From assembly GCF_900116295.1 (NCBI RefSeq), contig NZ_FPAF01000006.1, positions 1 through 64,000 on the forward strand: a stretch of 64,000 nt of DNA, written 5' to 3'. The position numbers were made by a program, and so were the translations under genes. The DNA is from Bacillus sp. 103mf (GTDB lineage: Bacteria; Bacillota; Bacilli; Bacillales; Bacillaceae_G). Below the pieces are notes generated by a model. It saw nothing but the letters and a program-made list of their open reading frames with translations, made no database searches and was not told the DNA's origin. Shown here piece by piece: positions 1 through 64,000 of the stretch. The number at the start of each line of letters is the position of its first letter. Position 1 is the first letter of the stretch.

Positions 1-129
1 TTTTTCACCAGCTACTTCAAACTGAATTTCTCCATTTACTTCAAAAACCCGTTCAATAATGGGTATTGTAATCATTTTATTTTCCTTTATTTTTCTCTTT
101 CGTACTAGTTCTAAGTTGATAATATTCAT
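1..129 (-). CDS. Partial hypothetical protein, N-terminal 43 residues
   Basis: An open frame runs from an ATG at 129 down to the window edge with no stop. The start is preceded by an AAAGGGG-type ribosome site about 8 nt upstream. The fragment is basic near its start and then hydrophilic; I do not recognise it. It is the start of a gene whose remainder lies outside the window. Confidence 0.45.
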   Translation of the reverse strand, partial: MNIINLELVRKRKIKENKMITIPIIERVFEVNGEIQFEVAGEK

Positions 130-647
130 GATGAAATCCCCTTTTGTGTATGTAAGACAGAGAAAAAAAGCACCCACATGAGTACTTTTTTAACTTGAAT
201 CACCATTTTACTTTTTGAGCTGTTACTCTATGTATATTTTACCATATTTATCTATAACATTTGTTGATAAAGTTATTTTATTCCAATCTTTTATGACTCA
301 TAAGTGTACATATCAGGGACATAGCTTTTGAGACATTCGTAAAAGTATACTTTTACGGATGAATCAAAAGGCTCAATTAAAACTACATACAAGAAATCTA
401 AAACGTACATTTTTAGGACATAGTTTCTAAAGTAAGTCTTGTGTAAAGTGATAATAAAGTTATTTAATTCTGATTTAAAAATATAAGAGCCTCGCTACAA
501 ATCATATTGTAGTAAGGCTCTTTAAAGTTGTTTAATTTCTAACCTGTTAAATGTGTTTGTAGACAAAAATTAATAATAAAGTTGTTTAAATCTTGTTCAA
601 CTAAAGCACCCGTTAGTTTAAGTGTAATTCTTTACAAATTATTGAGA
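130..647. other. Intergenic stretch with palindrome and 3'-end repeat
   Basis: No convincing gene. It holds a perfect 20-bp palindrome at 338-357, a terminator-like hairpin at 486-521, and an AT-rich motif around 575-630 (AATAAAGTTGTTTAA followed by an ACTAA...GTTAGTTTA block). That motif recurs in altered form around 6868-6925. Both copies lie directly downstream of a minus-strand gene, the SMI1 gene here and the GNAT gene there. Confidence 0.5.
486..521. terminator. Bidirectional hairpin terminator candidate
   Basis: AGAGCC...GCTACAA pairs with TTGTAGT...GGCTCT across a 6-base loop and is followed by TTT. It could end transcription of the SMI1 gene coming from the right. Confidence 0.55.
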
Positions 648-1229
648 TTATTCTTCTTCGTCTAGAAAATTAAAACCACCATCAAGAAGATCCTGTAAAT
701 ACTCATCAAAGCTGTTTGCAATCACTTCATATTGATCAGGGTCGTGCAAAAAGCGAATTATTTGACCACATACACCTTCATCAGAAGGGTTAAAATCAAT
801 ATAGAGTCTTGATGTTCCACCATTGTTCATACAGTCTGAAAAATGAATATACGTGCCAGGGAGAAGTCCTTCTGGATTTATCTTAGAATCAACAGCATCC
901 TCGTCATCTTGGTATTCTAAAAGATAGGAGACGTCTTCTTCTTCTTTTGAACTTTCGAGCATCTGCTGTGTAGAAAGCAAATAATATGGATACTCTTCAA
1001 CATCTGAGCCTAAAATACATACCGCAATTTTGTTTTCTCCATATTTCCGCCAATATGTACCATCAATATTTTCAAGTAAAGAGATTAGTGATTCTGGACA
1101 ATTTGGATATTCTGACCTTAATGTATCAATATCCTCTTTTGTAGCACCGTACGCTTTATTTAGTGCCTCGAGCTCATCTGTTGATAATGCTGCTCTCAAG
1201 CCGTTTAAAAATTTGTTTACCAAATCCAT
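648..1229 (-). CDS. SMI1/KNR4 (SUKH) family protein
   Basis: A 193-residue acidic cytoplasmic protein. The central pattern, a predicted helix ending in YPNCPESLISLL, then a WRKYGEN strand, an ILG...YYLLST block and an FSDCMNNGGTSRLYIDF segment, fits the SMI1/KNR4 (SUKH) fold. SUKH proteins are common immunity proteins against secreted nuclease toxins. No toxin gene lies beside it, so it would be an orphan immunity gene. The Asp/Glu-rich C-terminus is typical of proteins that neutralise basic nucleases. Family assignment is fairly secure; the partner is unknown. Confidence 0.8.
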   Translation of the reverse strand: MDLVNKFLNGLRAALSTDELEALNKAYGATKEDIDTLRSEYPNCPESLISLLENIDGTYWRKYGENKIAVCILGSDVEEYPYYLLSTQQMLESSKEEEDVSYLLEYQDDEDAVDSKINPEGLLPGTYIHFSDCMNNGGTSRLYIDFNPSDEGVCGQIIRFLHDPDQYEVIANSFDEYLQDLLDGGFNFLDEEE

Positions 1230-1565
1230 TATTTCGTCCTCCCAATAATAAAATATAAAATTTATTTATTAGGCTATACGCCTAACATACATAAGATTAT
1301 TCACTTTTATCGAAAGCCTCATTGCATCTTTTTGTTCAAGCAAATGTAAGCAGATAATCCCATTGTAATTATTGATAGGATAATTTTAGCATATTTCACT
1401 CTTGAAATATGTCAGTAAATATTAAAATCAGGTCATTTTCACTCTACTAGGGGCACGGCAACGATTCTTTCTTTTTTGAACCCCTGAAGAAAAATACGCT
1501 TTATAATCACAATTTAGTATAATAATAATTTGTGGTAAATAATATGTCGAAATTAAGGAGAGATT
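1230..1565. other. Intergenic, no gene; Tn3-like end remnant
   Basis: AT-rich and without a supported gene. At about 1450 a GGGGCACGGCAACGATTC sequence resembles the GGGG-starting inverted ends at 2517 and 2790. The VanZ ribosome site (AAGGAGAG) lies at the right border. Confidence 0.4.
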
Positions 1566-2468
1566 ATGGAAGCAAAATTACGGAAATTCATCATTGCAGG
1601 AACCATTTTATATACAATTTTAATTTTATATTTTATGTTCTTTGCTTTTAATAGATTAGATGATGCAACCAGCGATTATGGATACACATTTTTGCTTGTT
1701 CCGAACAGTGTTCCGCTTCAATTTCCAGAACCAACTTTTTCATGGTTATTTGACTTTGGAAACATTGCTGCTTTTATCCCTTTTGGAGTAGTAATTCCTC
1801 TGTTGTATCGTTCTGGTTTTGGGAAGTTCATATCCTTGTTTGTCTTAACGATTCTCGTTCTGGAATCGTTGCAGGCTTTAACTCATCTTGGCGGCTTTGA
1901 TGTAGCTGATGTTTTATCTAATACATTAGGTGCAGCGATAGGATTTATCGCCTATAGAGTGGGGTTCTCTTCAAAAATTTCTTATAAAAAGCTTATTGCT
2001 TCGGCTCTATCTATTGTTGTTCTTCTAGTTGGAGTAATCGTGATCTCAGAAACCATCAATTATGTTGTGGCAAAAAGAGAAGGCCCGATTCAAGCATTAC
2101 ACAATGTGAAAGAAATGAATGGAACCATGCCCATGACTAAAAATCTTCCGATTTTCACCATATCAGGTAAGAAAATAGAACCCAAAATGAACGTGTATAA
2201 CAGTGAAGGTGATAAAAGCAAATCATATACTTACATCTTGGAGAACAAGAAAGAGGTGATGTTCTACTCTTATTTTAGCATTCCAGACAAGGGTGAAATC
2301 ACTATACTGCTAGATGGAAAAGAAATAGCTCATATTAAACAATATCCTAACGCAGAACCTTTAAACTTAGCATCTGATGACAAAATAAGCGAAATTACGA
2401 TTATCGTTTCCGGAAATGCTAAACTATGGGACGTTAGATTCAGTGAAATGAAGCATTGGTGGGAGTGA
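1566..2468 (+). CDS. VanZ family membrane protein
   Basis: A 300-residue protein with about five hydrophobic segments (near residues 8-27, 63-80, 87-103, 115-132 and 142-161). It carries the VanZ-type motif DVLSNTLGAAIGF at about 116-128. VanZ relatives are membrane proteins first linked to teicoplanin resistance; most homologues have no defined role. Residues after about 165 form a soluble extension, probably extracytoplasmic and rich in beta structure, which is longer than the basic VanZ domain. A good ribosome site (AAGGAGAG) precedes the ATG. It is a single-gene unit flanked by transposon debris, so it may have been acquired. Confidence 0.85.
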   Translation: MEAKLRKFIIAGTILYTILILYFMFFAFNRLDDATSDYGYTFLLVPNSVPLQFPEPTFSWLFDFGNIAAFIPFGVVIPLLYRSGFGKFISLFVLTILVLESLQALTHLGGFDVADVLSNTLGAAIGFIAYRVGFSSKISYKKLIASALSIVVLLVGVIVISETINYVVAKREGPIQALHNVKEMNGTMPMTKNLPIFTISGKKIEPKMNVYNSEGDKSKSYTYILENKKEVMFYSYFSIPDKGEITILLDGKEIAHIKQYPNAEPLNLASDDKISEITIIVSGNAKLWDVRFSEMKHWWE

Positions 2469-2516
2469 AGAACCAACATTCTAAGGGGCTTTCTTTGCAA
2501 TGTTTTCAATAAATAT

Positions 2517-2790
2517 GGGGTACGGAAACGATTCAAAGAATAACCCGCCACATCTGTAAAAAATAGAATTTATGTGTATTTTTTACTTTTCAGAGCCCGA
2601 AATACAATACTTAAATTATTTTTTAACAATATATATTTTAAAATTTATCTCAATGGAGTAAACCCTATTGATAATATAGCAAGTTGTTGAGGTTAAAGGC
2701 TTTAGAAGCTCTCAAATAGACTTATCAAAATTAAGTTTTGGAATTTAATCCTAGAGTGGCCCTTGAAATCCATAATTGTTTCCGTACCCC
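2517..2790. mobile_element. Miniature element with Tn3-like inverted ends
   Basis: The left end GGGGTACGGAAACGATT is matched by the inverted right end (GGGGTACGGAAACAATT read on the minus strand), 274 bp apart. The GGGG start and the nearby resolvase relic suggest a Tn3-derived miniature inverted-repeat element. Similarity between the two ends fades after about 17 bp and I see no clear target duplication. Confidence 0.4.
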
Positions 2791-2814
2791 TGAAAGTTTT
2801 TCCAAATTCATAAA

Positions 2815-2860
2815 AAGGGTGTTTTTGCCCAAATCCTCGAGGATGGGTAAAAACACCCTT
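2815..2860. repeat. Strong hairpin (GGGTGTTTTTGCCC type)
   Basis: AAGGGTGTTTTTGCCC pairs with GGGTAAAAACACCCTT around a short TCCTCGAGGA core. Similar wording recurs at 6045-6080 at the start of the leader of the 58-aa ORF. Confidence 0.5.
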
Positions 2861-2930
2861 ATTCAATTTTGAAATAAATTTTTGGAACATCCTCAACCTA
2901 TGGTATTGCACCCGTACTATCTATATAATA

Positions 2931-2965
2931 AAGCGTCCCAAAAACTTTACTTTTTGGGACGTTTT
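2931..2965. terminator. Hairpin terminator candidate
   Basis: AAGCGTCCCAAAA pairs with TTTTGGGACGTTTT across a 7-base loop, with T or A tracts on each side. It may act in both directions. Confidence 0.6.
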
Positions 2966-3260
2966 CAATAAAATAACTAATTTACTTATTCCGTTATGCT
3001 TCAAAAGATACCTATTTTTTAGAAGTACTTTAAAAGTGTTGTTTTAGATGTCTTGATACATAGACTTTGTGTGTTTTACACTCCTTCAAAAAGTGTACTT
3101 TTTGACATGGCTATAAATCTAGAATTTTTCATTTCAAAAATACAACTCATTATTATTTGAAATGTGTCAATTAAAATGTATATGATTTGACATGTACATT
3201 TTAAAAAGAAGTTAAAATCCTTTATCTATAAGGATTTTGCTAATAGTTCACTTGCTATTC

Positions 3261-3389
3261 CCCCATTTCGAGGGGATGGGCAAAGATACCTACAAGAGGG
3301 TTGCATAGTGAGTATGTCAACTCCTTATCCTCCCGTCCCCTTTCGGGTTCGGTCCGGTACCGTTGACACACCCGATACAACTACCTCTT
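3261..3389. ncRNA. Candidate structured RNA / large inverted repeat
   Basis: A small hairpin (CCCC...TCGAGGGG) at about 3261-3276 is followed by nested pairing: AAGAGGGTTG at 3294 with CAACTACCTCTT ending at 3389, then GTCAAC at 3316 with GTTGAC at 3362, around a C/G-rich core. On the minus strand the TGCCCATCCCCTC...GGGG block matches the start of the leader at 6055. No ORF explains it. It could be a non-coding RNA, a replication origin fold or a mobile-element end. Confidence 0.35.
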
Positions 3390-3459
3390 ATCTATGTATT
3401 TCACTTACCTTTTTTAATTCTTTCACAAAATCCTGTAGTTCTTGTAGAAATGATAGCTC

Positions 3460-3965
3460 AAATATGTACATTAATGCTTGAATAAATATGTACAGATAAG
3501 ACGCCATTCTCCATACTAATCCTGAGGTGGTTAGTGTGTATATTAAGCTAGATATTCAAACAGAATTCGAGGTTAAAAGTCTTACAGACTTACCTAAGCT
3601 AAAATTACTAATGGAGAATTTGAACATGAAAATAAATAAGAGTCAATTAGCAAGAGAGTTAAGCGTTGATCGTCGAACAATCGATAAATACTTAAATGGT
3701 TTTACGCCGAAACAAACAAGAACTAAAGTTTCAAAGATTGATGAATATTATAAAGATATTGCGACCCTTCTATCCAGTGATTCCAAGCAAACTTTTTATT
3801 ATAAGAGAGTGCTGTGGCAATATTTAACAGATAATCATGGATTACAATGTTCACAGTCTGCTTTCCGCGCTTACATTAACAAAAGACCTGAATTTAAAGC
3901 ATATTTTGACGAGGGTAAAAGAATGATTTCAAATCATTCAACAGGTATTCGTTATGAAACACAAC
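3460..3965 (+). pseudogene. istA: IS232-like (IS21 family) istA, 5' fragment
   Basis: The first ~145 residues of the frame at 3527-4165 match the N-terminus of an IS21-family IstA transposase, as in IS232 of B. thuringiensis. They include a helix-turn-helix (SQLARELSVDRRTIDKYLNG) and the RYETQPGEQ segment that precedes the DDE core. The best start is probably the GTG at 3536, 5 nt after GAGGTGG, rather than the GTG at 3527. The left end carries a repeated AAATATGTACA motif (3460-3495), as expected for IS21 multiple terminal repeats. The catalytic core and istB are missing because IS3 sequence begins in frame at about 3966. Confidence 0.7.
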
Positions 3966-4165
3966 CTGGTGAACAATTAAGCAGCGAGTATGGCGTATCA
4001 GAGGTAACCGTTTATAAATGGATTAAAATATATTCCCCTATCACATCAGTTGATGAAGATGAAATAACACTAGAAGATCTAAAACGAATGAAAAAAGAAA
4101 TGCTTCGTTTAAAAGAAGAAAATGAAATATTAAAAAAGGCTATGGCCATATTCGCGAGAAAATAG
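3966..4165 (+). pseudogene. IS3 family OrfA, N-terminally truncated and fused to istA
   Basis: The residues QLSSEYGVSEVTVYKWIK form the end of the OrfA helix-turn-helix. A leucine-zipper-like segment follows (LKRMKKEMLRLKEENEILKK) and the usual ...AMAIFARK end. An A-rich slippery stretch (ATTAAAAAAGG near 4130) fits the programmed -1 frameshift that makes the OrfAB transposase. The frame is open from the istA start, so a chimaeric IstA-OrfA protein of 212 residues could be translated from 3527. Confidence 0.65.
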
Positions 4166-4221
4166 AAGATACAGAATTACATCAGTTCATTGATTGTCAA
4201 AAAGAAACGCACTCTGTTCAT

Positions 4222-5040
4222 ATGATGTGCCAAGCTCTTGGGATAGCGAGAAGTTCTTACTACCAATCTCAACACAAAACAGAGTCAAAGCGTAGTCGTG
4301 AAAATAAAGAATTAACCCAAAAAATTAAACAAATTCATCAAGATAGCGAAGAGCGTTATGGTGCACCTAAGATTCATCAAACACTATTGGAACAAGGTGT
4401 ACAAGTAAGCATAAAGCGTATACAACGGCTCATGAAAAAAGAAAATATTCGTTCCATTATCTTGAAAAAATACAAACCACATTCATCAAAATCAACTGTA
4501 GAAGAACGGACAAATCTATTAGAACAGGACTTCTCTACAACAACAATCAATGAAAAGTGGGTAGCGGATATTACCTATATTCACACGCAAAAAGATGGTT
4601 GGTGTTACCTTGCATCTGTGATGGATTTGTATTCTAAAAAAATTGTTGGATATTCATTTTCACGAAATATGACAACAAATCTTGTGGTAAAAGCGTTAGA
4701 AAACGCTTACTATACACAGAAACCACCAGAAGGGCTCATTCTACATACTGACTTAGGGACTCAATATACAAGTCAGGAATTTCAAACCTTACTCGCGAGT
4801 TTTAAAATCAAACCTTCTTTCAGTAAGAAAGGCTGTCCGTATGATAACGCTTGTATCGAGTCGTTTCATGCCATTTTAAAGAAAGAAGAAGTATATCGTA
4901 CAAAATATTTCACATTTGAACAAGCAAACTTAGCATTATTTCAATACATCGAGGGATGGTATAACCGCAAGAGAATTCATAGTAGCATTGGTTATAAAAC
5001 TCCCCAAGCAATAGAAGATCTGGCTAAAAAAATAGCTTAG
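4222..5040 (+). CDS. IS3 family transposase OrfB (rve integrase core)
   Basis: A 272-residue protein with an N-terminal HTH_21-like region (RYGAPKIHQTLLEQG) and an integrase core. The DDE residues are visible in WVADITYI, LHTDLGTQYTS and NACIESFHAILKKE. The second motif reads HTDLGTQ rather than the usual HSDQGSQ, a mild divergence. It catalyses cut-and-circle transposition when made as an OrfAB fusion. The coding frame is intact, but the truncated OrfA and the missing left end make the element immobile unless helped in trans. Confidence 0.85.
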   Translation: MMCQALGIARSSYYQSQHKTESKRSRENKELTQKIKQIHQDSEERYGAPKIHQTLLEQGVQVSIKRIQRLMKKENIRSIILKKYKPHSSKSTVEERTNLLEQDFSTTTINEKWVADITYIHTQKDGWCYLASVMDLYSKKIVGYSFSRNMTTNLVVKALENAYYTQKPPEGLILHTDLGTQYTSQEFQTLLASFKIKPSFSKKGCPYDNACIESFHAILKKEEVYRTKYFTFEQANLALFQYIEGWYNRKRIHSSIGYKTPQAIEDLAKKIA

Positions 5041-5042
5041 AT

Positions 5043-5390
5043 TTAACTTTTTTGTGTCCAAAATATTGACTCAAATCCAAAGAGATGTGTCTTCGTTTCT
5101 TGGACAGAAGCATATACATATGGGACTTGAGGAACTACTCCTATAGTTTCCCATTGGTTAGCCATATTCCAGTCCCCATCTGCATTAAATTTTGCAATTA
5201 AATCCACTACTCCATACTCATATTCTGACCTTGTATTTATATCTTGATAAATAACAGGGGCATATCTTGTAATATAGTCCCAGTAAGATTTTCCATCTGT
5301 ACTTAAACGATCGAATAAAGGACTGTGACCGTTCATCGTTTGTGCCTGTGCACATTCTGCTGAATTTGAAGAATTTTCATTTAAGTTCAT
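5043..5390 (-). pseudogene. Hypothetical protein truncated by IS3 right end
   Basis: About 104 native residues followed by about 11 read into the IS end (from GFESIFW onward). The native part has a ...YWDYITRYAPVIYQD block and a ...NMANQWETIG...YVYASVQETKTH block, which suggest a secreted or toxin-associated beta-rich protein. I do not recognise a named family with confidence. The natural C-terminus is missing because IS3 inserted after the ETKTH codons. Function unknown. Confidence 0.55.
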
Positions 5391-5764
5391 GGGTAATCCT
5401 CCTTTATAAATATGGTATTATTTTCCAAACAAATATCTCTTAGCGTACAGTAAAGGGGGGAAGTTGTGTCTAAACGTACACAATTTACGAAATGATATGG
5501 TCAAGCCTACTAGTAATAGTAAAAAATATAAATCCTCCTTTCTAATATTGATTGTAGTTTTTATCTCGTCATTTAGAGGGAATATTTAGGAGTAATACAT
5601 GGCATATCTCGTGCTTTTATGGCAGACGAGAAATATGAGGAAAAAAGTCAGATCTAATTGCGCCAGTTAAATGTGTTGGAAACGACTTTTTATGTAAAAT
5701 TTCAACAAATATATTCAATTTCCTCTAAGTTTCATAGTGATTATTTATTGAAGTGAAAATTCGT
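5391..5764. other. Intergenic, no gene seen
   Basis: Upstream of the truncated minus-strand gene. It holds a G-run (AAAGGGGGG near 5450) and an imperfect inverted repeat (CATATCTCGT / ACGAGAAATATG near 5600-5640). No supported ORF. Confidence 0.4.
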
Positions 5765-5809
5765 AAAAACAAGAAACATCTCTAACAATAGAGATGTTTC
5801 TTGTTTTTT
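5765..5809. terminator. Strong bidirectional terminator
   Basis: AAAAACAAGAAACATCTC pairs perfectly with GAGATGTTTCTTGTTTTT across an 8-base loop, with A and T tracts on both sides. It lies just before the resolvase relic. Confidence 0.8.
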
Positions 5810-5811
5810 GA

Positions 5812-6033
5812 AAGAATCCAAATCGGATTCTTTTTGAAGGAATTGCTCTTGCTAGGAAGCAAGGTAAACGTTTAGGACGTCCGCCTGTCGAAATAACGGA
5901 AGAATTTACGGATTCTTACAAGGAATGGAAATCTGGTTCTATTACAGCAGTAGGAGCCATGAAAAAGTATGGTATCAAACGTTCTTCTTTTTATAAGCTT
6001 GCTAAACAATATGAGGAAAAAATAAAAGAATAG
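5812..6033 (+). pseudogene. Serine resolvase/invertase, C-terminal fragment
   Basis: About 70 residues remain open to a TAG stop. The EGIALARKQGKRLGRPP linker followed by a helix-turn-helix (ITAVGAMKKYGIKRSSFYKL) is the DNA-binding end of a Tn3-type serine resolvase. The catalytic domain, with its nucleophilic serine, is missing. Together with GGGG-type inverted ends at 2517 and 2790 this suggests the remains of a Tn3-family transposon. Confidence 0.75.
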
Positions 6034-6039
6034 TTTGTC

Positions 6040-6176
6040 TTATTAGGGTGTTTTTGCCCATCCCCTCACAAAGGGGAATAAGAGGTCTGTGTAGTAATGG
6101 AACTAAATTATGCATTAGGGCCCAGTACCAGCGTTGCTGTAACCAGGGGCTAAGTAAATAACAATAGGAGGATACT
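6040..6176 (+). ncRNA. Structured leader upstream of the 58-aa ORF
   Basis: Between the resolvase stop and the small ORF lie hairpin-forming blocks: CCCCTCACAAAGGGG at about 6062-6076, then CCCAGTACCAGC...GCTGTAACCAGGGGCT at about 6120-6151. The first block is shared with the minus strand of 3261-3282. It could be a regulatory leader or an independent RNA. Structure judged by eye only. Confidence 0.35.
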
Positions 6177-6353
6177 GTGAAAGGAAATAAGAAACAAGAA
6201 GTACAATATATAAGAGAATATACATTGAGAAATAACAGTATAAAATCTATAAAAGTTGAGTCATGGCGTACGATGGAAGATGAAATGCGTGTATTGGGTT
6301 TGAAGGAATCGGATATTTTTCAAATTCAGTTAATAAGAAAAAAATCTAATTAA
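6177..6353 (+). CDS. Small basic hypothetical protein, 58 aa
   Basis: A GTG start at 6177 is preceded by a perfect AGGAGG 5 nt upstream, and the frame closes at 6353. The protein is charged (KGNKKQEVQYIREYTLRN at its start) and ends in a basic IRKKSN tail. No domain is recognised. A hairpin terminator follows at 6368-6396, so leader, ORF and terminator look like one transcription unit. The strong ribosome site is the main evidence. Confidence 0.5.
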   Translation: MKGNKKQEVQYIREYTLRNNSIKSIKVESWRTMEDEMRVLGLKESDIFQIQLIRKKSN

Positions 6354-6367
6354 AAAGGTCGTAAAAA

Positions 6368-6396
6368 AACAAACCCTCATAACAGAGGGCTTGTTC
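6368..6396 (+). terminator. Hairpin after the 58-aa ORF
   Basis: AACAAACCCTC pairs with GAGGGCTTGTTC around ATAACA. The T-tract is weak (TTGTTCTC). Confidence 0.45.
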
Positions 6397-6946
6397 TCGC
6401 AAATTTGGAGGGTATCCAGTTGTCGATAAATTAATACTACCATATATTCAACATTGTGATATTGAGAAATAAAATGCTATTTTATTAAGGTTAAAATAAA
6501 ATTTTCTCACTTCGCAAAGCTGCTAGATCAATAGTAAGATGTACTTGACTACCAGTCATTCTGTCATTCCTTATTGCAGCTCTGTGTGTACGGGGCTGAT
6601 TTTTTTGTAAATGGGTGTTTTCTTAAAAAGAACTTCTAGTGATTGCTACAAGTTCTTTTTGTTAAACTCCATTTTGTTTGTTATTGACTATATTAAAACG
6701 TTTAAAAAGATTCTTAGAATAAGTGGAAGGTTTTTGCTTAGTACTTGCATATATTTTAATTGTAAGCTAGGGAAAGAGGATTAATGGTACAGTGATATAT
6801 CAATATGAAATTGATCTTTCTGTGATGTATAGCGACAAAGTTGTTTAACTTACAATAAAGTCCTTTAAAAAATAATAAAGCTGTTTAATTCTTATTGGAC
6901 TAACGCGGTAGTTTAGTGCAAAAATCAAAGGTGCTCCACCTTTACC
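6397..6946. other. Intergenic with one hairpin and 3'-end repeat
   Basis: No supported gene. A terminator-like hairpin lies at 6625-6660, and from about 6868 a degenerate copy of the AATAAAG(T/C)TGTTTAA repeat seen at 575-630 sits just downstream of the GNAT gene. Confidence 0.4.
6625..6660. terminator. Hairpin terminator candidate
   Basis: AAAAAGAACTT pairs with AAGTTCTTTTT across a 14-base loop. No adjacent intact gene is served by it. Confidence 0.5.
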
Positions 6947-7375
6947 TTATTTTAACTTTAGCTGTAGTATAGGGTATGGACGTCCAGAAGAATCTGTTTC
7001 CGTTTCACTTACTATAAAAAAGCCATTATTTATATAGAATTTAGTTGCACTCTTATTGTCTTTATTTACATCAACTGTCGTAATATCAAAATCTTTAATT
7101 AAAGAATAAATAATAGCTTTACCGTATCCTTTACCTGTTTTATTTGGTTTTAAGAATAACATTTCTAAGTGTTGTTTATTTACAGCAGAAAAGCCAATTA
7201 AATCATCTTTTTCATACCATAACTGGATATTAAGATGTTGAAAATATGAGGGTATTTCTTTTTTAATCTCTTCTCTATCGGTATCTGTTAAAAAGTGATG
7301 AGTAGCTAAAACCGACTCTTCCCATATGTTCAAAATTGTAACATAATCTTTCTGATTTGCTTTTCTATATATCAT
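6947..7375 (-). CDS. GNAT family N-acetyltransferase
   Basis: A 142-residue acyl-CoA-dependent acetyltransferase fold. An N-terminal IYRKANQKDYVTILNIWEESV segment is followed by a LEMLFLKPNKTGKGYGKAIIYSL strand-loop-helix that holds the acetyl-CoA pyrophosphate-binding loop (consensus Q/RxxGxG/A, here NKTGKGYGKA). The C-terminal region reads ATKFYINNGFFIV, typical of the family. It resembles the YjaB-like subgroup. Substrate cannot be inferred. A GAGAGATATTC segment, a weak ribosome site, precedes the ATG. Single-gene unit. Confidence 0.88.
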   Translation of the reverse strand: MIYRKANQKDYVTILNIWEESVLATHHFLTDTDREEIKKEIPSYFQHLNIQLWYEKDDLIGFSAVNKQHLEMLFLKPNKTGKGYGKAIIYSLIKDFDITTVDVNKDNKSATKFYINNGFFIVSETETDSSGRPYPILQLKLK

Positions 7376-7521
7376 GAATATCTCTCCTTTAGTTTTAAAT
7401 TATCAACTCCTTCCCAATAAGTAATTTATGATTTTCATGTTATATAGCCATGAACTTATATTGTTCATTAATAAAACCTCCAATAAACATTTAATTATTT
7501 ATTCTATAAAGGGTCTCGCCA

Positions 7522-7640
7522 CATCGCTATCAAGCTAAGAAAATACAACTACCCCCAGAACGAGATTTTGTTCTAACTTGTAATAAAAAGCTCTTTTTTT
7601 CGTTTTGGGGTGGATTTGTTTTCTTAAGTTGATGGGCATG
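7522..7640. mobile_element. IS231-derived miniature element, copy 1 (119 bp)
   Basis: The ends read CATCGCTATCAAGCTAAG and, inverted, CATGCCCATCAACTTAAG. The second matches the terminal repeat I know from IS231 elements (IS4 family). The 119-bp interior has no ORF. An almost identical 119-bp copy in inverted orientation lies at 11956-12074. The element overwrote the 3' end of the lipoprotein gene at 7624 and supplies its stop codon. No clear target duplication. Confidence 0.75.
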
Positions 7641-8463
7641 ACTCTCTCCCCTCATTAAATTTATTTTTATAATCTAAATACTCCTTTTTTCCACCTTTAT
7701 CATTATCTTGTTTATGCGCAAAGCCAACAGCATAACTATCTTCAAATGATAACAACTGATTCTGAACTTTCTTTTTATACTTGATATCCAAACTCATATC
7801 TACAACTTCATTAGGTTTATTAGGTGAATTTAGCTTCATTTCTAGTTCTGCTGATATAAATTCATCATAATCCAAGTGTAGTTTCGGTTTCACAATTTTA
7901 TCAAATTGTTGTTTATTAAACTTAAACGTGACCAGTACAGGCTCATCCATTCCTCTTCTTGTATCTTCAGGTGTAACTTTCGCAAGCCCTTTTAAATCTG
8001 TAAAAAAGAAAGTAACTAAAGAGGCGTCTACATTAGGTGTAGAAAGCTGAATGTTCTTATTGGAATAACTTATGTTTGTTGTATACACATTTTTCTCTTT
8101 TTTATCCGTTACATCACTTATATGTCCTCCAGAGTAATGCATTGTGTACGTACTCTTAGACTGTGAAGTTACACCATAAAATGAATGATCCCTTATCGAA
8201 AAAATTCCTTCCGTGACTTGGTCTATTCTTTCTTCATCCTTCTTCTTTTCATCCCTCTTCTCTCCCACCTTCGGATACTCTAGAATTCTATAAACACCTA
8301 CTGACACATAAGCATACCCATCATCACTTGCAGCCATCACAGTCTTCATATCACCTTCATCCAGTGCTTTGGCAATATCCTTATACTCAACCTTGCATCC
8401 TGTAAGCGTTAAGCATGTTCCTAGTAATACACTTATGAAACTCATTTTCACTCCTTTTTTCAT
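7624..8463 (-). CDS. Lipoprotein linked to a type VII secretion relic, C-terminus altered
   Basis: A 279-residue protein with a lipoprotein signal peptide: hydrophobic residues 8-20 and lipobox LTGC with Cys23. The rest is a beta-rich extracytoplasmic domain with charged stretches (EKRDEKKKDEERID near 70). It may belong to a B. cereus group lipoprotein family annotated as DUF3952; I am not sure. Its ATG overlaps the stop of the EssC fragment (ATGA at 8460-8463), so the two were co-translated. The last five codons (SCPST) and the TAA come from the miniature element at 7522-7640, so the native C-terminus is lost. Confidence 0.65.
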   Translation of the reverse strand: MKKGVKMSFISVLLGTCLTLTGCKVEYKDIAKALDEGDMKTVMAASDDGYAYVSVGVYRILEYPKVGEKRDEKKKDEERIDQVTEGIFSIRDHSFYGVTSQSKSTYTMHYSGGHISDVTDKKEKNVYTTNISYSNKNIQLSTPNVDASLVTFFFTDLKGLAKVTPEDTRRGMDEPVLVTFKFNKQQFDKIVKPKLHLDYDEFISAELEMKLNSPNKPNEVVDMSLDIKYKKKVQNQLLSFEDSYAVGFAHKQDNDKGGKKEYLDYKNKFNEGRESCPST

Positions 8464-9330
8464 ACCGTCACCTCGTTCGTTACTCTTGGCATTTTCAATT
8501 TAGTAATACTTCCTTTTACATAATAGTATACTTCATCTTTTCCTAAAGCTGGTTCGTTACTTACATACTTGATGCTGAAAATGCTTTGGTCGTTTAAAGG
8601 CATTGCGATGATTGCTGTTGTTAGTTTACTTCGCATTTTCATTGGCAATGCATCTCTGTTTCGGTCCATATATTCATGATGACCAGCCAAGATAAAGTAA
8701 ATGCCTACTGCACGAGATAAATCTATTAAAGTTGCTGCTGCTGTGTCTTCGATGTAAACAAGTCGATTAAATTCTTCGACGTTTGCGATGATAATAAGTT
8801 GTTTTGTGAATGCTGGTACTTCTCTACCTTCTTGTCTTGCTTGTGATAATTCATTGGATCGTTCGCGAATAGTTTCCATCCAATGCTTGAGATGAGTATT
8901 CACATCATTTTCTACTACGATGTAGTGGCTCACACTCTCTTTATATTGAATAAATCCGTAGTCGCTCGTGTCTACTAACGTTACACTTTCAAAGCAGTCT
9001 TTATTCGTTTGAGAAATGATACTTGATACGATTTGTTTTCTTATACTATCGTCTACACCATAAATCATTAAGTGGTCATTTACCGCGCTATCATGGGCAA
9101 CAACTTCCACCTCTTTAAAATCAAGACCCATTGGAATTTGTCCAAGTTGTAATGCTTGTTTCACTTGTTTATGGTTACGATATGTCATTAAATCAATTAC
9201 TTCTGGCATCATTGGAATTGCTTTTGGACGCTCTCCTTGCCATGCTTCATCCATTTCATGTGCTTCTTGTTGCAGTAATTGAATTTGTTGCAGTGCATCT
9301 TCTGCTGTTGTTGGTAATGTGGTGCTATCC
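8460..9330 (-). pseudogene. essC: EssC/YukB type VII secretion ATPase, C-terminal fragment
   Basis: About 264 residues from the first internal ATG, with the same frame open upstream to the element boundary near 9331 (TTLPTTAEDALQQIQLL...). The segment RPKAIPMMPE, the GLDFKEVEVVAHD strand, the HLMIYGVDDSIRKQIVSSII nucleotide-loop region, the LIIIANVEEFNRL strand and the ...AVGIYFILAGHH block fit the last FtsK/SpoIIIE-like ATPase domain of EssC. EssC powers WXG100/LXG protein export. The first ~1000 residues are gone, so this is a relic. It is cut at its 5' side by the miniature element at 9331-9513. Confidence 0.75.
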
Positions 9331-9513
9331 CATCGCCATCAACTTAAGATTTTAAAGTACCCCATTCCCATCAAGCTAATATTTTGAGACATCCCCATAA
9401 CAAAAATCCCACCTTTTTACAGTTATTTATGAGAGTTCGGCTCATTTTTTTGTTACAAGTTAACACAAAATTTCATTCTGAGAGCGCTATAAATTTTTAA
9501 GTTGATGGAGATG
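9331..9513. mobile_element. IS231-type miniature element, compound (183 bp)
   Basis: The left end CATCGCCATCAACTTAAG is followed at 9363 by a second left end (CATTCCCATCAAGCTAAT), and the right end is the inverted TTAAGTTGATGGAGATG. The interior shows the family features (TTGTTACAAGTTAACACAAAATTTCATTCTGAGAG-like core). It looks like one element inserted into or recombined with another. It interrupts essC. Confidence 0.6.
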
Positions 9514-9684
9514 GGGCAGGGACCCTTTCAAAAAATAAAAACAGATTTTCCTTCGCTGAGCATAAAGCGAGTTAAATAAGTTACTTATAATTAAAGGACA
9601 ATATGGAACACGAAGAAATGTTGCAAATCAATCTCCGAAAATGATGTAATATCTGCAGCGAAATAGGAAGATAGCTATTTGGTC

Positions 9685-9736
9685 ATAAAAAACTGTACCC
9701 CAATTATTAGTTACGTCTAACAATTGGAGTACAGTT
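9685..9736 (-). terminator. Terminator or IS150-like end after the protease relic
   Basis: Read on the minus strand, AACTGTACTCCAATTGTTAGA pairs with TAATTGGGGTACAGTT and is followed by TTTTTTAT. A closely similar hairpin at 12539-12588 forms the left end of an IS3/IS150-type element, so this may be an IS end acting as a terminator. Confidence 0.55.
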
Positions 9737-9781
9737 CATTTAGAGAGTTCCTTTTGTTTCATGTATGCATATACATAAAAT

Positions 9782-10372
9782 CTATTTTACATTTAATACA
9801 TACGACCCATTTTTATTTGCATATTTATAAACATGCAAATAATATTTCCCTGGTTTCGCATTATATTCTCCTTTAATGACATTAGACTTATTTTGTCCAT
9901 ATGCTACAAAGTTTTGTAAATCTGATTCATGATAAAGCGTCCATGTCATTCCAATCTGTTTTTCATTTAATACGGAAATATCTATATTTTGCGGTGAATT
10001 AATCGTAAAAGTATAGATATCTACCTTATCATTATCGTTAAGATTACCTTCAATAGTCGTATTAAAATTTAACAGTTTTGCCTGTATGTGTTGGTTATTT
10101 GGCTCTTGTTCTCGCGGTTTTTTTGAAGCTGAATCTTCTTCATTTGGTTGAAATCCTAATTTTAATAATATAGCTTTTAAATCTGGTAAAACACCAATTC
10201 TATCGTAAGATGGCTCCCCAGATTGTGTTCCTGTGTTTGGGTTACTTAAGATGTCCCTTAACTCACTTGGCCTATAGGGTTGACCCAAATGCTCTTTCGC
10301 AATGCTTTGTATGGAAACGGCTGCACCAGCAATAATTGGTGAAGCGCTCGATGTACCATTAAAGCTAGACGC
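9782..10372 (-). pseudogene. Subtilisin-like (S8) serine protease, C-terminal fragment
   Basis: The segment SFNGTSSASPIIAGAAVSI carries the catalytic serine of the subtilase GTSxASP motif. A C-terminal beta-sandwich of pre-peptidase (PPC) type follows (GNLNDNDKVDIYTFTI... GKYYLHVYKYANKNGSYVLNV). The Asp and His of the triad and the propeptide are missing. Upstream sequence is replaced at about 10372 by a hairpin-bearing IS end. The secreted enzyme it came from would have been an extracellular protease. Confidence 0.75.
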
Positions 10373-10375
10373 TAG

Positions 10376-10440
10376 GTGTAAAAAGAAGCTGTCCCAAAAG
10401 GTCGTTGAATAACGGCATTTTGAAGACAGCTTCTTTTTTA
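10376..10440. mobile_element. IS end with long hairpin
   Basis: AAAAAGAAGCTGTC pairs with GACAGCTTCTTTTT (10381-10440). This resembles the ends of IS1182-type elements. It marks the break point of the S8 protease gene. Confidence 0.4.
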
Positions 10441-10607
10441 CTCTTATATGGAGTAGTGACAGGGTTGCTGTCATAGACAGCAAAGTATGAACCAATAAAA
10501 TTATAAAAAGTGCAGTTTAGTTGTAGAAGGATAATGAACAAGAACATCCTATATTTTTAGATTTAGCGAAAAGCCCATTGTAAGGGTTCTTTTTTGATTT
10601 TTAAGGA

Positions 10608-10710
10608 AAAATATCACATATTTATGTATCGATATGTGATATAACTCTAGACATATATATCATATCATGATATATTGTTTTTGGATATACATATCATTTT
10701 ATGATATATC
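10608..10710 (+). promoter_or_regulatory. Probable PadR operator/promoter region
   Basis: Three ATATCA-based inverted repeats lie directly upstream of the padR-like gene: ATATCACATA...TATGTGATAT (about 10611-10640), ATATCATATCATGATATAT (about 10660-10680) and ATATCATTTTATGATAT (about 10690-10707). Palindromes of the ATGTxxxxACAT/ATAT-rich type are usual PadR binding sites, so autoregulation is likely. Confidence 0.55.
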
Positions 10711-10735
10711 TTAAAAAGATATAGAAGGTGATTGG

Positions 10736-11053
10736 TTGAAGAAAACTGAGCAATTAACAGATTCAATGTTTAATATTATGGCTACTTTAAGTAAACCAAT
10801 GCATGGTTACGCTATTATGAACTTAATTGAAGAAACAACAAAAGGGGCAATTACTATAGGTCCTGCTTCAATGTACACGATTATTAAAAAGTTATTACAA
10901 CAAGAGTGGATTTATTTGCATGATGGGTCGGATTCAAGACGTAAAACATATCTGCTTACTGAGAAGGGCAGAGAAGTATTAGAAGAAGAGCTGAAGCTAA
11001 GAAAACTGATGATTCAATTAGCGGAAACTGGATTGAAGGAGGTTGAAGAATGA
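10736..11053 (+). CDS. PadR family transcriptional regulator
   Basis: A 105-residue winged-helix regulator. SKPMHGYAIMNLIEE is the PadR recognition helix region, GPASMYTIIKKLLQQEWI is the second helix and start of the wing, and RRKTYLLTEKGREVL is the wing end. The start is TTG at 10736 with an AGAAGGTG ribosome site 5 nt upstream. The stop overlaps the next ATG (ATGA 11050-11053), so the DUF2812 protein is translationally coupled. PadR/DUF2812 pairs are common in Bacillus and often respond to envelope or drug stress; the signal here is unknown. Confidence 0.9.
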   Translation: MKKTEQLTDSMFNIMATLSKPMHGYAIMNLIEETTKGAITIGPASMYTIIKKLLQQEWIYLHDGSDSRRKTYLLTEKGREVLEEELKLRKLMIQLAETGLKEVEE

Positions 11054-11772
11054 GACAAACAAAGTATATTACGTCAGGTGGGTTAGCTTTTTCTGAGGAT
11101 AAGGACATGGAAAAATTACGCCGATTTTCTTTGAAGGGTTGGCATGTCAGTGACTTTCAGTTTATGGGGTATACGCTTGAAAAAGGAGAAAGCTCAGATT
11201 ATATCTACAATGTAGATTATCGTTCATTAAAAGAAGATGAAGAAGAGGAATACTTTTACTTTTTTTCATCTTCTGGATGGTCGCATATTGCCTCAGAAGG
11301 AAATATTCATTTATTTCGAGCATATCCTGGTACAAAACCAATTTATAGTGACCGTGACACATCGATTGAAAAGTACGAAAATTCAAATCGTTCCGTAAAA
11401 TGTCTAGCAATTCCGTTAGTTTTAATAACAGTACTTGTATGGATTGGAGCAATGATAAGCTCTGGTACCTTAAAATCATTACTTCATGTAATAGCTGTTA
11501 TTCTCAGTGTAATTGCCACCCCAACAGCTTGGACTGTAATCGCAACATACAATAACAAATGGAAGGCAAAAGGAAAAGAAGGATTAGTCAATCTATTGAA
11601 AACTATACCATTCTTTCTCTTCTTAATTGCTATTATTACTTTGTTATTTGTCGATGGCTCAGACAGTGTAGTTCGCCTCTTAGCGTCTATGGCAATTGGA
11701 GCAATCGCACTTCCAACTGCTATTTGGGTCATCATGTCTCTTTATCATAAAATGGGGGGGAATAGAGCTTAG
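11050..11772 (+). CDS. DUF2812 domain membrane protein
   Basis: A 240-residue protein. The soluble N-terminal DUF2812 domain spans about residues 1-115 (KLRRFSLKGWHVSDFQFMGYTLEKG ... YNVDYR), followed by four hydrophobic segments (about 117-136, 141-160, 178-195 and 205-228). It is coupled to the upstream PadR regulator. Function is unknown; the pairing suggests a membrane protein whose level PadR controls. A hairpin terminator lies at 11884-11927. Confidence 0.85.
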   Translation: MRQTKYITSGGLAFSEDKDMEKLRRFSLKGWHVSDFQFMGYTLEKGESSDYIYNVDYRSLKEDEEEEYFYFFSSSGWSHIASEGNIHLFRAYPGTKPIYSDRDTSIEKYENSNRSVKCLAIPLVLITVLVWIGAMISSGTLKSLLHVIAVILSVIATPTAWTVIATYNNKWKAKGKEGLVNLLKTIPFFLFLIAIITLLFVDGSDSVVRLLASMAIGAIALPTAIWVIMSLYHKMGGNRA

Positions 11773-11883
11773 TATAAAGGTCGAAAATAAAGTTTTTAGA
11801 CATTGTTATTGAGCTAGAGGGGGCTTTAGCGAAGTAAGAAATGATTAAACTTAATTATAAAAAGTTGTTATTTAGTCAAACAG

Positions 11884-11927
11884 AAAACCGTTATTTTGGT
11901 CACTTTTTTCAAAATAACGGTTTTTTT
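11884..11927 (+). terminator. Terminator of the PadR-DUF2812 operon
   Basis: AAAACCGTTATTTTG pairs perfectly with CAAAATAACGGTTTT, followed by more T residues. Confidence 0.8.
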
Positions 11928-11955
11928 AATTACTGCTGGTATAAGCCTCACCATA

Positions 11956-12074
11956 CATGCCCATCAACTTAAGAAAACAAATTCACCCCAAAACGAAAAA
12001 AGAGCTTTTTTATTACAAGTTAGAACAAAATCTCGTTCTGGGGGTAGTTGTATTTTCTTAGCTTGATAGCGATG
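11956..12074. mobile_element. IS231-derived miniature element, copy 2 (119 bp)
   Basis: It begins CATGCCCATCAACTTAAG and ends with inverted CATCGCTATCAAGCTAAG. Reverse-complemented it is nearly identical over its full length to the copy at 7522-7640. It is inserted in the IS3-type orfA relic at 12075-12532, whose frame reads through it to a false C-terminus. Confidence 0.75.
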
Positions 12075-12532
12075 GGGTGGGACCCCCATTAGATGTAAAC
12101 GCTCTTTTTCCGCTTGTAACGCCTCTATTGAACCTTCTACTACACTTTGTCCTTTAGTTGTGCTTGTTTTTTTCTTTTCCATGGATGGACGCCCCTTTTT
12201 CTTTGATTGTAGGGTATCCAATCCTCCTGTTTCATAAACTACTTTCCATTTTCGAAATGTTTTGCAAGAAGGAATATTGAAAAGCGCCGCTGTTTCCCTA
12301 ATAGATGTCCCTTGTTCATTCATATAATGAAGTACATCTAGTTATACTCGGAAGAGTAGGATGTATATCGTTTTTTAAAAGCTTTTTCACCTAAAGATTC
12401 ATATCTTTTAATCCATTGATAGAGCTCACTAGCATCAACACCTACAGATGTAGAATTTGTTCCTCCATCTTCAGCCCCATCTAAATACCGTCGCATCGCT
12501 TATATTTTGTCTTGTGAAAAAAATTTAGCCAT
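12075..12532 (-). pseudogene. IS3 family (IS150-like) OrfA relic
   Basis: From an ATG at 12532 the minus strand reads MAKFFSQDKI, then an in-frame TAA, then more OrfA-like sequence (DASELYQWIKRYESLGEKAF). A frameshift near 12345 leads into an open frame with a second helix-turn-helix (SIRETAALFNIPSCKTFRKWK) and the SKKKGRPSM linker. Two HTH units and the GRPSM linker are typical of IS150-group OrfA. It is broken by a stop, a frameshift and a miniature element, and orfB is absent. Confidence 0.7.
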
Positions 12533-12538
12533 AAAAAA

Positions 12539-12588
12539 GTGCCCCTCCAATTGTTAAACTGTGTCTAACAATTTGGGGGGCACTTCAT
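12539..12588. repeat. IS150-like left end forming a hairpin
   Basis: AGTGCCCCTCCAATTGTTAAA pairs with TCTAACAATTTGGGGGGCACT. It lies directly upstream of the broken orfA start. Transcription of orfA would begin inside or near it. Confidence 0.5.
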
Positions 12589-12604
12589 TTCAGTCGTCTT
12601 TTCC

Positions 12605-12621
12605 GGTTCTGATGCAAAAAC
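12605..12621. repeat. IS6-type terminal repeat remnant
   Basis: GGTTCTGATGCAAAAAC resembles the IS6-family end (GGTTCTGTTGCAAA). Similar remnants occur at 16279, 52664 and 53837. Confidence 0.45.
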
Positions 12622-12673
12622 TATATGCCTTATGTAACTAATCTCTAAAACCTGGACATGCTGATAAAACTGT

Positions 12674-13333
12674 CTAACTTAAGGCTAGTGTTTGATAAAC
12701 CTTTGGTAATCCTTTAATTTCCTCAATTACTTCATGATTTAATAGTTCCTCAGTTTCAATTACCAATAGAGATATTTTTCCTTTTTCCTTTTGCGATACA
12801 CGTATCCTATTAATATTAATTTTACGTGTTGCTAATATAGAAGTTACAGACGAAATAGTCCCAAAATGATCATTGTTCATAATAAGAAGAGCTGATCTTG
12901 TTTCATTTAAATTCAAATCAAAACCATTAATCTCAATAACTTTGATTTTTCCCCAACCAATCGAACAAGCAATCATCTCAATTTTATCTTCACCTTTGTA
13001 TAAAGTAATCTTTACTGTATTGGGATAAGACGGTTTTGCAATCTCTTCTATACAATTAACTGTAATTCCTCTTTCTGCTGCAATTGTAAGTGCTTTAGAG
13101 AATAGTGGGTCATTCATTTCAAAGCCCAAAATACCACCAACAAGTGCTACGTCTGACCCAAAAGTGCAATCAGTTTTTTTGAATGCCCCATATAAAGAAA
13201 TTTCGATTTTTTCTGGAGGCTTTAAAAATAGCTGACGAACAATATGTCCTATCTTTGTTGCTTCTACTCCATAAGCACTAGGTGTTCCAATAGTAATAGG
13301 ACCAATAACATCAAATACTGATTTATATTTCAT
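12674..13333 (-). CDS. L-serine dehydratase beta-subunit-like protein with ACT domain
   Basis: A 219-residue protein whose layout matches SdaAB. The N-terminal domain starts KYKSVFDVIGP and contains ...EISLYGAF and FGSDVALVGGILGF. The C-terminal ACT domain spans about residues 145-219 (ALLIMNNDHFGTISSVTSIL). In ordinary SdaAB the segment after IGP reads GPSSSHTAGA; here it reads IGTPSAYGVEATKIG, so the conserved SSHT is gone. No alpha subunit (Fe-S catalytic chain) lies nearby. It is therefore unlikely to be a working serine ammonia-lyase on its own and may be a regulatory or repurposed paralogue. The ribosome site AAGGAGAAAGG precedes the ATG. Confidence 0.75.
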   Translation of the reverse strand: MKYKSVFDVIGPITIGTPSAYGVEATKIGHIVRQLFLKPPEKIEISLYGAFKKTDCTFGSDVALVGGILGFEMNDPLFSKALTIAAERGITVNCIEEIAKPSYPNTVKITLYKGEDKIEMIACSIGWGKIKVIEINGFDLNLNETRSALLIMNNDHFGTISSVTSILATRKININRIRVSQKEKGKISLLVIETEELLNHEVIEEIKGLPKVYQTLALS

Positions 13334-13686
13334 GATTATCCTTTCTCCTTAATATTAGTAGTAGGGGTGCATTAATAAAATGTTTTTGTATTAAGAAAAT
13401 ATTTCATAACTGAAAGGTAATGAAAATACGGATTATAATAAGCGATCCATCCTTTTAGTAAGATATCTATTCAATATAAAAAGTTTTTTAATATTTTTAA
13501 CAATAACTTTTAATAAAAAGATGTATTGATTTATTTGTCATTATTGAAGGGGAACGATCATGTTTATTTAAAAAATCAGTAAATAGAGAATGCAATTTGT
13601 TAGATAGTTATGCCTTATTTACAATTACACTAGAAATCCTATAGATCTGTTCATACTATAAGGGAACAGTATTATATTTTATAAAT
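13334..13686. other. Promoter region of the SdaAB-like gene, no gene
   Basis: AT-rich, no supported ORF. It contains the upstream region of the SdaAB-like gene and is bounded on the right by the EamA terminator at 13687-13721, so the two minus-strand units are likely transcribed separately. Confidence 0.45.
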
Positions 13687-13721
13687 AAAGCCCATGGGAA
13701 TTTTTTAATTCCCTGGGCTTT
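13687..13721 (-). terminator. Terminator overlapping the end of the EamA gene
   Basis: AAAGCCCATGGGAATT pairs with AATTCCCTGGGCTTT around TTTTT. The hairpin includes the stop codon of the exporter gene. Confidence 0.7.
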
Positions 13722-14616
13722 CATTTTTCATAATATTCCGACTTCTGTACGGTAAGCGAAATCCTAGTGCAATTGCTGCTCCAATGCAACTAAATAAACA
13801 TCCGAACAGTAAATAGAGAGTAGGTGTAGAATCTCCAATCGCAACAGAGGCAATCCCACCTATTGCCGGAAAGAGTGCCACCATATAACTACTAACTGAT
13901 GCACCAATTCGTTCTACTAGCTTGAGGTAGAACATCCATGCCCCAAAGGAAGCAAATACAGTTAAAAATGCCAAAGCTCCAAGATAAGAAACGGACGTTG
14001 GTAGTATAAAGTTCTGTTCCTGAAAGGTACAAACAGCAAGTAAAAGTATCGAAGCCACAACAAAGCCAACACTATTCGAATAAACAGCATTAATACCACG
14101 TCGTGCATTTCGAGCGGAAGCTGCGTCACCAATAGCTGTAAGTATAGTTCCAAACAATGCGAGACCTATTCCTTTTAGATCACTTGTACTAGAGCCCTGT
14201 GTTAGTAGTGGATAAACTAATATAGAAACACCTACAATACCAACTATTCCCCCTATTAGAATTCGAGGATGAAGACGCTCATCTAGAAATATACGAAGTG
14301 CAATTGGTGTCAGAACTGTCTTCAATGAAAACAGCAGCGTTACTAGTGCAGCAGAAATCCAAATTGTCGCGTAGTATAAACACAAGTAACTTAGAGCTAA
14401 GTTACATACCCCAAAAGTAACAAGGGGAAAAACATCTTTACGAGAAGGCCTACCATTTGGACGTACCACGCACATGAGGACAATAAACATTAGTGCAGCC
14501 CCTACCAAGCGATAGGTTAATGACAATTCAAGGCTTACAGGAGTACCTTGTATTTTTACTGCAATAAAGTTCAATCCCCAAACGATTAAGCAGAAGATGT
14601 ACATAAAAATTGTCAT
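13705..14616 (-). CDS. EamA/DMT family transporter
   Basis: A 303-residue protein with about ten hydrophobic helices arranged as two EamA repeats (about residues 5-135 and 150-285). Typical features are the GLNFIAVK motif in helix 1 and ...[27 protein letters not shown] after helix 4. DMT proteins export small metabolites and amino acids. The ATG overlaps the stop of the aminolevulinate-synthase-like gene (ATGA at 14613-14616), so the exporter is made with the enzyme. I infer that it exports the enzyme's product or a derivative. Substrate unproven. Confidence 0.85.
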
Positions 14617-15845
14617 CCGTGTAACACTTCGTTCTGCGGTGCAAAAGGAATATCGAAATAATTAAAAACTTCTGTTAATACAACGGCCAGTTGTGCTATC
14701 TGTTCCTCAGTGTGATTTGGTGTAACATTAACTCGGAAGCGTTCTGTGCCAACAGGAACCGTTGGTGAATTAATAGGTTGCAGATAGACGTGATGTTGTT
14801 CAAGTAGACGTTGGGCAGCCGCTTTACATTTTTTTGCATCACCAATCAGTATAGGGAGAATATGAGTTTCACTTGAGTCCATTATCGGAATATTTGCTTG
14901 AGCAAGTGCTTCTCTTAACATGCTAGTTTTTTGGTGTAGAGCGTTCCGCTCGTTATCTGAAGATTTTAAGTGTTCCACACTAGCATAACAGGCCGCGACA
15001 ACAGCTGGTGGTAAGGATGTTGTAAAAATAAAACCAGATGCAAAAGAACGAACAGCATCAATTAGTAATGATGAAGCTGCAATGTATCCCCCGATTACTC
15101 CAATACCTTTTGCCATTGTTCCTTGAATAAAGTCCAATCGATCCACAAGACCTAGTTCAGCAGCTATTCCTGCTCCGCGAGGACCGTACATACCGATTGC
15201 ATGTACTTCATCAAGAAATGTTAAAGCGTTATATTTATCTGCAAGATCCGCAATTTTCTGAATCGGTGAGATATCGCCATCCATTGAGTATACTGATTCA
15301 AACACAATAATTTTTGCTCGATCATGTGGTTGAGCTGCAAGTAACTCTTCCAAATGGTTAACATCATTATGTCTAAATATTGCTCGTTCGACTTGAGTGC
15401 TACGTATACCATTAATAATTGAAGCGTGATTTCGTTCATCAGAAAATACTATGCAATTTGGAAATAGACGAAGTAAACATTGTAATGTTGCATCATTCGA
15501 GCCATATCCTGTAGGAAAAACTAATGCGGCTTCTTTACCATGCCATTCTGCAAGTGAAGATTCAAGTGCAGCGTAATGATAATGTGTACCACCTATATTT
15601 CGAGATCCGCCTGAACCAGCACCAAATGCTCGAATTGCATCATGCATTGCTTCAGTAACTACTGGGTGCTGAGACATTCCTAGATAGTCATTGCTGCACC
15701 AAACGACAACTGGTTGCCCATCTTTCTGGCCATTCAATTGTGCTAAAGGATATTGGCCACGCATCCGATTAATTGTAACAAATTCTCGATATTGTCCGCT
15801 TTCTTTCAAAGATTCGAGCTTATTTTCAATAATTTTTGCATACAT
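14613..15845 (-). CDS. 5-aminolevulinate synthase-like PLP enzyme
   Basis: A 410-residue alpha-oxoamine synthase. It reads like ALAS of alphaproteobacteria along its length: [71 protein letters not shown], the PLP lysine in GTMAKGIGV (Lys246), FIFTTSLPP and [16 protein letters not shown]. His140, Asp212 and His215 are the expected PLP contacts. Arg20 (QYREF) matches the arginine that, as I recall, binds the succinyl carboxylate. GGSRN has Ser where ALAS has Thr, so another acyl-CoA is possible. Bacillus makes ALA by the C5 route through glutamyl-tRNA, so this enzyme is more likely for a secondary product. Alternatives are BioF, Kbl or a CqsA-like aminoketone synthase. Ribosome site GGAGG precedes the ATG. 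Confidence 0.8.
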
Positions 15846-16278
15846 GACTTTTCCTCCAAGTATAGTTATAGTTTACAGTTCATCCAGTTTAATATTTTTT
15901 CATAAAAATTACGGAAAACTCTTAAACAATTGTTTTTTATTATGTTGGGAAAATATAATAAAACCAAACCAAAAACAAAATTATGCATATTTTTATAATT
16001 TTGTTTTTTAAAAACTTCAAATTTCTTTAAGTCAATATAATTAATTTCAAATAAATAATAACAATTTTTTGAAAATAAAACCATATTTTAGAATTTTATC
16101 AATAAAAAACAGATAATTATCATTAAAAAATGGTCATATTAAGCTAAATATTATAAGTAAAGACTAGTTTCCTCTAAAAGAATCACTGTAATAATTTGCA
16201 AAATCCATATAAAACAATACCTTTAGAACAAAATATAAATATAATTTTCTTATTTTTTATCAATATAACTTTTTAAAA
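15846..16278. other. Very AT-rich upstream region of the ALAS-like gene
   Basis: No supported gene. The stretch is dominated by A/T runs. It must hold the promoter of the ALAS-EamA operon, but I cannot single out boxes with confidence. Confidence 0.4.
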
Positions 16279-16593
16279 TTCTGTTGCAAAGTTGATTAAC
16301 ATCAAACTAGATAAGCAATTGGGGAGTACTTATTATGCAACTATAAATAAATCCCTTAATTCATTGCACACCGAAAAACAGGAGTCTGGTTTATGACTTC
16401 TGTTTTATTTGTATAGGGCATGATCGGTTTCGATTCCTTTCAAGGTACATGAAGCATGACGAATACTTTGAAGTCCTGCGAATTTGGCAAAGCGCCTTGT
16501 TACATGTCTATGGTCTTGTTCGATGAGATTGTTCAAATGTCTGACTGTACAATGAGTTGTATGTTGATAAAAACCTTGTTCTTTTAATTGAGG
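16279..16593 (-). pseudogene. IS6 family transposase, C-terminal fragment
   Basis: On the minus strand an open frame from about 16593 to the TAA at 16405 reads ...CTVRHLNNLIEQDHRHVTRRF and ...IRHASCTLKGIETDHALYK. This is the last DDE glutamate region and the C-terminus of an IS6-type (IS240/IS431-like) transposase. The sequence ATTCTGTTGCAAAGTT at 16279-16294 is the matching terminal repeat. The N-terminal half is missing. Confidence 0.7.
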
Positions 16594-16652
16594 TCACCAT
16601 ACATACCAATTCAGAAGGAATAGTATATTTTTCACCAACAAGGGGTCACTTA

Positions 16653-16865
16653 CATGCCCATCATTATCAAGCTAATAAAACAAAATTTACCTAAAATGAA
16701 AAAAATACGCTATTCTTTCTGTAGAATCATAGGAAAGGATGGCGTTTTTGTATATCTATTTCCGTATCTGATAAATTGCAACTATTTGCTCAAGAAATTC
16801 AAAGCTTCTTATCCCCAAATATCTTACGAGATCTTGCTAGAAGAACAAAATTTTTGATGAAGTAA
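16653..16865 (+). pseudogene. IS231-like element: left end and transposase N-terminal scrap
   Basis: CATGCCCATCATTATCAAGC at 16653 is an IS231-type end. About 100 bp later the frame from 16752 reads SDKLQLFAQEIQSFLSPNILRDLARR, matching the start of an IS4/IS231-family transposase, and stops at 16865. This is the only coding remnant of that family in the window and is the likely kind of parent for the ORF-less miniature copies. Confidence 0.6.
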
Positions 16866-17260
16866 ATATACTAAGAGTTGTAAAAAGAAAAAGCCGATTT
16901 CCTATAAAGTGAAACTTCACTCTACATCTACAATATGCTAAAAACCGTAGAAATTCATTATTCCTACGGTTTTATAACATGAAGTCTCGTTCTATTTCAT
17001 AATATTTTTCACATGACCAATTCGTATTTCACCTTCAGGATAGTATAAGTAACATATCCTGCATCTAGGTAAGTATATCTATACACCAAAAATTACAACT
17101 GTAACATCCCTATTAGAATGCAAATCAAAACATTCATACAAACAAGATTTTATTTAACATACCTTATATATTATATAACCATTCTTTTGAATACCGGATC
17201 AGTCAATTCTTCCTTAAAATGTAATAGGGAATATATTTTCAAACTAAAACAATCTAAGTA
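16866..17260. other. Intergenic region with one terminator
   Basis: No supported gene. A hairpin lies at 16940-16973; the rest is AT-rich sequence downstream of the 5'-nucleotidase gene. Confidence 0.4.
16940..16973. terminator. Hairpin terminator candidate
   Basis: AAAAACCGTAG pairs with CTACGGTTTT across a 14-base loop. It may end the 5'-nucleotidase transcript about 290 nt after its stop. Confidence 0.55.
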
Positions 17261-19222
17261 TTAGATTTCTCCTATATTTTTAATAACCCTATTAAGTTTT
17301 TTGTAAAATTCACCTTTTGTTTTTACATGTTTAAACTGATTTGGATTAACGTGAGCTTTTTGAGAGAGTGCTACAATCTCTTCTTCTGTAACTGAATCTT
17401 TAGTATTTATAGATGCTATATTTGTATATTTTCCATCTTCTGTTTTTGGAATTTCTAAAATCCCTTTATTTACGAGATTCACTACAGCCTTATGCTCTGA
17501 AGAATGTGTATCTACACCGGTAATTTTCCAATTATGCATAACTTTTGGCGTGTATACACCATTCTTTACCTCTTTTAAATATGTAATAGCAAGATTACGA
17601 ATGGTTCCACCTGTTTCACCAAATGCATTCTCTTGTTTAGATGACCAAATCTGTTCAAACTTACGTCCCTCTAAAGCCCCTCCTTTTGCTTGAAGAGCCT
17701 CCATTCTATATGCATTCATTCCCAAAGTCATAACATCGCTCATTTTGATTGGTTTATTTGTACGAATAGATCGCAAATTTGTAATTCGACTTCCATATGG
17801 TTTTGTTAAGTCAATTTCGTATTTCACGCCTCCAAAGAAGTCGTTCGTACTGTATTTAGACGCACGGCGTGTTTTATCAAAGCTAACTGTTACATCTCCG
17901 GCACGAGATGTGTTAAAATACCCCGCCGCCCATTCCATATAATCTTTTAAATCTTTTCCCGTTATCTTATATACTGTAATTTCTCCCAAAGCATATTGGT
18001 AATTATACGCAATATCTTTCTTCTTAATAGGACCTACATCTAAACGAGCATAATCGTTATCAATTTGATGGGCTACTACATCTGCTTTACTGTAATAGAG
18101 CATGACTTCATGAAAGAAATCTGATAAAGGTGTCTCTTGAATTTGCACGCTCGGGATACCATTTATTTCATTTTCAGGAACAAGATTCCTCCCCTTTAAT
18201 TGAGCGACTACAACATTTGCATCTCCTCTCGCATACTCGTGAAAAGGTGTTAATGTTTCTTCAAGTGCAGGATCGGATAATACCGTTGTTCCGTCAGCAT
18301 TTTTTACAGGTAAAGTGGTAGCTGTTTTATCTTTTAAAACCAGCTTCCCATCTTGCTTTGTAAAAGTAAGGTCAATACGTGAGATATGCGTGCCATACTT
18401 ATCTGGTTCTGTAATAATAACACCATTTACAACTTCTTTTTTAACAAGTTTATGCATATGTGCTGCAAAAATAGCGCTTAGTTCTGGACAGGCATTTGCA
18501 ATATCTTGAACCCCAGTACCAGGGATGCCATTCTCATTTTCTAGTCCCATATGCATAACCCCTACCATTACATCTACTTTACCTTCTAATTCTTTAATTG
18601 CCTTTTTTGTCTCTTCTACTGGATTTTTCACCACTAAACCAGCCAAATGATCTGTCCCTTTTTCAAAATCACTAATCATTGGTGTATCCATGCCAATAAC
18701 TCCAACTTTGATGCCACCTTTTTCAATTATCGTATATGCAGGAAGAAAACGCTCTCCATTTTCCTTGTAAATATTTCCTGCTAAAGTCTTTCCTTTATAT
18801 TGCTCACTAACTTTTTTCAATGTATCTAATCCAAAATTGAATTCATGATTTCCAAATGCCCAAGCATCATATCCCATTTCGTTCATTGCTACCATCATCG
18901 GAGACTGTGGCTTATCATTGAATAATTCTACTGAGTTCCCTTGAATTGTATCTCCAGCATCTAATAATATGGTATTCGGATTTTCTTGACGTACCTTCTT
19001 TATAACCGTATAAAGCTGCGTTAAGCTTCCACTCATATTAGCACCATCAAGTGCATAATCCCAAGGCATAAACCTACCATGAATATCTGCAGTACCCAAT
19101 AATGTAATATTAACATCAGATTCCTCTGCTTTAGAGATAACTGGTTTGATTGTTATTGCTGCTCCAAGCAGTATAAAAATAACAAAATAACATACAAGGC
19201 TCTTCCATCTCATTTTTGGCAT
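17261..19222 (-). CDS. Secreted 5'-nucleotidase / 2',3'-cyclic nucleotide phosphodiesterase
   Basis: A 653-residue exported metallophosphoesterase. A signal peptide occupies about residues 1-32 (hydrophobic 9-30). The calcineurin-like domain shows TADIHGRF (Asp46, His48), LLDAGDTIQGN and FGNHEFNFG, then the VGVMHMG and FAAHMHK histidines. The 5'-nucleotidase C domain follows (about 330-540). The last ~90 residues form an extra domain (HSSEHKAVVNLVNKG... VTEEEIVALSQKAHVNPNQF). No LPxTG anchor is seen. It releases nucleosides and phosphate from extracellular nucleotides and can also blunt host purine signalling; the latter is inference. Single-gene unit. Confidence 0.85.
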   Translation of the reverse strand: MPKMRWKSLVCYFVIFILLGAAITIKPVISKAEESDVNITLLGTADIHGRFMPWDYALDGANMSGSLTQLYTVIKKVRQENPNTILLDAGDTIQGNSVELFNDKPQSPMMVAMNEMGYDAWAFGNHEFNFGLDTLKKVSEQYKGKTLAGNIYKENGERFLPAYTIIEKGGIKVGVIGMDTPMISDFEKGTDHLAGLVVKNPVEETKKAIKELEGKVDVMVGVMHMGLENENGIPGTGVQDIANACPELSAIFAAHMHKLVKKEVVNGVIITEPDKYGTHISRIDLTFTKQDGKLVLKDKTATTLPVKNADGTTVLSDPALEETLTPFHEYARGDANVVVAQLKGRNLVPENEINGIPSVQIQETPLSDFFHEVMLYYSKADVVAHQIDNDYARLDVGPIKKKDIAYNYQYALGEITVYKITGKDLKDYMEWAAGYFNTSRAGDVTVSFDKTRRASKYSTNDFFGGVKYEIDLTKPYGSRITNLRSIRTNKPIKMSDVMTLGMNAYRMEALQAKGGALEGRKFEQIWSSKQENAFGETGGTIRNLAITYLKEVKNGVYTPKVMHNWKITGVDTHSSEHKAVVNLVNKGILEIPKTEDGKYTNIASINTKDSVTEEEIVALSQKAHVNPNQFKHVKTKGEFYKKLNRVIKNIGEI

Positions 19223-19553
19223 AATAACAATGTTTCTCCCCTTTTTGTACTGTCATATAGTTTCTTGAACTTTAAAAATGTAACTTATTATTTGGAAAAC
19301 TTCAACTGCAAAAGGTAATTTTAAATATTTATATCCCCTATTATTGATCATCTAAATTATAGAAAATTGGAGTGAGGTAATGAGTGAAGACAAAGAAACA
19401 CCTGAAAGAAGAAGAGAAAGACTAAGACAAGAGAAAGGGAGAATAAGAAAAAAGCAACCATTCCTTTTAAGAAAGGTTGCTTTTTTAACTTTTCACCATT
19501 TAAGAAGGACAAGCATATATTAGGAGTGAAGAAAAAGCATAGGGGGGATAAAC
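19223..19553. other. Divergent promoter region with terminator
   Basis: Lies between the nucleotidase and the CHRD gene. An ATG at 19380 opens a 47-codon frame rich in Arg, Lys and Glu, but a terminator (19450-19486) lies inside it, so I do not call it a gene. Confidence 0.4.
19450..19486 (+). terminator. Hairpin terminator candidate
   Basis: AAAAGCAACC(A)TTCCT pairs with AAGAAAGGTTGCTTTT, followed by T residues. It insulates the CHRD gene from upstream transcription. Confidence 0.65.
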
Positions 19554-19952
19554 ATGTTCTTCTCAAAGTTACGTGGCAAAAATGAAGTTCCACCAGTAGA
19601 AACAGATGCTCGAGGAAAAGCTTTCTTTAAATTAAGCCAAGATAAACTAAGCTTAAAGTTTAAATTAGATTTATTTGATATAGAGAATGTAGTAGTTGCT
19701 CATCTGCATCTAGGGGCGAAAGGAACAAATGGTCCTGTTGTAGTATTTTTATTTGGTCCTATAACAAATCCAGTTTCGATAGAGTGTGCAACTTTTACAG
19801 GAACAATTACTCAAGAAGAATTGATTGGTCCATTAGCTGGTCAAACATTAGACGATCTTGTAAGAGAAATTAATTCTGGAAATATTTATATTAATGTTCA
19901 TACCGTACAACATCCTAATGGTGAAATTCGTGGCCAATTGCATCATTGCTAA
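19554..19952 (+). CDS. CHRD domain protein
   Basis: A 132-residue protein that is essentially one CHRD (chordin) domain. It begins RGKNEVPPVETDARGKAFFKLS and contains VVAHLHLGAKGTNGPVVVFLFG and the closing IYINVHTVQHPNGEIRGQL, all hallmarks of the family. No signal peptide is visible, so it may be cytoplasmic or sit in the spore. In Bacillus such proteins are uncharacterised. The ATG at 19554 follows a GGGGGGAT ribosome site. A terminator follows at 19986-20012. Confidence 0.88.
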   Translation: MFFSKLRGKNEVPPVETDARGKAFFKLSQDKLSLKFKLDLFDIENVVVAHLHLGAKGTNGPVVVFLFGPITNPVSIECATFTGTITQEELIGPLAGQTLDDLVREINSGNIYINVHTVQHPNGEIRGQLHHC

Positions 19953-19985
19953 TGACAGCAGTGAAAATATTTTTAGTGTAAGACA

Positions 19986-20012
19986 TAAAGCATCCATTTG
20001 GGTGCTTTTTTA
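19986..20012 (+). terminator. Terminator of the CHRD gene
   Basis: AAAGCATCC pairs with GGGTGCTTTTTT around ATTT. Confidence 0.7.
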
Positions 20013-20161
20013 TTTTGAAGGAGGAGTTAGACAAATTACTTCTTATTCGGATAAGTTTCTTCTATAAATATTTCTCAAGTTTTTGATATGTAAAAAAAAG
20101 TAAATCCGTTCTATAATAGCAACAGTTAGATAATTCTGATTCCAAGAAAGGTGATGAGTGT

Positions 20162-20680
20162 ATGTTTAAAAAAATTATGGTAACAAGTGCGCTATTATCT
20201 GGAGTTTTAGGAGTATCAACAATAGCTCCATCAGAATCTAAAGCTGAAACAAATTCTTCAGTAAATCAACAATACATTTCAGAAGGGACTGAATTCCCAA
20301 ATGGAATTAACAGCCCCTTTGCCCCAAATTCTTTTGAGCAAAATAACCTTATGCAAGAAAACCTAGCTGCAGCATTTAAATGGCAATATAATGCTAATTA
20401 CAAATTCTCTACATCAATTCAAGTGAAAAAAACTGTACCTGCATCAAATAACGGATATATTGGAGTAGCCTTTCAAAACAATAAACCTTTTAAATTTAAT
20501 GTTGTAGTAAAAAGTCTATCATCTGGAAAAACAATAACTCATACTGTGCAGGGACAACCGACCAGTGGTAACCAGCATGTTACAAACTTTTTTGGCCCTA
20601 TGAAAGCAGGGAATTATGTTGTAACTTTAGTAAATACAGATAAATCATGGCACGAAGGAAACGTTTGGCTTGGATGGTAA
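20162..20680 (+). CDS. Small secreted protein, unknown function
   Basis: A 172-residue protein with a clear Sec signal peptide: basic MFKK start, hydrophobic residues 5-22 and a likely cleavage site after SKA (residue 28). The mature part has an Asn/Gln-rich linker and a beta-rich domain (about 70-172) ending WHEGNVWLGW. It looks like the small Bacillus extracellular proteins that form one beta-sandwich, but I do not recognise a named family. No Cys residues and no anchor. The ribosome site AAAGGTGATG is close to the ATG. Followed by a bcr1-like repeat. Confidence 0.75.
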   Translation: MFKKIMVTSALLSGVLGVSTIAPSESKAETNSSVNQQYISEGTEFPNGINSPFAPNSFEQNNLMQENLAAAFKWQYNANYKFSTSIQVKKTVPASNNGYIGVAFQNNKPFKFNVVVKSLSSGKTITHTVQGQPTSGNQHVTNFFGPMKAGNYVVTLVNTDKSWHEGNVWLGW

Positions 20681-20711
20681 TAAAAATTAGGAAAAAATCA
20701 AATGATGATTC

Positions 20712-20868
20712 ATAAAGTGAAACTTCCATCAGTGGGGGTTTCCTTCATCCCCACTGATGGTTAGTTGAACCAATCGGGCTCTTACAGGCAGTTATCCCCC
20801 ACCTATCTTCTTCGCTTTCTCTGAATCTTGAGGTGGGGGGTCTTACTGCCCTAAAGTAGCGGGATAAA
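20712..20868 (+). repeat. bcr1-like repeat, full-length copy (157 bp)
   Basis: It is bounded by ATAAA on both sides. Inside are two long inverted arms: CATCAGTGGGG with CCCCACTGATG, and CCCCCACCT with AGGTGGGGG, flanked by GGGCTCTTACAGGCAGT and ACTGCCC. Length, TTTAT borders and the hairpin content match what I recall of the B. cereus group bcr1 element. A shortened copy is at 22332-22439. Confidence 0.7.
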
Positions 20869-21011
20869 ATACAAGATTTTTTAATCCCAATCTATTTCTA
20901 ATAGTGTTAGCACACTATACTAAAAAGAATTAGGTCATAGCAGCCATGATGCTGCACTATTATATACTCAACTTGGAGATACAACGATTAAAGATAGGAA
21001 AAAGAATAGTT

Positions 21012-21047
21012 AAAAGGCGTATTCCATAAGCAGGATACGCCTTTTTT
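21012..21047. terminator. Bidirectional terminator
   Basis: AAAAGGCGTAT pairs with ATACGCCTTTT around TCCATAAGCAGG. It lies just downstream of the minus-strand membrane protein gene. Confidence 0.75.
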
Positions 21048-21066
21048 ATTGTATGTAAGAAGATGT

Positions 21067-21345
21067 TTAGCTTTTTGCTTGATGATATGTTGAGCTGATT
21101 GCTCCAACAATAAAACTTAAAACTAGCGCACAAAAAATTAATTTACGATTCATGTCAGGCGCAGGGTCCCAAGAGATTATTGCAGTGAGAGAAAAAAGCA
21201 GTGTGTAATATTGAGCGTTATTAATTTTTAATCGAAGTAATAAACTTCTTTCATCAGATTTTCCTATTTTAGAATTTGAGTACGTCATAATACCTACAGC
21301 GATAAATCCAACTACCATAATACCTACAGCGAAATAATTAAACAA
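21067..21345 (-). CDS. Small membrane protein next to an Xre regulator
   Basis: A 92-residue protein with three hydrophobic segments (about residues 5-22, 46-60 and 68-85) separated by a charged SKIGKSDERSLLLRLK loop. The gene follows the Xre regulator with only 5 nt between them, forming a two-gene minus-strand operon. Such Xre plus small-membrane-protein pairs are common in Bacillus; the function is unknown. A terminator lies at 21012-21047. Confidence 0.75.
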   Translation of the reverse strand: MFNYFAVGIMVVGFIAVGIMTYSNSKIGKSDERSLLLRLKINNAQYYTLLFSLTAIISWDPAPDMNRKLIFCALVLSFIVGAISSTYHQAKS

Positions 21346-21350
21346 ATGAA

Positions 21351-21578
21351 TCAGTCCTCTCTTTTATATGTAAATACTTCATTAATAGATACCCCAAACT
21401 GGTTGGCAATTCTGAAAGCTAACAATAAGGAAGGTGTATATTTATTTTGTTCTAATGCATTAATCGTTTGCCTTGATACATCCACAAGTTCAGCTAGATC
21501 TTTTTGTGTCATTTTTCTAAGTACTCTTAGTTCATACACTTTATTTTCGGTTGTATCGTTTAATTTGTTTTTCAAACA
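21351..21578 (-). CDS. Xre-type HTH regulator
   Basis: About 75 residues, almost entirely a Cro/CI helix-turn-helix: [29 protein letters not shown] followed by [22 protein letters not shown] prefer the TTG start at 21578 (MKNKLND), 8 nt after an AGAGGTGG ribosome site, over the GTG at 21587. It probably represses its own operon with the membrane protein gene. An AT-rich region with repeated AAAGTAT/ATACTTT words (21625-21675) upstream may hold its operators. Confidence 0.85.
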
Positions 21579-21624
21579 AATCACCACCTCTTTTTGATCT
21601 ACCTTTATAGTAATGTATTTCTTA

Positions 21625-21680
21625 CTAAAAGTAAAGTATTTTTGACATAAAGTATAAAAAATTATACTTTATGTCATTTT
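21625..21680 (-). promoter_or_regulatory. Probable operator/promoter of the Xre operon
   Basis: The words TACTAAAAGTAAAGTA, AAAGTATAAAA and TTATACTTTATG repeat and invert one another upstream of the Xre start, as expected for a self-regulated HTH promoter. The exact sites are uncertain. Confidence 0.35.
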
Positions 21681-21782
21681 TTTCTTACAATATCTATAAA
21701 ACATATCCATAGGGAAGCGTGTAGAACCTTGTTATAATGAAAAGATATCCATATCTTAGTTATAGTTGAGGGGGAATTAAAT

Positions 21783-22223
21783 ATGGAAAATATAAATAGA
21801 ATTTTAAGTGATTTTGCTACGGTTAATGAATATGATGGTGTCGGGAATGATTACAGACTATATCTTTTATCAGAAAATACACAAGAAGATATATGTAAAC
21901 TTATAAAAAAGGATATAAAAGCTACTAGTCATGACACAATAGAACTTATAAAGTTGAAAGAATGGCAGCGGGATTTCCTTTCTTGTAGCTTTCCTGAAAG
22001 TGAAGAGTATTGGTTTGGGACAATACCACATGGGTATGATTTAAACGGATTAAAACCGAAAGAATTTATAATAGAACAATTATTAACTGTATTTGAACAA
22101 GGAATTGAAGATGTTTATTTGGTTGAAGTAGATATAGGAGATTATTACGCTTGTAGTTATGAAGATTATGTTTTTAAAACCAATAAGGGGATTTATTATC
22201 TTTCTATGCAAGTACATGATTAA
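21783..22223 (+). CDS. Hypothetical acidic protein, immunity-like
   Basis: A 146-residue cytoplasmic acidic protein with a strong GAGGGGGA ribosome site. It has an aromatic- and acid-rich C-terminal half (VYLVEVDIGDYYACSYEDYVF). I do not recognise the family. Size, charge and isolation resemble the immunity-type genes further right, but that is inference. A terminator follows at 22246-22276. Confidence 0.6.
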   Translation: MENINRILSDFATVNEYDGVGNDYRLYLLSENTQEDICKLIKKDIKATSHDTIELIKLKEWQRDFLSCSFPESEEYWFGTIPHGYDLNGLKPKEFIIEQLLTVFEQGIEDVYLVEVDIGDYYACSYEDYVFKTNKGIYYLSMQVHD

Positions 22224-22245
22224 ACATATAAAATATTTTATGGCT

Positions 22246-22276
22246 AAAGCATGTTTTCTAAAACATGCTTTTTCTT
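22246..22276 (+). terminator. Terminator after the 146-aa gene
   Basis: AAAGCATGTTTT pairs with AAAACATGCTTT, then TTCTTTT. Confidence 0.75.
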
Positions 22277-22331
22277 TTGCAATGAAACTCAAAAACGATC
22301 GTTGTTCAGGGTTGATGAACCCCTTAGAATA

Positions 22332-22439
22332 ATAAAGTGAAACTTCCATCAGTGGGAGTTTTCTTCATCCCCCACCTATCTTCTTCTCTTTCTCTGAATC
22401 CTAAGGCGGGGTCCTACTGCCCTAAAGTAGCGGGATAAA
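22332..22439 (+). repeat. bcr1-like repeat, internally deleted copy (108 bp)
   Basis: The same ATAAA borders and the same two ends as the copy at 20712-20868, but about 48 bp are missing between two ATCCCC(C)AC repeats. One arm of the first hairpin is therefore lost. Confidence 0.7.
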
Positions 22440-22539
22440 GTTAGCGTTTTTTCATGTTTAGCGTGTATTTTCGTTAAAATGTAGACGTGACTTCTAATTA
22501 TATTCCCTCTCTAGTTTATCAATTTTTTGACCTTTTTCA

Positions 22540-22899
22540 TCATGTACTGATATCAACTAACGCATCATCGTAATCCTGTAATTCTTCCATAATTTCTTTT
22601 AATCGGTTCATATGATTCATAAATTCTTGGTGAGAAATTTCTTGATAATCAAAAATCCCCTCTCCATATTTATCACTTTCAAATATTTTTACTTTTGCGC
22701 CTAACTTCAACAAATTATCAACTAACCCTTTTAAGTTCTGCATATCATCAATATCGTTCGCATCCGTTTCGGCAAAACAATCTTCGTTTTCAATTTTATT
22801 TTTTATGTCTGTAATTCCTAAACCAGTATACTTTCTCAAAGGAACTATATATGTATGAAGCGCATCATTAGGGCTTATTCTAATTGCGATTTTACTCAT
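22540..22899 (-). CDS. Hypothetical small protein, paralogue of the 55.8 kb gene
   Basis: A 119-residue protein with an AAAGGAGAA ribosome site. Its first ~75 residues (IVPLRKYTGLGITDIKNKIENED ... NLLKLGAKVKIFE) follow the helix pattern of the ribosomal L7/L12 C-terminal fold, then a charged helical tail. The same pattern is seen in the product of 55786-56118. I infer a small family used as immunity or regulatory proteins; function unknown. Confidence 0.6.
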   Translation of the reverse strand: MSKIAIRISPNDALHTYIVPLRKYTGLGITDIKNKIENEDCFAETDANDIDDMQNLKGLVDNLLKLGAKVKIFESDKYGEGIFDYQEISHQEFMNHMNRLKEIMEELQDYDDALVDIST

Positions 22900-23078
22900 C
22901 TATTATTCTCCTTTTTGCTAAAATTCTTATTCCCATCGTTTCAACACATCACTGATTTCATTGCGAAAAAACACCAGTAAATAATATACAATATTTTCTT
23001 AAAAATCATTTTATTTCAAATAAAACGTGTTATATTTTATGAATCATTATAGATTTTCACACTTTAAGGAGGTTTTTT

Positions 23079-23705
23079 ATGTATACACCTAAATATTTTG
23101 AAGTGCAAGATTCAGAACTTATTTTAGAATTTATCAAAAACTATTCATTTGGAACCTTACTATCTAGTACGAAAGATTTCCCAATTGCAACACACCTTCC
23201 GCTAGATATATATAATGAACAGGGACATACTTACTTATCTGGACATTTCGCTTATGCCAATCCTCACTGGAAATTGTTAAAAGAAAATCCTCAAGTATTA
23301 GTTACATTTCTAGGGCCACATGCTTATGTGTCTTCTTCCTGGTATGCACAAGAAAATGTACCCACATGGAATTATGTATCAGTCCATGTATATGGTACAG
23401 CTCAGCTCGTAGAAGGCGAAGAGTTAGAACTTATGTTAGCAAAAATGCTAAAGAAATATGAACAAGGTAGAGATAATGGAGTATTATGGGATACTTTAGA
23501 TCCAACATTTTTAAAACAAGAGATGAAAGGGATTGTAGGCTTCAAAATAAAAGTTGAGAAAGTTGAAGCTTCCTTTAAATTAAGTCAAAATCGAAATAAT
23601 GATGATTACAAATCGATTACTAATAATCTTAAGAATGAAAAGGATATCTCTGCAATAGAAGTAGCTAACTGGATGGAAAAAATGAGACCAATTAATGAAA
23701 GTTAA
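23079..23705 (+). CDS. paiB: PaiB-like FMN-binding negative transcriptional regulator
   Basis: A 208-residue protein covering the whole PaiB family. YTPKYFEVQD, the ATHLPLDI strand, HFAYANPHWKLL, FLGPHAYVSSSWY and VPTWNYVSVHVYG are the expected blocks of the split-barrel FMN-binding fold. B. subtilis PaiB, with PaiA, affects sporulation and degradative enzyme genes. Here no paiA acetyltransferase gene is adjacent. The ribosome site AAGGAGG precedes the ATG. A long hairpin at 23749-23816 terminates the unit. Confidence 0.9.
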   Translation: MYTPKYFEVQDSELILEFIKNYSFGTLLSSTKDFPIATHLPLDIYNEQGHTYLSGHFAYANPHWKLLKENPQVLVTFLGPHAYVSSSWYAQENVPTWNYVSVHVYGTAQLVEGEELELMLAKMLKKYEQGRDNGVLWDTLDPTFLKQEMKGIVGFKIKVEKVEASFKLSQNRNNDDYKSITNNLKNEKDISAIEVANWMEKMRPINES

Positions 23706-23748
23706 GTTCAGAACAAAATCATAGGGGTGGCAGAAAGAAAAAACAGAC

Positions 23749-23816
23749 AAAAAGCGAAAATTCCTGTATTGTACGAATTACCAACACAATAACAATGGAA
23801 AATTTTCGCTTTGTTT
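23749..23816 (+). terminator. Terminator of paiB
   Basis: AAAAAGCGAAAATT pairs with AATTTTCGCTTT around a ~35-base loop with partial further pairing (TTGTACG... region). Confidence 0.6.
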
Positions 23817-23953
23817 ATTCATACTACTAATGATTTATCATAGTAATAATACGTTTGTTAATGAAACAAGTATCAAAAAACTTTTAACAACTAGAAATCA
23901 AGCAAAGATTTCCCCAAAATACTCTCCTGCTTCTTTTTTAGTTTTATCTTTAT

Positions 23954-24116
23954 TATATATTCATTTTAATCTTTTGACATCTTTGTCTAGCTCTGCCTCC
24001 AAATCTCGTATGTGGCAGAAAAAGGTCCTGACCGCTTCTATGCATGGCCAGATTCTCTCGCCCACCTAAAAAGAAAGACGGTTTTTATGTCGATTTTTTA
24101 ATTTGTATTTATATAG
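23954..24116 (+). repeat. GTGGCAG repeat family, copy A (short)
   Basis: About 163 bp starting TATATATTCATTTTAAT and ending AATTTGTATTTATATA. It contains the family core GTGGCAGAAAAAGG...CTGACCGCTTCTATGCATGG. It lies 67 bp downstream of the last gene of the yeh-like operon. Five related copies occur at 34.2, 34.4, 35.9, 55.6 and 58.6 kb, all in this orientation. Confidence 0.7.
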
Positions 24117-24183
24117 TAGACAAAATCTTCCTATAGCAGTATGTATAACATCTTCTGCCTTATCTAAATTCCAAGTTACATAT

Positions 24184-24480
24184 CTATAAATGCAACATTT
24201 CGCTCTTTATAACTTGAATATACTCCTGCAACTTACAAAACGCTTCTGTGAGCTTGCTTGTTTCTTCTGTATGAAGGAAGCGTGCTTTGTTTCGCTCTTC
24301 CTCTATGATAAGCAGCTGCGCGGCAGCATAAGAGAGACCATACCGTTCGCATTCTCGTTTCATATCATGAAAAAAAGAAAGAGGTACAGTACCTGCTCCC
24401 GAGATGAGCATCTCATCTAGAAATTGTTCCAATTCATCGATTATACGCACTAACTCTATCATAGAACGTTTCTCCTTCAT
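24184..24480 (-). CDS. Small helical protein at the end of the yeh-like operon
   Basis: A 98-residue, almost wholly helical protein (MIELVRIIDELEQFLDEML ... TSKLTEAFCKLQEYIQVIK). Its start overlaps the 3' end of the SWIM gene by 47 bp, so it belongs to the operon. No domain recognised. It has no evident counterpart in the E. coli yeh set, so it may be a Bacillus-specific partner. Confidence 0.65.
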   Translation of the reverse strand: MKEKRSMIELVRIIDELEQFLDEMLISGAGTVPLSFFHDMKRECERYGLSYAAAQLLIIEEERNKARFLHTEETSKLTEAFCKLQEYIQVIKSEMLHL

Positions 24481-26065
24481 TGAGTGTAATATTTACAATC
24501 TCTCCTGCTTCTGTATATAAGATGACAGGTGTGACAACGAGCTTTGTACTCTCCTGATAGGAATGAACAAGCATTCGCTTTACGTTCAACGAGCCCATAT
24601 ACATTTTTACCAGTCTAATCATTCGTTCGTTTTCTGGTCGTTTCAGCATTTGCATTTGCAATATTTTACCGTCCTTATCGATAAGAGGAACAATCCATTT
24701 TTGTTCTTTTTCCTGAAGCAGCCATTCTCCTATTTCAGCAGCTTCTATACAAAATATTCCTTGCTTATTTGTCTCTAGCTGCTTTACTTTTTCTAACAAT
24801 TCCTCCCATGAGGTCAGAAAAAGAGATTGCCACTCTGCTACATTTGTTTTTCCATCTGTTTCCCCTGCTGTTTGTGAACTAGATGACAATTGAAAATCGG
24901 CGTTAAGTTTTGCCTGCTTCAGTCGAAAAAATGAACGAGACAGTTCGTATCCTTTCCCTGCAATTCCCCATGGAGCTTGCTTTTCATGAAGTATTTCAGG
25001 AGTTGTGCTCATTCCTTCATAAAACATCGGACGCGACTGCGTGTATGTCATCCACTTTTCCTGCTCTTGATTATAGAAATAATACGTTACACCAACATAA
25101 CCGGACTTCGTTTGCCAGCCGGATGCACCGAAGGCATACAAAATAAGCGGCGGTACTTCATAATATTCCGAGCGATACGGGCTCTCTTGCAGGCAATGCC
25201 TTTCTAATAACACAATGTGTTCATAAATCGCAGACAGCGTTTGCCGATAGGATGCCATTTGAAAAGACGCATGTTTCATCCGATATAGCCCGATATCTGT
25301 CGCGAGCTTACGAAATAAGTTCTCTAACTTTACTAGTTTCAAAGAACGAGCTTTTACAGAAAGTTGTTCTATTTCATTGATTGTGTTTTCAGTAAGCCGC
25401 GTTAATCCAAAATGAACAACTTGCTCGATCATCTCTTTGAAAGGGGATAACTTTTCCGGAGCAATGATAAGGGGGTTCATCTGTTTCGTTTCATGCAAGA
25501 CCCCTTTCTCCTTTTGATACCAATACACGGCTTCCGCCTTATGACGGCATATCCCATCTGCTTTACACGTACAGATCGCATCAGCTACCGATTCAGCCGT
25601 TAGAAAGCGAACCGTTATATTCTCTTCTGGAAAGGACGCAATTAAAGCTGCCTCTTCTTCCAAAATGAACTTCGGCTGAAATGTTTCGCGAAACATCATT
25701 TCAGCCCACACCTTTTCAGAAACAATGCTGCGTACGTCCACATTCAAAAGAGGGGAAAAATCAACCTTCGTTTCCTCTTCTCCTTCATACATCTTCTTAG
25801 CTTCGAGCAGCGCCATAATTACATGCTTGCAAATGGAGCGGGCCTCACAAGTACATGAGTAACTACGGATATCACCTGTAAACGTTACAGCAATTTCGTC
25901 ATCAAACTGTATTTGCGCTGCATTCTCTTCTATGTCCATTTTGACATTTGATACAGCTGCCAGATCCTTGGTCGCCCTCTTATATGTTCCTTTGTTGGAC
26001 ATTGCGATCAAGTATGTTTCATCAATAGAGGAAAGAACATTTAAGAAATGATTGCTGCGATCCAC
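24434..26065 (-). CDS. SWIM zinc finger protein (YehQ-like)
   Basis: A 543-residue protein with two SWIM-type CxCxnCxH motifs: Cys71-Cys73-Cys79-His81 (YSCTCEARSICKHVIMALL) and a second near residue 160 (ICTCKADGICRHKAEAVYW). SWIM fingers bind zinc and contact DNA or protein. The rest is helical with a beta C-terminus. The start overlaps the VWA gene by 25 bp. By order and domain it corresponds to YehQ of E. coli. No function has been shown for that family as far as I know. Confidence 0.85.
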   Translation of the reverse strand: MDRSNHFLNVLSSIDETYLIAMSNKGTYKRATKDLAAVSNVKMDIEENAAQIQFDDEIAVTFTGDIRSYSCTCEARSICKHVIMALLEAKKMYEGEEETKVDFSPLLNVDVRSIVSEKVWAEMMFRETFQPKFILEEEAALIASFPEENITVRFLTAESVADAICTCKADGICRHKAEAVYWYQKEKGVLHETKQMNPLIIAPEKLSPFKEMIEQVVHFGLTRLTENTINEIEQLSVKARSLKLVKLENLFRKLATDIGLYRMKHASFQMASYRQTLSAIYEHIVLLERHCLQESPYRSEYYEVPPLILYAFGASGWQTKSGYVGVTYYFYNQEQEKWMTYTQSRPMFYEGMSTTPEILHEKQAPWGIAGKGYELSRSFFRLKQAKLNADFQLSSSSQTAGETDGKTNVAEWQSLFLTSWEELLEKVKQLETNKQGIFCIEAAEIGEWLLQEKEQKWIVPLIDKDGKILQMQMLKRPENERMIRLVKMYMGSLNVKRMLVHSYQESTKLVVTPVILYTEAGEIVNITLNEGETFYDRVSAYNR

Positions 26066-27147
26066 TGTGCCAACCTCCCTGGTGTTAGCGCCGCTACATG
26101 AGCACCGAGCGCTGCCATTTTTTTCGCTGCCTGTTTATCATAAAAAGGCTGTGCAGTTGGATCAAGAGAAGTAAGTACAATAAGCTTTGCTCCTGATTCC
26201 ACAATCTTTATCGCTTCTCGGTACATTTCAGCGTAACTGCCGCCTTCATATAAATCCGTTACAAGCACAACAATTGTTTTGTGCGGCATCTCTATTTTAT
26301 TCGTTGCATAGCGCAGCGCCTGGGCAATATACGTTCCGCCCCCAAGCTGTACATTCATAAGCGTTTCGACTGGATCGTCAATACGATCTGTTAAATCAAC
26401 AACGGATGTATCAAAGATGAACAAATCTGTCTTAATCGTTGGTAAACTTGCAAAAATGCCAGCCATAACTGCACTATGAATAACAGAATCAATCATGCTT
26501 CCGCTCTCGTCTACTGCAAGAATTACACGCCATGGGTTAACGTGCTTCGTTGCCGCATAGAAATATGGTTTTTCAATATGGATGGTGTTCGTTTCCTTGT
26601 CAAAATGCTTCATGTTCTTTCGAATCGTTTTCTTAAAATCAAAGTTGCGCATCGTGTGTACACGGCTAGCGCGGTTTCGATCCGGTCTGCCACTTAAAGC
26701 GAGCTTCACTTCCTGCTCTAAATTAAGGCGCAACTCCTCAGCTACTTTGGCCACAATACGCTTTGCGGTGTCCAATACATCCGGATTTACATGATCCTTA
26801 AATTGTAAGATGCATTTTAACAGATTCATATTTGGTTCCATTTTTTCAAGCGTTTGCTTATCCTGCAGCAAAGCCGTTAATTCATACTTTTCCAGCGCAT
26901 GTTTTTCCATAATTTCAATTGTTTCTTTCGGAAACAACTCGCGCACTTTCGAAACCCAAGTGGGCACTGTTAGCTGCGAAGGATCCAGCGACCCGCCGCG
27001 CTCTTCCCCGCGCTCCCGTTCATACAAAAACTCCAGCGCTTCGTCCATCTCCCTGTATACAGGGCTTTCTTCCTGAAATGTTATTTGATCATCCGCATAT
27101 TTCCCAAGAACAAGACGCCATCGATTCAAAGAGATCTTATTCTCCAT
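26041..27147 (-). CDS. VWA domain protein (YehP-like)
   Basis: A 368-residue protein with a C-terminal von Willebrand A domain. The MIDAS motif DESGS lies at residues 213-217, with the downstream Thr in GGGTYIAQAL and the Asp in VTDLYEGG. The N-terminal half is helical. VWA proteins of this CoxE-like type act with MoxR ATPases as metal- or substrate-loading adaptors. Here the MoxR gene is two genes upstream. The gene overlaps both neighbours by 11 and 25 bp. Confidence 0.88.
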   Translation of the reverse strand: MENKISLNRWRLVLGKYADDQITFQEESPVYREMDEALEFLYERERGEERGGSLDPSQLTVPTWVSKVRELFPKETIEIMEKHALEKYELTALLQDKQTLEKMEPNMNLLKCILQFKDHVNPDVLDTAKRIVAKVAEELRLNLEQEVKLALSGRPDRNRASRVHTMRNFDFKKTIRKNMKHFDKETNTIHIEKPYFYAATKHVNPWRVILAVDESGSMIDSVIHSAVMAGIFASLPTIKTDLFIFDTSVVDLTDRIDDPVETLMNVQLGGGTYIAQALRYATNKIEMPHKTIVVLVTDLYEGGSYAEMYREAIKIVESGAKLIVLTSLDPTAQPFYDKQAAKKMAALGAHVAALTPGRLAQWIAAIIS

Positions 27148-29443
27148 CTTCTAGCCCCCGTCTCATCAAAATCTCCCGTGCCTTCTGGTCTAACTGCATT
27201 GCATACGTCAGCACAGCTTCCGAAATCACTTCTTCTTTCACCACTTCTTCTGTTGTGTCATATAACCGAGCAATCTGTCTGGCGATCGTATCGACTTCAA
27301 GCGGAGTGAATTGACTGAACAAGAGGCGCAAATGCGGCAGTACTTGCAAAAATGTCTCCTCATCAAGTTCTTGCAGAACATGAGACATCCCGCCAAGCAG
27401 CGACTCGTTATATAAGAAAATATCTTTTGCACCAGCAAACAAACCATTCAAAAATAGAGGGGCCTGCTTTTGCATATCGCCGCTCCCATAAAAGTATCCT
27501 TCTGCCACTTGAATGACATCATCAACCGTCCTCTTCGTTAAGGACGTTAACAGCCCAAATACTGCTCCTTCTACCTGACTTTCCCGTTTTTCTTTTTGCA
27601 AATAAAGCTCTAACGCTTCAATAAATTGCTGATCTGCAGGCTGCAATGTATACAAATCGATAAGCTTTTCCGCAATAATTTCCGGCTCGCCGCCATCTAA
27701 AACAGAGAATAACGAAAGCGCTTTGCTTCGGGCGCTTTCCGCCTGTTGATTCGTTTTTTCTATTTGCGATAAATAATAAGCGCAATCTGCTATAGACACA
27801 AAGTCTCCATCCTCTTGTATAGCCTCATCCATTAACGGGATGTACATGGAAAAATCGGAAAATAACCCGCTTAAGTAGGCTTCCATCAATAAAAGAGCCA
27901 CCTCTCCCGCACGCCCTTTTGCCTTATACAGCTTTGCTCGCAGCACTTCCTGAGCGGCTTCTCTTACCGTTCCACCATACACAGATAAGTCAATGAGAGC
28001 ACTTTCCACCTGTGCTGAGAAACGATATTTCCAAGTTTCTCGCATAAGATTGATGTTCTGTTTTCTAGCAAGATTTGGGCCGCGCAGCTTCTCGCAAAAC
28101 GGAACCTCTAAAAAAGCAAGGCAATGAAAGAATTGACTTAAATGCTGATGCCGTTCTTTCTTATATATGTCAAGAATCGTTTCATGCGGTACAGTGGAGC
28201 GGGCTGGAAGACGAAACGAACGAACAGAGGCACGAAAATCATGCACGAGCGGCGGCACATCCGCTTCTTTTGACAATTTTCCTCGCTTCGTCCCTTGCAG
28301 ACTCTTCTGAAGCAGCATCAAAGGTTTATCTGCCGAGGATATCTCTCCCTTAACAAATGCGCTATGCACCGCGTCCATCAGCTCATACAATCCAGGTTGC
28401 ATCTTGCCTCGAAGTAGCGCAAGTTCACGGATCATTCGCGCAGCCTCAATCTCATCTGCTATTGATATCCCTTCTGTTTTTAACTGCCTAGCAACCCGTA
28501 TCATAAATTGCTCAGCTGCCGCTTTATCCCTGTTCTCCCATATGTGTTGGTAAAAAGCAGGTGCAGGCATGCCGCTCCCATAACCGCGCGTCTGGTCGCT
28601 TTCCAAAAAGGAGTACGGCATAAGATACGTTTTTGCATATGCTGCAGACAACGGACTTTTGGACAGTTTCTTCTTTTCTCCTTCTAATTCAAGAAGTCCC
28701 TTCACATGAAAGCCTCCGGTAATTACGAGCACCTTATCATATGCTTTACGCGCTTTTTCAATTTCCTTTGCCATATGTATTTCTCTAGCCATGCAGCCGT
28801 CTTCTATCAACATCTCCTGCGTATAGTCCGCACGCGTGTAATAACAATAATGGAAGAGCTGCTGGATAAACTCCTCGCTTGTCATATGAAAACCTTGCAA
28901 TTCAAAATATTTCTCCCAAAATTCATGAAAACTTCGGCAACCCGTTTTTTCCGAGAGCATACGGACATATTGACTGTGCCGGAAGTATTGTTCATCATAC
29001 TTCCCGCGCTCTTCTTCGTTTTTCGTTACATACAAATATTCCTTATAGGGAAGATCAATAAATGAAACCGGAATGTTGCGTGCAGCTCCTTCCCGAAGTG
29101 CGACAAGTTCCGGTGAATAGTCGAGAAAGGGATAGTACGCACGGTACTTTCCACTCTCTCCTTTTTCAAGCACATCCGCTTTATCATCATAACTGCAATA
29201 TATACAAATCGGAGCCTCACTCTCGGCACTCACGATATGCGGAATAAGCGGATTACAATCAATTGGCCCCTCTATAAGAATCGCATCCGGTTTATATGAT
29301 TCAACTATTTTTTGTACATGAAAAGAGCATGCAGGACTATGATGGCGAATCGGCACGTATACGACGTTGTTGTTTACATTGTAAGCTCTTTGAAACAATG
29401 TGTTTACTTCAGCTGATTGCGAGCTTCGAAAAACGACTTCCAT
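27137..29443 (-). CDS. DUF5682 family protein (YehM-like)
   Basis: A 768-residue protein. The N-terminal block VYVPIRHHSPACSFHV followed by AILIEGPIDCNPLI and the VLVITGGFHVKGL strand are typical of DUF5682. The middle and C-terminal thirds are helical, with repeat-like pairs. It resembles a TraB/ChaN-type fold at its N-terminus, which is inference. It overlaps the MoxR gene by 40 bp. The ribosome site GGAGGAGAGG precedes the ATG. Counterpart of E. coli YehM by position. Confidence 0.85.
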   Translation of the reverse strand: MEVVFRSSQSAEVNTLFQRAYNVNNNVVYVPIRHHSPACSFHVQKIVESYKPDAILIEGPIDCNPLIPHIVSAESEAPICIYCSYDDKADVLEKGESGKYRAYYPFLDYSPELVALREGAARNIPVSFIDLPYKEYLYVTKNEEERGKYDEQYFRHSQYVRMLSEKTGCRSFHEFWEKYFELQGFHMTSEEFIQQLFHYCYYTRADYTQEMLIEDGCMAREIHMAKEIEKARKAYDKVLVITGGFHVKGLLELEGEKKKLSKSPLSAAYAKTYLMPYSFLESDQTRGYGSGMPAPAFYQHIWENRDKAAAEQFMIRVARQLKTEGISIADEIEAARMIRELALLRGKMQPGLYELMDAVHSAFVKGEISSADKPLMLLQKSLQGTKRGKLSKEADVPPLVHDFRASVRSFRLPARSTVPHETILDIYKKERHQHLSQFFHCLAFLEVPFCEKLRGPNLARKQNINLMRETWKYRFSAQVESALIDLSVYGGTVREAAQEVLRAKLYKAKGRAGEVALLLMEAYLSGLFSDFSMYIPLMDEAIQEDGDFVSIADCAYYLSQIEKTNQQAESARSKALSLFSVLDGGEPEIIAEKLIDLYTLQPADQQFIEALELYLQKEKRESQVEGAVFGLLTSLTKRTVDDVIQVAEGYFYGSGDMQKQAPLFLNGLFAGAKDIFLYNESLLGGMSHVLQELDEETFLQVLPHLRLLFSQFTPLEVDTIARQIARLYDTTEEVVKEEVISEAVLTYAMQLDQKAREILMRRGLEDGE

Positions 29444-30510
29444 GCCTCTCCTCCTACTTGACTTCGTGCTCTGACGATGCTTGTAAAGTAACTGCGCAGC
29501 TTTTCTAAATCTTCCTTGTTTTCTTTCGCAATCGTTCCGGATAAGTATCGAACAAGTGCATCCATCTTTACCTGTCCGCTTCCATAATAATACGCATCCA
29601 TTGCACTTTGATAATATACTGATACTGCTTCTGCGGTACTCATAACAGAAGAAGGCTGATCAATTCGTTTTCCTTCAGCGGTCACGCCTTCCCGCAGCTC
29701 ATGAAAAACAGTCGCCAATAGCTGAACAACCGTCCGGTCCACTTCTGGTACGATGCCAGATGCCCCTAATAAGCGCATTACTTGCGACTCTATAATTTTT
29801 GCTTCAAGCTTTACATCTTTAATTGGATGCACTGTTTCAAAATTAAAACGACGCTTCAATGCACTACTCATTTCATTCACACCGCGATCACGTGTGTTGG
29901 CAGTCGCAATAATATTGAATCCAGGCTTTGCTGTAAGAATTCCTTGCTCCCCAAACTCCGGAATGTTCAGCACCTTATCGCTCAGAACACTAATCAACGA
30001 ATCCTGCACTTCCTGCGGGCAGCGCGTCAACTCTTCAAATCTAGTTAATATCCCTTGTTCCATACCAACGAAAAGGGGGCCTGGCACAAGGGCCTCTCTT
30101 ACAGGCCCTTTCGCAAGAAGAAGTGCATAGTTCCATGAGTACTTAATCGTATCTTCCATCGTAGCAGCTGTTCCTTGCACAGTGTTACGACTATTTCTGC
30201 ATATCGCAGCAGAAAGCAACTCACTTAACATCGTCTTTGCTGTTCCCGGCTCTCCGATTAGCATAAGTCCGCGATTCCCTGCTAATGTGACAATAGCTCG
30301 TTCCACAAGCGCATCATTACCGTAAAATTTACGACTAATTTCTACTTCCTGTCCCTGCCAAAGAAGCGGTTCTTCTTGTCCGATAATAAACGTACGAACC
30401 GCACGTGGTGACAACCGCCAGTTAGCTGGTTTTGGAAACGAATCATTCGCTTCTAAAGCATTCAATTCTACTTCATATAATTCTTCCATTAACGGTTTAA
30501 TAGATTGCAT
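29404..30510 (-). CDS. MoxR-type AAA+ ATPase (YehL-like)
   Basis: A 368-residue AAA+ protein: Walker A GEPGTAKT at residues 86-93, a Walker B/sensor region around LTRFEELTRCPQEVQDSLISVL, sensor 1 in IIATANTRDRGVNEM and an arginine-finger region ALKRRFNFE. MoxR ATPases remodel partner proteins, usually with a VWA adaptor, here encoded in the same operon. The gap to the DUF4132 gene is 15 bp. Confidence 0.9.
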   Translation of the reverse strand: MQSIKPLMEELYEVELNALEANDSFPKPANWRLSPRAVRTFIIGQEEPLLWQGQEVEISRKFYGNDALVERAIVTLAGNRGLMLIGEPGTAKTMLSELLSAAICRNSRNTVQGTAATMEDTIKYSWNYALLLAKGPVREALVPGPLFVGMEQGILTRFEELTRCPQEVQDSLISVLSDKVLNIPEFGEQGILTAKPGFNIIATANTRDRGVNEMSSALKRRFNFETVHPIKDVKLEAKIIESQVMRLLGASGIVPEVDRTVVQLLATVFHELREGVTAEGKRIDQPSSVMSTAEAVSVYYQSAMDAYYYGSGQVKMDALVRYLSGTIAKENKEDLEKLRSYFTSIVRARSQVGGEAWKSFFEARNQLK

Positions 30511-30525
30511 ATGTCATTTCCCTTC

Positions 30526-33500
30526 TTATCGCTTACTGCGCCAGTTTTCATCACGGCCGAGATTCGATTCTGTCGTCCGTTTTATATCATATAAAATTTC
30601 GCTGAAAAAACGTTCAGGTACTTGCTTTGGTGCGATACGTCTCGCATCATCAATTTCGTCATAGGAGTATGAATCGCGGCTCACTGTGCCAGCTTTATAA
30701 AATTGAATTTCAAATAAGCAGACATCGTCCTCTCCTTCATATCCAACCGATACACCTTCAAATGCAAGCTCCGCCCCTAATCCTGTGCGAGCGTCTTCCT
30801 TATAGAAGGTATAATACACACCAGCATCTGCAACCGATCCGCGATTCCAGCCGTACTTCGTCAACTTACCAAACAGCGAACGACCATTCATTTGAATGCC
30901 AGCAAACCTTTCCACAGTTACTTCCTCATCTTCCTTCGCCCGAAATACTTCGCGGGCAATTTGCGGGAATGGCTGGACAACCTCATAATCTTCTAATTGT
31001 TCCTTCCATAATTCCCGTTCCTCTTCAGACAATTCTAGTGGATGGATCAAACCAATAACGGTGTCTGGCGTAAATTCATGCTCATCTTCTTCAATCGTAT
31101 TAAACGTACCGTCCTCCATATAACGGAACATCGCAAGCACTTTTCCTTCCTTATACTCGCCCCAAATAAGCGAGATAGCAAATTGCTGCATAATTGGATT
31201 TTCCACAAACAGAGACTTCCATGTATCTTGTGACCAATAGCGATTGAGAGAAAGCGCCATTTCCAGACGCTGCGTTTGCATCGTAATGATGCTTCGCAGC
31301 TGTTTCTTGATAGACGATAACTCCGCCTTAGCCTCTTCTGCCTTTTCCGCATGATCTTTTGCATTTGGTTTCGGAAGCGACTTCATTTGTTTTCCTTCTT
31401 CTGTTTTTAAATCGATTTTCAAGTTTGGCGTTAAATAGGCAGTAAACGTCCTGCTTCCGTAATCAATTGTCTTTTCACCGCGTTTATTAAAACCAAGGTC
31501 TGGAACAAGCTGATCTTCTAATTCTTCTTCTGTTATACCGCGCGTTTTAGCAGCGAGACTCAACGCTTCTTTCGCAGCATTACGCACCTGCTTATGTTTA
31601 TATTTGAATGCCATAGTATTAATCGTCATAAGTGCAAGATGTGATGAAGACAACGCCAACGCCTGAACAGCTGCAGCAGCGATAGCTCCGCGCATGCCAA
31701 GTGCCCACTCATCAATCTGCTTTTTGAGAAGCAGCGCCATTTCATCATTACTATGAATGCCGTACATCGAAAGAATACCGCGCTTCTTCGCTTCCGCACC
31801 TTGAGAAATCCACAGCTGATAAATCGCTTGTATATGTTCTTTCAAATCTTGTTCATTCAGAGCAGCACCTATTGCTTCCGCTGCTTCCTTTTTCTCAATT
31901 ACAGACTCCGATACATACTGCTGAAAATAAGCAAGAGGAAGCGTTGCATCTGCAATTGCATCGGAATCACGAAGACGAATTTGCGGTTCAAATCCGAGCC
32001 ACTGCACGAGTGCGTTTCTTTTTTGCGGCGTTAAAATACGTGTACAAAGAGCTTCAATACTTCCTGATGCCCCTTCTAGGACTTCATCACCAAGCAGCGG
32101 AGCAAACTTCTCCATCAAAGAAGCATTTTTCTTTTCTTGCAAAGCTTCCTGTACAAGCTGTGTATATTTTTCAGATTTATAGTATAAAAGTGTCTGCATT
32201 GCATTTTCGCGCACGACTTTCTTTCTACTGTTCAGTTCCTTTGCTACATCCTCTGCAGCTTCCACATCTTTTGTAAGCAATTCAACTGCAACAGCACGTA
32301 CTTTTTTAGAGGAATCTCCGAGACTTTGAATGAGAAGCGCGCGCGTTTTAACCGCATCATTCTTTGCTAGCTCATCCAAAATGAAAATTCGTTCATCCAC
32401 AGAATACTCAGTAAATGTCTCTGTCACATATACCCGTTCTTTTACAAACAAATTAACGAGCGCCTCTTTTGCCTTATTTTCCTTCCCACTGTGCCAGGCA
32501 GCTTGTTTAACTGAATGAGAAACGAGCTTCTCCCTTAATAAACCATAGGAAAGAAGATCTTCTAACATTTGTTCCAGCGAACTTTCCATATGAGAATATC
32601 GGTACAGAAGTTCATATAAACTACAATTATAATCATTCACGAATTGAAGTTCGAGCGCTGCTTCTCTCTTTGCCGCTTCCTCTATATCCCAAAGGAGTGC
32701 AATTTCTAAGACAGGCATTCTCCAGTAATTATTTTGATGTTTCGAACTTTCGAATACTTGCTTCATATCTTCAAATGACAATTTTCCAACTAAATAGTCA
32801 CGATATGTATCACGTATATCAGATGATATCGACTGAAGGACAATCGTTAAAAATTCTTCACGTACTCTGTTTCGATTTAATTCGCATCCATTTTCCGCCA
32901 AAAGCATCGCCACGAAAAGATAATGACTTTGACTTACATATTGCAGCGTACGCTGAACAAATTCCGGCTGCTCTTCCACCATACGAAACAACAATTGATA
33001 TTCATATACCTGGTCGAAGTTAATACCACCTAAATGATGATGTGTAAGACGATATGCGAAAAATCTTTCCTCTGAAATACCGAATTGTTCGCACAAATTT
33101 CGAATTGTTTCATACGCTTGTTTATCCAAACGTTTTGTTCTTACATGATTTCCAAACTGATCAAGAACACGACACACATGACCCTTTGCATAATTCATAA
33201 AATTTTCAACAGAACATTTCGCTAACAAGTCCATATATCGTCTTGCCACATTCGAATGCTGATAAACACGAAATAATAGCTGCCAAGTCACATCAGGTAA
33301 AGACGAACCGACGGAAACTTCACTAACAGATTCACCTTGAACGTATCTTTTAGCCAATTCTATCTTCTCTTGTGCCCCGTCCAGCCTCAATATAAACTCC
33401 GCATGCTCTTGCAGTTCTTTCTCCAATAAAGAACTGTAAGTAAGAAATCTCTCATAATCTGTACCTAGCATAAGCAGAAGTAAAACTAGCTTTGGCCGAC

Positions 33501-33954
33501 CTGTCAGTACTTGCAGTTGTCCTTCTATATACTCTGGATTCTCCTGTATTAACTGTCTAATAAAAACATCCGCTTCATTTACATAACGCGAAAGATTTGT
33601 TAAGTACTTACAAGCAGATGCTACAAGTATATCCAGCGAAAGGCCGCTTTTTTCGAAATAAACCTTCATCTCTGGAAAACTTACACGTGTAAAACGTACT
33701 AGAAGAACATTTAACAATTGCTCCTCAAGCAAATGATAAAATAACCGAAAAAAAACTGGATCTTGCTTATACGTTTTCTCAAAATCGTTCATAAACTGCC
33801 AAGAAAAACTATCTCGTTTATTTTCGCGAATGGTCGTTCGTTCTATATGTTTTAAAACTTCCTCATCTCTCGTCTGCAAGTAACGTATTGCTAAATCCTC
33901 TTGTTCTCCTGTCATATTAAGGTGCTGAAACAACTGATATGTACTGACTGCCAT
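30526..33954 (-). CDS. DUF4132 protein with HEAT-like repeats (YehI-like)
   Basis: A 1142-residue protein, the first gene of the operon. The long N-terminal part is made of HEAT/ARM-like helical repeats (for example DSSKKVRAVAVELL and SRKKVVRENAMQTLL near 545-590). The C-terminal ~250 residues carry the DUF4132 domain, with the AMFRYMEDGTFNTIEEDE and IGLIHPLELSEEE blocks and a beta-rich end. This is the size and layout of YehI-type proteins. A role as scaffold for the ATPase/VWA pair is inference. Its codon use is more GC-rich than the flanking immunity genes, as is the whole operon. Confidence 0.85.
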   Translation of the reverse strand: MAVSTYQLFQHLNMTGEQEDLAIRYLQTRDEEVLKHIERTTIRENKRDSFSWQFMNDFEKTYKQDPVFFRLFYHLLEEQLLNVLLVRFTRVSFPEMKVYFEKSGLSLDILVASACKYLTNLSRYVNEADVFIRQLIQENPEYIEGQLQVLTGRPKLVLLLLMLGTDYERFLTYSSLLEKELQEHAEFILRLDGAQEKIELAKRYVQGESVSEVSVGSSLPDVTWQLLFRVYQHSNVARRYMDLLAKCSVENFMNYAKGHVCRVLDQFGNHVRTKRLDKQAYETIRNLCEQFGISEERFFAYRLTHHHLGGINFDQVYEYQLLFRMVEEQPEFVQRTLQYVSQSHYLFVAMLLAENGCELNRNRVREEFLTIVLQSISSDIRDTYRDYLVGKLSFEDMKQVFESSKHQNNYWRMPVLEIALLWDIEEAAKREAALELQFVNDYNCSLYELLYRYSHMESSLEQMLEDLLSYGLLREKLVSHSVKQAAWHSGKENKAKEALVNLFVKERVYVTETFTEYSVDERIFILDELAKNDAVKTRALLIQSLGDSSKKVRAVAVELLTKDVEAAEDVAKELNSRKKVVRENAMQTLLYYKSEKYTQLVQEALQEKKNASLMEKFAPLLGDEVLEGASGSIEALCTRILTPQKRNALVQWLGFEPQIRLRDSDAIADATLPLAYFQQYVSESVIEKKEAAEAIGAALNEQDLKEHIQAIYQLWISQGAEAKKRGILSMYGIHSNDEMALLLKKQIDEWALGMRGAIAAAAVQALALSSSHLALMTINTMAFKYKHKQVRNAAKEALSLAAKTRGITEEELEDQLVPDLGFNKRGEKTIDYGSRTFTAYLTPNLKIDLKTEEGKQMKSLPKPNAKDHAEKAEEAKAELSSIKKQLRSIITMQTQRLEMALSLNRYWSQDTWKSLFVENPIMQQFAISLIWGEYKEGKVLAMFRYMEDGTFNTIEEDEHEFTPDTVIGLIHPLELSEEERELWKEQLEDYEVVQPFPQIAREVFRAKEDEEVTVERFAGIQMNGRSLFGKLTKYGWNRGSVADAGVYYTFYKEDARTGLGAELAFEGVSVGYEGEDDVCLFEIQFYKAGTVSRDSYSYDEIDDARRIAPKQVPERFFSEILYDIKRTTESNLGRDENWRSKR

Positions 33955-34173
33955 CTTCTCTGCCTCCCTAGTTCTTTTATAAGTTCATCACTGTAACTTG
34001 TAGTTAGTTACATCATATAAAAATGATAACGCTTATTTTTTCATATATCTGAAATCTCTAATTCTAAAACACTTAATTGCAATAAATCGTTTTGCGTAAC
34101 ATACGGAATATATTTACATTACTAGTATAGCATATTAACCTCAATACGAACATATGTTTCTGTGAAATATATG

Positions 34174-34377
34174 ATATATATAAATCCAACTTGACTTTCC
34201 AACACACAAGTCGCCGCCATGCTGAATAAAAAATAACCTGTTACTTTCTTTCTCTCTTTGTTTGAACTTCGCACGTGGCAGAAAAAGGAACCATCCTCTT
34301 CTACGCATGGCCAGACGCTCTCGATTATCTAAAAAGAAAAGGGGTTTATGTCAGGTTTTTAATTTGGACTTATATAT
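34174..34377 (+). repeat. GTGGCAG repeat family, copy B
   Basis: It begins TATATATAAATCCAACTTGAC and ends TTTTAATTTGGACTTATATAT, giving imperfect terminal inverted repeats. The core is CACGTGGCAGAAAAAGG...CTACGCATGGCCAGACGC. It lies upstream of the yeh-like operon. Confidence 0.7.
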
Positions 34378-34412
34378 CACATCATCAGATTTTTATACTT
34401 GCAATTTACAAC

Positions 34413-34680
34413 TATATATCCATTTCATTTAGAAGTTTGGCAAGGGGTATGATTCCATTAAAAATATGCTTCTTATTACCTATAGAAAGTTATTTTCATT
34501 TTTCAGCATATAGATTGCTGCCACGAAGATAGAAATGGACCTACTCCTTGCTGCCTTTCTTTATTTTAAAATTTTGCGCGTGGCAGGAAAAGGCCCTGAC
34601 CGCTACCATACATAGCCAGTCTCTCTCGACCATTTAAAAAAATGCTTTTCTGTCAGTTTTTCATAGGGTGACTAAGTAGT
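34413..34680 (+). repeat. GTGGCAG repeat family, copy C (long form)
   Basis: The long variant, with an extra ~70 bp (TTCATTTAGAAGTTTGGCAAGG...) before the shared core. It ends TTTTTCATAGGGTGACTAAGTAG like copy E. It lies directly 3' of the SMI1 gene and is the partner of the long copy D on the other side of the SMI1/DUF3916 pair. Confidence 0.7.
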
Positions 34681-34716
34681 TACAATCCTTCTATTTGACA
34701 TTAACTTATTCTCTAG

Positions 34717-35151
34717 CTAACAGTTAAAATATTCCTTTAAAAACACATAAAATGTTGACCAAGTTTCCTTTAACTCCCCACTTAAAAGCAGTTCATCTCC
34801 ACCTTCAAAATGAACCGAATAAACTCGATCAGTCACACTATCAAGCACTAGTACGGCATTTGCTAACATTTCACTTAAAACCAGATACTTTTTAGGAAAT
34901 CCATGCTCATTTCGAGCAATCATTGTATTTGATTGAATATTGTTCTCCTCATCTACAATATCTAACAGCTCGTAAGGAACGTGCTCTTCCCAAAAAGGTC
35001 CAGCATACCGAGAATAAAATTCACTAAATGTATCAGATACTTCTACACCTAAGCTAATTAAGGCCTCTTTCACTTTTTTCTTATCTTCACGTTTATAAAT
35101 GTCTTCTCCAAGAACTTGGTCTAATTTATCAGGCAACACATTCACTTTCAT
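34717..35151 (-). CDS. SMI1/KNR4 (SUKH) family protein
   Basis: A 144-residue acidic protein: KVKEALISLGVEVSDTFSEFYSRYAGPFW is the family N-terminal helix plus strand, then LLDIVDEENNIQ and KYLVLSEMLANAVLVLDSVTDRVYSVHF. SUKH proteins neutralise toxins of the polymorphic type. A near-ideal TAGGAGGGA ribosome site precedes the ATG. It lies 47 bp after the DUF3916-like gene, probably in one transcript. No toxin gene is adjacent. Confidence 0.8.
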   Translation of the reverse strand: MKVNVLPDKLDQVLGEDIYKREDKKKVKEALISLGVEVSDTFSEFYSRYAGPFWEEHVPYELLDIVDEENNIQSNTMIARNEHGFPKKYLVLSEMLANAVLVLDSVTDRVYSVHFEGGDELLLSGELKETWSTFYVFLKEYFNC

Positions 35152-35198
35152 TCCCTCCTAAAGCTTCCTCTCCTTTGGTTTTCCAACGATTCACAAAA

Positions 35199-35837
35199 TC
35201 ATTTTTTTAGTGTTCCCAACCAAACTTCCCCAACATTAACCTTATAAAGAACGTCATCTCCATCACTGAGCTTAATCTTCTGGATTTTATAAGCCTTATT
35301 TATTATTTCATTTACCTCGTCTTTTGTTCTAAACCCTGTTACTATATCTTCTTTTAGTTCCTTATCCCAATACATTTCGGTATCAATGTGAGCTTCCCAA
35401 TTAAACAAAGCTAATTTATCCTTTAATGATTCATATTTATGAAACGGAAATCTCTTTGTGGTAAGGTTTTTGTCAAAGGTATCATTATAAGTATTTATAC
35501 AATCCTTGTAAGAAACGACAATTTGAGAACTTATAAAGTCTGGTTCATATAACCAAATTTTCAGGTAAAAGTTTTCATCCTCCATTGTCATTTTTTCATA
35601 CCAGTTTAGATATACATCTATTATTTCATTTAATAATAAACGGTTATACCAATTAGGAGGATTTCTACGGACTAAAGAATAAAAGGGATGAATCCACAAC
35701 TTTGCATAATCTCTTTGATGCTCACGAATGTAACTCATATCTATGTCGATTACATTTTGCTTCCATCTTTCTATCTTTCTCTTATGTCGTTTCCACCCTC
35801 GTATTTTCTTCTTTTTAGAGTGATAAAACTCTTTCAT
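35199..35837 (-). CDS. DUF3916-like protein
   Basis: A 212-residue basic-then-acidic protein beginning KEFYHSKKKKIRGWKRHKRKIERW, with a WYNRLLLNEIIDVYLNWYEKM helix and a FYLKIWLYEPDFISSQIVVSY strand block. I believe this is DUF3916, a Bacillus family found near toxin-immunity genes. Its first ~24 codons and promoter are duplicated at 53.1 kb. It is followed by the SMI1 gene; the pair lies between long repeats C and D. Function unknown; immunity is inferred from context. Confidence 0.6.
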   Translation of the reverse strand: MKEFYHSKKKKIRGWKRHKRKIERWKQNVIDIDMSYIREHQRDYAKLWIHPFYSLVRRNPPNWYNRLLLNEIIDVYLNWYEKMTMEDENFYLKIWLYEPDFISSQIVVSYKDCINTYNDTFDKNLTTKRFPFHKYESLKDKLALFNWEAHIDTEMYWDKELKEDIVTGFRTKDEVNEIINKAYKIQKIKLSDGDDVLYKVNVGEVWLGTLKK

Positions 35838-35936
35838 TTACACACATCCCTTAACAATTGTAGAAACTCTTACGTATTTATTTTTGACAAACGCAAACTA
35901 TCATGAATCATACAATCCATGTAATTACTCAGCCCT

Positions 35937-36197
35937 ACATTTCATTTAGAAGTTTGGTAGGGGGTATGATTACAGTGAAAATAAACCCCTTATTACCTAT
36001 AGAAAGTTATGTTCATTTTTCAGCATATAAATTGCTGCCATGAAGATAAAAATGGACCTACACCTTGCTGCCTTTCTTTATTTTAAAACTTTGCGCGTGG
36101 CAGGAAAAGGCCATGACCGCTTCTATGCACGGCCAGATGCTCTTGTCCTCCCCAAAAAGAAAGAGTTTTTTATGTCGTTTTTTTAATTTGGATATAT
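35937..36197 (+). repeat. GTGGCAG repeat family, copy D (long form)
   Basis: Very similar to copy C (shared ATTTCATTTAGAAGTTTGG start and TTACCTATAGAAAGTTAT middle) and to copies E and F in the core. It is fused to the 3' end of the DUF6985-like gene, replacing that gene's C-terminal codons. Confidence 0.7.
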
Positions 36198-36675
36198 AAA
36201 TTAAAATTGCAATATCCTTATCCTGGTAACCTACCTCAGTTACTTTTTCATTTAATAGACGAAGCCCTAATCCATTTTCCATATCCCATGTACAATTAAA
36301 TGTGATTCCAATATCTTGACCTTCAAAAATACCCGCATATGAAACAACAATTCCATCTAAACTTATCATTTCTAGTATTTGATCAGTCGTTTCAACTAGT
36401 GGATAATTCTCATTTACTTCAATATCATAACCTAGTTCATATCGCTCTTGTTTGTAATATTCTAATATTGATTGCAATAAACTTGGTTGTAAGTCCTCCC
36501 AATTTTGCATTAATGATTGATATGCTGTATATTGATCTTCAACAAACTTGCCATCTTCTTCACCCTCTATCATCAAAGCTATCTCAGTTTCTTTTCCCTA
36601 AAAATGAATAGTGGTATCCTTAGTCCAAGCATAGTCATACTCAATTTCACCAAAAATCGGATCGTTTATAGCCAT
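36058..36675 (-). pseudogene. DUF6985-like immunity gene, nonsense and 3' replaced
   Basis: From ATG 36675 the frame reads AINDPIFGEIEYDYAWTKDT and hits TAG at 36598-36600 in place of residue 26. It then continues open for 180 codons with the family pattern (VEDQYTAYQSLMQNWEDLQ, then IGITFNCTWDMENGLGLRLL). After VTEVGYQDKDIAI the frame runs into repeat copy D and adds about 50 unrelated residues. I assign DUF6985 from the pattern. A restart at ATG 36576 is possible but lacks a ribosome site. Confidence 0.6.
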
Positions 36676-36732
36676 TTTAAAATCTCCTTTTTTGTTTATT
36701 AGCAAATACTTTTAAATAAAAAATCTCTTTTT

Positions 36733-37180
36733 CTATTCTTTTTCATCCATCTTTTGCTTTAAATATTCAGCAATTTTTGTTTGTCCTCTTTCAATGGCAA
36801 ATACATAAACATCCATATCCTTCATACTGCCGTCAGAGTATTTTATAGATATATCTATATTATTCTCAACTAACAATCTCAAAATGGCCACCATATATTG
36901 TAGCAAACAGAGGATTTCTATCTGGTTCACTAGTATCAATCTCAACATTTTGGTTAATGAGATATTCTGCAATATCTAAATGTCCTTTTGTAGCCGCTCT
37001 TTCAAGGGCATTTGTAGAAAAAGTTCCACCCTGTGCATGAATATCTATCCCAGCATTAATAAGATATTCTATTATTTTTAAATGCCCATGAGCCGCTGTT
37101 ACATGTAACCATGTAACAAAGGGTGTCATCCATGTTAACATTTCTGGGTCTTTCTCAAGTAAATCTCTTATAGAGTGAAA
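36733..37180 (-). pseudogene. Ankyrin-repeat immunity-type gene, broken
   Basis: Two overlapping frames together encode ankyrin repeats: TWLHVTAAHGHLKIIEYLINAGIDIHAQGG, ALERAATKGHLDIAEYLI, DRNPLFATIYGGHFEIV and, after a frameshift near 36880, LLVENNIDISIKYSDGSMKDM and FAIERGQTKIAEYLKQKM. It is a paralogue of the genes at 61478 and 62248, down to the DMxxxxFAIERGQTxIAEYLK end. Its start is missing, replaced by the TnpC-like gene at 37191. Confidence 0.75.
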
Positions 37181-37199
37181 AGAAAGAAAGGTGTTTTTC

Positions 37200-37553
37200 A
37201 TGACTAATTACGATCGTATAGAGCATTTAAAACAGATTCATAAAGAAAGAAAAGCAAATACCTTTCAAAAAGTCGATAAAGCGATAAAAAGCATAAACTT
37301 TAATAGTGTAGCAAATGAATCGGGAGTAAGCAAAGCAACGCTTTACAACGATCATGAAATCAGAGAACGTATTAACTCCTTACGGCAACAGCAAACCCAA
37401 GCCCCCACTCAAAAACAAATTAAACGTGAGATGATTGAGAACAACAAAGATGCAATTATCGCTTCTTTGAAAAGAAAAATTAAAAAGCTAGAAGAAGATA
37501 ATAAGGAGTTACGAAAGCAGTTAAAATGCGCTTATGCAGAAGTATATAAGTGA
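37200..37553 (+). CDS. Tn554 TnpC-like (DUF6262) protein
   Basis: About 117 residues: TNYDRIEHLKQIHKERKANTF, a helix-turn-helix (SVANESGVSKATLYN) and a coiled coil (IASLKRKIKKLEEDNKELRKQL). This is the layout of transposon Tn554 protein C. I use ATG 37200, since GAAAGGTG lies just upstream. The recombinases TnpA and TnpB that it normally assists are absent, so it is a stranded transposon end. Both flanking genes (ankyrin and the 37.6 kb pseudogene) are cut at its borders. Confidence 0.7.
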   Translation: MTNYDRIEHLKQIHKERKANTFQKVDKAIKSINFNSVANESGVSKATLYNDHEIRERINSLRQQQTQAPTQKQIKREMIENNKDAIIASLKRKIKKLEEDNKELRKQLKCAYAEVYK

Positions 37554-37556
37554 ACG

Positions 37557-37935
37557 GAAAACTGGTGTTTCTCGACTTGTAACTCGAACCTTATTTACAG
37601 TCGAAAGAGCAAAACCAAAATCCTTTGCAAGAGTACTCTTTACTTGTTTTGCATTTCCTTCAAGTTTATTAGTTGTAAATTCAGAAACATGAAGAACATT
37701 TTCTTTGATTATATCTTGTATAGCTGGTTCCACACACGTTCTATAGATGAATGATCCGATGACAATCATAATTAGAAAAGCAAATGGAGATTTTTCTTTT
37801 ATTTTTGCTGAAGTATCTAAAACTATACTAGCCCAATTGTTTAAAGTCTCAATAATTTTGTTGGGATTAGTTTGTTCTTGTAATGCTATAACTTCTTATT
37901 CAATTTCTGTTTGTACGTAAGTGACATTATGAAAT
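37557..37935 (-). pseudogene. Hypothetical protein relic with SH3-like end
   Basis: A minus-strand frame (with one TAA near 37900) reads VIALQEQTNPNKIIETLNNWASIVL, then a hydrophobic segment (FAFLIMIVIGSFIY), KENVLHVSEFTTNKLE and a final VNKVRVTSRETPVFRS that looks like the start of an SH3-type domain. Both ends are cut, on the right by an IS6 fragment and on the left by the TnpC gene. Function unknown. Confidence 0.45.
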
Positions 37936-38330
37936 GATTTCCATCCTAGCATAGAACGAACACGTTTCTTGATAAAACGATGATCTTATTCCACGATATT
38001 GTTTAAATATTTCTTTTGTCTGAGTTGCATGCCTGATGACATGTTTTTTTCCTTCCTCAATTCTTCAACTGCTATAGGATAAGCCGGATTTTTATCCACT
38101 GTTATGACACGCGGCTTAGAAACATGAAAAGACCGCAAAGCTTTCTTGAAAAAGCGCTTTGCAGCCCTGTGGTCTCTTGTTTGGCTTGGATAAAAGTCAA
38201 TCGTATTTCCTTTAGAATCGACAACTCGGTACAGATACATCCATTGACCTTTAACTTTTATATACGTTTCATCAACTCTCCAGAAGTCATTTGCTTGCTT
38301 GAGGTGACATTGTATCCATATTTCACCTTC
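37936..38330 (-). pseudogene. IS6 family (IS240-like) transposase fragment
   Basis: The minus strand reads HLKQANDFWRVDETYIKVKGQWMYLYRVVDSKG..., PRVITVDKN and KYLNNIVE, giving the DDE residues. After the catalytic Glu, the expected CAA (Gln of EQDHR) is TAA, a nonsense mutation, and the frame then continues DHRFIKKRVRSMLGWKSF. The N-terminal HTH is deleted. It joins the galM relic on the right. Confidence 0.75.
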
Positions 38331-38338
38331 CCCTTACT

Positions 38339-38760
38339 TTAAACAATACCGAAACTATATTTGGTTACAGAGCGATATTCCTCATCTTTGTTTAAAACGC
38401 AAGAAGGAAAGTTGGGATGATGAATGGAATCTGGTAATCCTTGTGTTTCTAGACACAAGCCAAGGTATTTTTGTGATTGTACCCCGCGCATGGAAAAGTT
38501 ATCATCCAATTGGTTGCCGGTATACAATACTACCGCATCTTGATTTGTTTCTATCGTTAGCTTTCTCCCGCTTTCTTCATCCCATAAAACAATTTCTTCA
38601 TCATAGTTGGTATTCAGGAGGAAAGGATGGTCATACCCTTTACTGGCTAATATATTTTGAGGATTGTTGGAAACAACACCATCGCCTATTCTCCTTCATT
38701 CCCGGAAATCAAAAGATGTGTGATTAGTTAAATTCAGCAATGTCTTTCAATCAGATTTTC
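38339..38760 (-). pseudogene. galM: galM (aldose 1-epimerase) relic
   Basis: The frame reads NLTNHT, then jumps to SFDFRE with a TGA, then IGDGVVSNNPQN, SKGYDHPFLLN, TIETNQDAVVLYTGNQLDD and LCLETQGLPDSIHHPNFPSCVL. These are galactose mutarotase motifs, including the catalytic NLTNH and the ETQ glutamate. A large internal deletion and a stop codon make it inactive. A complete galM lies at 48931, so this is a second, decayed copy at the distal end of the locus. Confidence 0.75.
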
Positions 38761-38864
38761 CATAATAGGAGGCCAGGAATTCATTAAGCGGCTTTCCATC
38801 GATCATTATACTCTCAAGTGTAGCATCATCATCAAGTACTAACGCAGCATTAGGACCATCACCC

Positions 38865-41384
38865 TTATCCCCATACCTTTATTTCTGAAATAGCTATACA
38901 AGTACCTTGTGCTGCTTTCATCACAGCTCTAATCTGCGATGTGGCAATCGGTGCAAAATGAAGGGTTAACTCTTTTTTCATATTAACATCCGACTGAGTT
39001 CCCTCGATTACTTTCCACTCTTTCCCATCCCAATATTCGAGGTGCAAAGAAGCAGGTGGTCTCGTACCTCCTAAATCATCATAAAAATGAAAATCTAATT
39101 GGGAGACAGTATTCTCATGACCAAAATCTATTGCCACCCAATCTTCTGGTCTCCAACTGTTTGGATCCCAGTTGGTCCATCGAACAGATGAAATATCTCC
39201 GTCATTCACATTCGCTGCTTTATCATTTCTTCCGGTAAAAGAAGCGCTCGCTTTAGGATACTCCTGTCCCGATCCTGGCGGATTTAACGCTATATTTTGC
39301 AATACTGTTCTTTCCACACTTTCAGCTTTGACGACTTTCCAAACCTGGTTGCTGCCTGCATTCGGTTGCCATACACCGACAGGTGCATCTTCTTCCTTAG
39401 ATCCACCCCCTACGTCTAGTAATTTTCCACTCTGTACATTAATGAGCGTGTACTCTTGATTTCCGTATGTTGATAACATCCATTTTTGATTAGCGGCGCT
39501 TTCATCAGCCTTTTGTTCAACTGCAGACCCATTTTCAACACCGAGTACGTTCCCACTCGCAGTGTCGACAATTTTGTAATATTCCTTCGTGCTATATCCA
39601 TTTGTCACTTTCTGAATGCTCCACTGTTGGCTCTCTTTATCACGATCATAGGTTTTTTGAACAATCGATTTACCGTCCTGTCCCTTATCAAGCACTTTTC
39701 CACTATTCACACTGGAAATTGTGTATTTATCCTGCGTATTCAAAAAGATATTGTCTTTATTCACTCCACTCACATCTGATATCACAAATGTTGTAACGGA
39801 TTGGGGTTGAACAACAGTCGATAACGTTTTATCGAAAATCTTGATTTCCTCTTTTTTCTGTAAATTGTCTACAGCTGATGTCACATAAGGTGTGGCTGCT
39901 GATGTTTCTTTTACAGACTCGAACCCAGACAAGTCAACGTTGATCGATTTTTCTTCTGACGATGAGTTTGTATAGACTACAACAACCGAATTATTCTTGC
40001 TATCAATAGCCGCCAAGGTATTCTTGTTATTAGAATTAATCACCTGGTCACCAGGTCGTATAAACTTACTGTAGTTACCCATTGTATAATACTTTTTGTT
40101 TTTATTTATCTTCACATTACTAGGATCTTTCGGCTCAAAATCCACTTGTATAAGTCCCCAGTTACTATTTTCATGTTGAGGATCCATATTCACTTCATCT
40201 TCAATCGCTTGCCAAACAACCCATGCTTTCGGTTCCAGTTGCTGAATATCATCTTGAATTTTCTCTGATAAAACAAGTCCTGGTCTGATATCTTCAAAAT
40301 TTTGCCCATCACCGCCATGACCAAGATCATTCTCAGACATCCATAATGGTTTCCCCGTACCTTTAGCAATATCTCTCACCGCAGTTCGGTTAGCGGTATT
40401 GTAAGTATGTACATTTAATCGCCCAATGTTGTTGCGAGTAACACTGTCATACTGATCCCAATCGTTTCTAAAATGCGATGGACTGGTCTCGTCCATAGCT
40501 GACACAGAAGTACTCAATCTTTTTTCATCCAATTGTTTCTTTACTTCATTGATGATTTTGGTTTGTGATGCAGGAGACCAGTTTGATCCTTCTTGTCCAT
40601 TTGTCGATTTCCAAAAACCTGTATTTGGTTCATTTATTGGTGAAAGCGTTTTAAATTTAATGTTCATATCTTCCTGTAAATGTCCAACTACTGTTGTTAA
40701 GTAATTTGCAAAATTTTCATATTGATCAGACTTTAGATTGTCATCCCATGGATTCAAATTTCCGGATACATATCCGCTCTGAGTCATAAAATATGGAGCT
40801 GAGTTTGAAAATGCTTCAAAAGTATCTGCCCCTCTTACTTTGGCTGCCTGCAACCACCATCGCTGGTTGGCATCTGCACTCCAATCCCAATGCTCGGGAT
40901 TTTCAGGATTCCACCAATTCTTCTGCTCAGTCCAATTCTCAGTACTCCCATTTGGTGGCCCATATTCAGCAGGTCTATTCCAATAACCTGGGACCGCTCC
41001 TCCTTTACGCATATATGGAGTCGTTTCAGGAGAGTTACCCCCGCCTATATTATAACGGGCGATATTGAAATTAAGCCCATTCTCACTATATAGAGCATCT
41101 GCCAGCTCATTTTTCATGTTATCCGGCCACCCGCCCGTAATATTGGCAAACCACACCAGAGCTGTTCCCCATCCATCAAAGGGCGCCTGTTGGTAGCTTG
41201 GGTCTAGTTTAATTTGCTCCTGGGTAATATTCACTTTATTAACAGTTTCAGCATTTACGAAGCTCTTTGATGTTGTCGGTGCAAGCAGGCCGAACACAAA
41301 CCCGGTGACCAAACTACAGGTTATAAGTTTTTTGTCAACTTTCTTTAACTTCCTTAACAACATTGAGTGCTTCCTCCTTTTCAT
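38865..41384 (-). CDS. Secreted GH30 endo-beta-1,6-galactanase-like enzyme with ricin-B and F5/8 C modules
   Basis: An 839-residue exported glycosidase. The signal peptide ends near residue 45 (SFVNA). The catalytic domain (about 50-540) has FDGWGTALVWFANITGGW at its start, the acid/base Glu in LSPINEPN and the likely nucleophile Glu in LWMSENDLGHGG, as in GH30 galactanases. A ricin-type lectin domain (about 545-690, QxW-like SQQWSIQ, NQKWMLS and NQVWKV repeats) and an F5/8 type C (CBM32) module (about 700-839) follow. It would cut beta-1,6-galactan side chains of arabinogalactan. The stop at 38865 may come from a frameshift, because the next frame continues DKGDGPNAALVLDDDATLESI into the galM relic. 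Confidence 0.85.
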   Translation of the reverse strand: MKRRKHSMLLRKLKKVDKKLITCSLVTGFVFGLLAPTTSKSFVNAETVNKVNITQEQIKLDPSYQQAPFDGWGTALVWFANITGGWPDNMKNELADALYSENGLNFNIARYNIGGGNSPETTPYMRKGGAVPGYWNRPAEYGPPNGSTENWTEQKNWWNPENPEHWDWSADANQRWWLQAAKVRGADTFEAFSNSAPYFMTQSGYVSGNLNPWDDNLKSDQYENFANYLTTVVGHLQEDMNIKFKTLSPINEPNTGFWKSTNGQEGSNWSPASQTKIINEVKKQLDEKRLSTSVSAMDETSPSHFRNDWDQYDSVTRNNIGRLNVHTYNTANRTAVRDIAKGTGKPLWMSENDLGHGGDGQNFEDIRPGLVLSEKIQDDIQQLEPKAWVVWQAIEDEVNMDPQHENSNWGLIQVDFEPKDPSNVKINKNKKYYTMGNYSKFIRPGDQVINSNNKNTLAAIDSKNNSVVVVYTNSSSEEKSINVDLSGFESVKETSAATPYVTSAVDNLQKKEEIKIFDKTLSTVVQPQSVTTFVISDVSGVNKDNIFLNTQDKYTISSVNSGKVLDKGQDGKSIVQKTYDRDKESQQWSIQKVTNGYSTKEYYKIVDTASGNVLGVENGSAVEQKADESAANQKWMLSTYGNQEYTLINVQSGKLLDVGGGSKEEDAPVGVWQPNAGSNQVWKVVKAESVERTVLQNIALNPPGSGQEYPKASASFTGRNDKAANVNDGDISSVRWTNWDPNSWRPEDWVAIDFGHENTVSQLDFHFYDDLGGTRPPASLHLEYWDGKEWKVIEGTQSDVNMKKELTLHFAPIATSQIRAVMKAAQGTCIAISEIKVWG

Positions 41385-41504
41385 TTAGTTTTTAAATATG
41401 TTTTATAAGCGAATCTCTGTCGTTTTTTAGTTACACCCTAATCCCCCTCTCTTAATCTCTCAGGACTTTAAGAGATAACGATTAAAATCTTGTAAATAAA
41501 GAGA

Positions 41505-41612
41505 CTACTTTTTTAGCACCTTAAGAATTTGGTTGCACTTCGTACACATGATTAAAGTAGGACCTCCCAGTTGTTTTACTGATTGTAATTGAGCATGTTC
41601 ACATTTTTCCAT
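41505..41612 (-). CDS. 35-aa zinc-ribbon-like peptide
   Basis: A short frame too small for most gene finders: MEKCEHAQLQ at the start, then PTLIMCTKCNQILKVLKK at the end. Cys4, His6 and the CTKC pair could bind one zinc ion. A good AAGAGGTG ribosome site lies 11 nt before the ATG. It sits between lacZ and the galactanase gene in the same direction, so it is likely cotranscribed. Similar tiny CxxC proteins exist in the B. cereus group, but no function is known to me. Confidence 0.55.
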   Translation of the reverse strand: MEKCEHAQLQSVKQLGGPTLIMCTKCNQILKVLKK

Positions 41613-41721
41613 GTTTTGTTTTACACCTCTTTTTGTAAAAGAGGAAACTCAAGGCTTTTATTACATCTCAAAATTATAATAAAATCTCTTAGAATTTCCC
41701 CTTAAATGTCCTATTCTTAAT

Positions 41722-44898
<3,177 letters not shown>

Positions 44899-45068
44899 TC
44901 AATTTTAAAAATAGTCATAATCACTCTTACTCTATATCAAGAATATCAACCAGCATGAAAATATTTATTTATATAACTTCAACGTTATTTAACGTTTTTT
45001 CGAAAGAAGTCTCTCTCTTCAATAACTAGAAATTTCACCTCCTCTAATACAGTTCTTTTTCGAATATT

Positions 45069-46055
45069 TTAATACCCTTCTGGATGGCTTTGATGCCATT
45101 TCCATGCTGTAGCGATAATATCCTTAATAGAAGTATATTTTGGTTCCCAACCAAGAATTTCCTTGGCTTTCACACTTGATGCAATTAACACATCTGGATC
45201 ACCTGGGCGACGCGGACCGATTTTTGCTGGAATTGGATGTCCTGTGACTTCACGAGCAGCTTTAAGTATTTCTTTATTTGAATAGCCTTCTGCTGAACCA
45301 AGATTAAATACGTCCGATTTTCCGCCAGCTTTTAAATATTCTAGCGCTTTGATATGCGCATCGATTAAATCTACTACATGAATATAGTCACGGATGTTCG
45401 TTCCATCCGGCGTGTTATAATCGTCCCCATAAATCATGAGCTGATCACGCTGACCAAGTGCTACCTGTAAAATAATCGGAATTAAATGTGTTTCATGAGT
45501 ATGGGCTTCTCCAATTGAGCCATCTTCTTTTGCACCTGCAACATTAAAGTAACGAAGCGCCACATAATTCATGTCGCTTGCCTCACTTTGCCATTTCATC
45601 ATTTGTTCCATCATCAACTTACTTTGACCGTATGGGTTGATTGGATTTGTTGGAGTTGTTTCCTTAATTGGCACCTCTTCTGGAATTCCAAACGTTGCAG
45701 CAGTTGAAGAAAAGACAATGTATTTCACGCCGAATTCTCTCATGACTTCTAAGGTAATTTGCGCGCCGTAAACGTTGTTATTGAAATATTTCAATGGCTC
45801 TTCCATTGATTCACCAACAAGTGAAAATGCGGCAAAATGTATCACACCTTCAATATTCTTTTCTTGAGAGAAGACTTCACACATGAATTTCTTATCACGT
45901 ATATCTCCCTTGTAAAAACGCGCTTTTTCATGCAACGATTCGATATGACCGGTCAATAGATTATCGATTACCGCTACATCATAGCCATTTGTGATTAATT
46001 GATTGACGGCATGTGAACCGATATAGCCTGCACCACCTAAAACTAAAACTGTCAT
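45069..46055 (-). CDS. galE: UDP-glucose 4-epimerase
   Basis: A 328-residue short-chain dehydrogenase/reductase: NAD-binding GGAGYIGSH at residues 7-15, the catalytic Ser-Ala-Ala region FSSTAATFG and the YxxxK pair in [13 protein letters not shown]. The C-terminal RYFNVAGA and ARRPGDPD-like [12 protein letters not shown] blocks are typical of GalE. It interconverts UDP-galactose and UDP-glucose in the Leloir pathway. The ATG overlaps the galT stop by 4 bp. Confidence 0.95.
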
Positions 46056-47560
46056 CTCGTCATCACCTCTCGATTTGTGTTTTGTAATTCTTTGATAAAG
46101 CGATCAAACCCTGCTCTACCATCTTTATTCATCTTATAGACACCAGCATCTTCTAAGACGCGTTCAAATGTTTTTGCAACTTCAGTTTGAAGAAAGCTTT
46201 GGATAGTCTCTTCCGTATAGCCACCCTGGGCTTTTAATTCATCTGCCCATTTTTGATGGATTTCAGGAACATTGGCTTCCTTATCTAACAAGTACAGCTC
46301 AACTTCATGAAGCTCCTCAATCAAACGTGGAGGGAGAACCGCAAGGCCCATGACTTCAATCAGCCCGATATTTTCTTTCTTAATATGCTGTACATCTGGG
46401 TGTGGATGAAAAATTCCATCAGGGTATTCTTCACTCACATTATTATCACGCAGTACAAGATCAATTTCATACTTTTCTTCGCGGCGCCGCACAATTGGTG
46501 TAATCGTATGATGTTCTGTGCCATCTTTTGACTCTGCACGAATTTGTAAGAATTCATCTGAATAGTTCTTCCAACTTTCATGGATGTAGATGCTGGCATT
46601 AATTAGTTCTTCTTTGTTTAAAGAAGAGAGGCGAATCACACTCATTGGCCAGTCGACAATACCGCAAGAAATATTTGGGTATTCAGGTAGTTCAAATGTT
46701 TGAAGAACTTTAGCCTTTGCCATTGGAAAACTATAGCGTCCAGCCTGATAGTGATCATGACTTAAGATAGATCCTCCTACAATAGGTAAATCCGCATTTG
46801 AACCAATGAAATAGTGTGGCATGATTTCTACAAAACTGAATAAACGAGAGAATGCCTCACGAGAAATTTTCATTGGCCGATGCTTCTTAGATAATACGAT
46901 GGAGTGTTCATTAAAGTATGCATATGGTGAATATTGAAAACCCCATTCCTCTCCATCTAGCTTGATGTTAATGATTCGGTGATTGCTTCTGCCTGGGTGG
47001 TTCAAGCGACCGAAATACCCTTCATTTTCAATACAAAGTAAACATTTTGGATAATTGCCCTTCGGTGTATTTCTAGCCGCTAAGATCTCTTTTGGATCTT
47101 TCTCTGGTTTGGACAAATTAATAGTAATCTCAAGTTCACCATATTTTGATTCTGCTAAATAATGAATATTTTTTGCAATTGCACGGGTCTTTATATAATC
47201 ATTGCGTTTACTTAGCTCAAAGAAGTAATCCGTTGCTTGTTCAGGACTTTTGCGATATGCCTCCTGAAAATTTGCATTGACCTTGGATGGAAGCGGTGTA
47301 ATCACATTCATTAAAAGCGCTTCGAACATATCACGATTGGCTTGGTTTTTAGAGATAATAAGATTTTCCGTCGCTTTATCTATAAGCGTATCTAACAGCA
47401 CATGTGGGTCCGTTTCAACTACACTAGTAATCTCTCCCATTTCCGATTCGCCAATCAAACGTAATAGTTGATTGTGCATATAAATTCGGTCATTTTCCTC
47501 AATGGCTCCATTCTCAATTGCAAGTGTAGTAAAATCATAAATTGCTTGCCATGTGTTCAT
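46052..47560 (-). CDS. galT: Galactose-1-phosphate uridylyltransferase, class II
   Basis: About 502 residues, the size of the Gram-positive (class II) GalT. Recognisable blocks are [44 protein letters not shown] and [23 protein letters not shown] prefer ATG 47560 (MNTWQAI), which follows GAGGTGG by 6 nt, over the first ATG at 47581. It transfers UMP from UDP-glucose to galactose-1-phosphate. It lies between galK and galE, tightly packed with both. Confidence 0.93.
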
Positions 47561-47577
47561 CGTTTCCACCTCACTCA

Positions 47578-48747
47578 TCATCCAATCACTGTAGTTCCAC
47601 TACCAATGTGGGCCACATAAAAGACAGGCGCATATCCCACAACTTTGAGATATTCATCATAAACATTGTTTTTAAAAGTGTGGGTTTCACTTTCTTTTAC
47701 TAATGCGATGGCACATCCCCCAAATCCTGCTCCAGTCATACGCGCTCCAAGCACACCCTCTTGTTTTTGCGCAGCGGCCACCAATGTATCTAATTCAAGC
47801 CCGGTTACCTCATAATCATCTCTTAAAGATGTATGAGAAGCATTCAATAGCTTTCCGAATTCTTCTAAATTACCTGCAGTAAGAGCTGCTTTGGCTTTTT
47901 TTGTGCGTTCATTTTCGTAAACTGCATGCTTCGCACGTTTAATTAGGATTTCATCTCCAATAAGATTTTGATTTGCATCAAATTCTGTTTCGCTTAGTTC
48001 TCCAAGTGCATGAATCTCTAACTTCGTTTGGAGACGTGCGAGTGCTTCTTCACATTCAGCACGGCGCTCATTATATTTTGAATCTGCTAGTTCACGACGT
48101 TTATTCGTATTCATAATTACAATAGCATAGTCGTTTAGAACCACTGGAACCATTTCATACTCTAACGTATTGGTATCAAGGAGAATCGCTTTGTCTTTCT
48201 CACCAAATCCAATGGCAAATTGATCCATGATACCAGAATTTACACCAATGAACTCATTTTCAACTTTTTTACCCATTTTCACTAATTCAAGTCGCGTTAT
48301 GTCTAAGTTGAACAAGCCTTCTAATACTACGCCTACAAGTAATTCAAGTGAAGCACTACTTGAAAGCCCCGCTCCGTTCGGAATCGTTCCTTCAACTAAT
48401 AACTCAAAACCACAGTCTATTTTATGACCTGCTTCTTTCAGTGTTAAGATAACTCCTTTTACATAATTTGCCCAATTAGCACTTTTATCGTAATCGAGTT
48501 CATTTAACGTGAAGCTAATCACTCCAATTTCTTCAAAGTTCGTTGAGTAGACTAATACTCTATCATCCTTACGACGTCTAGCTACTCCGTAAGTTCCATA
48601 AGTAATAGAAGCGGGGAATACATAGCCACCATTGTAGTCTGTATGTTCTCCAATTAAGTTAATACGTCCTGGAGAAAAATATTGAGTTGTTTCTTGAGGT
48701 CCAAATACCTCAGCAAATTTTAAGGCTAGTTCACGTTTCTTTTCCAT
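47578..48747 (-). CDS. galK: Galactokinase
   Basis: About 389 residues of the GHMP kinase family: the galactokinase signature [18 protein letters not shown], the ATP loop [15 protein letters not shown] and the [16 protein letters not shown] motif 3. I choose ATG 48747 (MEKKRELA), which fits the family's usual start and follows AAAGGGATG, instead of the far-upstream ATG at 48804. It phosphorylates galactose, feeding GalT. Confidence 0.95.
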
Positions 48748-48930
48748 AAGTATAAACATCCCTTTTGCATTCATTTTAAATAAGGAAATTATCTCCGTAT
48801 TCACTGGCTTACTTCTAACAGTTCATCATTATTTCTAGACACAACATCGTATTTTAAATACATTCTGATAGTAGTATCTAATTTTTTCTATACATGTTTC
48901 ATATTTAAAGAGACTATCCAAAATATGATC

Positions 48931-49962
48931 TCAAATAATATGAAATTCTGTCATCGTATGATAAGTTGAATCCGCCCTAAGAACCATATCCCCAAAATCA
49001 GGATACCGTTCAGCTCCCGGGGAAACCTGTGTTTCAAAGGTAATTCCACCATGGTTTGCAAGTTGTTTGCCATGCATGAGAGGCGTATTCTCACCAAAAT
49101 TTGCCGTAAAGATGACGACACTTGGTTCTTTTGTGGCTATTTCAATAGTAACCACTTCATCCGGGCTAATGAGTTTCACTGAACGATGTGATAGTCCAGG
49201 TCGGTTTAAGAAAAATGGGTGATCAATTCCATCCACTAATTCTTTTTGACCAAAAGTACTATTGAAAGTTTCTTTGAGTTTAACTGGCTTTCGAAAATCA
49301 AACGCAGTTCCTTCTACAGGCCACTTTTCACCAATTGGAATACTTTCCCGATTAAGTGGTGCAAATCTATCACTATCCACCCATAATGTGTGTTCATCTA
49401 CAGGTTGCGTTACATCACCAGTTAAGTTGAAGTACACGTGATTTGTTGGATTAAACAAGGTATCTTTGTCACTTGTCGCCCTAGTTTCTACTTTCCAAAC
49501 ATTCGTGTTAGTTAACGTGTAACGTATCTCGACATTAAGATTCCCCGGAAAACCATTTTCACCATCTGGACTCACCGTGTGAAATATCACTGAGGCCTCA
49601 TCATTATTATCGACAACTTGATATTGCCACTTTTTTTCTTCGAATCCTGGGTTACCGCCATGTAAAGTGTGTCCAGTTGTCTCATCAATTTGTATTTTAT
49701 AGATTTCCTCATCAATTTGAAAAGTTCCATTTTGAATTCGTCCAGCTACTCGTCCAATTGAGGCACCAATATATAAATCCTTTTCAAGATATTCCTTTGC
49801 CGTATCAAAACCAAGTACGAGCTCACGTAAACCATTCGTTGTTGGTACCTTTAAACTCGTAATGCGAGCACCTAAATCTGAAACGGTCAATTGCAGACCG
49901 TTCAGATTGGTAATAGTGATAATCGTATAACCTGCACCGAAATCTTTTGTTGTAATGTTCAT
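48931..49962 (-). CDS. galM: Galactose mutarotase (aldose 1-epimerase)
   Basis: A 343-residue beta-sandwich epimerase: LGARITSLKVP, the FNPTNHVYFNLTG motif with the catalytic His, DGIDHPFFLNRPG and the TFETQVSPGAERYPDFG end with the catalytic Glu. It converts beta- to alpha-galactose after LacZ. It lies 20 bp after the symporter gene, in one transcript. It is the intact counterpart of the relic at 38.3 kb. Confidence 0.93.
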   Translation of the reverse strand: MNITTKDFGAGYTIITITNLNGLQLTVSDLGARITSLKVPTTNGLRELVLGFDTAKEYLEKDLYIGASIGRVAGRIQNGTFQIDEEIYKIQIDETTGHTLHGGNPGFEEKKWQYQVVDNNDEASVIFHTVSPDGENGFPGNLNVEIRYTLTNTNVWKVETRATSDKDTLFNPTNHVYFNLTGDVTQPVDEHTLWVDSDRFAPLNRESIPIGEKWPVEGTAFDFRKPVKLKETFNSTFGQKELVDGIDHPFFLNRPGLSHRSVKLISPDEVVTIEIATKEPSVVIFTANFGENTPLMHGKQLANHGGITFETQVSPGAERYPDFGDMVLRADSTYHTMTEFHII

Positions 49963-49982
49963 TTTAAATATCCTCCACTCTT

Positions 49983-51449
49983 TTATTTAGAATGAGAAAG
50001 TGCAGCGCTAGAATTGAACTCTTCAGTTGCTTCCTCGCCATGATTTAGCTTTGCTTCTAGTTCTTTGACGATTTGTGCATGTTTTTTCTCTGTTAATGTG
50101 ATCTTCCATGCGAAAATGATGGCAGAGAAAATCATGAGTGCTGCTGGAAGGTAGAACGCATAAAGATGGAACGTCGAAACACCCTGTGCAGTAATGTCTG
50201 CTGCTGTAGCATTGCCAGTCATTCCAGCAGCAACAGCTACAAACCCAACGATTCCGTTTGATAAAGCCCCAGCAAGTTTATCAAGTAATGGACGAATTGA
50301 TAAAGTTACAGCTTCGTTTCGGACACCATTTTTCCATTGTCCATATTCAACCGAGTCGGTAATCGTCATCAAAGCTGAAAGGAAAATCAGCTGCTGAGGG
50401 AAGTAGTAGAGCACCAATCCCACAATAACCATTGGTAAACTTGTTCCAGCTAAGATGAAACATACATATGCCAGAAGCATCATCACAATACCGCCAATAT
50501 AGACAAAACGTCTTGAAATTAATTTCGTGAGTGTTGGGAAAAGTGGAACGGCAATTAAGCCTAATACAGCTGCAATGAATCCCACAATCCAGAACTCACC
50601 TGAATTTCCTAGAATATATTTGAAGAAGAAGAATAACACAGCAGTAGTTGCAACATTAGCAATCGCATATGCAATATATGAAAGTGCTAGCCACATCAAC
50701 TGATCGTTTTTAGCAATAGCTTTGAAAACATCTTTAAAGGCTACTTTTTCTTGTTGCTGACGAATGACGCTATCATTTTCTTTTGTGCCAAGTGCTGTAA
50801 TAATCGCTGTTCCACCAGAAAGAACAGCAGCAATCAAACCAAACCAAAACCAACCAGAAGCTGATTGAGAATGTTCACCAGTCATCAAGAAAGTAAAGAA
50901 GGTAACGATTGGTACAACTGCTAGTGTAGTACCATTTGCACCAAGTGATGAACCAAGTCGTGCAGATGTTGCTAATTTTTCTCGTTCCTTGGTATCAGTG
51001 CTTAACGCTGGAATCATCGACCAAAAAGCAATATCCTTAAATGAATAAAAACTATCTAGCAAGATATAAACAATTGCAAACAAAATGATGAATAGTGTAG
51101 TATTATGAATTGCAAGACCAAAGAAATTGGTAAAGATGAATGCAAGAAAAATAGAACTAACTACACCACCAATGACTAACCAAGGCTTAAACTTCCCGAA
51201 TCTCGTTTTTGTGTTGTCAATTACTCCTCCAATAATCGGATCAAAAACAATTTCTACCAATCGAATTACTACGACTAAACTCGTAACAATTCCAATCATT
51301 TTTGCAGTCGTTGCTTTATCAGCCCCAGTGAACATCGCACTCGTAACAAAGACCATAAAATAAGTGCTCAAAGTTGCATAAAATATATCATGACCAAATG
51401 CACCTAAGCCATAGGAAACACGTTGTTTTAGTTTTCCATTCATGTTCAT
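49983..51449 (-). CDS. GPH family sugar:cation symporter (galactoside permease)
   Basis: A 488-residue protein with about twelve membrane helices. The N-terminal RVSYGLGAFGHDIFYATLSTYFMVF and the loop DPIIGGVIDNTKTRFGKFKPWLV are hallmarks of the glycoside-pentoside-hexuronide family (MelB/LacS). Unlike streptococcal LacS it lacks the C-terminal EIIA-like domain. From context it imports lactose or galacto-oligosaccharides. It is the first gene of the minus-strand operon, with a GAGGAG ribosome site. Confidence 0.9.
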   Translation of the reverse strand: MNMNGKLKQRVSYGLGAFGHDIFYATLSTYFMVFVTSAMFTGADKATTAKMIGIVTSLVVVIRLVEIVFDPIIGGVIDNTKTRFGKFKPWLVIGGVVSSIFLAFIFTNFFGLAIHNTTLFIILFAIVYILLDSFYSFKDIAFWSMIPALSTDTKEREKLATSARLGSSLGANGTTLAVVPIVTFFTFLMTGEHSQSASGWFWFGLIAAVLSGGTAIITALGTKENDSVIRQQQEKVAFKDVFKAIAKNDQLMWLALSYIAYAIANVATTAVLFFFFKYILGNSGEFWIVGFIAAVLGLIAVPLFPTLTKLISRRFVYIGGIVMMLLAYVCFILAGTSLPMVIVGLVLYYFPQQLIFLSALMTITDSVEYGQWKNGVRNEAVTLSIRPLLDKLAGALSNGIVGFVAVAAGMTGNATAADITAQGVSTFHLYAFYLPAALMIFSAIIFAWKITLTEKKHAQIVKELEAKLNHGEEATEEFNSSAALSHSK

Positions 51450-51695
51450 TCTCCTCTTTTGTAATTTTTTCCACCACTTAATTTTAATAATGATATAAGA
51501 GCGTTTACAAAGTTAAACATAAAAAACTAACGAACTACATGAATCTCCTTCCTATGTTTTTGTTTTTCAAGTATAGTTTAACAAGAAAGCGCTTTCTGTT
51601 TTATATCATTTTGTGACCTTGATTTAACCTTTTGTTGCATTTCTTCCTTCAAAAGGCAGATGAGGTTATAGTAAGCACGAAGAGGGGAGAAGCCC
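51450..51695. promoter_or_regulatory. Divergent gal/lac promoter region with cre-like palindrome
   Basis: The intergenic region between the symporter operon and the AraC gene. AGAAAGCGCTTTCT at 51584-51597 is a perfect palindrome that fits a catabolite responsive element for CcpA. AGAGCGTTTACAAAG near 51500 is a second weaker cre- or AraC-like site. Activation by the divergent AraC protein and glucose repression would be expected. Confidence 0.5.
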
Positions 51696-52601
51696 ATGGA
51701 ACAAGCAATCTTTATGAAAAAAGAACAGCGTCACTTCTCAAGCGAACTTTATTTTGATTTTTGTGGTTTTTCAAAAACACTACCTTTTCATGCTTTTGGA
51801 CCAGCTGTACGTAACAACTACATTATTCATGTCGTGTTGGATGGAAAAGGAACGTACTATGTAAAAGATGAAAAATATTCATTAAAGAAAGGAAATATTT
51901 TTCTCATTCGCCCAGGAGAGTCGACCTTTTATCGCTCGGATGCAGAAGAACCATGGTTGTATGCGTGGCTGTCATTTGGTGGGAAGGTAGCAGACGAAAT
52001 TATTCATTATTCAATTTTTAAAGAAGATAACTACTCTGTTACTTCAACTAATATTCAACAATATTCGGATATTATCTTGGAGTGTATGAATTGCTCCAAC
52101 GGTACATTAGAAGATGAATTAAAGTTGAATGAGTTGACCTATCGGCTTTTAAGATTATTACTTACAGATGGTGGCGAATTCTCAACAGGAGTAAAACAAA
52201 AGTTTTCACGACTCGCGATTGAAGCGATGACATATATTGGGGAGCACTATCTAGAGGAGATTACAGTAAGGGATGTAGCAGATCATCTTGCGGTCAATCG
52301 AAGCCATCTTTCGCGGGTCTTTCACAATCATTTCGGGATGAGCATGAAAGACTGGATTTTAAGAGTGCGCATTAATCACGCAACGTATTTACTTTCAATG
52401 ACAAATGAATCGGTAGAAAACATTTCTTATCAGGTGGGCTTTCGTAGTTTAGTAGTCTTTAGCCGCATATTTAAAAAAGTGATTGGAGAAACACCTACGC
52501 ATTATCGAAAACGTATGTCGAAAGAGAATTTCCAAATAATCTCTTTATCAAGCTTGAAGTTCTTACTTGATGAACAAGAAATTATTTCACGGGCCACTTA
52601 G
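51696..52601 (+). CDS. AraC family transcriptional regulator of the galactoside locus
   Basis: A 301-residue regulator. The N-terminal cupin sensor (about residues 20-140; HVVLDGKGTYYVKDEKYSLKKGNIFLIRPGE) is followed by two helix-turn-helix units (EEITVRDVADHLAVNRSHLSRVFHNHFG and VENISYQVGFRSLVVFSRIFKKVIGETPTHYRK). It is divergent from the symporter operon, so it most likely activates it on binding a galactoside. The ribosome site GAGGGGAG precedes the ATG. Confidence 0.9.
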   Translation: MEQAIFMKKEQRHFSSELYFDFCGFSKTLPFHAFGPAVRNNYIIHVVLDGKGTYYVKDEKYSLKKGNIFLIRPGESTFYRSDAEEPWLYAWLSFGGKVADEIIHYSIFKEDNYSVTSTNIQQYSDIILECMNCSNGTLEDELKLNELTYRLLRLLLTDGGEFSTGVKQKFSRLAIEAMTYIGEHYLEEITVRDVADHLAVNRSHLSRVFHNHFGMSMKDWILRVRINHATYLLSMTNESVENISYQVGFRSLVVFSRIFKKVIGETPTHYRKRMSKENFQIISLSSLKFLLDEQEIISRAT

Positions 52602-52663
52602 GAAAAATGAATAAAATTTCTAGAATAACAATTATAAATTCAAAAAAAGTACGAAGAATTTAA

Positions 52664-53097
52664 GGTTCTGGTGCAAAAATGTTAGTTAGAAACATAGAGT
52701 AGCAAATCCCTCTACATTTCTCTCTTATGAAACTAAACCGAACAATCTATGAATAAGTTCTCTCTGGTTTTGGACGTACTTGTCCGGTAAAACAAGTTGT
52801 CCTCTTTTCAGCATATGCATGGCTTCAACACCACTCAATATAGAAGTGGCTGTTTCATACGACTTGAATCCTAACATAGAACGCACGCGTTTCTTAATGA
52901 AACGGTGATCCTGTTCCACTATATTATTGAGATATTTAACTTGCCTTATTTGTATGCCTTCAGGCATACGTTCCTCTTCTTTTAACTCTTGAATGGCTAC
53001 GGGATAGGTTAGGTTCTTGTCTACTGTTATAACACGAGGTTTACAAATATGAGAAACAGCCAAGGCTTTCTTAAAAAAGCACCTGGCTGCTTCTCAT
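52664..53097 (-). pseudogene. IS6 family (IS240-like) transposase, C-terminal fragment with end
   Basis: The frame reads EAARCFFKKALAVSHICKPRVITVDKN, KYLNNIVEQDHRFIKKRVRSMLGF and ...LPDKYVQNQRELIHRLFGL to a stop at 52725. It carries the second Asp and the Glu of the DDE triad. The terminal repeat GGTTCTGGTGCAAAAAT is at 52664. The N-terminal half is missing, and at about 53098 it joins a copied piece of the DUF3916 gene. Confidence 0.75.
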
Positions 53098-53280
53098 GCT
53101 TTCTATCTTTCTCTTATGTCGTTTCCACCCTCGTATTTTCTTCTTTTTAGAGTGATAAAACTCTTTCATTTACACACATCCCTTAACAATTGTAGAAACA
53201 CTTACATATTTAGTTTTGACAAACGTAAACTATCATAAGTATCTGTCATCTTTTGTTTTAACTATCATGAATCATACAAT
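53098..53280 (-). pseudogene. Duplicated 5' end and promoter of the DUF3916-like gene
   Basis: The sequence from 53098 to 53280 repeats 35770-35920 closely, including the start codon (ATG at 53169), the ribosome site, the first ~24 codons (KEFYHSKKKKIRGWKRHKRK) and the upstream region, with a ~30 bp insertion near 53240. The remainder of the gene is replaced by the IS6 fragment. It shows that a second copy of this gene once stood here or that the segment was copied. Confidence 0.7.
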
Positions 53281-53311
53281 TTATTTAAAAACTCAGTGAA
53301 AGTACTTGCCA

Positions 53312-53418
53312 CATGTCCATCAACCTAACGAAATTAAATACCCCCAGAACGAAAATTTTGTGCATTTTGCTCATTTTATTGTTTTGGAGTAACTCATTTT
53401 TTTAGCTTGATGGGCATG
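53312..53418. mobile_element. IS231-derived miniature element, copy 3 (107 bp)
   Basis: Ends CATGTCCATCAACCTAACG and inverted CATGCCCATCAAGCTAAAA. The interior has the family's CCCCCAGAACGAAAATTTTG block. More diverged than copies 1 and 2. Confidence 0.65.
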
Positions 53419-53479
53419 AGCACAATTTTCTTCTTATGTTATCTAAAATAAAATATGTATATTGTTTTATAAAAAACAA

Positions 53480-53794
53480 TTATTTACGACGCCTTCTCTT
53501 TGCTTTTTTACGCTGATTTGTATGACTATATTTTTTTATATGAGTGCTTCTGTTCTTCTTATAATCAGGTAACTTACATATAAGAACAGTAATTGCCCAA
53601 AAAATGAAAAATATAAGGTTTGCAATTATCCAAAGGTTAATATCATAGTCATATAGCTTACTAAAATACTTTTTGTCACGAGTAATATGGCTTACGTTAC
53701 TGTCAATTGCTTCGAGGGTGTAAGGAATAACCCAAAAGGAACCAATTAATATAACAATTGTTCCAAGAATGAAACTGAGTATATGTTTTATCAA
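53480..53794 (-). CDS. Small membrane protein with basic tail
   Basis: A 104-residue protein with two hydrophobic segments (about 5-24 and 55-73) and a very basic C-terminus (KKYSHTNQRKKAKRRRRK). The ribosome site AAAGGAGAA precedes the ATG. I do not recognise the family. It stands among immunity-type genes and could protect against a membrane-active toxin, but there is no direct evidence. Confidence 0.55.
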   Translation of the reverse strand: MIKHILSFILGTIVILIGSFWVIPYTLEAIDSNVSHITRDKKYFSKLYDYDINLWIIANLIFFIFWAITVLICKLPDYKKNRSTHIKKYSHTNQRKKAKRRRRK

Positions 53795-54049
53795 GTTCTA
53801 TTCTCCTTTAATTATGTTTATTGTATACGTTCATATAGTTCTGGTGCAAAGATTGTATTTATTTGAAAGAGGTATATAAATTTCTATTGGAATCTATTTT
53901 TATAAATGGGCTCTTGCCACATCACAATCAAGCTAAGAAAAACTTGAATAAATTTCGCTAACGATAATTATGTAAATGAGCTGTCCATATGGGCAGCTTA
54001 TTGTATTTTTTGCTTAGCGTGGGTTCTTTGCAAAATGCTGGCGATACCA
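53795..54049. other. Mobile-element debris between miniature elements
   Basis: It contains an IS6-like end at 53837 (AGTTCTGGTGCAAAGATT), an IS231-type left end at 53920 (CATCACAATCAAGCTAAG) and an imperfect hairpin GAGCTGTCCATATGGGCAGCTT near 53978. No gene. Confidence 0.45.
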
Positions 54050-54179
54050 CATGCCCAGCAAGCTAAGGTTTTTATGTACCCCCTAAATGAAAATTTTCTT
54101 TCTCTATAGTTAGTTACTTTGAGAAGTCAGCGCATTTTTCGTTTTAGGGGTGTTTTCTTTTCTTAAGTTGATGGGTATG
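54050..54179. mobile_element. IS231-derived miniature element, copy 4 (130 bp)
   Basis: Left end CATGCCCAGCAAGCTAAGG and inverted right end CATACCCATCAACTTAAG. The interior has TTTTCGTTTTAGGGGTG-like sequence shared with the other copies. Confidence 0.65.
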
Positions 54180-54230
54180 TATGGTGACCCCTAATACCGC
54201 CTTTCCATAATCTATTTCCGCCTAAATGAT

Positions 54231-54758
54231 TTATACTATGAACCTATACTCATCTCCTGGAAAATCATCTGGGAAAGCGAAACATTCTATTTCCTTTGTT
54301 AGAATTTTATATAGAAACTCAGCTAATCCCATATTATATTCATAATAGTTTGCTAACCTTGATTCATATACGACGATATGCCATTCATCGCCTATATTAG
54401 ATGTTAACCAGTAAATTTCGTCCCCATTATCTGTTATTGCACATGGCAATAATCCACCCTCATTTGGAAAAACATTATGTGTAAAATCTTCTGGAAACGC
54501 ATTCTTTGATACAATATATGCTTCTCTAATTTCTTTACCTTTTTCAATTAGATTTAAATTCATATTTCGGGTAAATGGATTTAGAACCCATAAAAATTCA
54601 CCTATACTTCCAACTCCATATGTATTTATAAATTTTTTATAATCTGTTGGTAGCTTGATTCCTAATATGAATTCAATCTCATCCCATTTTTCTTTAGTAT
54701 ATGTATCTAACAAGTCATTATTGGGTTTAATTATATTTTTTAATTTACTTATATACAT
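54231..54758 (-). CDS. SMI1/KNR4 (SUKH) family protein
   Basis: A 175-residue acidic protein with the clearest SUKH pattern of the window: KWDEIEFILGIKLPTDYKKFINTYGVGSIGEFLWVLNPF at the N-terminus, then GGLLPCAITDNGDEIYWLTSNIGDEWHIVVYE. It is a likely nuclease-toxin immunity protein. Its upstream region is IS3 debris, so any toxin partner is gone. Confidence 0.88.
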   Translation of the reverse strand: MYISKLKNIIKPNNDLLDTYTKEKWDEIEFILGIKLPTDYKKFINTYGVGSIGEFLWVLNPFTRNMNLNLIEKGKEIREAYIVSKNAFPEDFTHNVFPNEGGLLPCAITDNGDEIYWLTSNIGDEWHIVVYESRLANYYEYNMGLAEFLYKILTKEIECFAFPDDFPGDEYRFIV

Positions 54759-54816
54759 TCTATCTTCCTCACTTTCTACTTCATCCAGTTACACCTGCTG
54801 CGCTATCTTTCATCTT

Positions 54817-54867
54817 ATAATGCTCGCAATGATTGTATTGAGTCGTTTCATACCATTTTAAAGTTGA
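54817..54867 (+). pseudogene. IS3 transposase scrap (DDE Glu region)
   Basis: Plus-strand codons read YNARNDCIESFHTILK, the last catalytic motif of IS3-family OrfB, and nothing else of the element remains. Confidence 0.5.
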
Positions 54868-54925
54868 TTTCTTCAGTGATGGTACAAACCCGTTTGATAC
54901 GGATATGGCGTGTCAAAAAAGACGA

Positions 54926-54966
54926 CAAAAAACCGAAATGACACTAATTTATCAAATCGGTTTTTA
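54926..54966 (-). terminator. Terminator of the Imm30-like gene
   Basis: On the minus strand AAAAACCGATTTGAT pairs with TTTCGGTTTTTT around AAATTAGTGTCA. Confidence 0.65.
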
Positions 54967-54968
54967 TT

Positions 54969-55448
54969 CTATATGAATGAATTTCTATCAGCCTCTTTTA
55001 ATTTGCTAATAATTTCATTAGCAACGCCCTCGAATCTTTTAGGATCGTCAGAAATAATTTCATTAAGCAAATTGATTACTGTTAATTTTATATCATTATT
55101 CATTCCTACAAGAATTTTAGCATACTCACTTCTATATAAATCATTATTTAAAATTCTTATGTTTAGTAGCATTGCCCACTCTTTTGCACTCTCAACCATT
55201 TTTGGTAAAGCTTTAGGCATCTCTGTTAGATATTTTTCCATTTCAAAACTTTCAATAAAATGAACTAGACCAAACATCACTTCTTCCTCTTGTGTTTCAT
55301 CCTCAAATACTATACACAACCCTTTAATAAGCTTCTCATCATCACAATCTGCTAAGTTTTCTAATGCATCATCAAACTCTTCACATTCTGATTGATTTTT
55401 TAAAAACCTACAATTATGTAATCTCTTGATTTCAGATCTACTGTCCAT
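54969..55448 (-). CDS. Imm30-like immunity protein
   Basis: About 159 residues from ATG 55448 (MDSRSEIKRL), which follows AAAGGAGAAG; the ATG at 55478 lacks a ribosome site. The pattern FDDALENLADCDDEKLIKGLCIVFEDETQEEEVMFGLVHFIESF, then PKMVESAKEWAMLLNIRILN, fits the Imm30 family of polymorphic-toxin immunity proteins. Acidic and helical. No toxin adjacent; repeat copy E follows upstream. Confidence 0.7.
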   Translation of the reverse strand: MDSRSEIKRLHNCRFLKNQSECEEFDDALENLADCDDEKLIKGLCIVFEDETQEEEVMFGLVHFIESFEMEKYLTEMPKALPKMVESAKEWAMLLNIRILNNDLYRSEYAKILVGMNNDIKLTVINLLNEIISDDPKRFEGVANEIISKLKEADRNSFI

Positions 55449-55574
55449 ATAAACTTCTCCTTTTGAAAGGATTAACAAAATCAGATATTATTGAAAAACA
55501 TAAGACAAATAAAACGGAAAACTATAATGTTCCAACTATTAGGTTAGTAAAATAACTTACTTTCAGTTGTCTAC

Positions 55575-55773
55575 TATATATATCCATTTTAATTTTCCGA
55601 CATATCAGTCACTGCTATGCAGAATACAGCATGACCCGTACTCGCTTTATCCTTTTGTTTTAAACTTTGCATGTGGCAGGAAAAGGCCCTGACCGCTACT
55701 ATACATAGCCAGTCCCCCTCGACCACTTAAAACATGCTTTTCTATCGGTTTTTCATAGAGTGACTGAGTAGTT
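55575..55773 (+). repeat. GTGGCAG repeat family, copy E
   Basis: Starts TATATATCCATTTTAATTTT and ends TTTTTCATAGAGTGACTGAG like copy C. The core is CATGTGGCAGGAAAAGGCCC. It lies 12 bp from the stop of the minus-strand gene at 55786. Confidence 0.7.
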
Positions 55774-55785
55774 ATCAAAGATTTA

Positions 55786-56118
55786 CTATTCAGTGTCTTC
55801 TGATATTCTATCATCTAATTCTTCTCTCGCTCTCGCTATTTCTCTACACGTTTCAATTAAATTGCTCAACATTTCAAGGGAGATCTGTCTATCTTCCTCA
55901 AGAATTCTTACTTCTGCACCCAATGCGTTCAAATTAACAACAATATTTTTAAGTTTAATCAATTCTTCTGTATCATAATAACTAAACTGTAAAACTGGAG
56001 TTTCATCTTCTATATTTCTTTTTAGCTCACGAATTGATTTATGACTAAATTTTCTTAAAGAAGTAATATACTTAACAATATTCTTATCTGGTCTAACTAT
56101 TAAGGACATATAATGCAC
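55786..56118 (-). CDS. Hypothetical small protein, L7/L12-like fold, paralogue of the 22.5 kb gene
   Basis: About 110 residues. I choose GTG 56118, since an AGGAGGG ribosome site ends 6 nt before it; the ATG at 56148 has none. The protein (YITSLRKFSHKSIRELKRNIEDET ... NLNALGAEVRILEE, then an acidic helix) shares its layout with the 22540-22899 product. The position within the immunity array suggests an immunity role. Unrecognised family. Confidence 0.6.
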   Translation of the reverse strand: MHYMSLIVRPDKNIVKYITSLRKFSHKSIRELKRNIEDETPVLQFSYYDTEELIKLKNIVVNLNALGAEVRILEEDRQISLEMLSNLIETCREIARAREELDDRISEDTE

Positions 56119-56347
56119 TTTCAGACCCTCCTTAAAAATAGAAAACATCTAATATCGGCTCTTCTGGCAAACTATTCCCCGTGTCATCTATACAAATCAT
56201 TAAGCATAATACTAAGTGCTAATTTATTCGCTAAGGAATTTAAAGTTCATGATCAAGTGGGAAACGAACTTATAAAATTTATTAAAAAAGAAGAAACTTA
56301 GAATGTTGAGATGAAATAGAGAGAAATAGAAAGCGACCTTTCCTAAA

Positions 56348-56836
56348 TTATAGTTTGGCTATATCAATAGGCCCCTCTTCAACAAACCTTTCATACCATC
56401 TGTTCAGTGGAAAATGTGCAGCCCTTACTATATCTAATGTGTTTATTTTAAGAACAAACATACCTCCTCGTTCAAGTATGCTGATTAATGGTTCATATAC
56501 ACTTAGATATTTAATAACATCTGGATTTTTATTAGCATACTTAGCTAATTGTATGTAGTATTGTATTATATTTTTGATATATATATTTTTACCTAAAAAT
56601 TCTACAGTTTTTGAGTTGCAGTAGTCAGAAATAACTACTTCTCCCTCAGAATCACCAAGTAGTTTGGCTATATTTGCAACTAGAGGTTTTATTGGTTGTA
56701 TCGATTCCTCCTCAAAAAATTTAGCTAATCTCTTCAAAAATTCATAACCTAAGTTAGCTTCTGCTTCCGATGCATTTGTACCCACTACATCCCATTTTAT
56801 ATTATTAATTCTTACTATTGCCTCGTTCATATACAT
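56348..56836 (-). CDS. Hypothetical immunity-type protein
   Basis: A 162-residue protein, mostly helical, with no recognised domain (NASEAEANLGYEFLKRLAKFFEEE at its start; WYERFVEEGPIDIAKL at its end). A short open tail of a toxin-like protein (56853-56984) ends only 16 bp before its start, the layout expected of a toxin C-terminus followed by its immunity gene. This context is the best evidence for its role. Confidence 0.6.
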   Translation of the reverse strand: MYMNEAIVRINNIKWDVVGTNASEAEANLGYEFLKRLAKFFEEESIQPIKPLVANIAKLLGDSEGEVVISDYCNSKTVEFLGKNIYIKNIIQYYIQLAKYANKNPDVIKYLSVYEPLISILERGGMFVLKINTLDIVRAAHFPLNRWYERFVEEGPIDIAKL

Positions 56837-56852
56837 TTGTTTAACCTCAAAG

Positions 56853-56984
56853 TTAATAATAAATGTCTTTATCCATATTTTGAATAAAATCTAATCCAGC
56901 ATCATATACCGGAAATAGATTAATCGGGTTTGGAGCTGTTAAATTTGCTTTATCATGTGCATTTTTTAAAGGATCAGGATCAAA
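56853..56984 (-). pseudogene. Toxin-like C-terminal tip (43 residues)
   Basis: An open frame without a start, ending in TAA, reads FDPDPLKNAHDKANLTAPNP... and ...YDAGLDFIQNMDKDIYY. It follows an in-frame TAG and has the look of real coding sequence (DPDP and NPINLFPVYDAG loops). Its position just upstream of the immunity-type gene fits the remaining end of a polymorphic toxin. The family is not recognised. Confidence 0.5.
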
Positions 56985-57102
56985 CTATTGATAAATCATG
57001 AATATTTAAAAATAAATATTTTTTCATAGTTTCAGCTGTTGTTTTGGAATAAAGTAGGATTAAAAAGATGCTACAAACGTTAATTTTAGTAGAAAGAAAG
57101 GG

Positions 57103-57738
57103 TTATTTACCCTTCAGCCACTTATCTCTAAACAATTCTTTATCTTCAAGTAAGTTATTCCTAGCCAGTTCATGACACACTAACCAAAAATCTTTTTGCC
57201 ACTTTGTACAATCTTCCTCGTAATCCATAAGCATCTCAAGCACAAAATATGAATCAGAAGGTTCAAAATGAATCATGTCATTTTTAAAAAATAAAGCTAT
57301 AAGACCATGTTCAATAGATAACAAGCACCCGTCATCATGAAATGAAATTGCAAAGTAAGCATAGTTGTCCTTCGTATAGTTAGGTAAAATCTCAAATGTA
57401 GGATTTCCCAAATAAGGATGAATTTCTTCCATACTATTAAAAGTAATGGGAGAATGATCATGATCATTTTCATTATATATCTCGTAACTCATGAAGCCTT
57501 TCACTTGCAATTCAAATAGACCCTTTAGTATATTTTCATAAACAATATCAAAGTTTTCCTTTAAATAACATATCGTATTATAAGCTTCTTTTGTTAAAGG
57601 TTGATTACTTTCTAAATACCCCCCTACCTCAATTTTGTTTTGTCCAAAAAACGAAATTGAACAATTTACGTTTATAGATCCATCCCAACAGTCATATTTT
57701 TCAGAAAAGCAAAAATCATCCACTTTATCTACCATCAT
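57103..57738 (-). CDS. Hypothetical immunity-type protein, DUF6985-like features
   Basis: A 211-residue acidic protein beginning MVDKVDDFCFSEKYDCWDGSINV. The combination of an N-terminal WDG strand block, LTKEAYNTICYLKENFDIVYENILKGLF and a beta C-terminus recalls DUF6985/DUF2004-type immunity proteins, without a firm match. A GGTAGGTGTGA site precedes two ATG codons. A short coding-like stretch upstream (about 57760-57860) may be a relic. Confidence 0.55.
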   Translation of the reverse strand: MMVDKVDDFCFSEKYDCWDGSINVNCSISFFGQNKIEVGGYLESNQPLTKEAYNTICYLKENFDIVYENILKGLFELQVKGFMSYEIYNENDHDHSPITFNSMEEIHPYLGNPTFEILPNYTKDNYAYFAISFHDDGCLLSIEHGLIALFFKNDMIHFEPSDSYFVLEMLMDYEEDCTKWQKDFWLVCHELARNNLLEDKELFRDKWLKGK

Positions 57739-58025
57739 TCACACCTACCTAATTAAATTTTGTTATTCATGTAACCATCAATTAAATTTGAACACATTTC
57801 TGGAAATTTGTTCACAACTAAGATCGCTTGACATGGAGCCTCTGCGTACAAGATGTTCTTGTAAAAGCCGCATCATATAAGGAAATTTGCAAGGCTATCT
57901 AACCTATCATTCACGCCTCTCCATGTAAAGAGGGTGCTTCGAACTGCAAAAAAGTCTTCATCCTTATCAAACAGCAAAGTATCCAATCTTATTTAGCGTT
58001 TACACACGAACGTACTAGAAGACCT

Positions 58026-58508
58026 TCATTTAGAATAATCATATATTATAAGCTCAACTTCAACTTCGTATATTCCAAATTTCTTGTCACTATAATAAAT
58101 ACTTCTGTCTATCTTATCCATTTTAGATATTTGTAAAAGTAAATCATTGTCTATTATCTTAAAACACCGCTTTAATGGTATTGTAGACTCTTCTTCAAAA
58201 CAACCTAGTAAAAGATCCTTTATCATTTCTTGCTTCTTTGTTTTACATCTTACTCCGATATACATCATTTCAAATTGATCGTCAGGGGCTAAAAATGTAT
58301 CAATTACTATGAATTCTTCTGTTTCTTCGTTTTTCAAAATATATACTTTACCAGTTCCATAATCACTTGGAGAAAATTCTCCTCCAAAAAAAAGCTTATC
58401 TTCTATGAACTCTTCTGTAATTGCAACATTTATTTCCTTAGCCATTTGAATTAAAACTTCATCTTCGATATTACTTCTCTCATAATAAAGAAGGTATTCC
58501 GTAAACAT
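58026..58508 (-). CDS. Hypothetical immunity-type protein
   Basis: About 160 residues from ATG 58508 (MFTEYLLYYE), 9 nt after GGAGG; the upstream ATG at 58547 lacks a ribosome site. Acidic, with an FFGGEFSPSDYGTGKVYIL block and a beta-rich C-terminus (FGIYEVEVELIIYDYS). No family recognised. Directly upstream lies repeat copy F. Confidence 0.55.
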   Translation of the reverse strand: MFTEYLLYYERSNIEDEVLIQMAKEINVAITEEFIEDKLFFGGEFSPSDYGTGKVYILKNEETEEFIVIDTFLAPDDQFEMMYIGVRCKTKKQEMIKDLLLGCFEEESTIPLKRCFKIIDNDLLLQISKMDKIDRSIYYSDKKFGIYEVEVELIIYDYSK

Positions 58509-58573
58509 CTTCTCGATCCTCCATTTCAGATTTAATTGTGATATCATTCATCATAATTAAGAGTAATTTTAAC

Positions 58574-58770
58574 ATTTATAGGAATTCATTTTAATTTTTC
58601 GACATATAAGATTGCAGTTATGCAGAAGAGCCTGCACTTGCTTTCTCCCTCTGTTTTAAACCTTGCATGTGGCAGGAAAGGGCAACTGACCGCTTCTATG
58701 CATGGCTAGATGCTCTCGACCACCGAAAAAGAATGGTTTCATGTCCTTTTTTAAATTTGGATTTATATAG
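58574..58770 (+). repeat. GTGGCAG repeat family, copy F
   Basis: Starts GGAATTCATTTTAATTTTTCGACAT and ends TTTTTTAAATTTGGATTTATATA. The core is CATGTGGCAGGAAAGGGCAACTGACCGC. It lies about 100 bp 3' of the colicin-immunity-like gene. Confidence 0.7.
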
Positions 58771-58877
58771 ATATCCATTTATAACTTGTGAAATTACCTC
58801 TCTATAACACTAATCTGCTCAGCCCATTATCTACACAATGCCCAGAATCCTAGTATTACTCTTAATTCACTGTTAAA

Positions 58878-59267
58878 CTATTCACTTGCAAGTGCTTTTT
58901 CTATAATTTGCTCGGCTGTTAAATCTTCATCTGAATAGAAAATATAATCTGAGATGCCTGGGTTCTTTACTGCATTTTCTACTATTAATAAAAGATTTTC
59001 AATTTCATATTCTTCCCCAGAAACATCCTGTATCTTAGTGACCATATCAATCAATTCTTTTTTTGATAGATTATCTTTTTTTCTGTTCTCATAATCAATT
59101 ATTCTATTACTGATGTATTCATGACCATGATCCGCATAAAACAAATCACCTACATCAGGAAAAGTTACGAGTGACTGAAGTTCCATAATTAGTTCTTCTG
59201 TAAGTCCCAAGAGGTATCTTTTACCCATTATTTCCTTAACCAGTTTTCTTATTTTTTCTTGCTTCAT
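58878..59267 (-). CDS. Tandem colicin-E-type (Im) immunity protein
   Basis: A 129-residue acidic protein made of two halves. Each ends in the Im signature: PDVGDLFYAD at residues 37-46 and PGISDYIFYSDEDLT at 103-117 (E-colicin immunity proteins have PxxSDLIYYP here). The C-terminal half, LSKKELIDMVTKIQDVSGEEYEIENLL, has the full Im four-helix pattern; the N-terminal half is a shorter copy. Im proteins bind HNH-type DNase toxins tightly. No toxin is nearby. Confidence 0.75.
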   Translation of the reverse strand: MKQEKIRKLVKEIMGKRYLLGLTEELIMELQSLVTFPDVGDLFYADHGHEYISNRIIDYENRKKDNLSKKELIDMVTKIQDVSGEEYEIENLLLIVENAVKNPGISDYIFYSDEDLTAEQIIEKALASE

Positions 59268-59574
59268 CTTAACTACTACCTCCTATAATTGTTTCTTAAA
59301 TGACTCCCATTCTAAAATCTCATTACTTCATCGACACGTCTACTACTAAAGTTAATATTTTGAATGGAGTACCTCAATTCAGAAGGACATCACAAACAAT
59401 TCAAAAAAGTCTTGTACATAGATTCAAAATAACCTCATCTTGAGTACTATTCATAAGTAAACATAAGGTAATCTCAAAATATACAATAAAAGTTGATTTT
59501 GGAATTATTTTTTGTTTATGTTTCAGATAAAGTGATAAAATTAAACAAAAACCTTGTATAAAGGTGGAGAAAAG
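59268..59574. other. Divergent intergenic region
   Basis: Between the Im-like gene and the plus-strand 59575 gene. AT-rich; no ORF of note. The ribosome site AAAGGTGGAGAAAAG lies at the right end. Confidence 0.4.
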
Positions 59575-60318
59575 ATGAACATTCCTAAACAATTCATTAA
59601 ACCGTTTCCTGCATATGAAGAAGTATTTTATGATAATTTGGAACAGCATAAAAAACACTTTTTGCCCATTTGCTCCATAAACTTACAATGCATTGAACCA
59701 CAATGGGACGAATGGTTACATATTGTGTCAGCAAAGGAAATTCACGACGGGTGTGTTGGCGATTTTACCCAACCATTTCACACGAATTTTACGAAGGAAG
59801 ATACGTTAGGCTTTGATGTCGTTGACGGAAAGTATAAATTTGAAGCAGATTGGAATTACTTTGAAATTGAACAGAGCCCTTCCGACATTGTAGAGAAAGC
59901 CTATGTGCGTAATGAAAAAGACTATCAAATCCGTAAAGAATTTTTCCAACGCAATCAGAAAATTTATCCTTATTCTAGCTTTGGAAAAGAATTTACATCC
60001 GTAGAATCATTAGAGCAAGAGTTTGTTGAAAAGCAAACAAGTGGCTGGGGATTAGATTATCCCGAGGTAAATGGAATTCTGGATGATATACGTTTTATGA
60101 CAGAAGAAGGACAAGATTTATTGGAAGATTGCGTTAGCGAAGACGAAATTTTTGACTATACCAATCTACTGTATGTGCCAAAAGATGAAGATGGTCATCC
60201 ATTTACATATGTTGGATTTGCTACAGGCTATTATTTTCAAGTTTATGGTGCGAATCGTATATACCTATTTTTCAATAAAGAATTAAGAAAAGCAGTAATT
60301 TGTTTTGAGTATACATAA
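59575..60318 (+). CDS. Hypothetical cytoplasmic protein
   Basis: A 247-residue acidic protein (from ATG 59575, MNIPKQFIKPF, 6 nt after AAGGTGG). It is rich in aromatic residues, with blocks such as QWDEWLHIVSAKEIHDGC, WNYFEIEQSPSD and YVGFATGYYFQVYGANRIYLFF. I do not recognise the family. It is the only plus-strand gene besides the lipoprotein in this part, and it lies inside the immunity array. Confidence 0.6.
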   Translation: MNIPKQFIKPFPAYEEVFYDNLEQHKKHFLPICSINLQCIEPQWDEWLHIVSAKEIHDGCVGDFTQPFHTNFTKEDTLGFDVVDGKYKFEADWNYFEIEQSPSDIVEKAYVRNEKDYQIRKEFFQRNQKIYPYSSFGKEFTSVESLEQEFVEKQTSGWGLDYPEVNGILDDIRFMTEEGQDLLEDCVSEDEIFDYTNLLYVPKDEDGHPFTYVGFATGYYFQVYGANRIYLFFNKELRKAVICFEYT

Positions 60319-60504
60319 GGTACAAGAAGCAGGAGAGACGGGAAAGAGCTGTCGGCAAGCGTTTGATAGTTAAGTAAGCAATATGCACGATTCTAGCACG
60401 ACACATTTAAAATTCTTTAATTGAAAAGATAAAGCATTGTAATTTTATTTTAAATTCATAAATAAATTTGTATATAATGAAATTAAAATGAAAGGAGGTA
60501 AATT

Positions 60505-61221
60505 ATGAAAAGAACAAAAATGACATATAGCATAATGTTTAGTTTATTACTATTAACATCATGTGATATATCGAATAAAGAAATTGAACAAAAAGCACAA
60601 AATTATACAAAATCAGAATATGGTATTTCTGTTAAACTAAATCAAGTTGAAACACATGGGGACGAAAAGAATTTACTTGGTCCAGAAGTGCGAACAGCTT
60701 ATGTGCAGCAAGTAGATGAACCATATTTGCAATTCCAACTATGTTTCGATGGACAAATCTCTCCAAAAGTAAATAATGATAACTATAAAATTAAAAAAGA
60801 AGCTTATGATTTACAAGAAAAATTTAATACATATTATGAAAAAAAAGTGAATAATACTATACTTACGTTCGAGCAAATGCATACGGGGGGTGCTATTTTC
60901 GATAAGAAGGCTGAGAAAGGAATAGCAAAGAAACATTCGAAGCATTATGTTACGGCAGTTTTTAGAAGTAATATCTTTTTAGATGTAAACAATCCTGCAC
61001 ATATGGAAAAATTAGCGGAGGTTGCAAGGAGCATTCAGGAATTTAATAAAACAATTGAAAATAATAAGATTAGTGTGGATGATATAACGATTCAGCTGCC
61101 AAATGCTAATAAGAATTTATTACAAAATATTGTAGTAGATTATGTAGTAACGGCTGCAGAAGCAAAAAAGGCCCTTGAGAAAAAGAGTGATTATATGAAA
61201 GCTTTACAGCTTACAAAGTGA
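60505..61221 (+). CDS. Lipoprotein, unknown function
   Basis: A 238-residue protein with a lipoprotein signal: basic start, hydrophobic 8-17 and lipobox LTSC with Cys20. The mature part is hydrophilic and mixed alpha/beta, ending in a Lys-rich helix. An excellent AAAGGAGGT ribosome site and a TATAAT box near 60472 lie upstream; a terminator follows at 61221-61250, so it is a complete single-gene unit. No family recognised; might be a surface receptor-blocking or immunity lipoprotein, but that is speculation. Confidence 0.7.
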   Translation: MKRTKMTYSIMFSLLLLTSCDISNKEIEQKAQNYTKSEYGISVKLNQVETHGDEKNLLGPEVRTAYVQQVDEPYLQFQLCFDGQISPKVNNDNYKIKKEAYDLQEKFNTYYEKKVNNTILTFEQMHTGGAIFDKKAEKGIAKKHSKHYVTAVFRSNIFLDVNNPAHMEKLAEVARSIQEFNKTIENNKISVDDITIQLPNANKNLLQNIVVDYVVTAAEAKKALEKKSDYMKALQLTK

Positions 61222-61250
61222 AAAAGGAAATCATTTCGATTTCCTTTTTT
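61221..61250 (+). terminator. Terminator of the lipoprotein gene
   Basis: AAAAAGGAAATC pairs with GATTTCCTTTTTT around ATTTC. Confidence 0.8.
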
Positions 61251-61477
61251 ATATTCTATTCATGCACCAGAAGATCATTAACTTCTTTAACCAGTCATGA
61301 GCGCGGATGAATTGCTATAGCTGATGATTAGTTTGACTGTATGTGGCTATTTATGAGTAGTAATGCTTCTAAAAGTAATGAAATTTGACGCTTACATTCA
61401 TAAGTTATATTCTTGCTCATATGTCTTATTTTATCGTGTCAAGTCCATAATAGTAAAACAATATCAATCCCTCTTAC

Positions 61478-61987
61478 TTATTCTTTTTCACCCATCTTTA
61501 TCTTTAAATATTCAGCAATTTCTGTTTGCCCTCTTTCAATAGCAAATTCATAAGCTCCCATATCTTTCATAGTATCCCCTGTATACTTAACAGTAATATC
61601 GATACCATTCTGAACAAGATACTTTACAATATCAAGGTACCCACCATAAATCGCTGAGAATAGAGGATTTCTATTTGGATCACTAACATCTAATATTGCA
61701 CCATTATCAAATAAGTACCCTACAATACTAATTTCACCTTCACTAGCTGCATGTACAATAGGCGCTGACTTTGGTACACCTTCGTTTATATTAATATCCA
61801 TACCAGATTCAACTAGAAATTTTATCATATCCAGTTTACCGGCTCTAGCCGCAACATGTAGCCACGTTCCAAAAGGTGTTACAAAATCAAGCAAACTTTT
61901 ATCAGTAATAATTATCTCTTTCGCTTGTGCTATATCACCATTCTCAATTAACTCATAGATTTCTATTGCTTTTTCCTTATTATCCAT
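61478..61987 (-). CDS. Ankyrin-repeat immunity-type protein
   Basis: A 169-residue protein with about four ankyrin repeats: FGTWLHVAARAGKLDMIKFLVESGMDININEG, PIVHAASEGEISIVGYLFDNGAILDVSD, NPLFSAIYGGYLDIVKYLVQNGIDI and the YEFAIERGQTEIAEYLKIKM end. Ankyrin proteins serve as immunity proteins in many polymorphic toxin loci. Its start overlaps a toxin-like tail (61963-62064) that shares the GGGGGG ribosome site region. Paralogue of 62248 and of the broken gene at 36.7 kb. Confidence 0.85.
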   Translation of the reverse strand: MDNKEKAIEIYELIENGDIAQAKEIIITDKSLLDFVTPFGTWLHVAARAGKLDMIKFLVESGMDININEGVPKSAPIVHAASEGEISIVGYLFDNGAILDVSDPNRNPLFSAIYGGYLDIVKYLVQNGIDITVKYTGDTMKDMGAYEFAIERGQTEIAEYLKIKMGEKE

Positions 61988-62064
61988 TGAATCCCCCCTG
62001 CCATTGTACCATTTCCACCTGGTTTATAATCTTTAAAAATACAGCTGCTATATAATCCAAGACC
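61963..62064 (-). pseudogene. Toxin-like C-terminal tip overlapping the ankyrin start
   Basis: An open frame reads IFKDYKPGGNGTMAGGIQWI and stops 22 bp inside the ankyrin gene in another frame. The Gly-rich GGNGTMAGGIQW segment looks like coding sequence and the overlap suggests translational coupling. It is probably the end of a displaced toxin. Family not known. Confidence 0.4.
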
Positions 62065-62247
62065 TCAACTAATTTTCTACAAAACTGGTGTACCTTGTTA
62101 TTTCTGAATGTGCTATCTTTAAACTGGCCAGTTTAAAATAAGCTAACTATCACCTTTCTTATACGAATCTTTTATTTAAAATATCAGTTAAACAAATCAT
62201 TTCATTCAAACACCCATTTCTTTTTCGTTCACTGTCTACAAATCTTA

Positions 62248-63396
62248 CTATAAACCAACATTTACCCTGTCTATATCTAAAACATCGGAGATTCCTTTCT
62301 CACTCATTCTTTTAAGTAGATAGTCATGACCTTTTTCCAATACAAAATTTCTTTCTTCTTCATAAATAGGAACAAGTGTATAAATGTTTATATTTCCCTG
62401 TTTAGTATAGACGTTGTCCAGCCCCGGTTCTTGGGGACGACATACCATTATGCATGATAACTTTGTATTTGATGCAAATGGCTGAGGGGGTTCTCCATTT
62501 GGAAGAATAACCCCTTCTTCCAGCAACCCATCATAAATATGTGGAATACGAGCCACTTTTCTTAGCCAACCAAGAGGCCAGTAATGATCTTGATCTTTCA
62601 TACTGTCTTTCTCAACTATCCAACTTGAAGGCAATTTCAGCAACAACTCTGCATATTTAAACACACCTTCTTCGTTTGAATAGTCCATAGGCTCATCACT
62701 CATACCGGTAGTTACGAGCGTTACGAAATCTTTATTCACCGATGGAGGAATTATGTGAATATTGACCGATACTCTACTACCAGGAACAATTTCACTTATA
62801 GTATTTTTAATAGGCCCAAAGTGTTTAGTGACATATTCTAAAATCATATGATGGTGATTTTGATTATTATCGTTTATTTCGGTTGAAGTAGTAGAACACC
62901 CTTTTTGATTTTCTAACAACTTAACGATTTCTCCTTGCCCTTGTTCCTTTGCAAAAGCTAATGCATCCATAGCCTTCATCGACTCACCAGTATATTTAAC
63001 ATTAACATCTATACCGCTTTCGATTAAAAGTTTTGCAATATCAGGATACCCATTACTAATTGCCCCAAACAACGGGTTTCTTATTGGATCACTTATATCC
63101 AGATCAGCCCCACAAGACAATAAATACCTTACTACATTAATATGTCCTTTAGAAGCTGCTACATTTAATGCTCCGCCTCCATATGATCCACCTAGTGTAT
63201 TTATGTTTACACCAAGTTCTATCAATTTTTTTACTATGTCCAATTCCCCTCTAGAAGCTGCGACATGAAGCCACGTTCCAAAGGGGGTTATCATATTTAA
63301 AACTTCAACATTAGAGTCAATTAATTCAACGACTTTTTCAAGATTACCACTTTTTATAGCCGAACGAATCTCTTTTGAAATTTGTATTTTATCCAT
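62248..63396 (-). CDS. Ankyrin-SUFU fusion immunity protein
   Basis: A 382-residue protein. Residues 1-165 hold about four ankyrin repeats (FGTWLHVAASRGELDIVKKLIELGVNINTLGG, ALNVAASKGHINVVRYLLSCGADLDISDP, NPLFGAISNGYPDIAKLLIESGIDVNV). Residues about 185-382 form a SUFU (suppressor of fused) domain: YVTKHFGPI, VSVNIHIIPPS, FVTLVTTGMSDEPM, YAELLLKLPSSW and WPLGWLRKVARIP. Both domains are known immunity modules; their fusion may protect against two toxins or add affinity. The ribosome site GAGGAGA lies in the end of an upstream toxin-like frame. Confidence 0.88.
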   Translation of the reverse strand: MDKIQISKEIRSAIKSGNLEKVVELIDSNVEVLNMITPFGTWLHVAASRGELDIVKKLIELGVNINTLGGSYGGGALNVAASKGHINVVRYLLSCGADLDISDPIRNPLFGAISNGYPDIAKLLIESGIDVNVKYTGESMKAMDALAFAKEQGQGEIVKLLENQKGCSTTSTEINDNNQNHHHMILEYVTKHFGPIKNTISEIVPGSRVSVNIHIIPPSVNKDFVTLVTTGMSDEPMDYSNEEGVFKYAELLLKLPSSWIVEKDSMKDQDHYWPLGWLRKVARIPHIYDGLLEEGVILPNGEPPQPFASNTKLSCIMVCRPQEPGLDNVYTKQGNINIYTLVPIYEEERNFVLEKGHDYLLKRMSEKGISDVLDIDRVNVGL

Positions 63397-63399
63397 ACT

Positions 63400-63525
63400 C
63401 TAGTTTCTCCTCATTTGTGCAATATCACCGAGATCTCTAAGTTCCTCCACTATATCATCCCTAACTTTTCTAAGTCTATCAACAACATCCCTAAGCCCTT
63501 CAATATAGGTTTCAAAAAACTTATT
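63400..63525 (-). pseudogene. Toxin-like C-terminal tip before the ankyrin-SUFU gene
   Basis: About 40 open codons read KFFETYIEGLRDVVDRLRKV and ...VEELRDLGDIAQMRRN with a TAG 4 bp before the next ATG. The regular amphipathic helix and codon pattern indicate genuine coding sequence. It is the likely end of the toxin whose immunity gene follows. Upstream codons are lost after an in-frame stop near 63526. Confidence 0.5.
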
Positions 63526-63664
63526 TTATTTCAAATAAGTAAAATCTCCCTAAATCTGGATATCATTTTACATAATTGTGTATGCTTCTTCTTTGAAACT
63601 TACACGGTTTAATTCACACTCTCATTGAATGTTTTTTACAATTTTCACTTTAATTTCGCACTTT

Positions 63665-64000
63665 TCATGCTATGTAATCCAAAACCACTTGTATACGCTG
63701 CGTTAACTTTTCTTTCTCATTATCAGATAGCTGTTCACCTTGAATATTGTCTAATGTAAACTCCTTCAATTCGTTTATAAAACTCATGTCTTTTATTTGT
63801 GGCATCAAATTATATCGCAATACATTTTCAGCTAAAGTTGTATACACTATCATTTTTTCACTTACTGTATTTTTGCAGTCACGCTCAAAACGCTTGCATA
63901 CTTTAGCAACTACCTCATTTTCATCTGTACCCTTAGAATTGATTCCATCAAAAAATTTATTAACTTCGTCTGTTAATTCTTCATAGTACCAACATACCCT
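63665..64000 (-). CDS. Imm3-like protein, partial at window edge
   Basis: The minus-strand frame is open from the window edge to the stop at 63665, giving at least 111 residues: VCWYYEELTDEVNKFFDGINSKG, VVAKVCKRFERDCKNTVSEKMIVYTTLAEN and LTQRIQVVLDYIA. The WxYxEL start, a central EKMIVYTTLAEN block and the RIxxVL end resemble the Imm3 immunity family as I remember it. The true start lies outside the window; the internal ATG at 63853 is not the start. Confidence 0.55.
   Translation of the reverse strand, partial: RVCWYYEELTDEVNKFFDGINSKGTDENEVVAKVCKRFERDCKNTVSEKMIVYTTLAENVLRYNLMPQIKDMSFINELKEFTLDNIQGEQLSDNEKEKLTQRIQVVLDYIA

Follow-up and report, generated by a model that had tools for sequence, protein, structure and literature searches.

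The window analyzed here, meaning the whole 64,000-nucleotide stretch at the start of contig NZ_FPAF01000006.1 of Bacillus sp. 103mf (assembly GCF_900116295.1), carries on its minus strand two overlapping genes, one for an enzyme of the 5-aminolevulinate synthase (ALAS) family and one for a transporter. The features of this pair and its immediate surroundings are as follows.

15853–15857, minus strand: ribosome-binding site GGAGG, 7 nt before the ATG of the enzyme gene (from the sequence)
14613–15845, minus strand: putative AlmA-type alpha-oxoamine synthase (ALAS family), 410 aa, with S81 at what we take to be the R. capsulatus T83 position and K246 as the presumed PLP lysine (from ORF, profile, structure, tree, and residues)
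13705–14616, minus strand: transporter of the EamA/DMT family, 303 aa, whose gene shares 4 bp (ATGA) with that of the enzyme (from ORF, Pfam, blastp, and selection)
13683–13726, minus strand: strong hairpin over the transporter stop codon, a possible terminator (-22.1 kcal/mol, z -5.59; none of 200 shuffled sequences reached so low a value)
16666–16841, no strand assigned: remnant of an IS4-type transposase, located upstream of the cassette (92.7% match to plasmid sequences of Priestia filamentosa that carry the annotation IS4 family transposase)
11964–12323, minus strand: transposase-like helix-turn-helix fragment downstream of the cassette (HTH_28, 36 bits)

The enzyme is encoded by a single open reading frame of 410 aa running on the minus strand from an ATG at 15845 to a stop at 14613, and the plus strand of the same stretch contains stops all along. 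The first-pass annotation had placed the gene correctly but gave no strand; it also lacked the EamA exporter and the kinship with the alaremycin enzyme, and these, like the minus strand, were found in the present follow-up. The neighboring product scores 97.3 bits, in two stretches, against a gathering score of 28.2 for Pfam EamA and is thus a member of that family. The two genes look like one closed transcription unit, ending at the hairpin, whose tail is only moderately T-rich and which was not listed by a consensus terminator scan (1 found, 2.2 expected). A promoter scan performed no better than on shuffled sequence (20 versus 16.0, sd 4.2), no RNA element reached the Rfam gathering thresholds within 11900–17300, and a search for flanking repeats that could be insertion ends of the cassette gave nothing convincing. 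The G+C content of the two cassette genes is 40%, as compared to 32% and 36% in the two neighbors measured and 36% in the window. Insertion-sequence matches suggest a host from the Bacillaceae.

We found that the enzyme scores 563.2 bits against the NCBIfam 5-aminolevulinate synthase model TIGR01821 (cut-off 338.55), while it remains under the cut-offs of the bioF model (351 bits; cut-off 426), two glycine C-acetyltransferase models (317 and 276 bits; cut-offs 460 and 493, respectively), and the CqsA-type model PRK07179 (206 bits; cut-off 428). The top solved structures, 2bwn (E 8.6e-127) and 7x98 (5.5e-126), are both named 5-aminolevulinate synthase, and these profile and structure scores together exclude chance as the source of the match. 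The first-pass annotation had called the protein an ALAS-family enzyme rather than BioF or Kbl and had proposed a phylogeny as a check; in the tree described below, E. coli bioF and kbl fall far outside the clade of the enzyme, CqsA having been compared by profile only. We thus conclude from these comparisons that the predicted product is an ALAS-type alpha-oxoamine synthase and not BioF, Kbl, or CqsA.

Scanning genome contigs with the enzyme protein gave 113 pattern matches and, from these, 96 relatives, the best 80 of which represent 79 distinct loci. The resulting tree has 85 rows: E. coli bioF and kbl, and 83 from the ALAS family (the scan loci, plasmid loci, and two loci that came from searching whole genomes). 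The terms haem-type and cALAS-like (cALAS being cyclizing ALAS) are our own row labels, assigned from the tree and from residues. Four loci that resemble the clade but have an enzyme frame that is short or broken (L044, L078, L043, and L075) were left out of this tree and of the layout counts, as were the repeat loci L087–L095, and L008 and L032 come from one genome. The window enzyme lies in a clade of 48 rows (support 99/97) that spans Bacillaceae, Paenibacillus, Brevibacillus, Staphylococcaceae, Streptomyces, Tsukamurella, several gammaproteobacteria, one Alcaligenaceae bacterium, and Fluviispira; outside the clade are 27 haem-type rows, mostly alphaproteobacterial, and 8 actinomycete cALAS-like rows. 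One haem-type row, L070, joins the base of the clade at weak support (88/71), and the tree program flags long branches for bioF, kbl, L084, and others. The closest row to the window enzyme in this tree, the scan loci of which derive from the best 80 of the 96 relatives, is L001 of Brevibacillus dissolubilis (85% identity), and the pairing is supported at 96/96 here, at 97/81 in a 48-row tree from which L002, a near copy of L080, was left out, and at 85/86 in a 12-row tree. On sequence grounds, then, the window enzyme is not an ordinary haem ALAS; it is a member of a scattered clade. Among the copies left out of the tree, that of Photorhabdus bodei (L043:8001-9201) matches over residues 1–400, with an open frame that starts late, at 8341, and is possibly broken.

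At the residue level, the claim that the enzyme follows alphaproteobacterial ALAS across all PLP and substrate motifs stands only in part. R20 (the Arg of QYREF), K246, N83, I84, H140, D212, H215, T362, and R371 are all present, and we take K246 to be the PLP lysine and R20, N83, T362, and R371 to be the Arg, Asn, Thr, and Arg of the substrate site. The claim fails at S81, the sole listed substrate-pocket residue unlike the haem-type rows, in which position 81 is Thr in 27/27. Ser occupies this position in 31/31 type I rows and 13/13 type II rows (the two gene layouts described below), in three Tsukamurella rows set apart from these, in L029, and also in 8/8 cALAS-like rows. By numbering, we take S81 to be the counterpart of R. 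capsulatus T83, and Thr83, the mark of haem-pathway ALAS, is therefore absent from the window enzyme. This assignment agrees with the available text of PMC4525017, in which Thr83 is said to place the succinyl carboxylate and to direct the choice of amino acid and in which Ser at position 83 is crucial for cyclization in cALAS, a kind of enzyme that makes ALA and then cyclizes it. The accessible portion of PMC11906848 names the position equivalent to ThAOS V79 as the one for amino-acid selectivity, with Ser in SPT (L-Ser) and AONS (L-Ala), Thr in R. capsulatus ALAS, and Val in KBL; by our own reading, this is again the T83 position. S81 thus speaks for an altered pocket without proving serine as the substrate, because Ser is also found in all of the cALAS-like rows, an ALA-making kind. 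No position separates type I from type II at a 75% threshold in the alignment of clade rows, and both types therefore most likely share their substrates.

Layouts were counted over 49 clade loci, namely the 48 clade rows and L098. In 34 of these (type I), the enzyme gene is accompanied by GNAT and Gfo/Idh/MocA genes, with an MFS gene in 33 of the 34 (the MFS gene of L084 is cut by the record start); in 14, the window included (type II), it is accompanied by an EamA/DMT exporter gene, and no locus carries both sets. L029, from Fluviispira, is neither type, having a third layout (L029:8001-11980) with an ATP-grasp protein and an MFS match under the cut-off. By blastp, an exporter gene (DMT or MFS) is present in 47 of the 49 loci; the two without a counted exporter are L002, which stops at a contig end, and L029, where the MFS match is weak. 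For L096 and L097, with 1.5 kb of flank only, the lack of other genes is weak evidence. The omitted broken-frame loci carry GNAT, Gfo, and MFS (L044), Gfo and MFS (L078), MFS only (L043), or none of these (L075). Loci with the acetyltransferase thus carry MFS while loci without it carry an amino-acid-type exporter, an arrangement that fits export of a free amino-keto acid.

Within type II, the 4-bp overlap of enzyme and transporter genes recurs in 10 of the 12 loci examined (the window and seven more, plus L007 and L034), with the two genes adjacent in L083 and divergent in L081. Comparison of 12 of the 14 loci by blastp found no third conserved gene in more than three of them; the other matches were ABC ATPases (in three loci, at 25–29% identity) and two pairs, one of ClpP (27%) and one of IS3 transposase (33%). 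Because the DMT tree is poorly resolved and places L003, not L001, closest to the window transporter by path, joint descent of enzyme and transporter is not proved. EamA and RhtA of E. coli belong to the same EamA/DMT family; RhtA is just 25% identical to the window transporter (E 8e-4, no phmmer match).

The enzyme gene and its partners are found on plasmids of Parageobacillus, Priestia, Rahnella, Macrococcoides, and S. capitis. In addition, a 42,767-base IMG/VR contig carries the two-gene cassette (L098:3045-8469) between the terminase large subunit and portal genes of a phage late operon, with genes for a ClpP-like protease and capsid coming next after the portal. ALAS has already been published on aquatic phage genomes (PMC11480375, as far as its available text goes); the window type differs in that, among the 80 loci listed in our wider viral scan, 79 have the haem-type Thr and one has Ser, the latter being the L098 contig with its type II cassette. 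The INPHARED phages yielded 19 records, all below 60% identity (best, 33.9%), and the window transporter as query found no relative in viral contigs, in a search that depends on near-exact peptides and does not pick up the L098 copy (64%). Transporter homologues 60–66% identical to that of the window, with no ALAS nearby, were seen in the three regions viewed on Priestia megaterium and Peribacillus plasmids (L180, L181, and L182).

The clade also holds L071, from the alaremycin strain Streptomyces sp. A012304, with which the window enzyme groups to the exclusion of the haem-type and cALAS-like rows (99/97). L071 is the only ALAS over the cut-off in that genome (556 bits; the next match, at 314, is under it). 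It is 71–73% identical to the window enzyme and has the same residue at 11 of 12 listed positions; at position 247, the window enzyme has Gly and L071 has Ala. The surroundings differ, since L071 has GNAT, Gfo/Idh/MocA, and MFS genes next door, whereas none of these has a match among the window ORFs of at least 80 aa at E 1e-5, and the window has the EamA transporter instead. We infer that L071 is AlmA, the enzyme that opens the pathway to the antibiotic alaremycin, and that its surroundings are the alm cluster. AlmA reportedly joins L-serine and succinyl-CoA, a finding that, like the alm gene names, is said to come from Okui and colleagues. Two reviews, in their accessible parts, cite Okui et al. 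2025 for alaremycin biosynthesis in Streptomyces sp. A012304. They present alaremycin as an analogue able to displace ALA or to suppress the synthesis of porphyrins, and porphobilinogen synthase is named in one of the two.

We propose that the pair, scattered as it is among unrelated bacteria, probably serves to produce and release a compound resembling the haem precursor aminolevulinate. The AlmA-type enzyme would condense an amino acid with succinyl-CoA to give a 5-amino-4-oxo acid; because of the kinship with the alaremycin enzyme and the presence of S81, the amino acid would most likely be L-serine, giving 5-amino-6-hydroxy-4-oxohexanoate, with alanine, or glycine (giving ALA), as possible substitutes. 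The overlapping EamA/DMT exporter, from a family that includes amino acid and ALA exporters, would move the free amino-keto acid out of the cell, where it would act on neighbors as an antimetabolite, an ALA look-alike that upsets their tetrapyrrole synthesis. A secreted aminoketone, one of the products that had been suggested from the sequence alone, is the best reading because the exporter gene overlaps that of the enzyme by 4 bp and because an exporter gene is so regularly present at the clade loci. Counting against the proposal are the low identity to RhtA and the plasmid-borne DMT homologues with no ALAS nearby. Substrates, direction of transport, and target are predicted here, and we regard the proposal in its entirety, that of a self-contained and horizontally mobile two-gene cassette with these activities, as moderately probable.

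Alternatively, the enzyme could use glycine, and the cassette would then make and secrete plain 5-aminolevulinate, either as a weapon (through porphyrin overload and light damage) or as a shared haem precursor. The top profile score is that of ALAS, the Ser-bearing cALAS-like rows are of a kind that makes ALA (available text of PMC4525017), and EamA and RhtA are in use as ALA exporters, their overexpression raising ALA in E. coli culture (PMC11184883 and PMC10991938, both in part). However, with the thresholds applied, 19 positions along the protein distinguish types I and II together from the haem-type rows, and some of these adjoin active-site residues (81/85, 143, 244, and 370/373); four of the 19 (81, 85, 101, and 143) are common to most or all cALAS-like rows, and G85, W101, and I143 of the window enzyme are also found in most of them. 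Moreover, the clade member from the alaremycin strain reportedly serves a six-carbon-acid product, not ALA. We therefore consider secretion of plain ALA possible but unlikely.

An additional ALAS could also feed the cell's own haem or corrinoid pathway. The enzyme fits the ALAS profile, and it shares with haem-pathway ALAS (R. capsulatus 2bwn and the haem-type rows, the latter 46–54% identical) its family, the PLP lysine, and the succinyl-binding residues, but it differs from these in having Ser for Thr83, in its separate clade, and in that the hosts of its relatives have the C5 pathway. A C5-pathway reductase was over the cut-off in 12 of the 12 relatives' genomes tested, in line with the earlier remark that such an enzyme is out of place in a bacterium using that pathway. 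The gene is in addition rare and patchy, occurring in 1/39, 4/397, 5/397 (a largely overlapping draw), and 4/157 genomes with the starting carriers counted, and the exporter gene in 47 of the 49 clade loci likewise argues against a role in the cell's own haem supply, which we judge very improbable.

We also strongly doubt that the pair is the functionless remainder of a type I (alaremycin-like) cluster shrunk by the loss of its tailoring genes. Types I and II do interleave in the tree, with 4 changes on the best trees, 2–3 of them forced by well-supported branches; the AU test rejects one common clade of the 14 type II rows (p 1.35e-5) but not one of the 10 non-staphylococcal type II rows (p 0.064), and an independent-pairs test had only 2 supported pairs and no power. 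However, the type II exporter is of a different family, with no left-over MFS; both reading frames are open and evolve under purifying selection in the five pairs tested (dN 0.04–0.20, dS from 0.33 to saturation); and the pair is found within a phage late operon as well. Least probable of all, to the point of being hardly credible, is a cyclizing ALAS serving as precursor enzyme for a C5N (aminohydroxycyclopentenone) unit, a link raised in the first-pass annotation: S81 is one of the cALAS marks named in the available text of PMC4525017, but the second mark, T365S, is absent (T362 is kept), whereas 8/8 actinomycete cALAS-like rows have Ser at both positions and form a separate clade, and no acyl-CoA ligase or amide synthase was seen among the 23 window ORFs given to Pfam.

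Starting from a secreted ALA look-alike, one could envision a minimal antimetabolite system, carried by phages and plasmids, in which one enzyme and one exporter make and release 5-amino-6-hydroxy-4-oxohexanoate. As an ALA analogue without the acetyl group, this compound would poison the tetrapyrrole synthesis of competitors. The ALAS-less transporter homologues on plasmids, including the exporter-only Priestia plasmids, would possibly represent immunity genes, and the window would show just one of the layouts in a wider family headed by AlmA, whose members differ in their tailoring steps: acetylation (alaremycin), with AsnB-type amidation added in gammaproteobacteria (perhaps primocarcin), and ATP-grasp ligation in Fluviispira. 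This extension is tentative, and we would not be surprised to see it fail. We know of no report of 5-amino-6-hydroxy-4-oxohexanoate as a natural product, and the amide of alaremycin would presumably be primocarcin. An AsnB-like amidotransferase gene was observed in the alm-type clusters of gammaproteobacteria and Alcaligenaceae (L026:10832-12685, with matching genes in L018, L021, L025, L030, and L076); 6 of the clade's 7 rows (all but L082) have this gene, flanked by those for Gfo/Idh/MocA and MFS.

Parts of this picture were known already, namely haem-type ALAS on phages (PMC11480375) and shared hemA loci with their role left open (PMC4525017), as read from the available text of both. In the latter, Petrickova et al. 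(2015) describe "blue branch" hemA loci common to actinomycetes and Geobacillus thermoglucosidasius or Chromobacterium via horizontal transfer, with no conserved context, without the typical cALAS marks, and with a function termed a "black box"; these possibly overlap the window clade, and the exporter pair is not mentioned in that text. Among the titles and abstract openings listed, from a literature that covers only a minority of subscription papers, no description of the two-gene enzyme and EamA/DMT cassette was found. The scattered, unexplained hemA genes of C5-pathway bacteria would gain a likely job in making secreted ALA look-alikes rather than haem, and makers of alaremycin-type compounds are predicted in Bacillota, Pseudomonadota, and Actinomycetota. 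The two-gene unit, of a kind present also in a phage late operon, makes the proposal directly testable.

Elsewhere in the window, a gene for the beta subunit of L-serine dehydratase (12674-13333, minus strand) adjoins the downstream transposase-like fragment, with no alpha-subunit ORF seen alongside. With serine a likely substrate, we considered it as a partner of the cassette and rejected it; it is absent from all fetched loci searched, and the hairpin lies in between. At 9782-10495 (minus strand) is what looks like a truncated subtilase, consisting of a PPC domain and a weak match, under the cut-off, to the last part of the peptidase domain. A block of SWIM, VWA/CoxE, DUF5682, and DUF4132 genes at 24434-33954 (minus strand), with 38–44% G+C as compared to 36% for the window, looks like an acquired island, and 38865-51449 (minus strand) holds a galactose-type block encoding a GH30-like enzyme with ricin-type lectin domains, a beta-galactosidase, an epimerase, GalT, a GalK-like kinase, and a sugar transporter.
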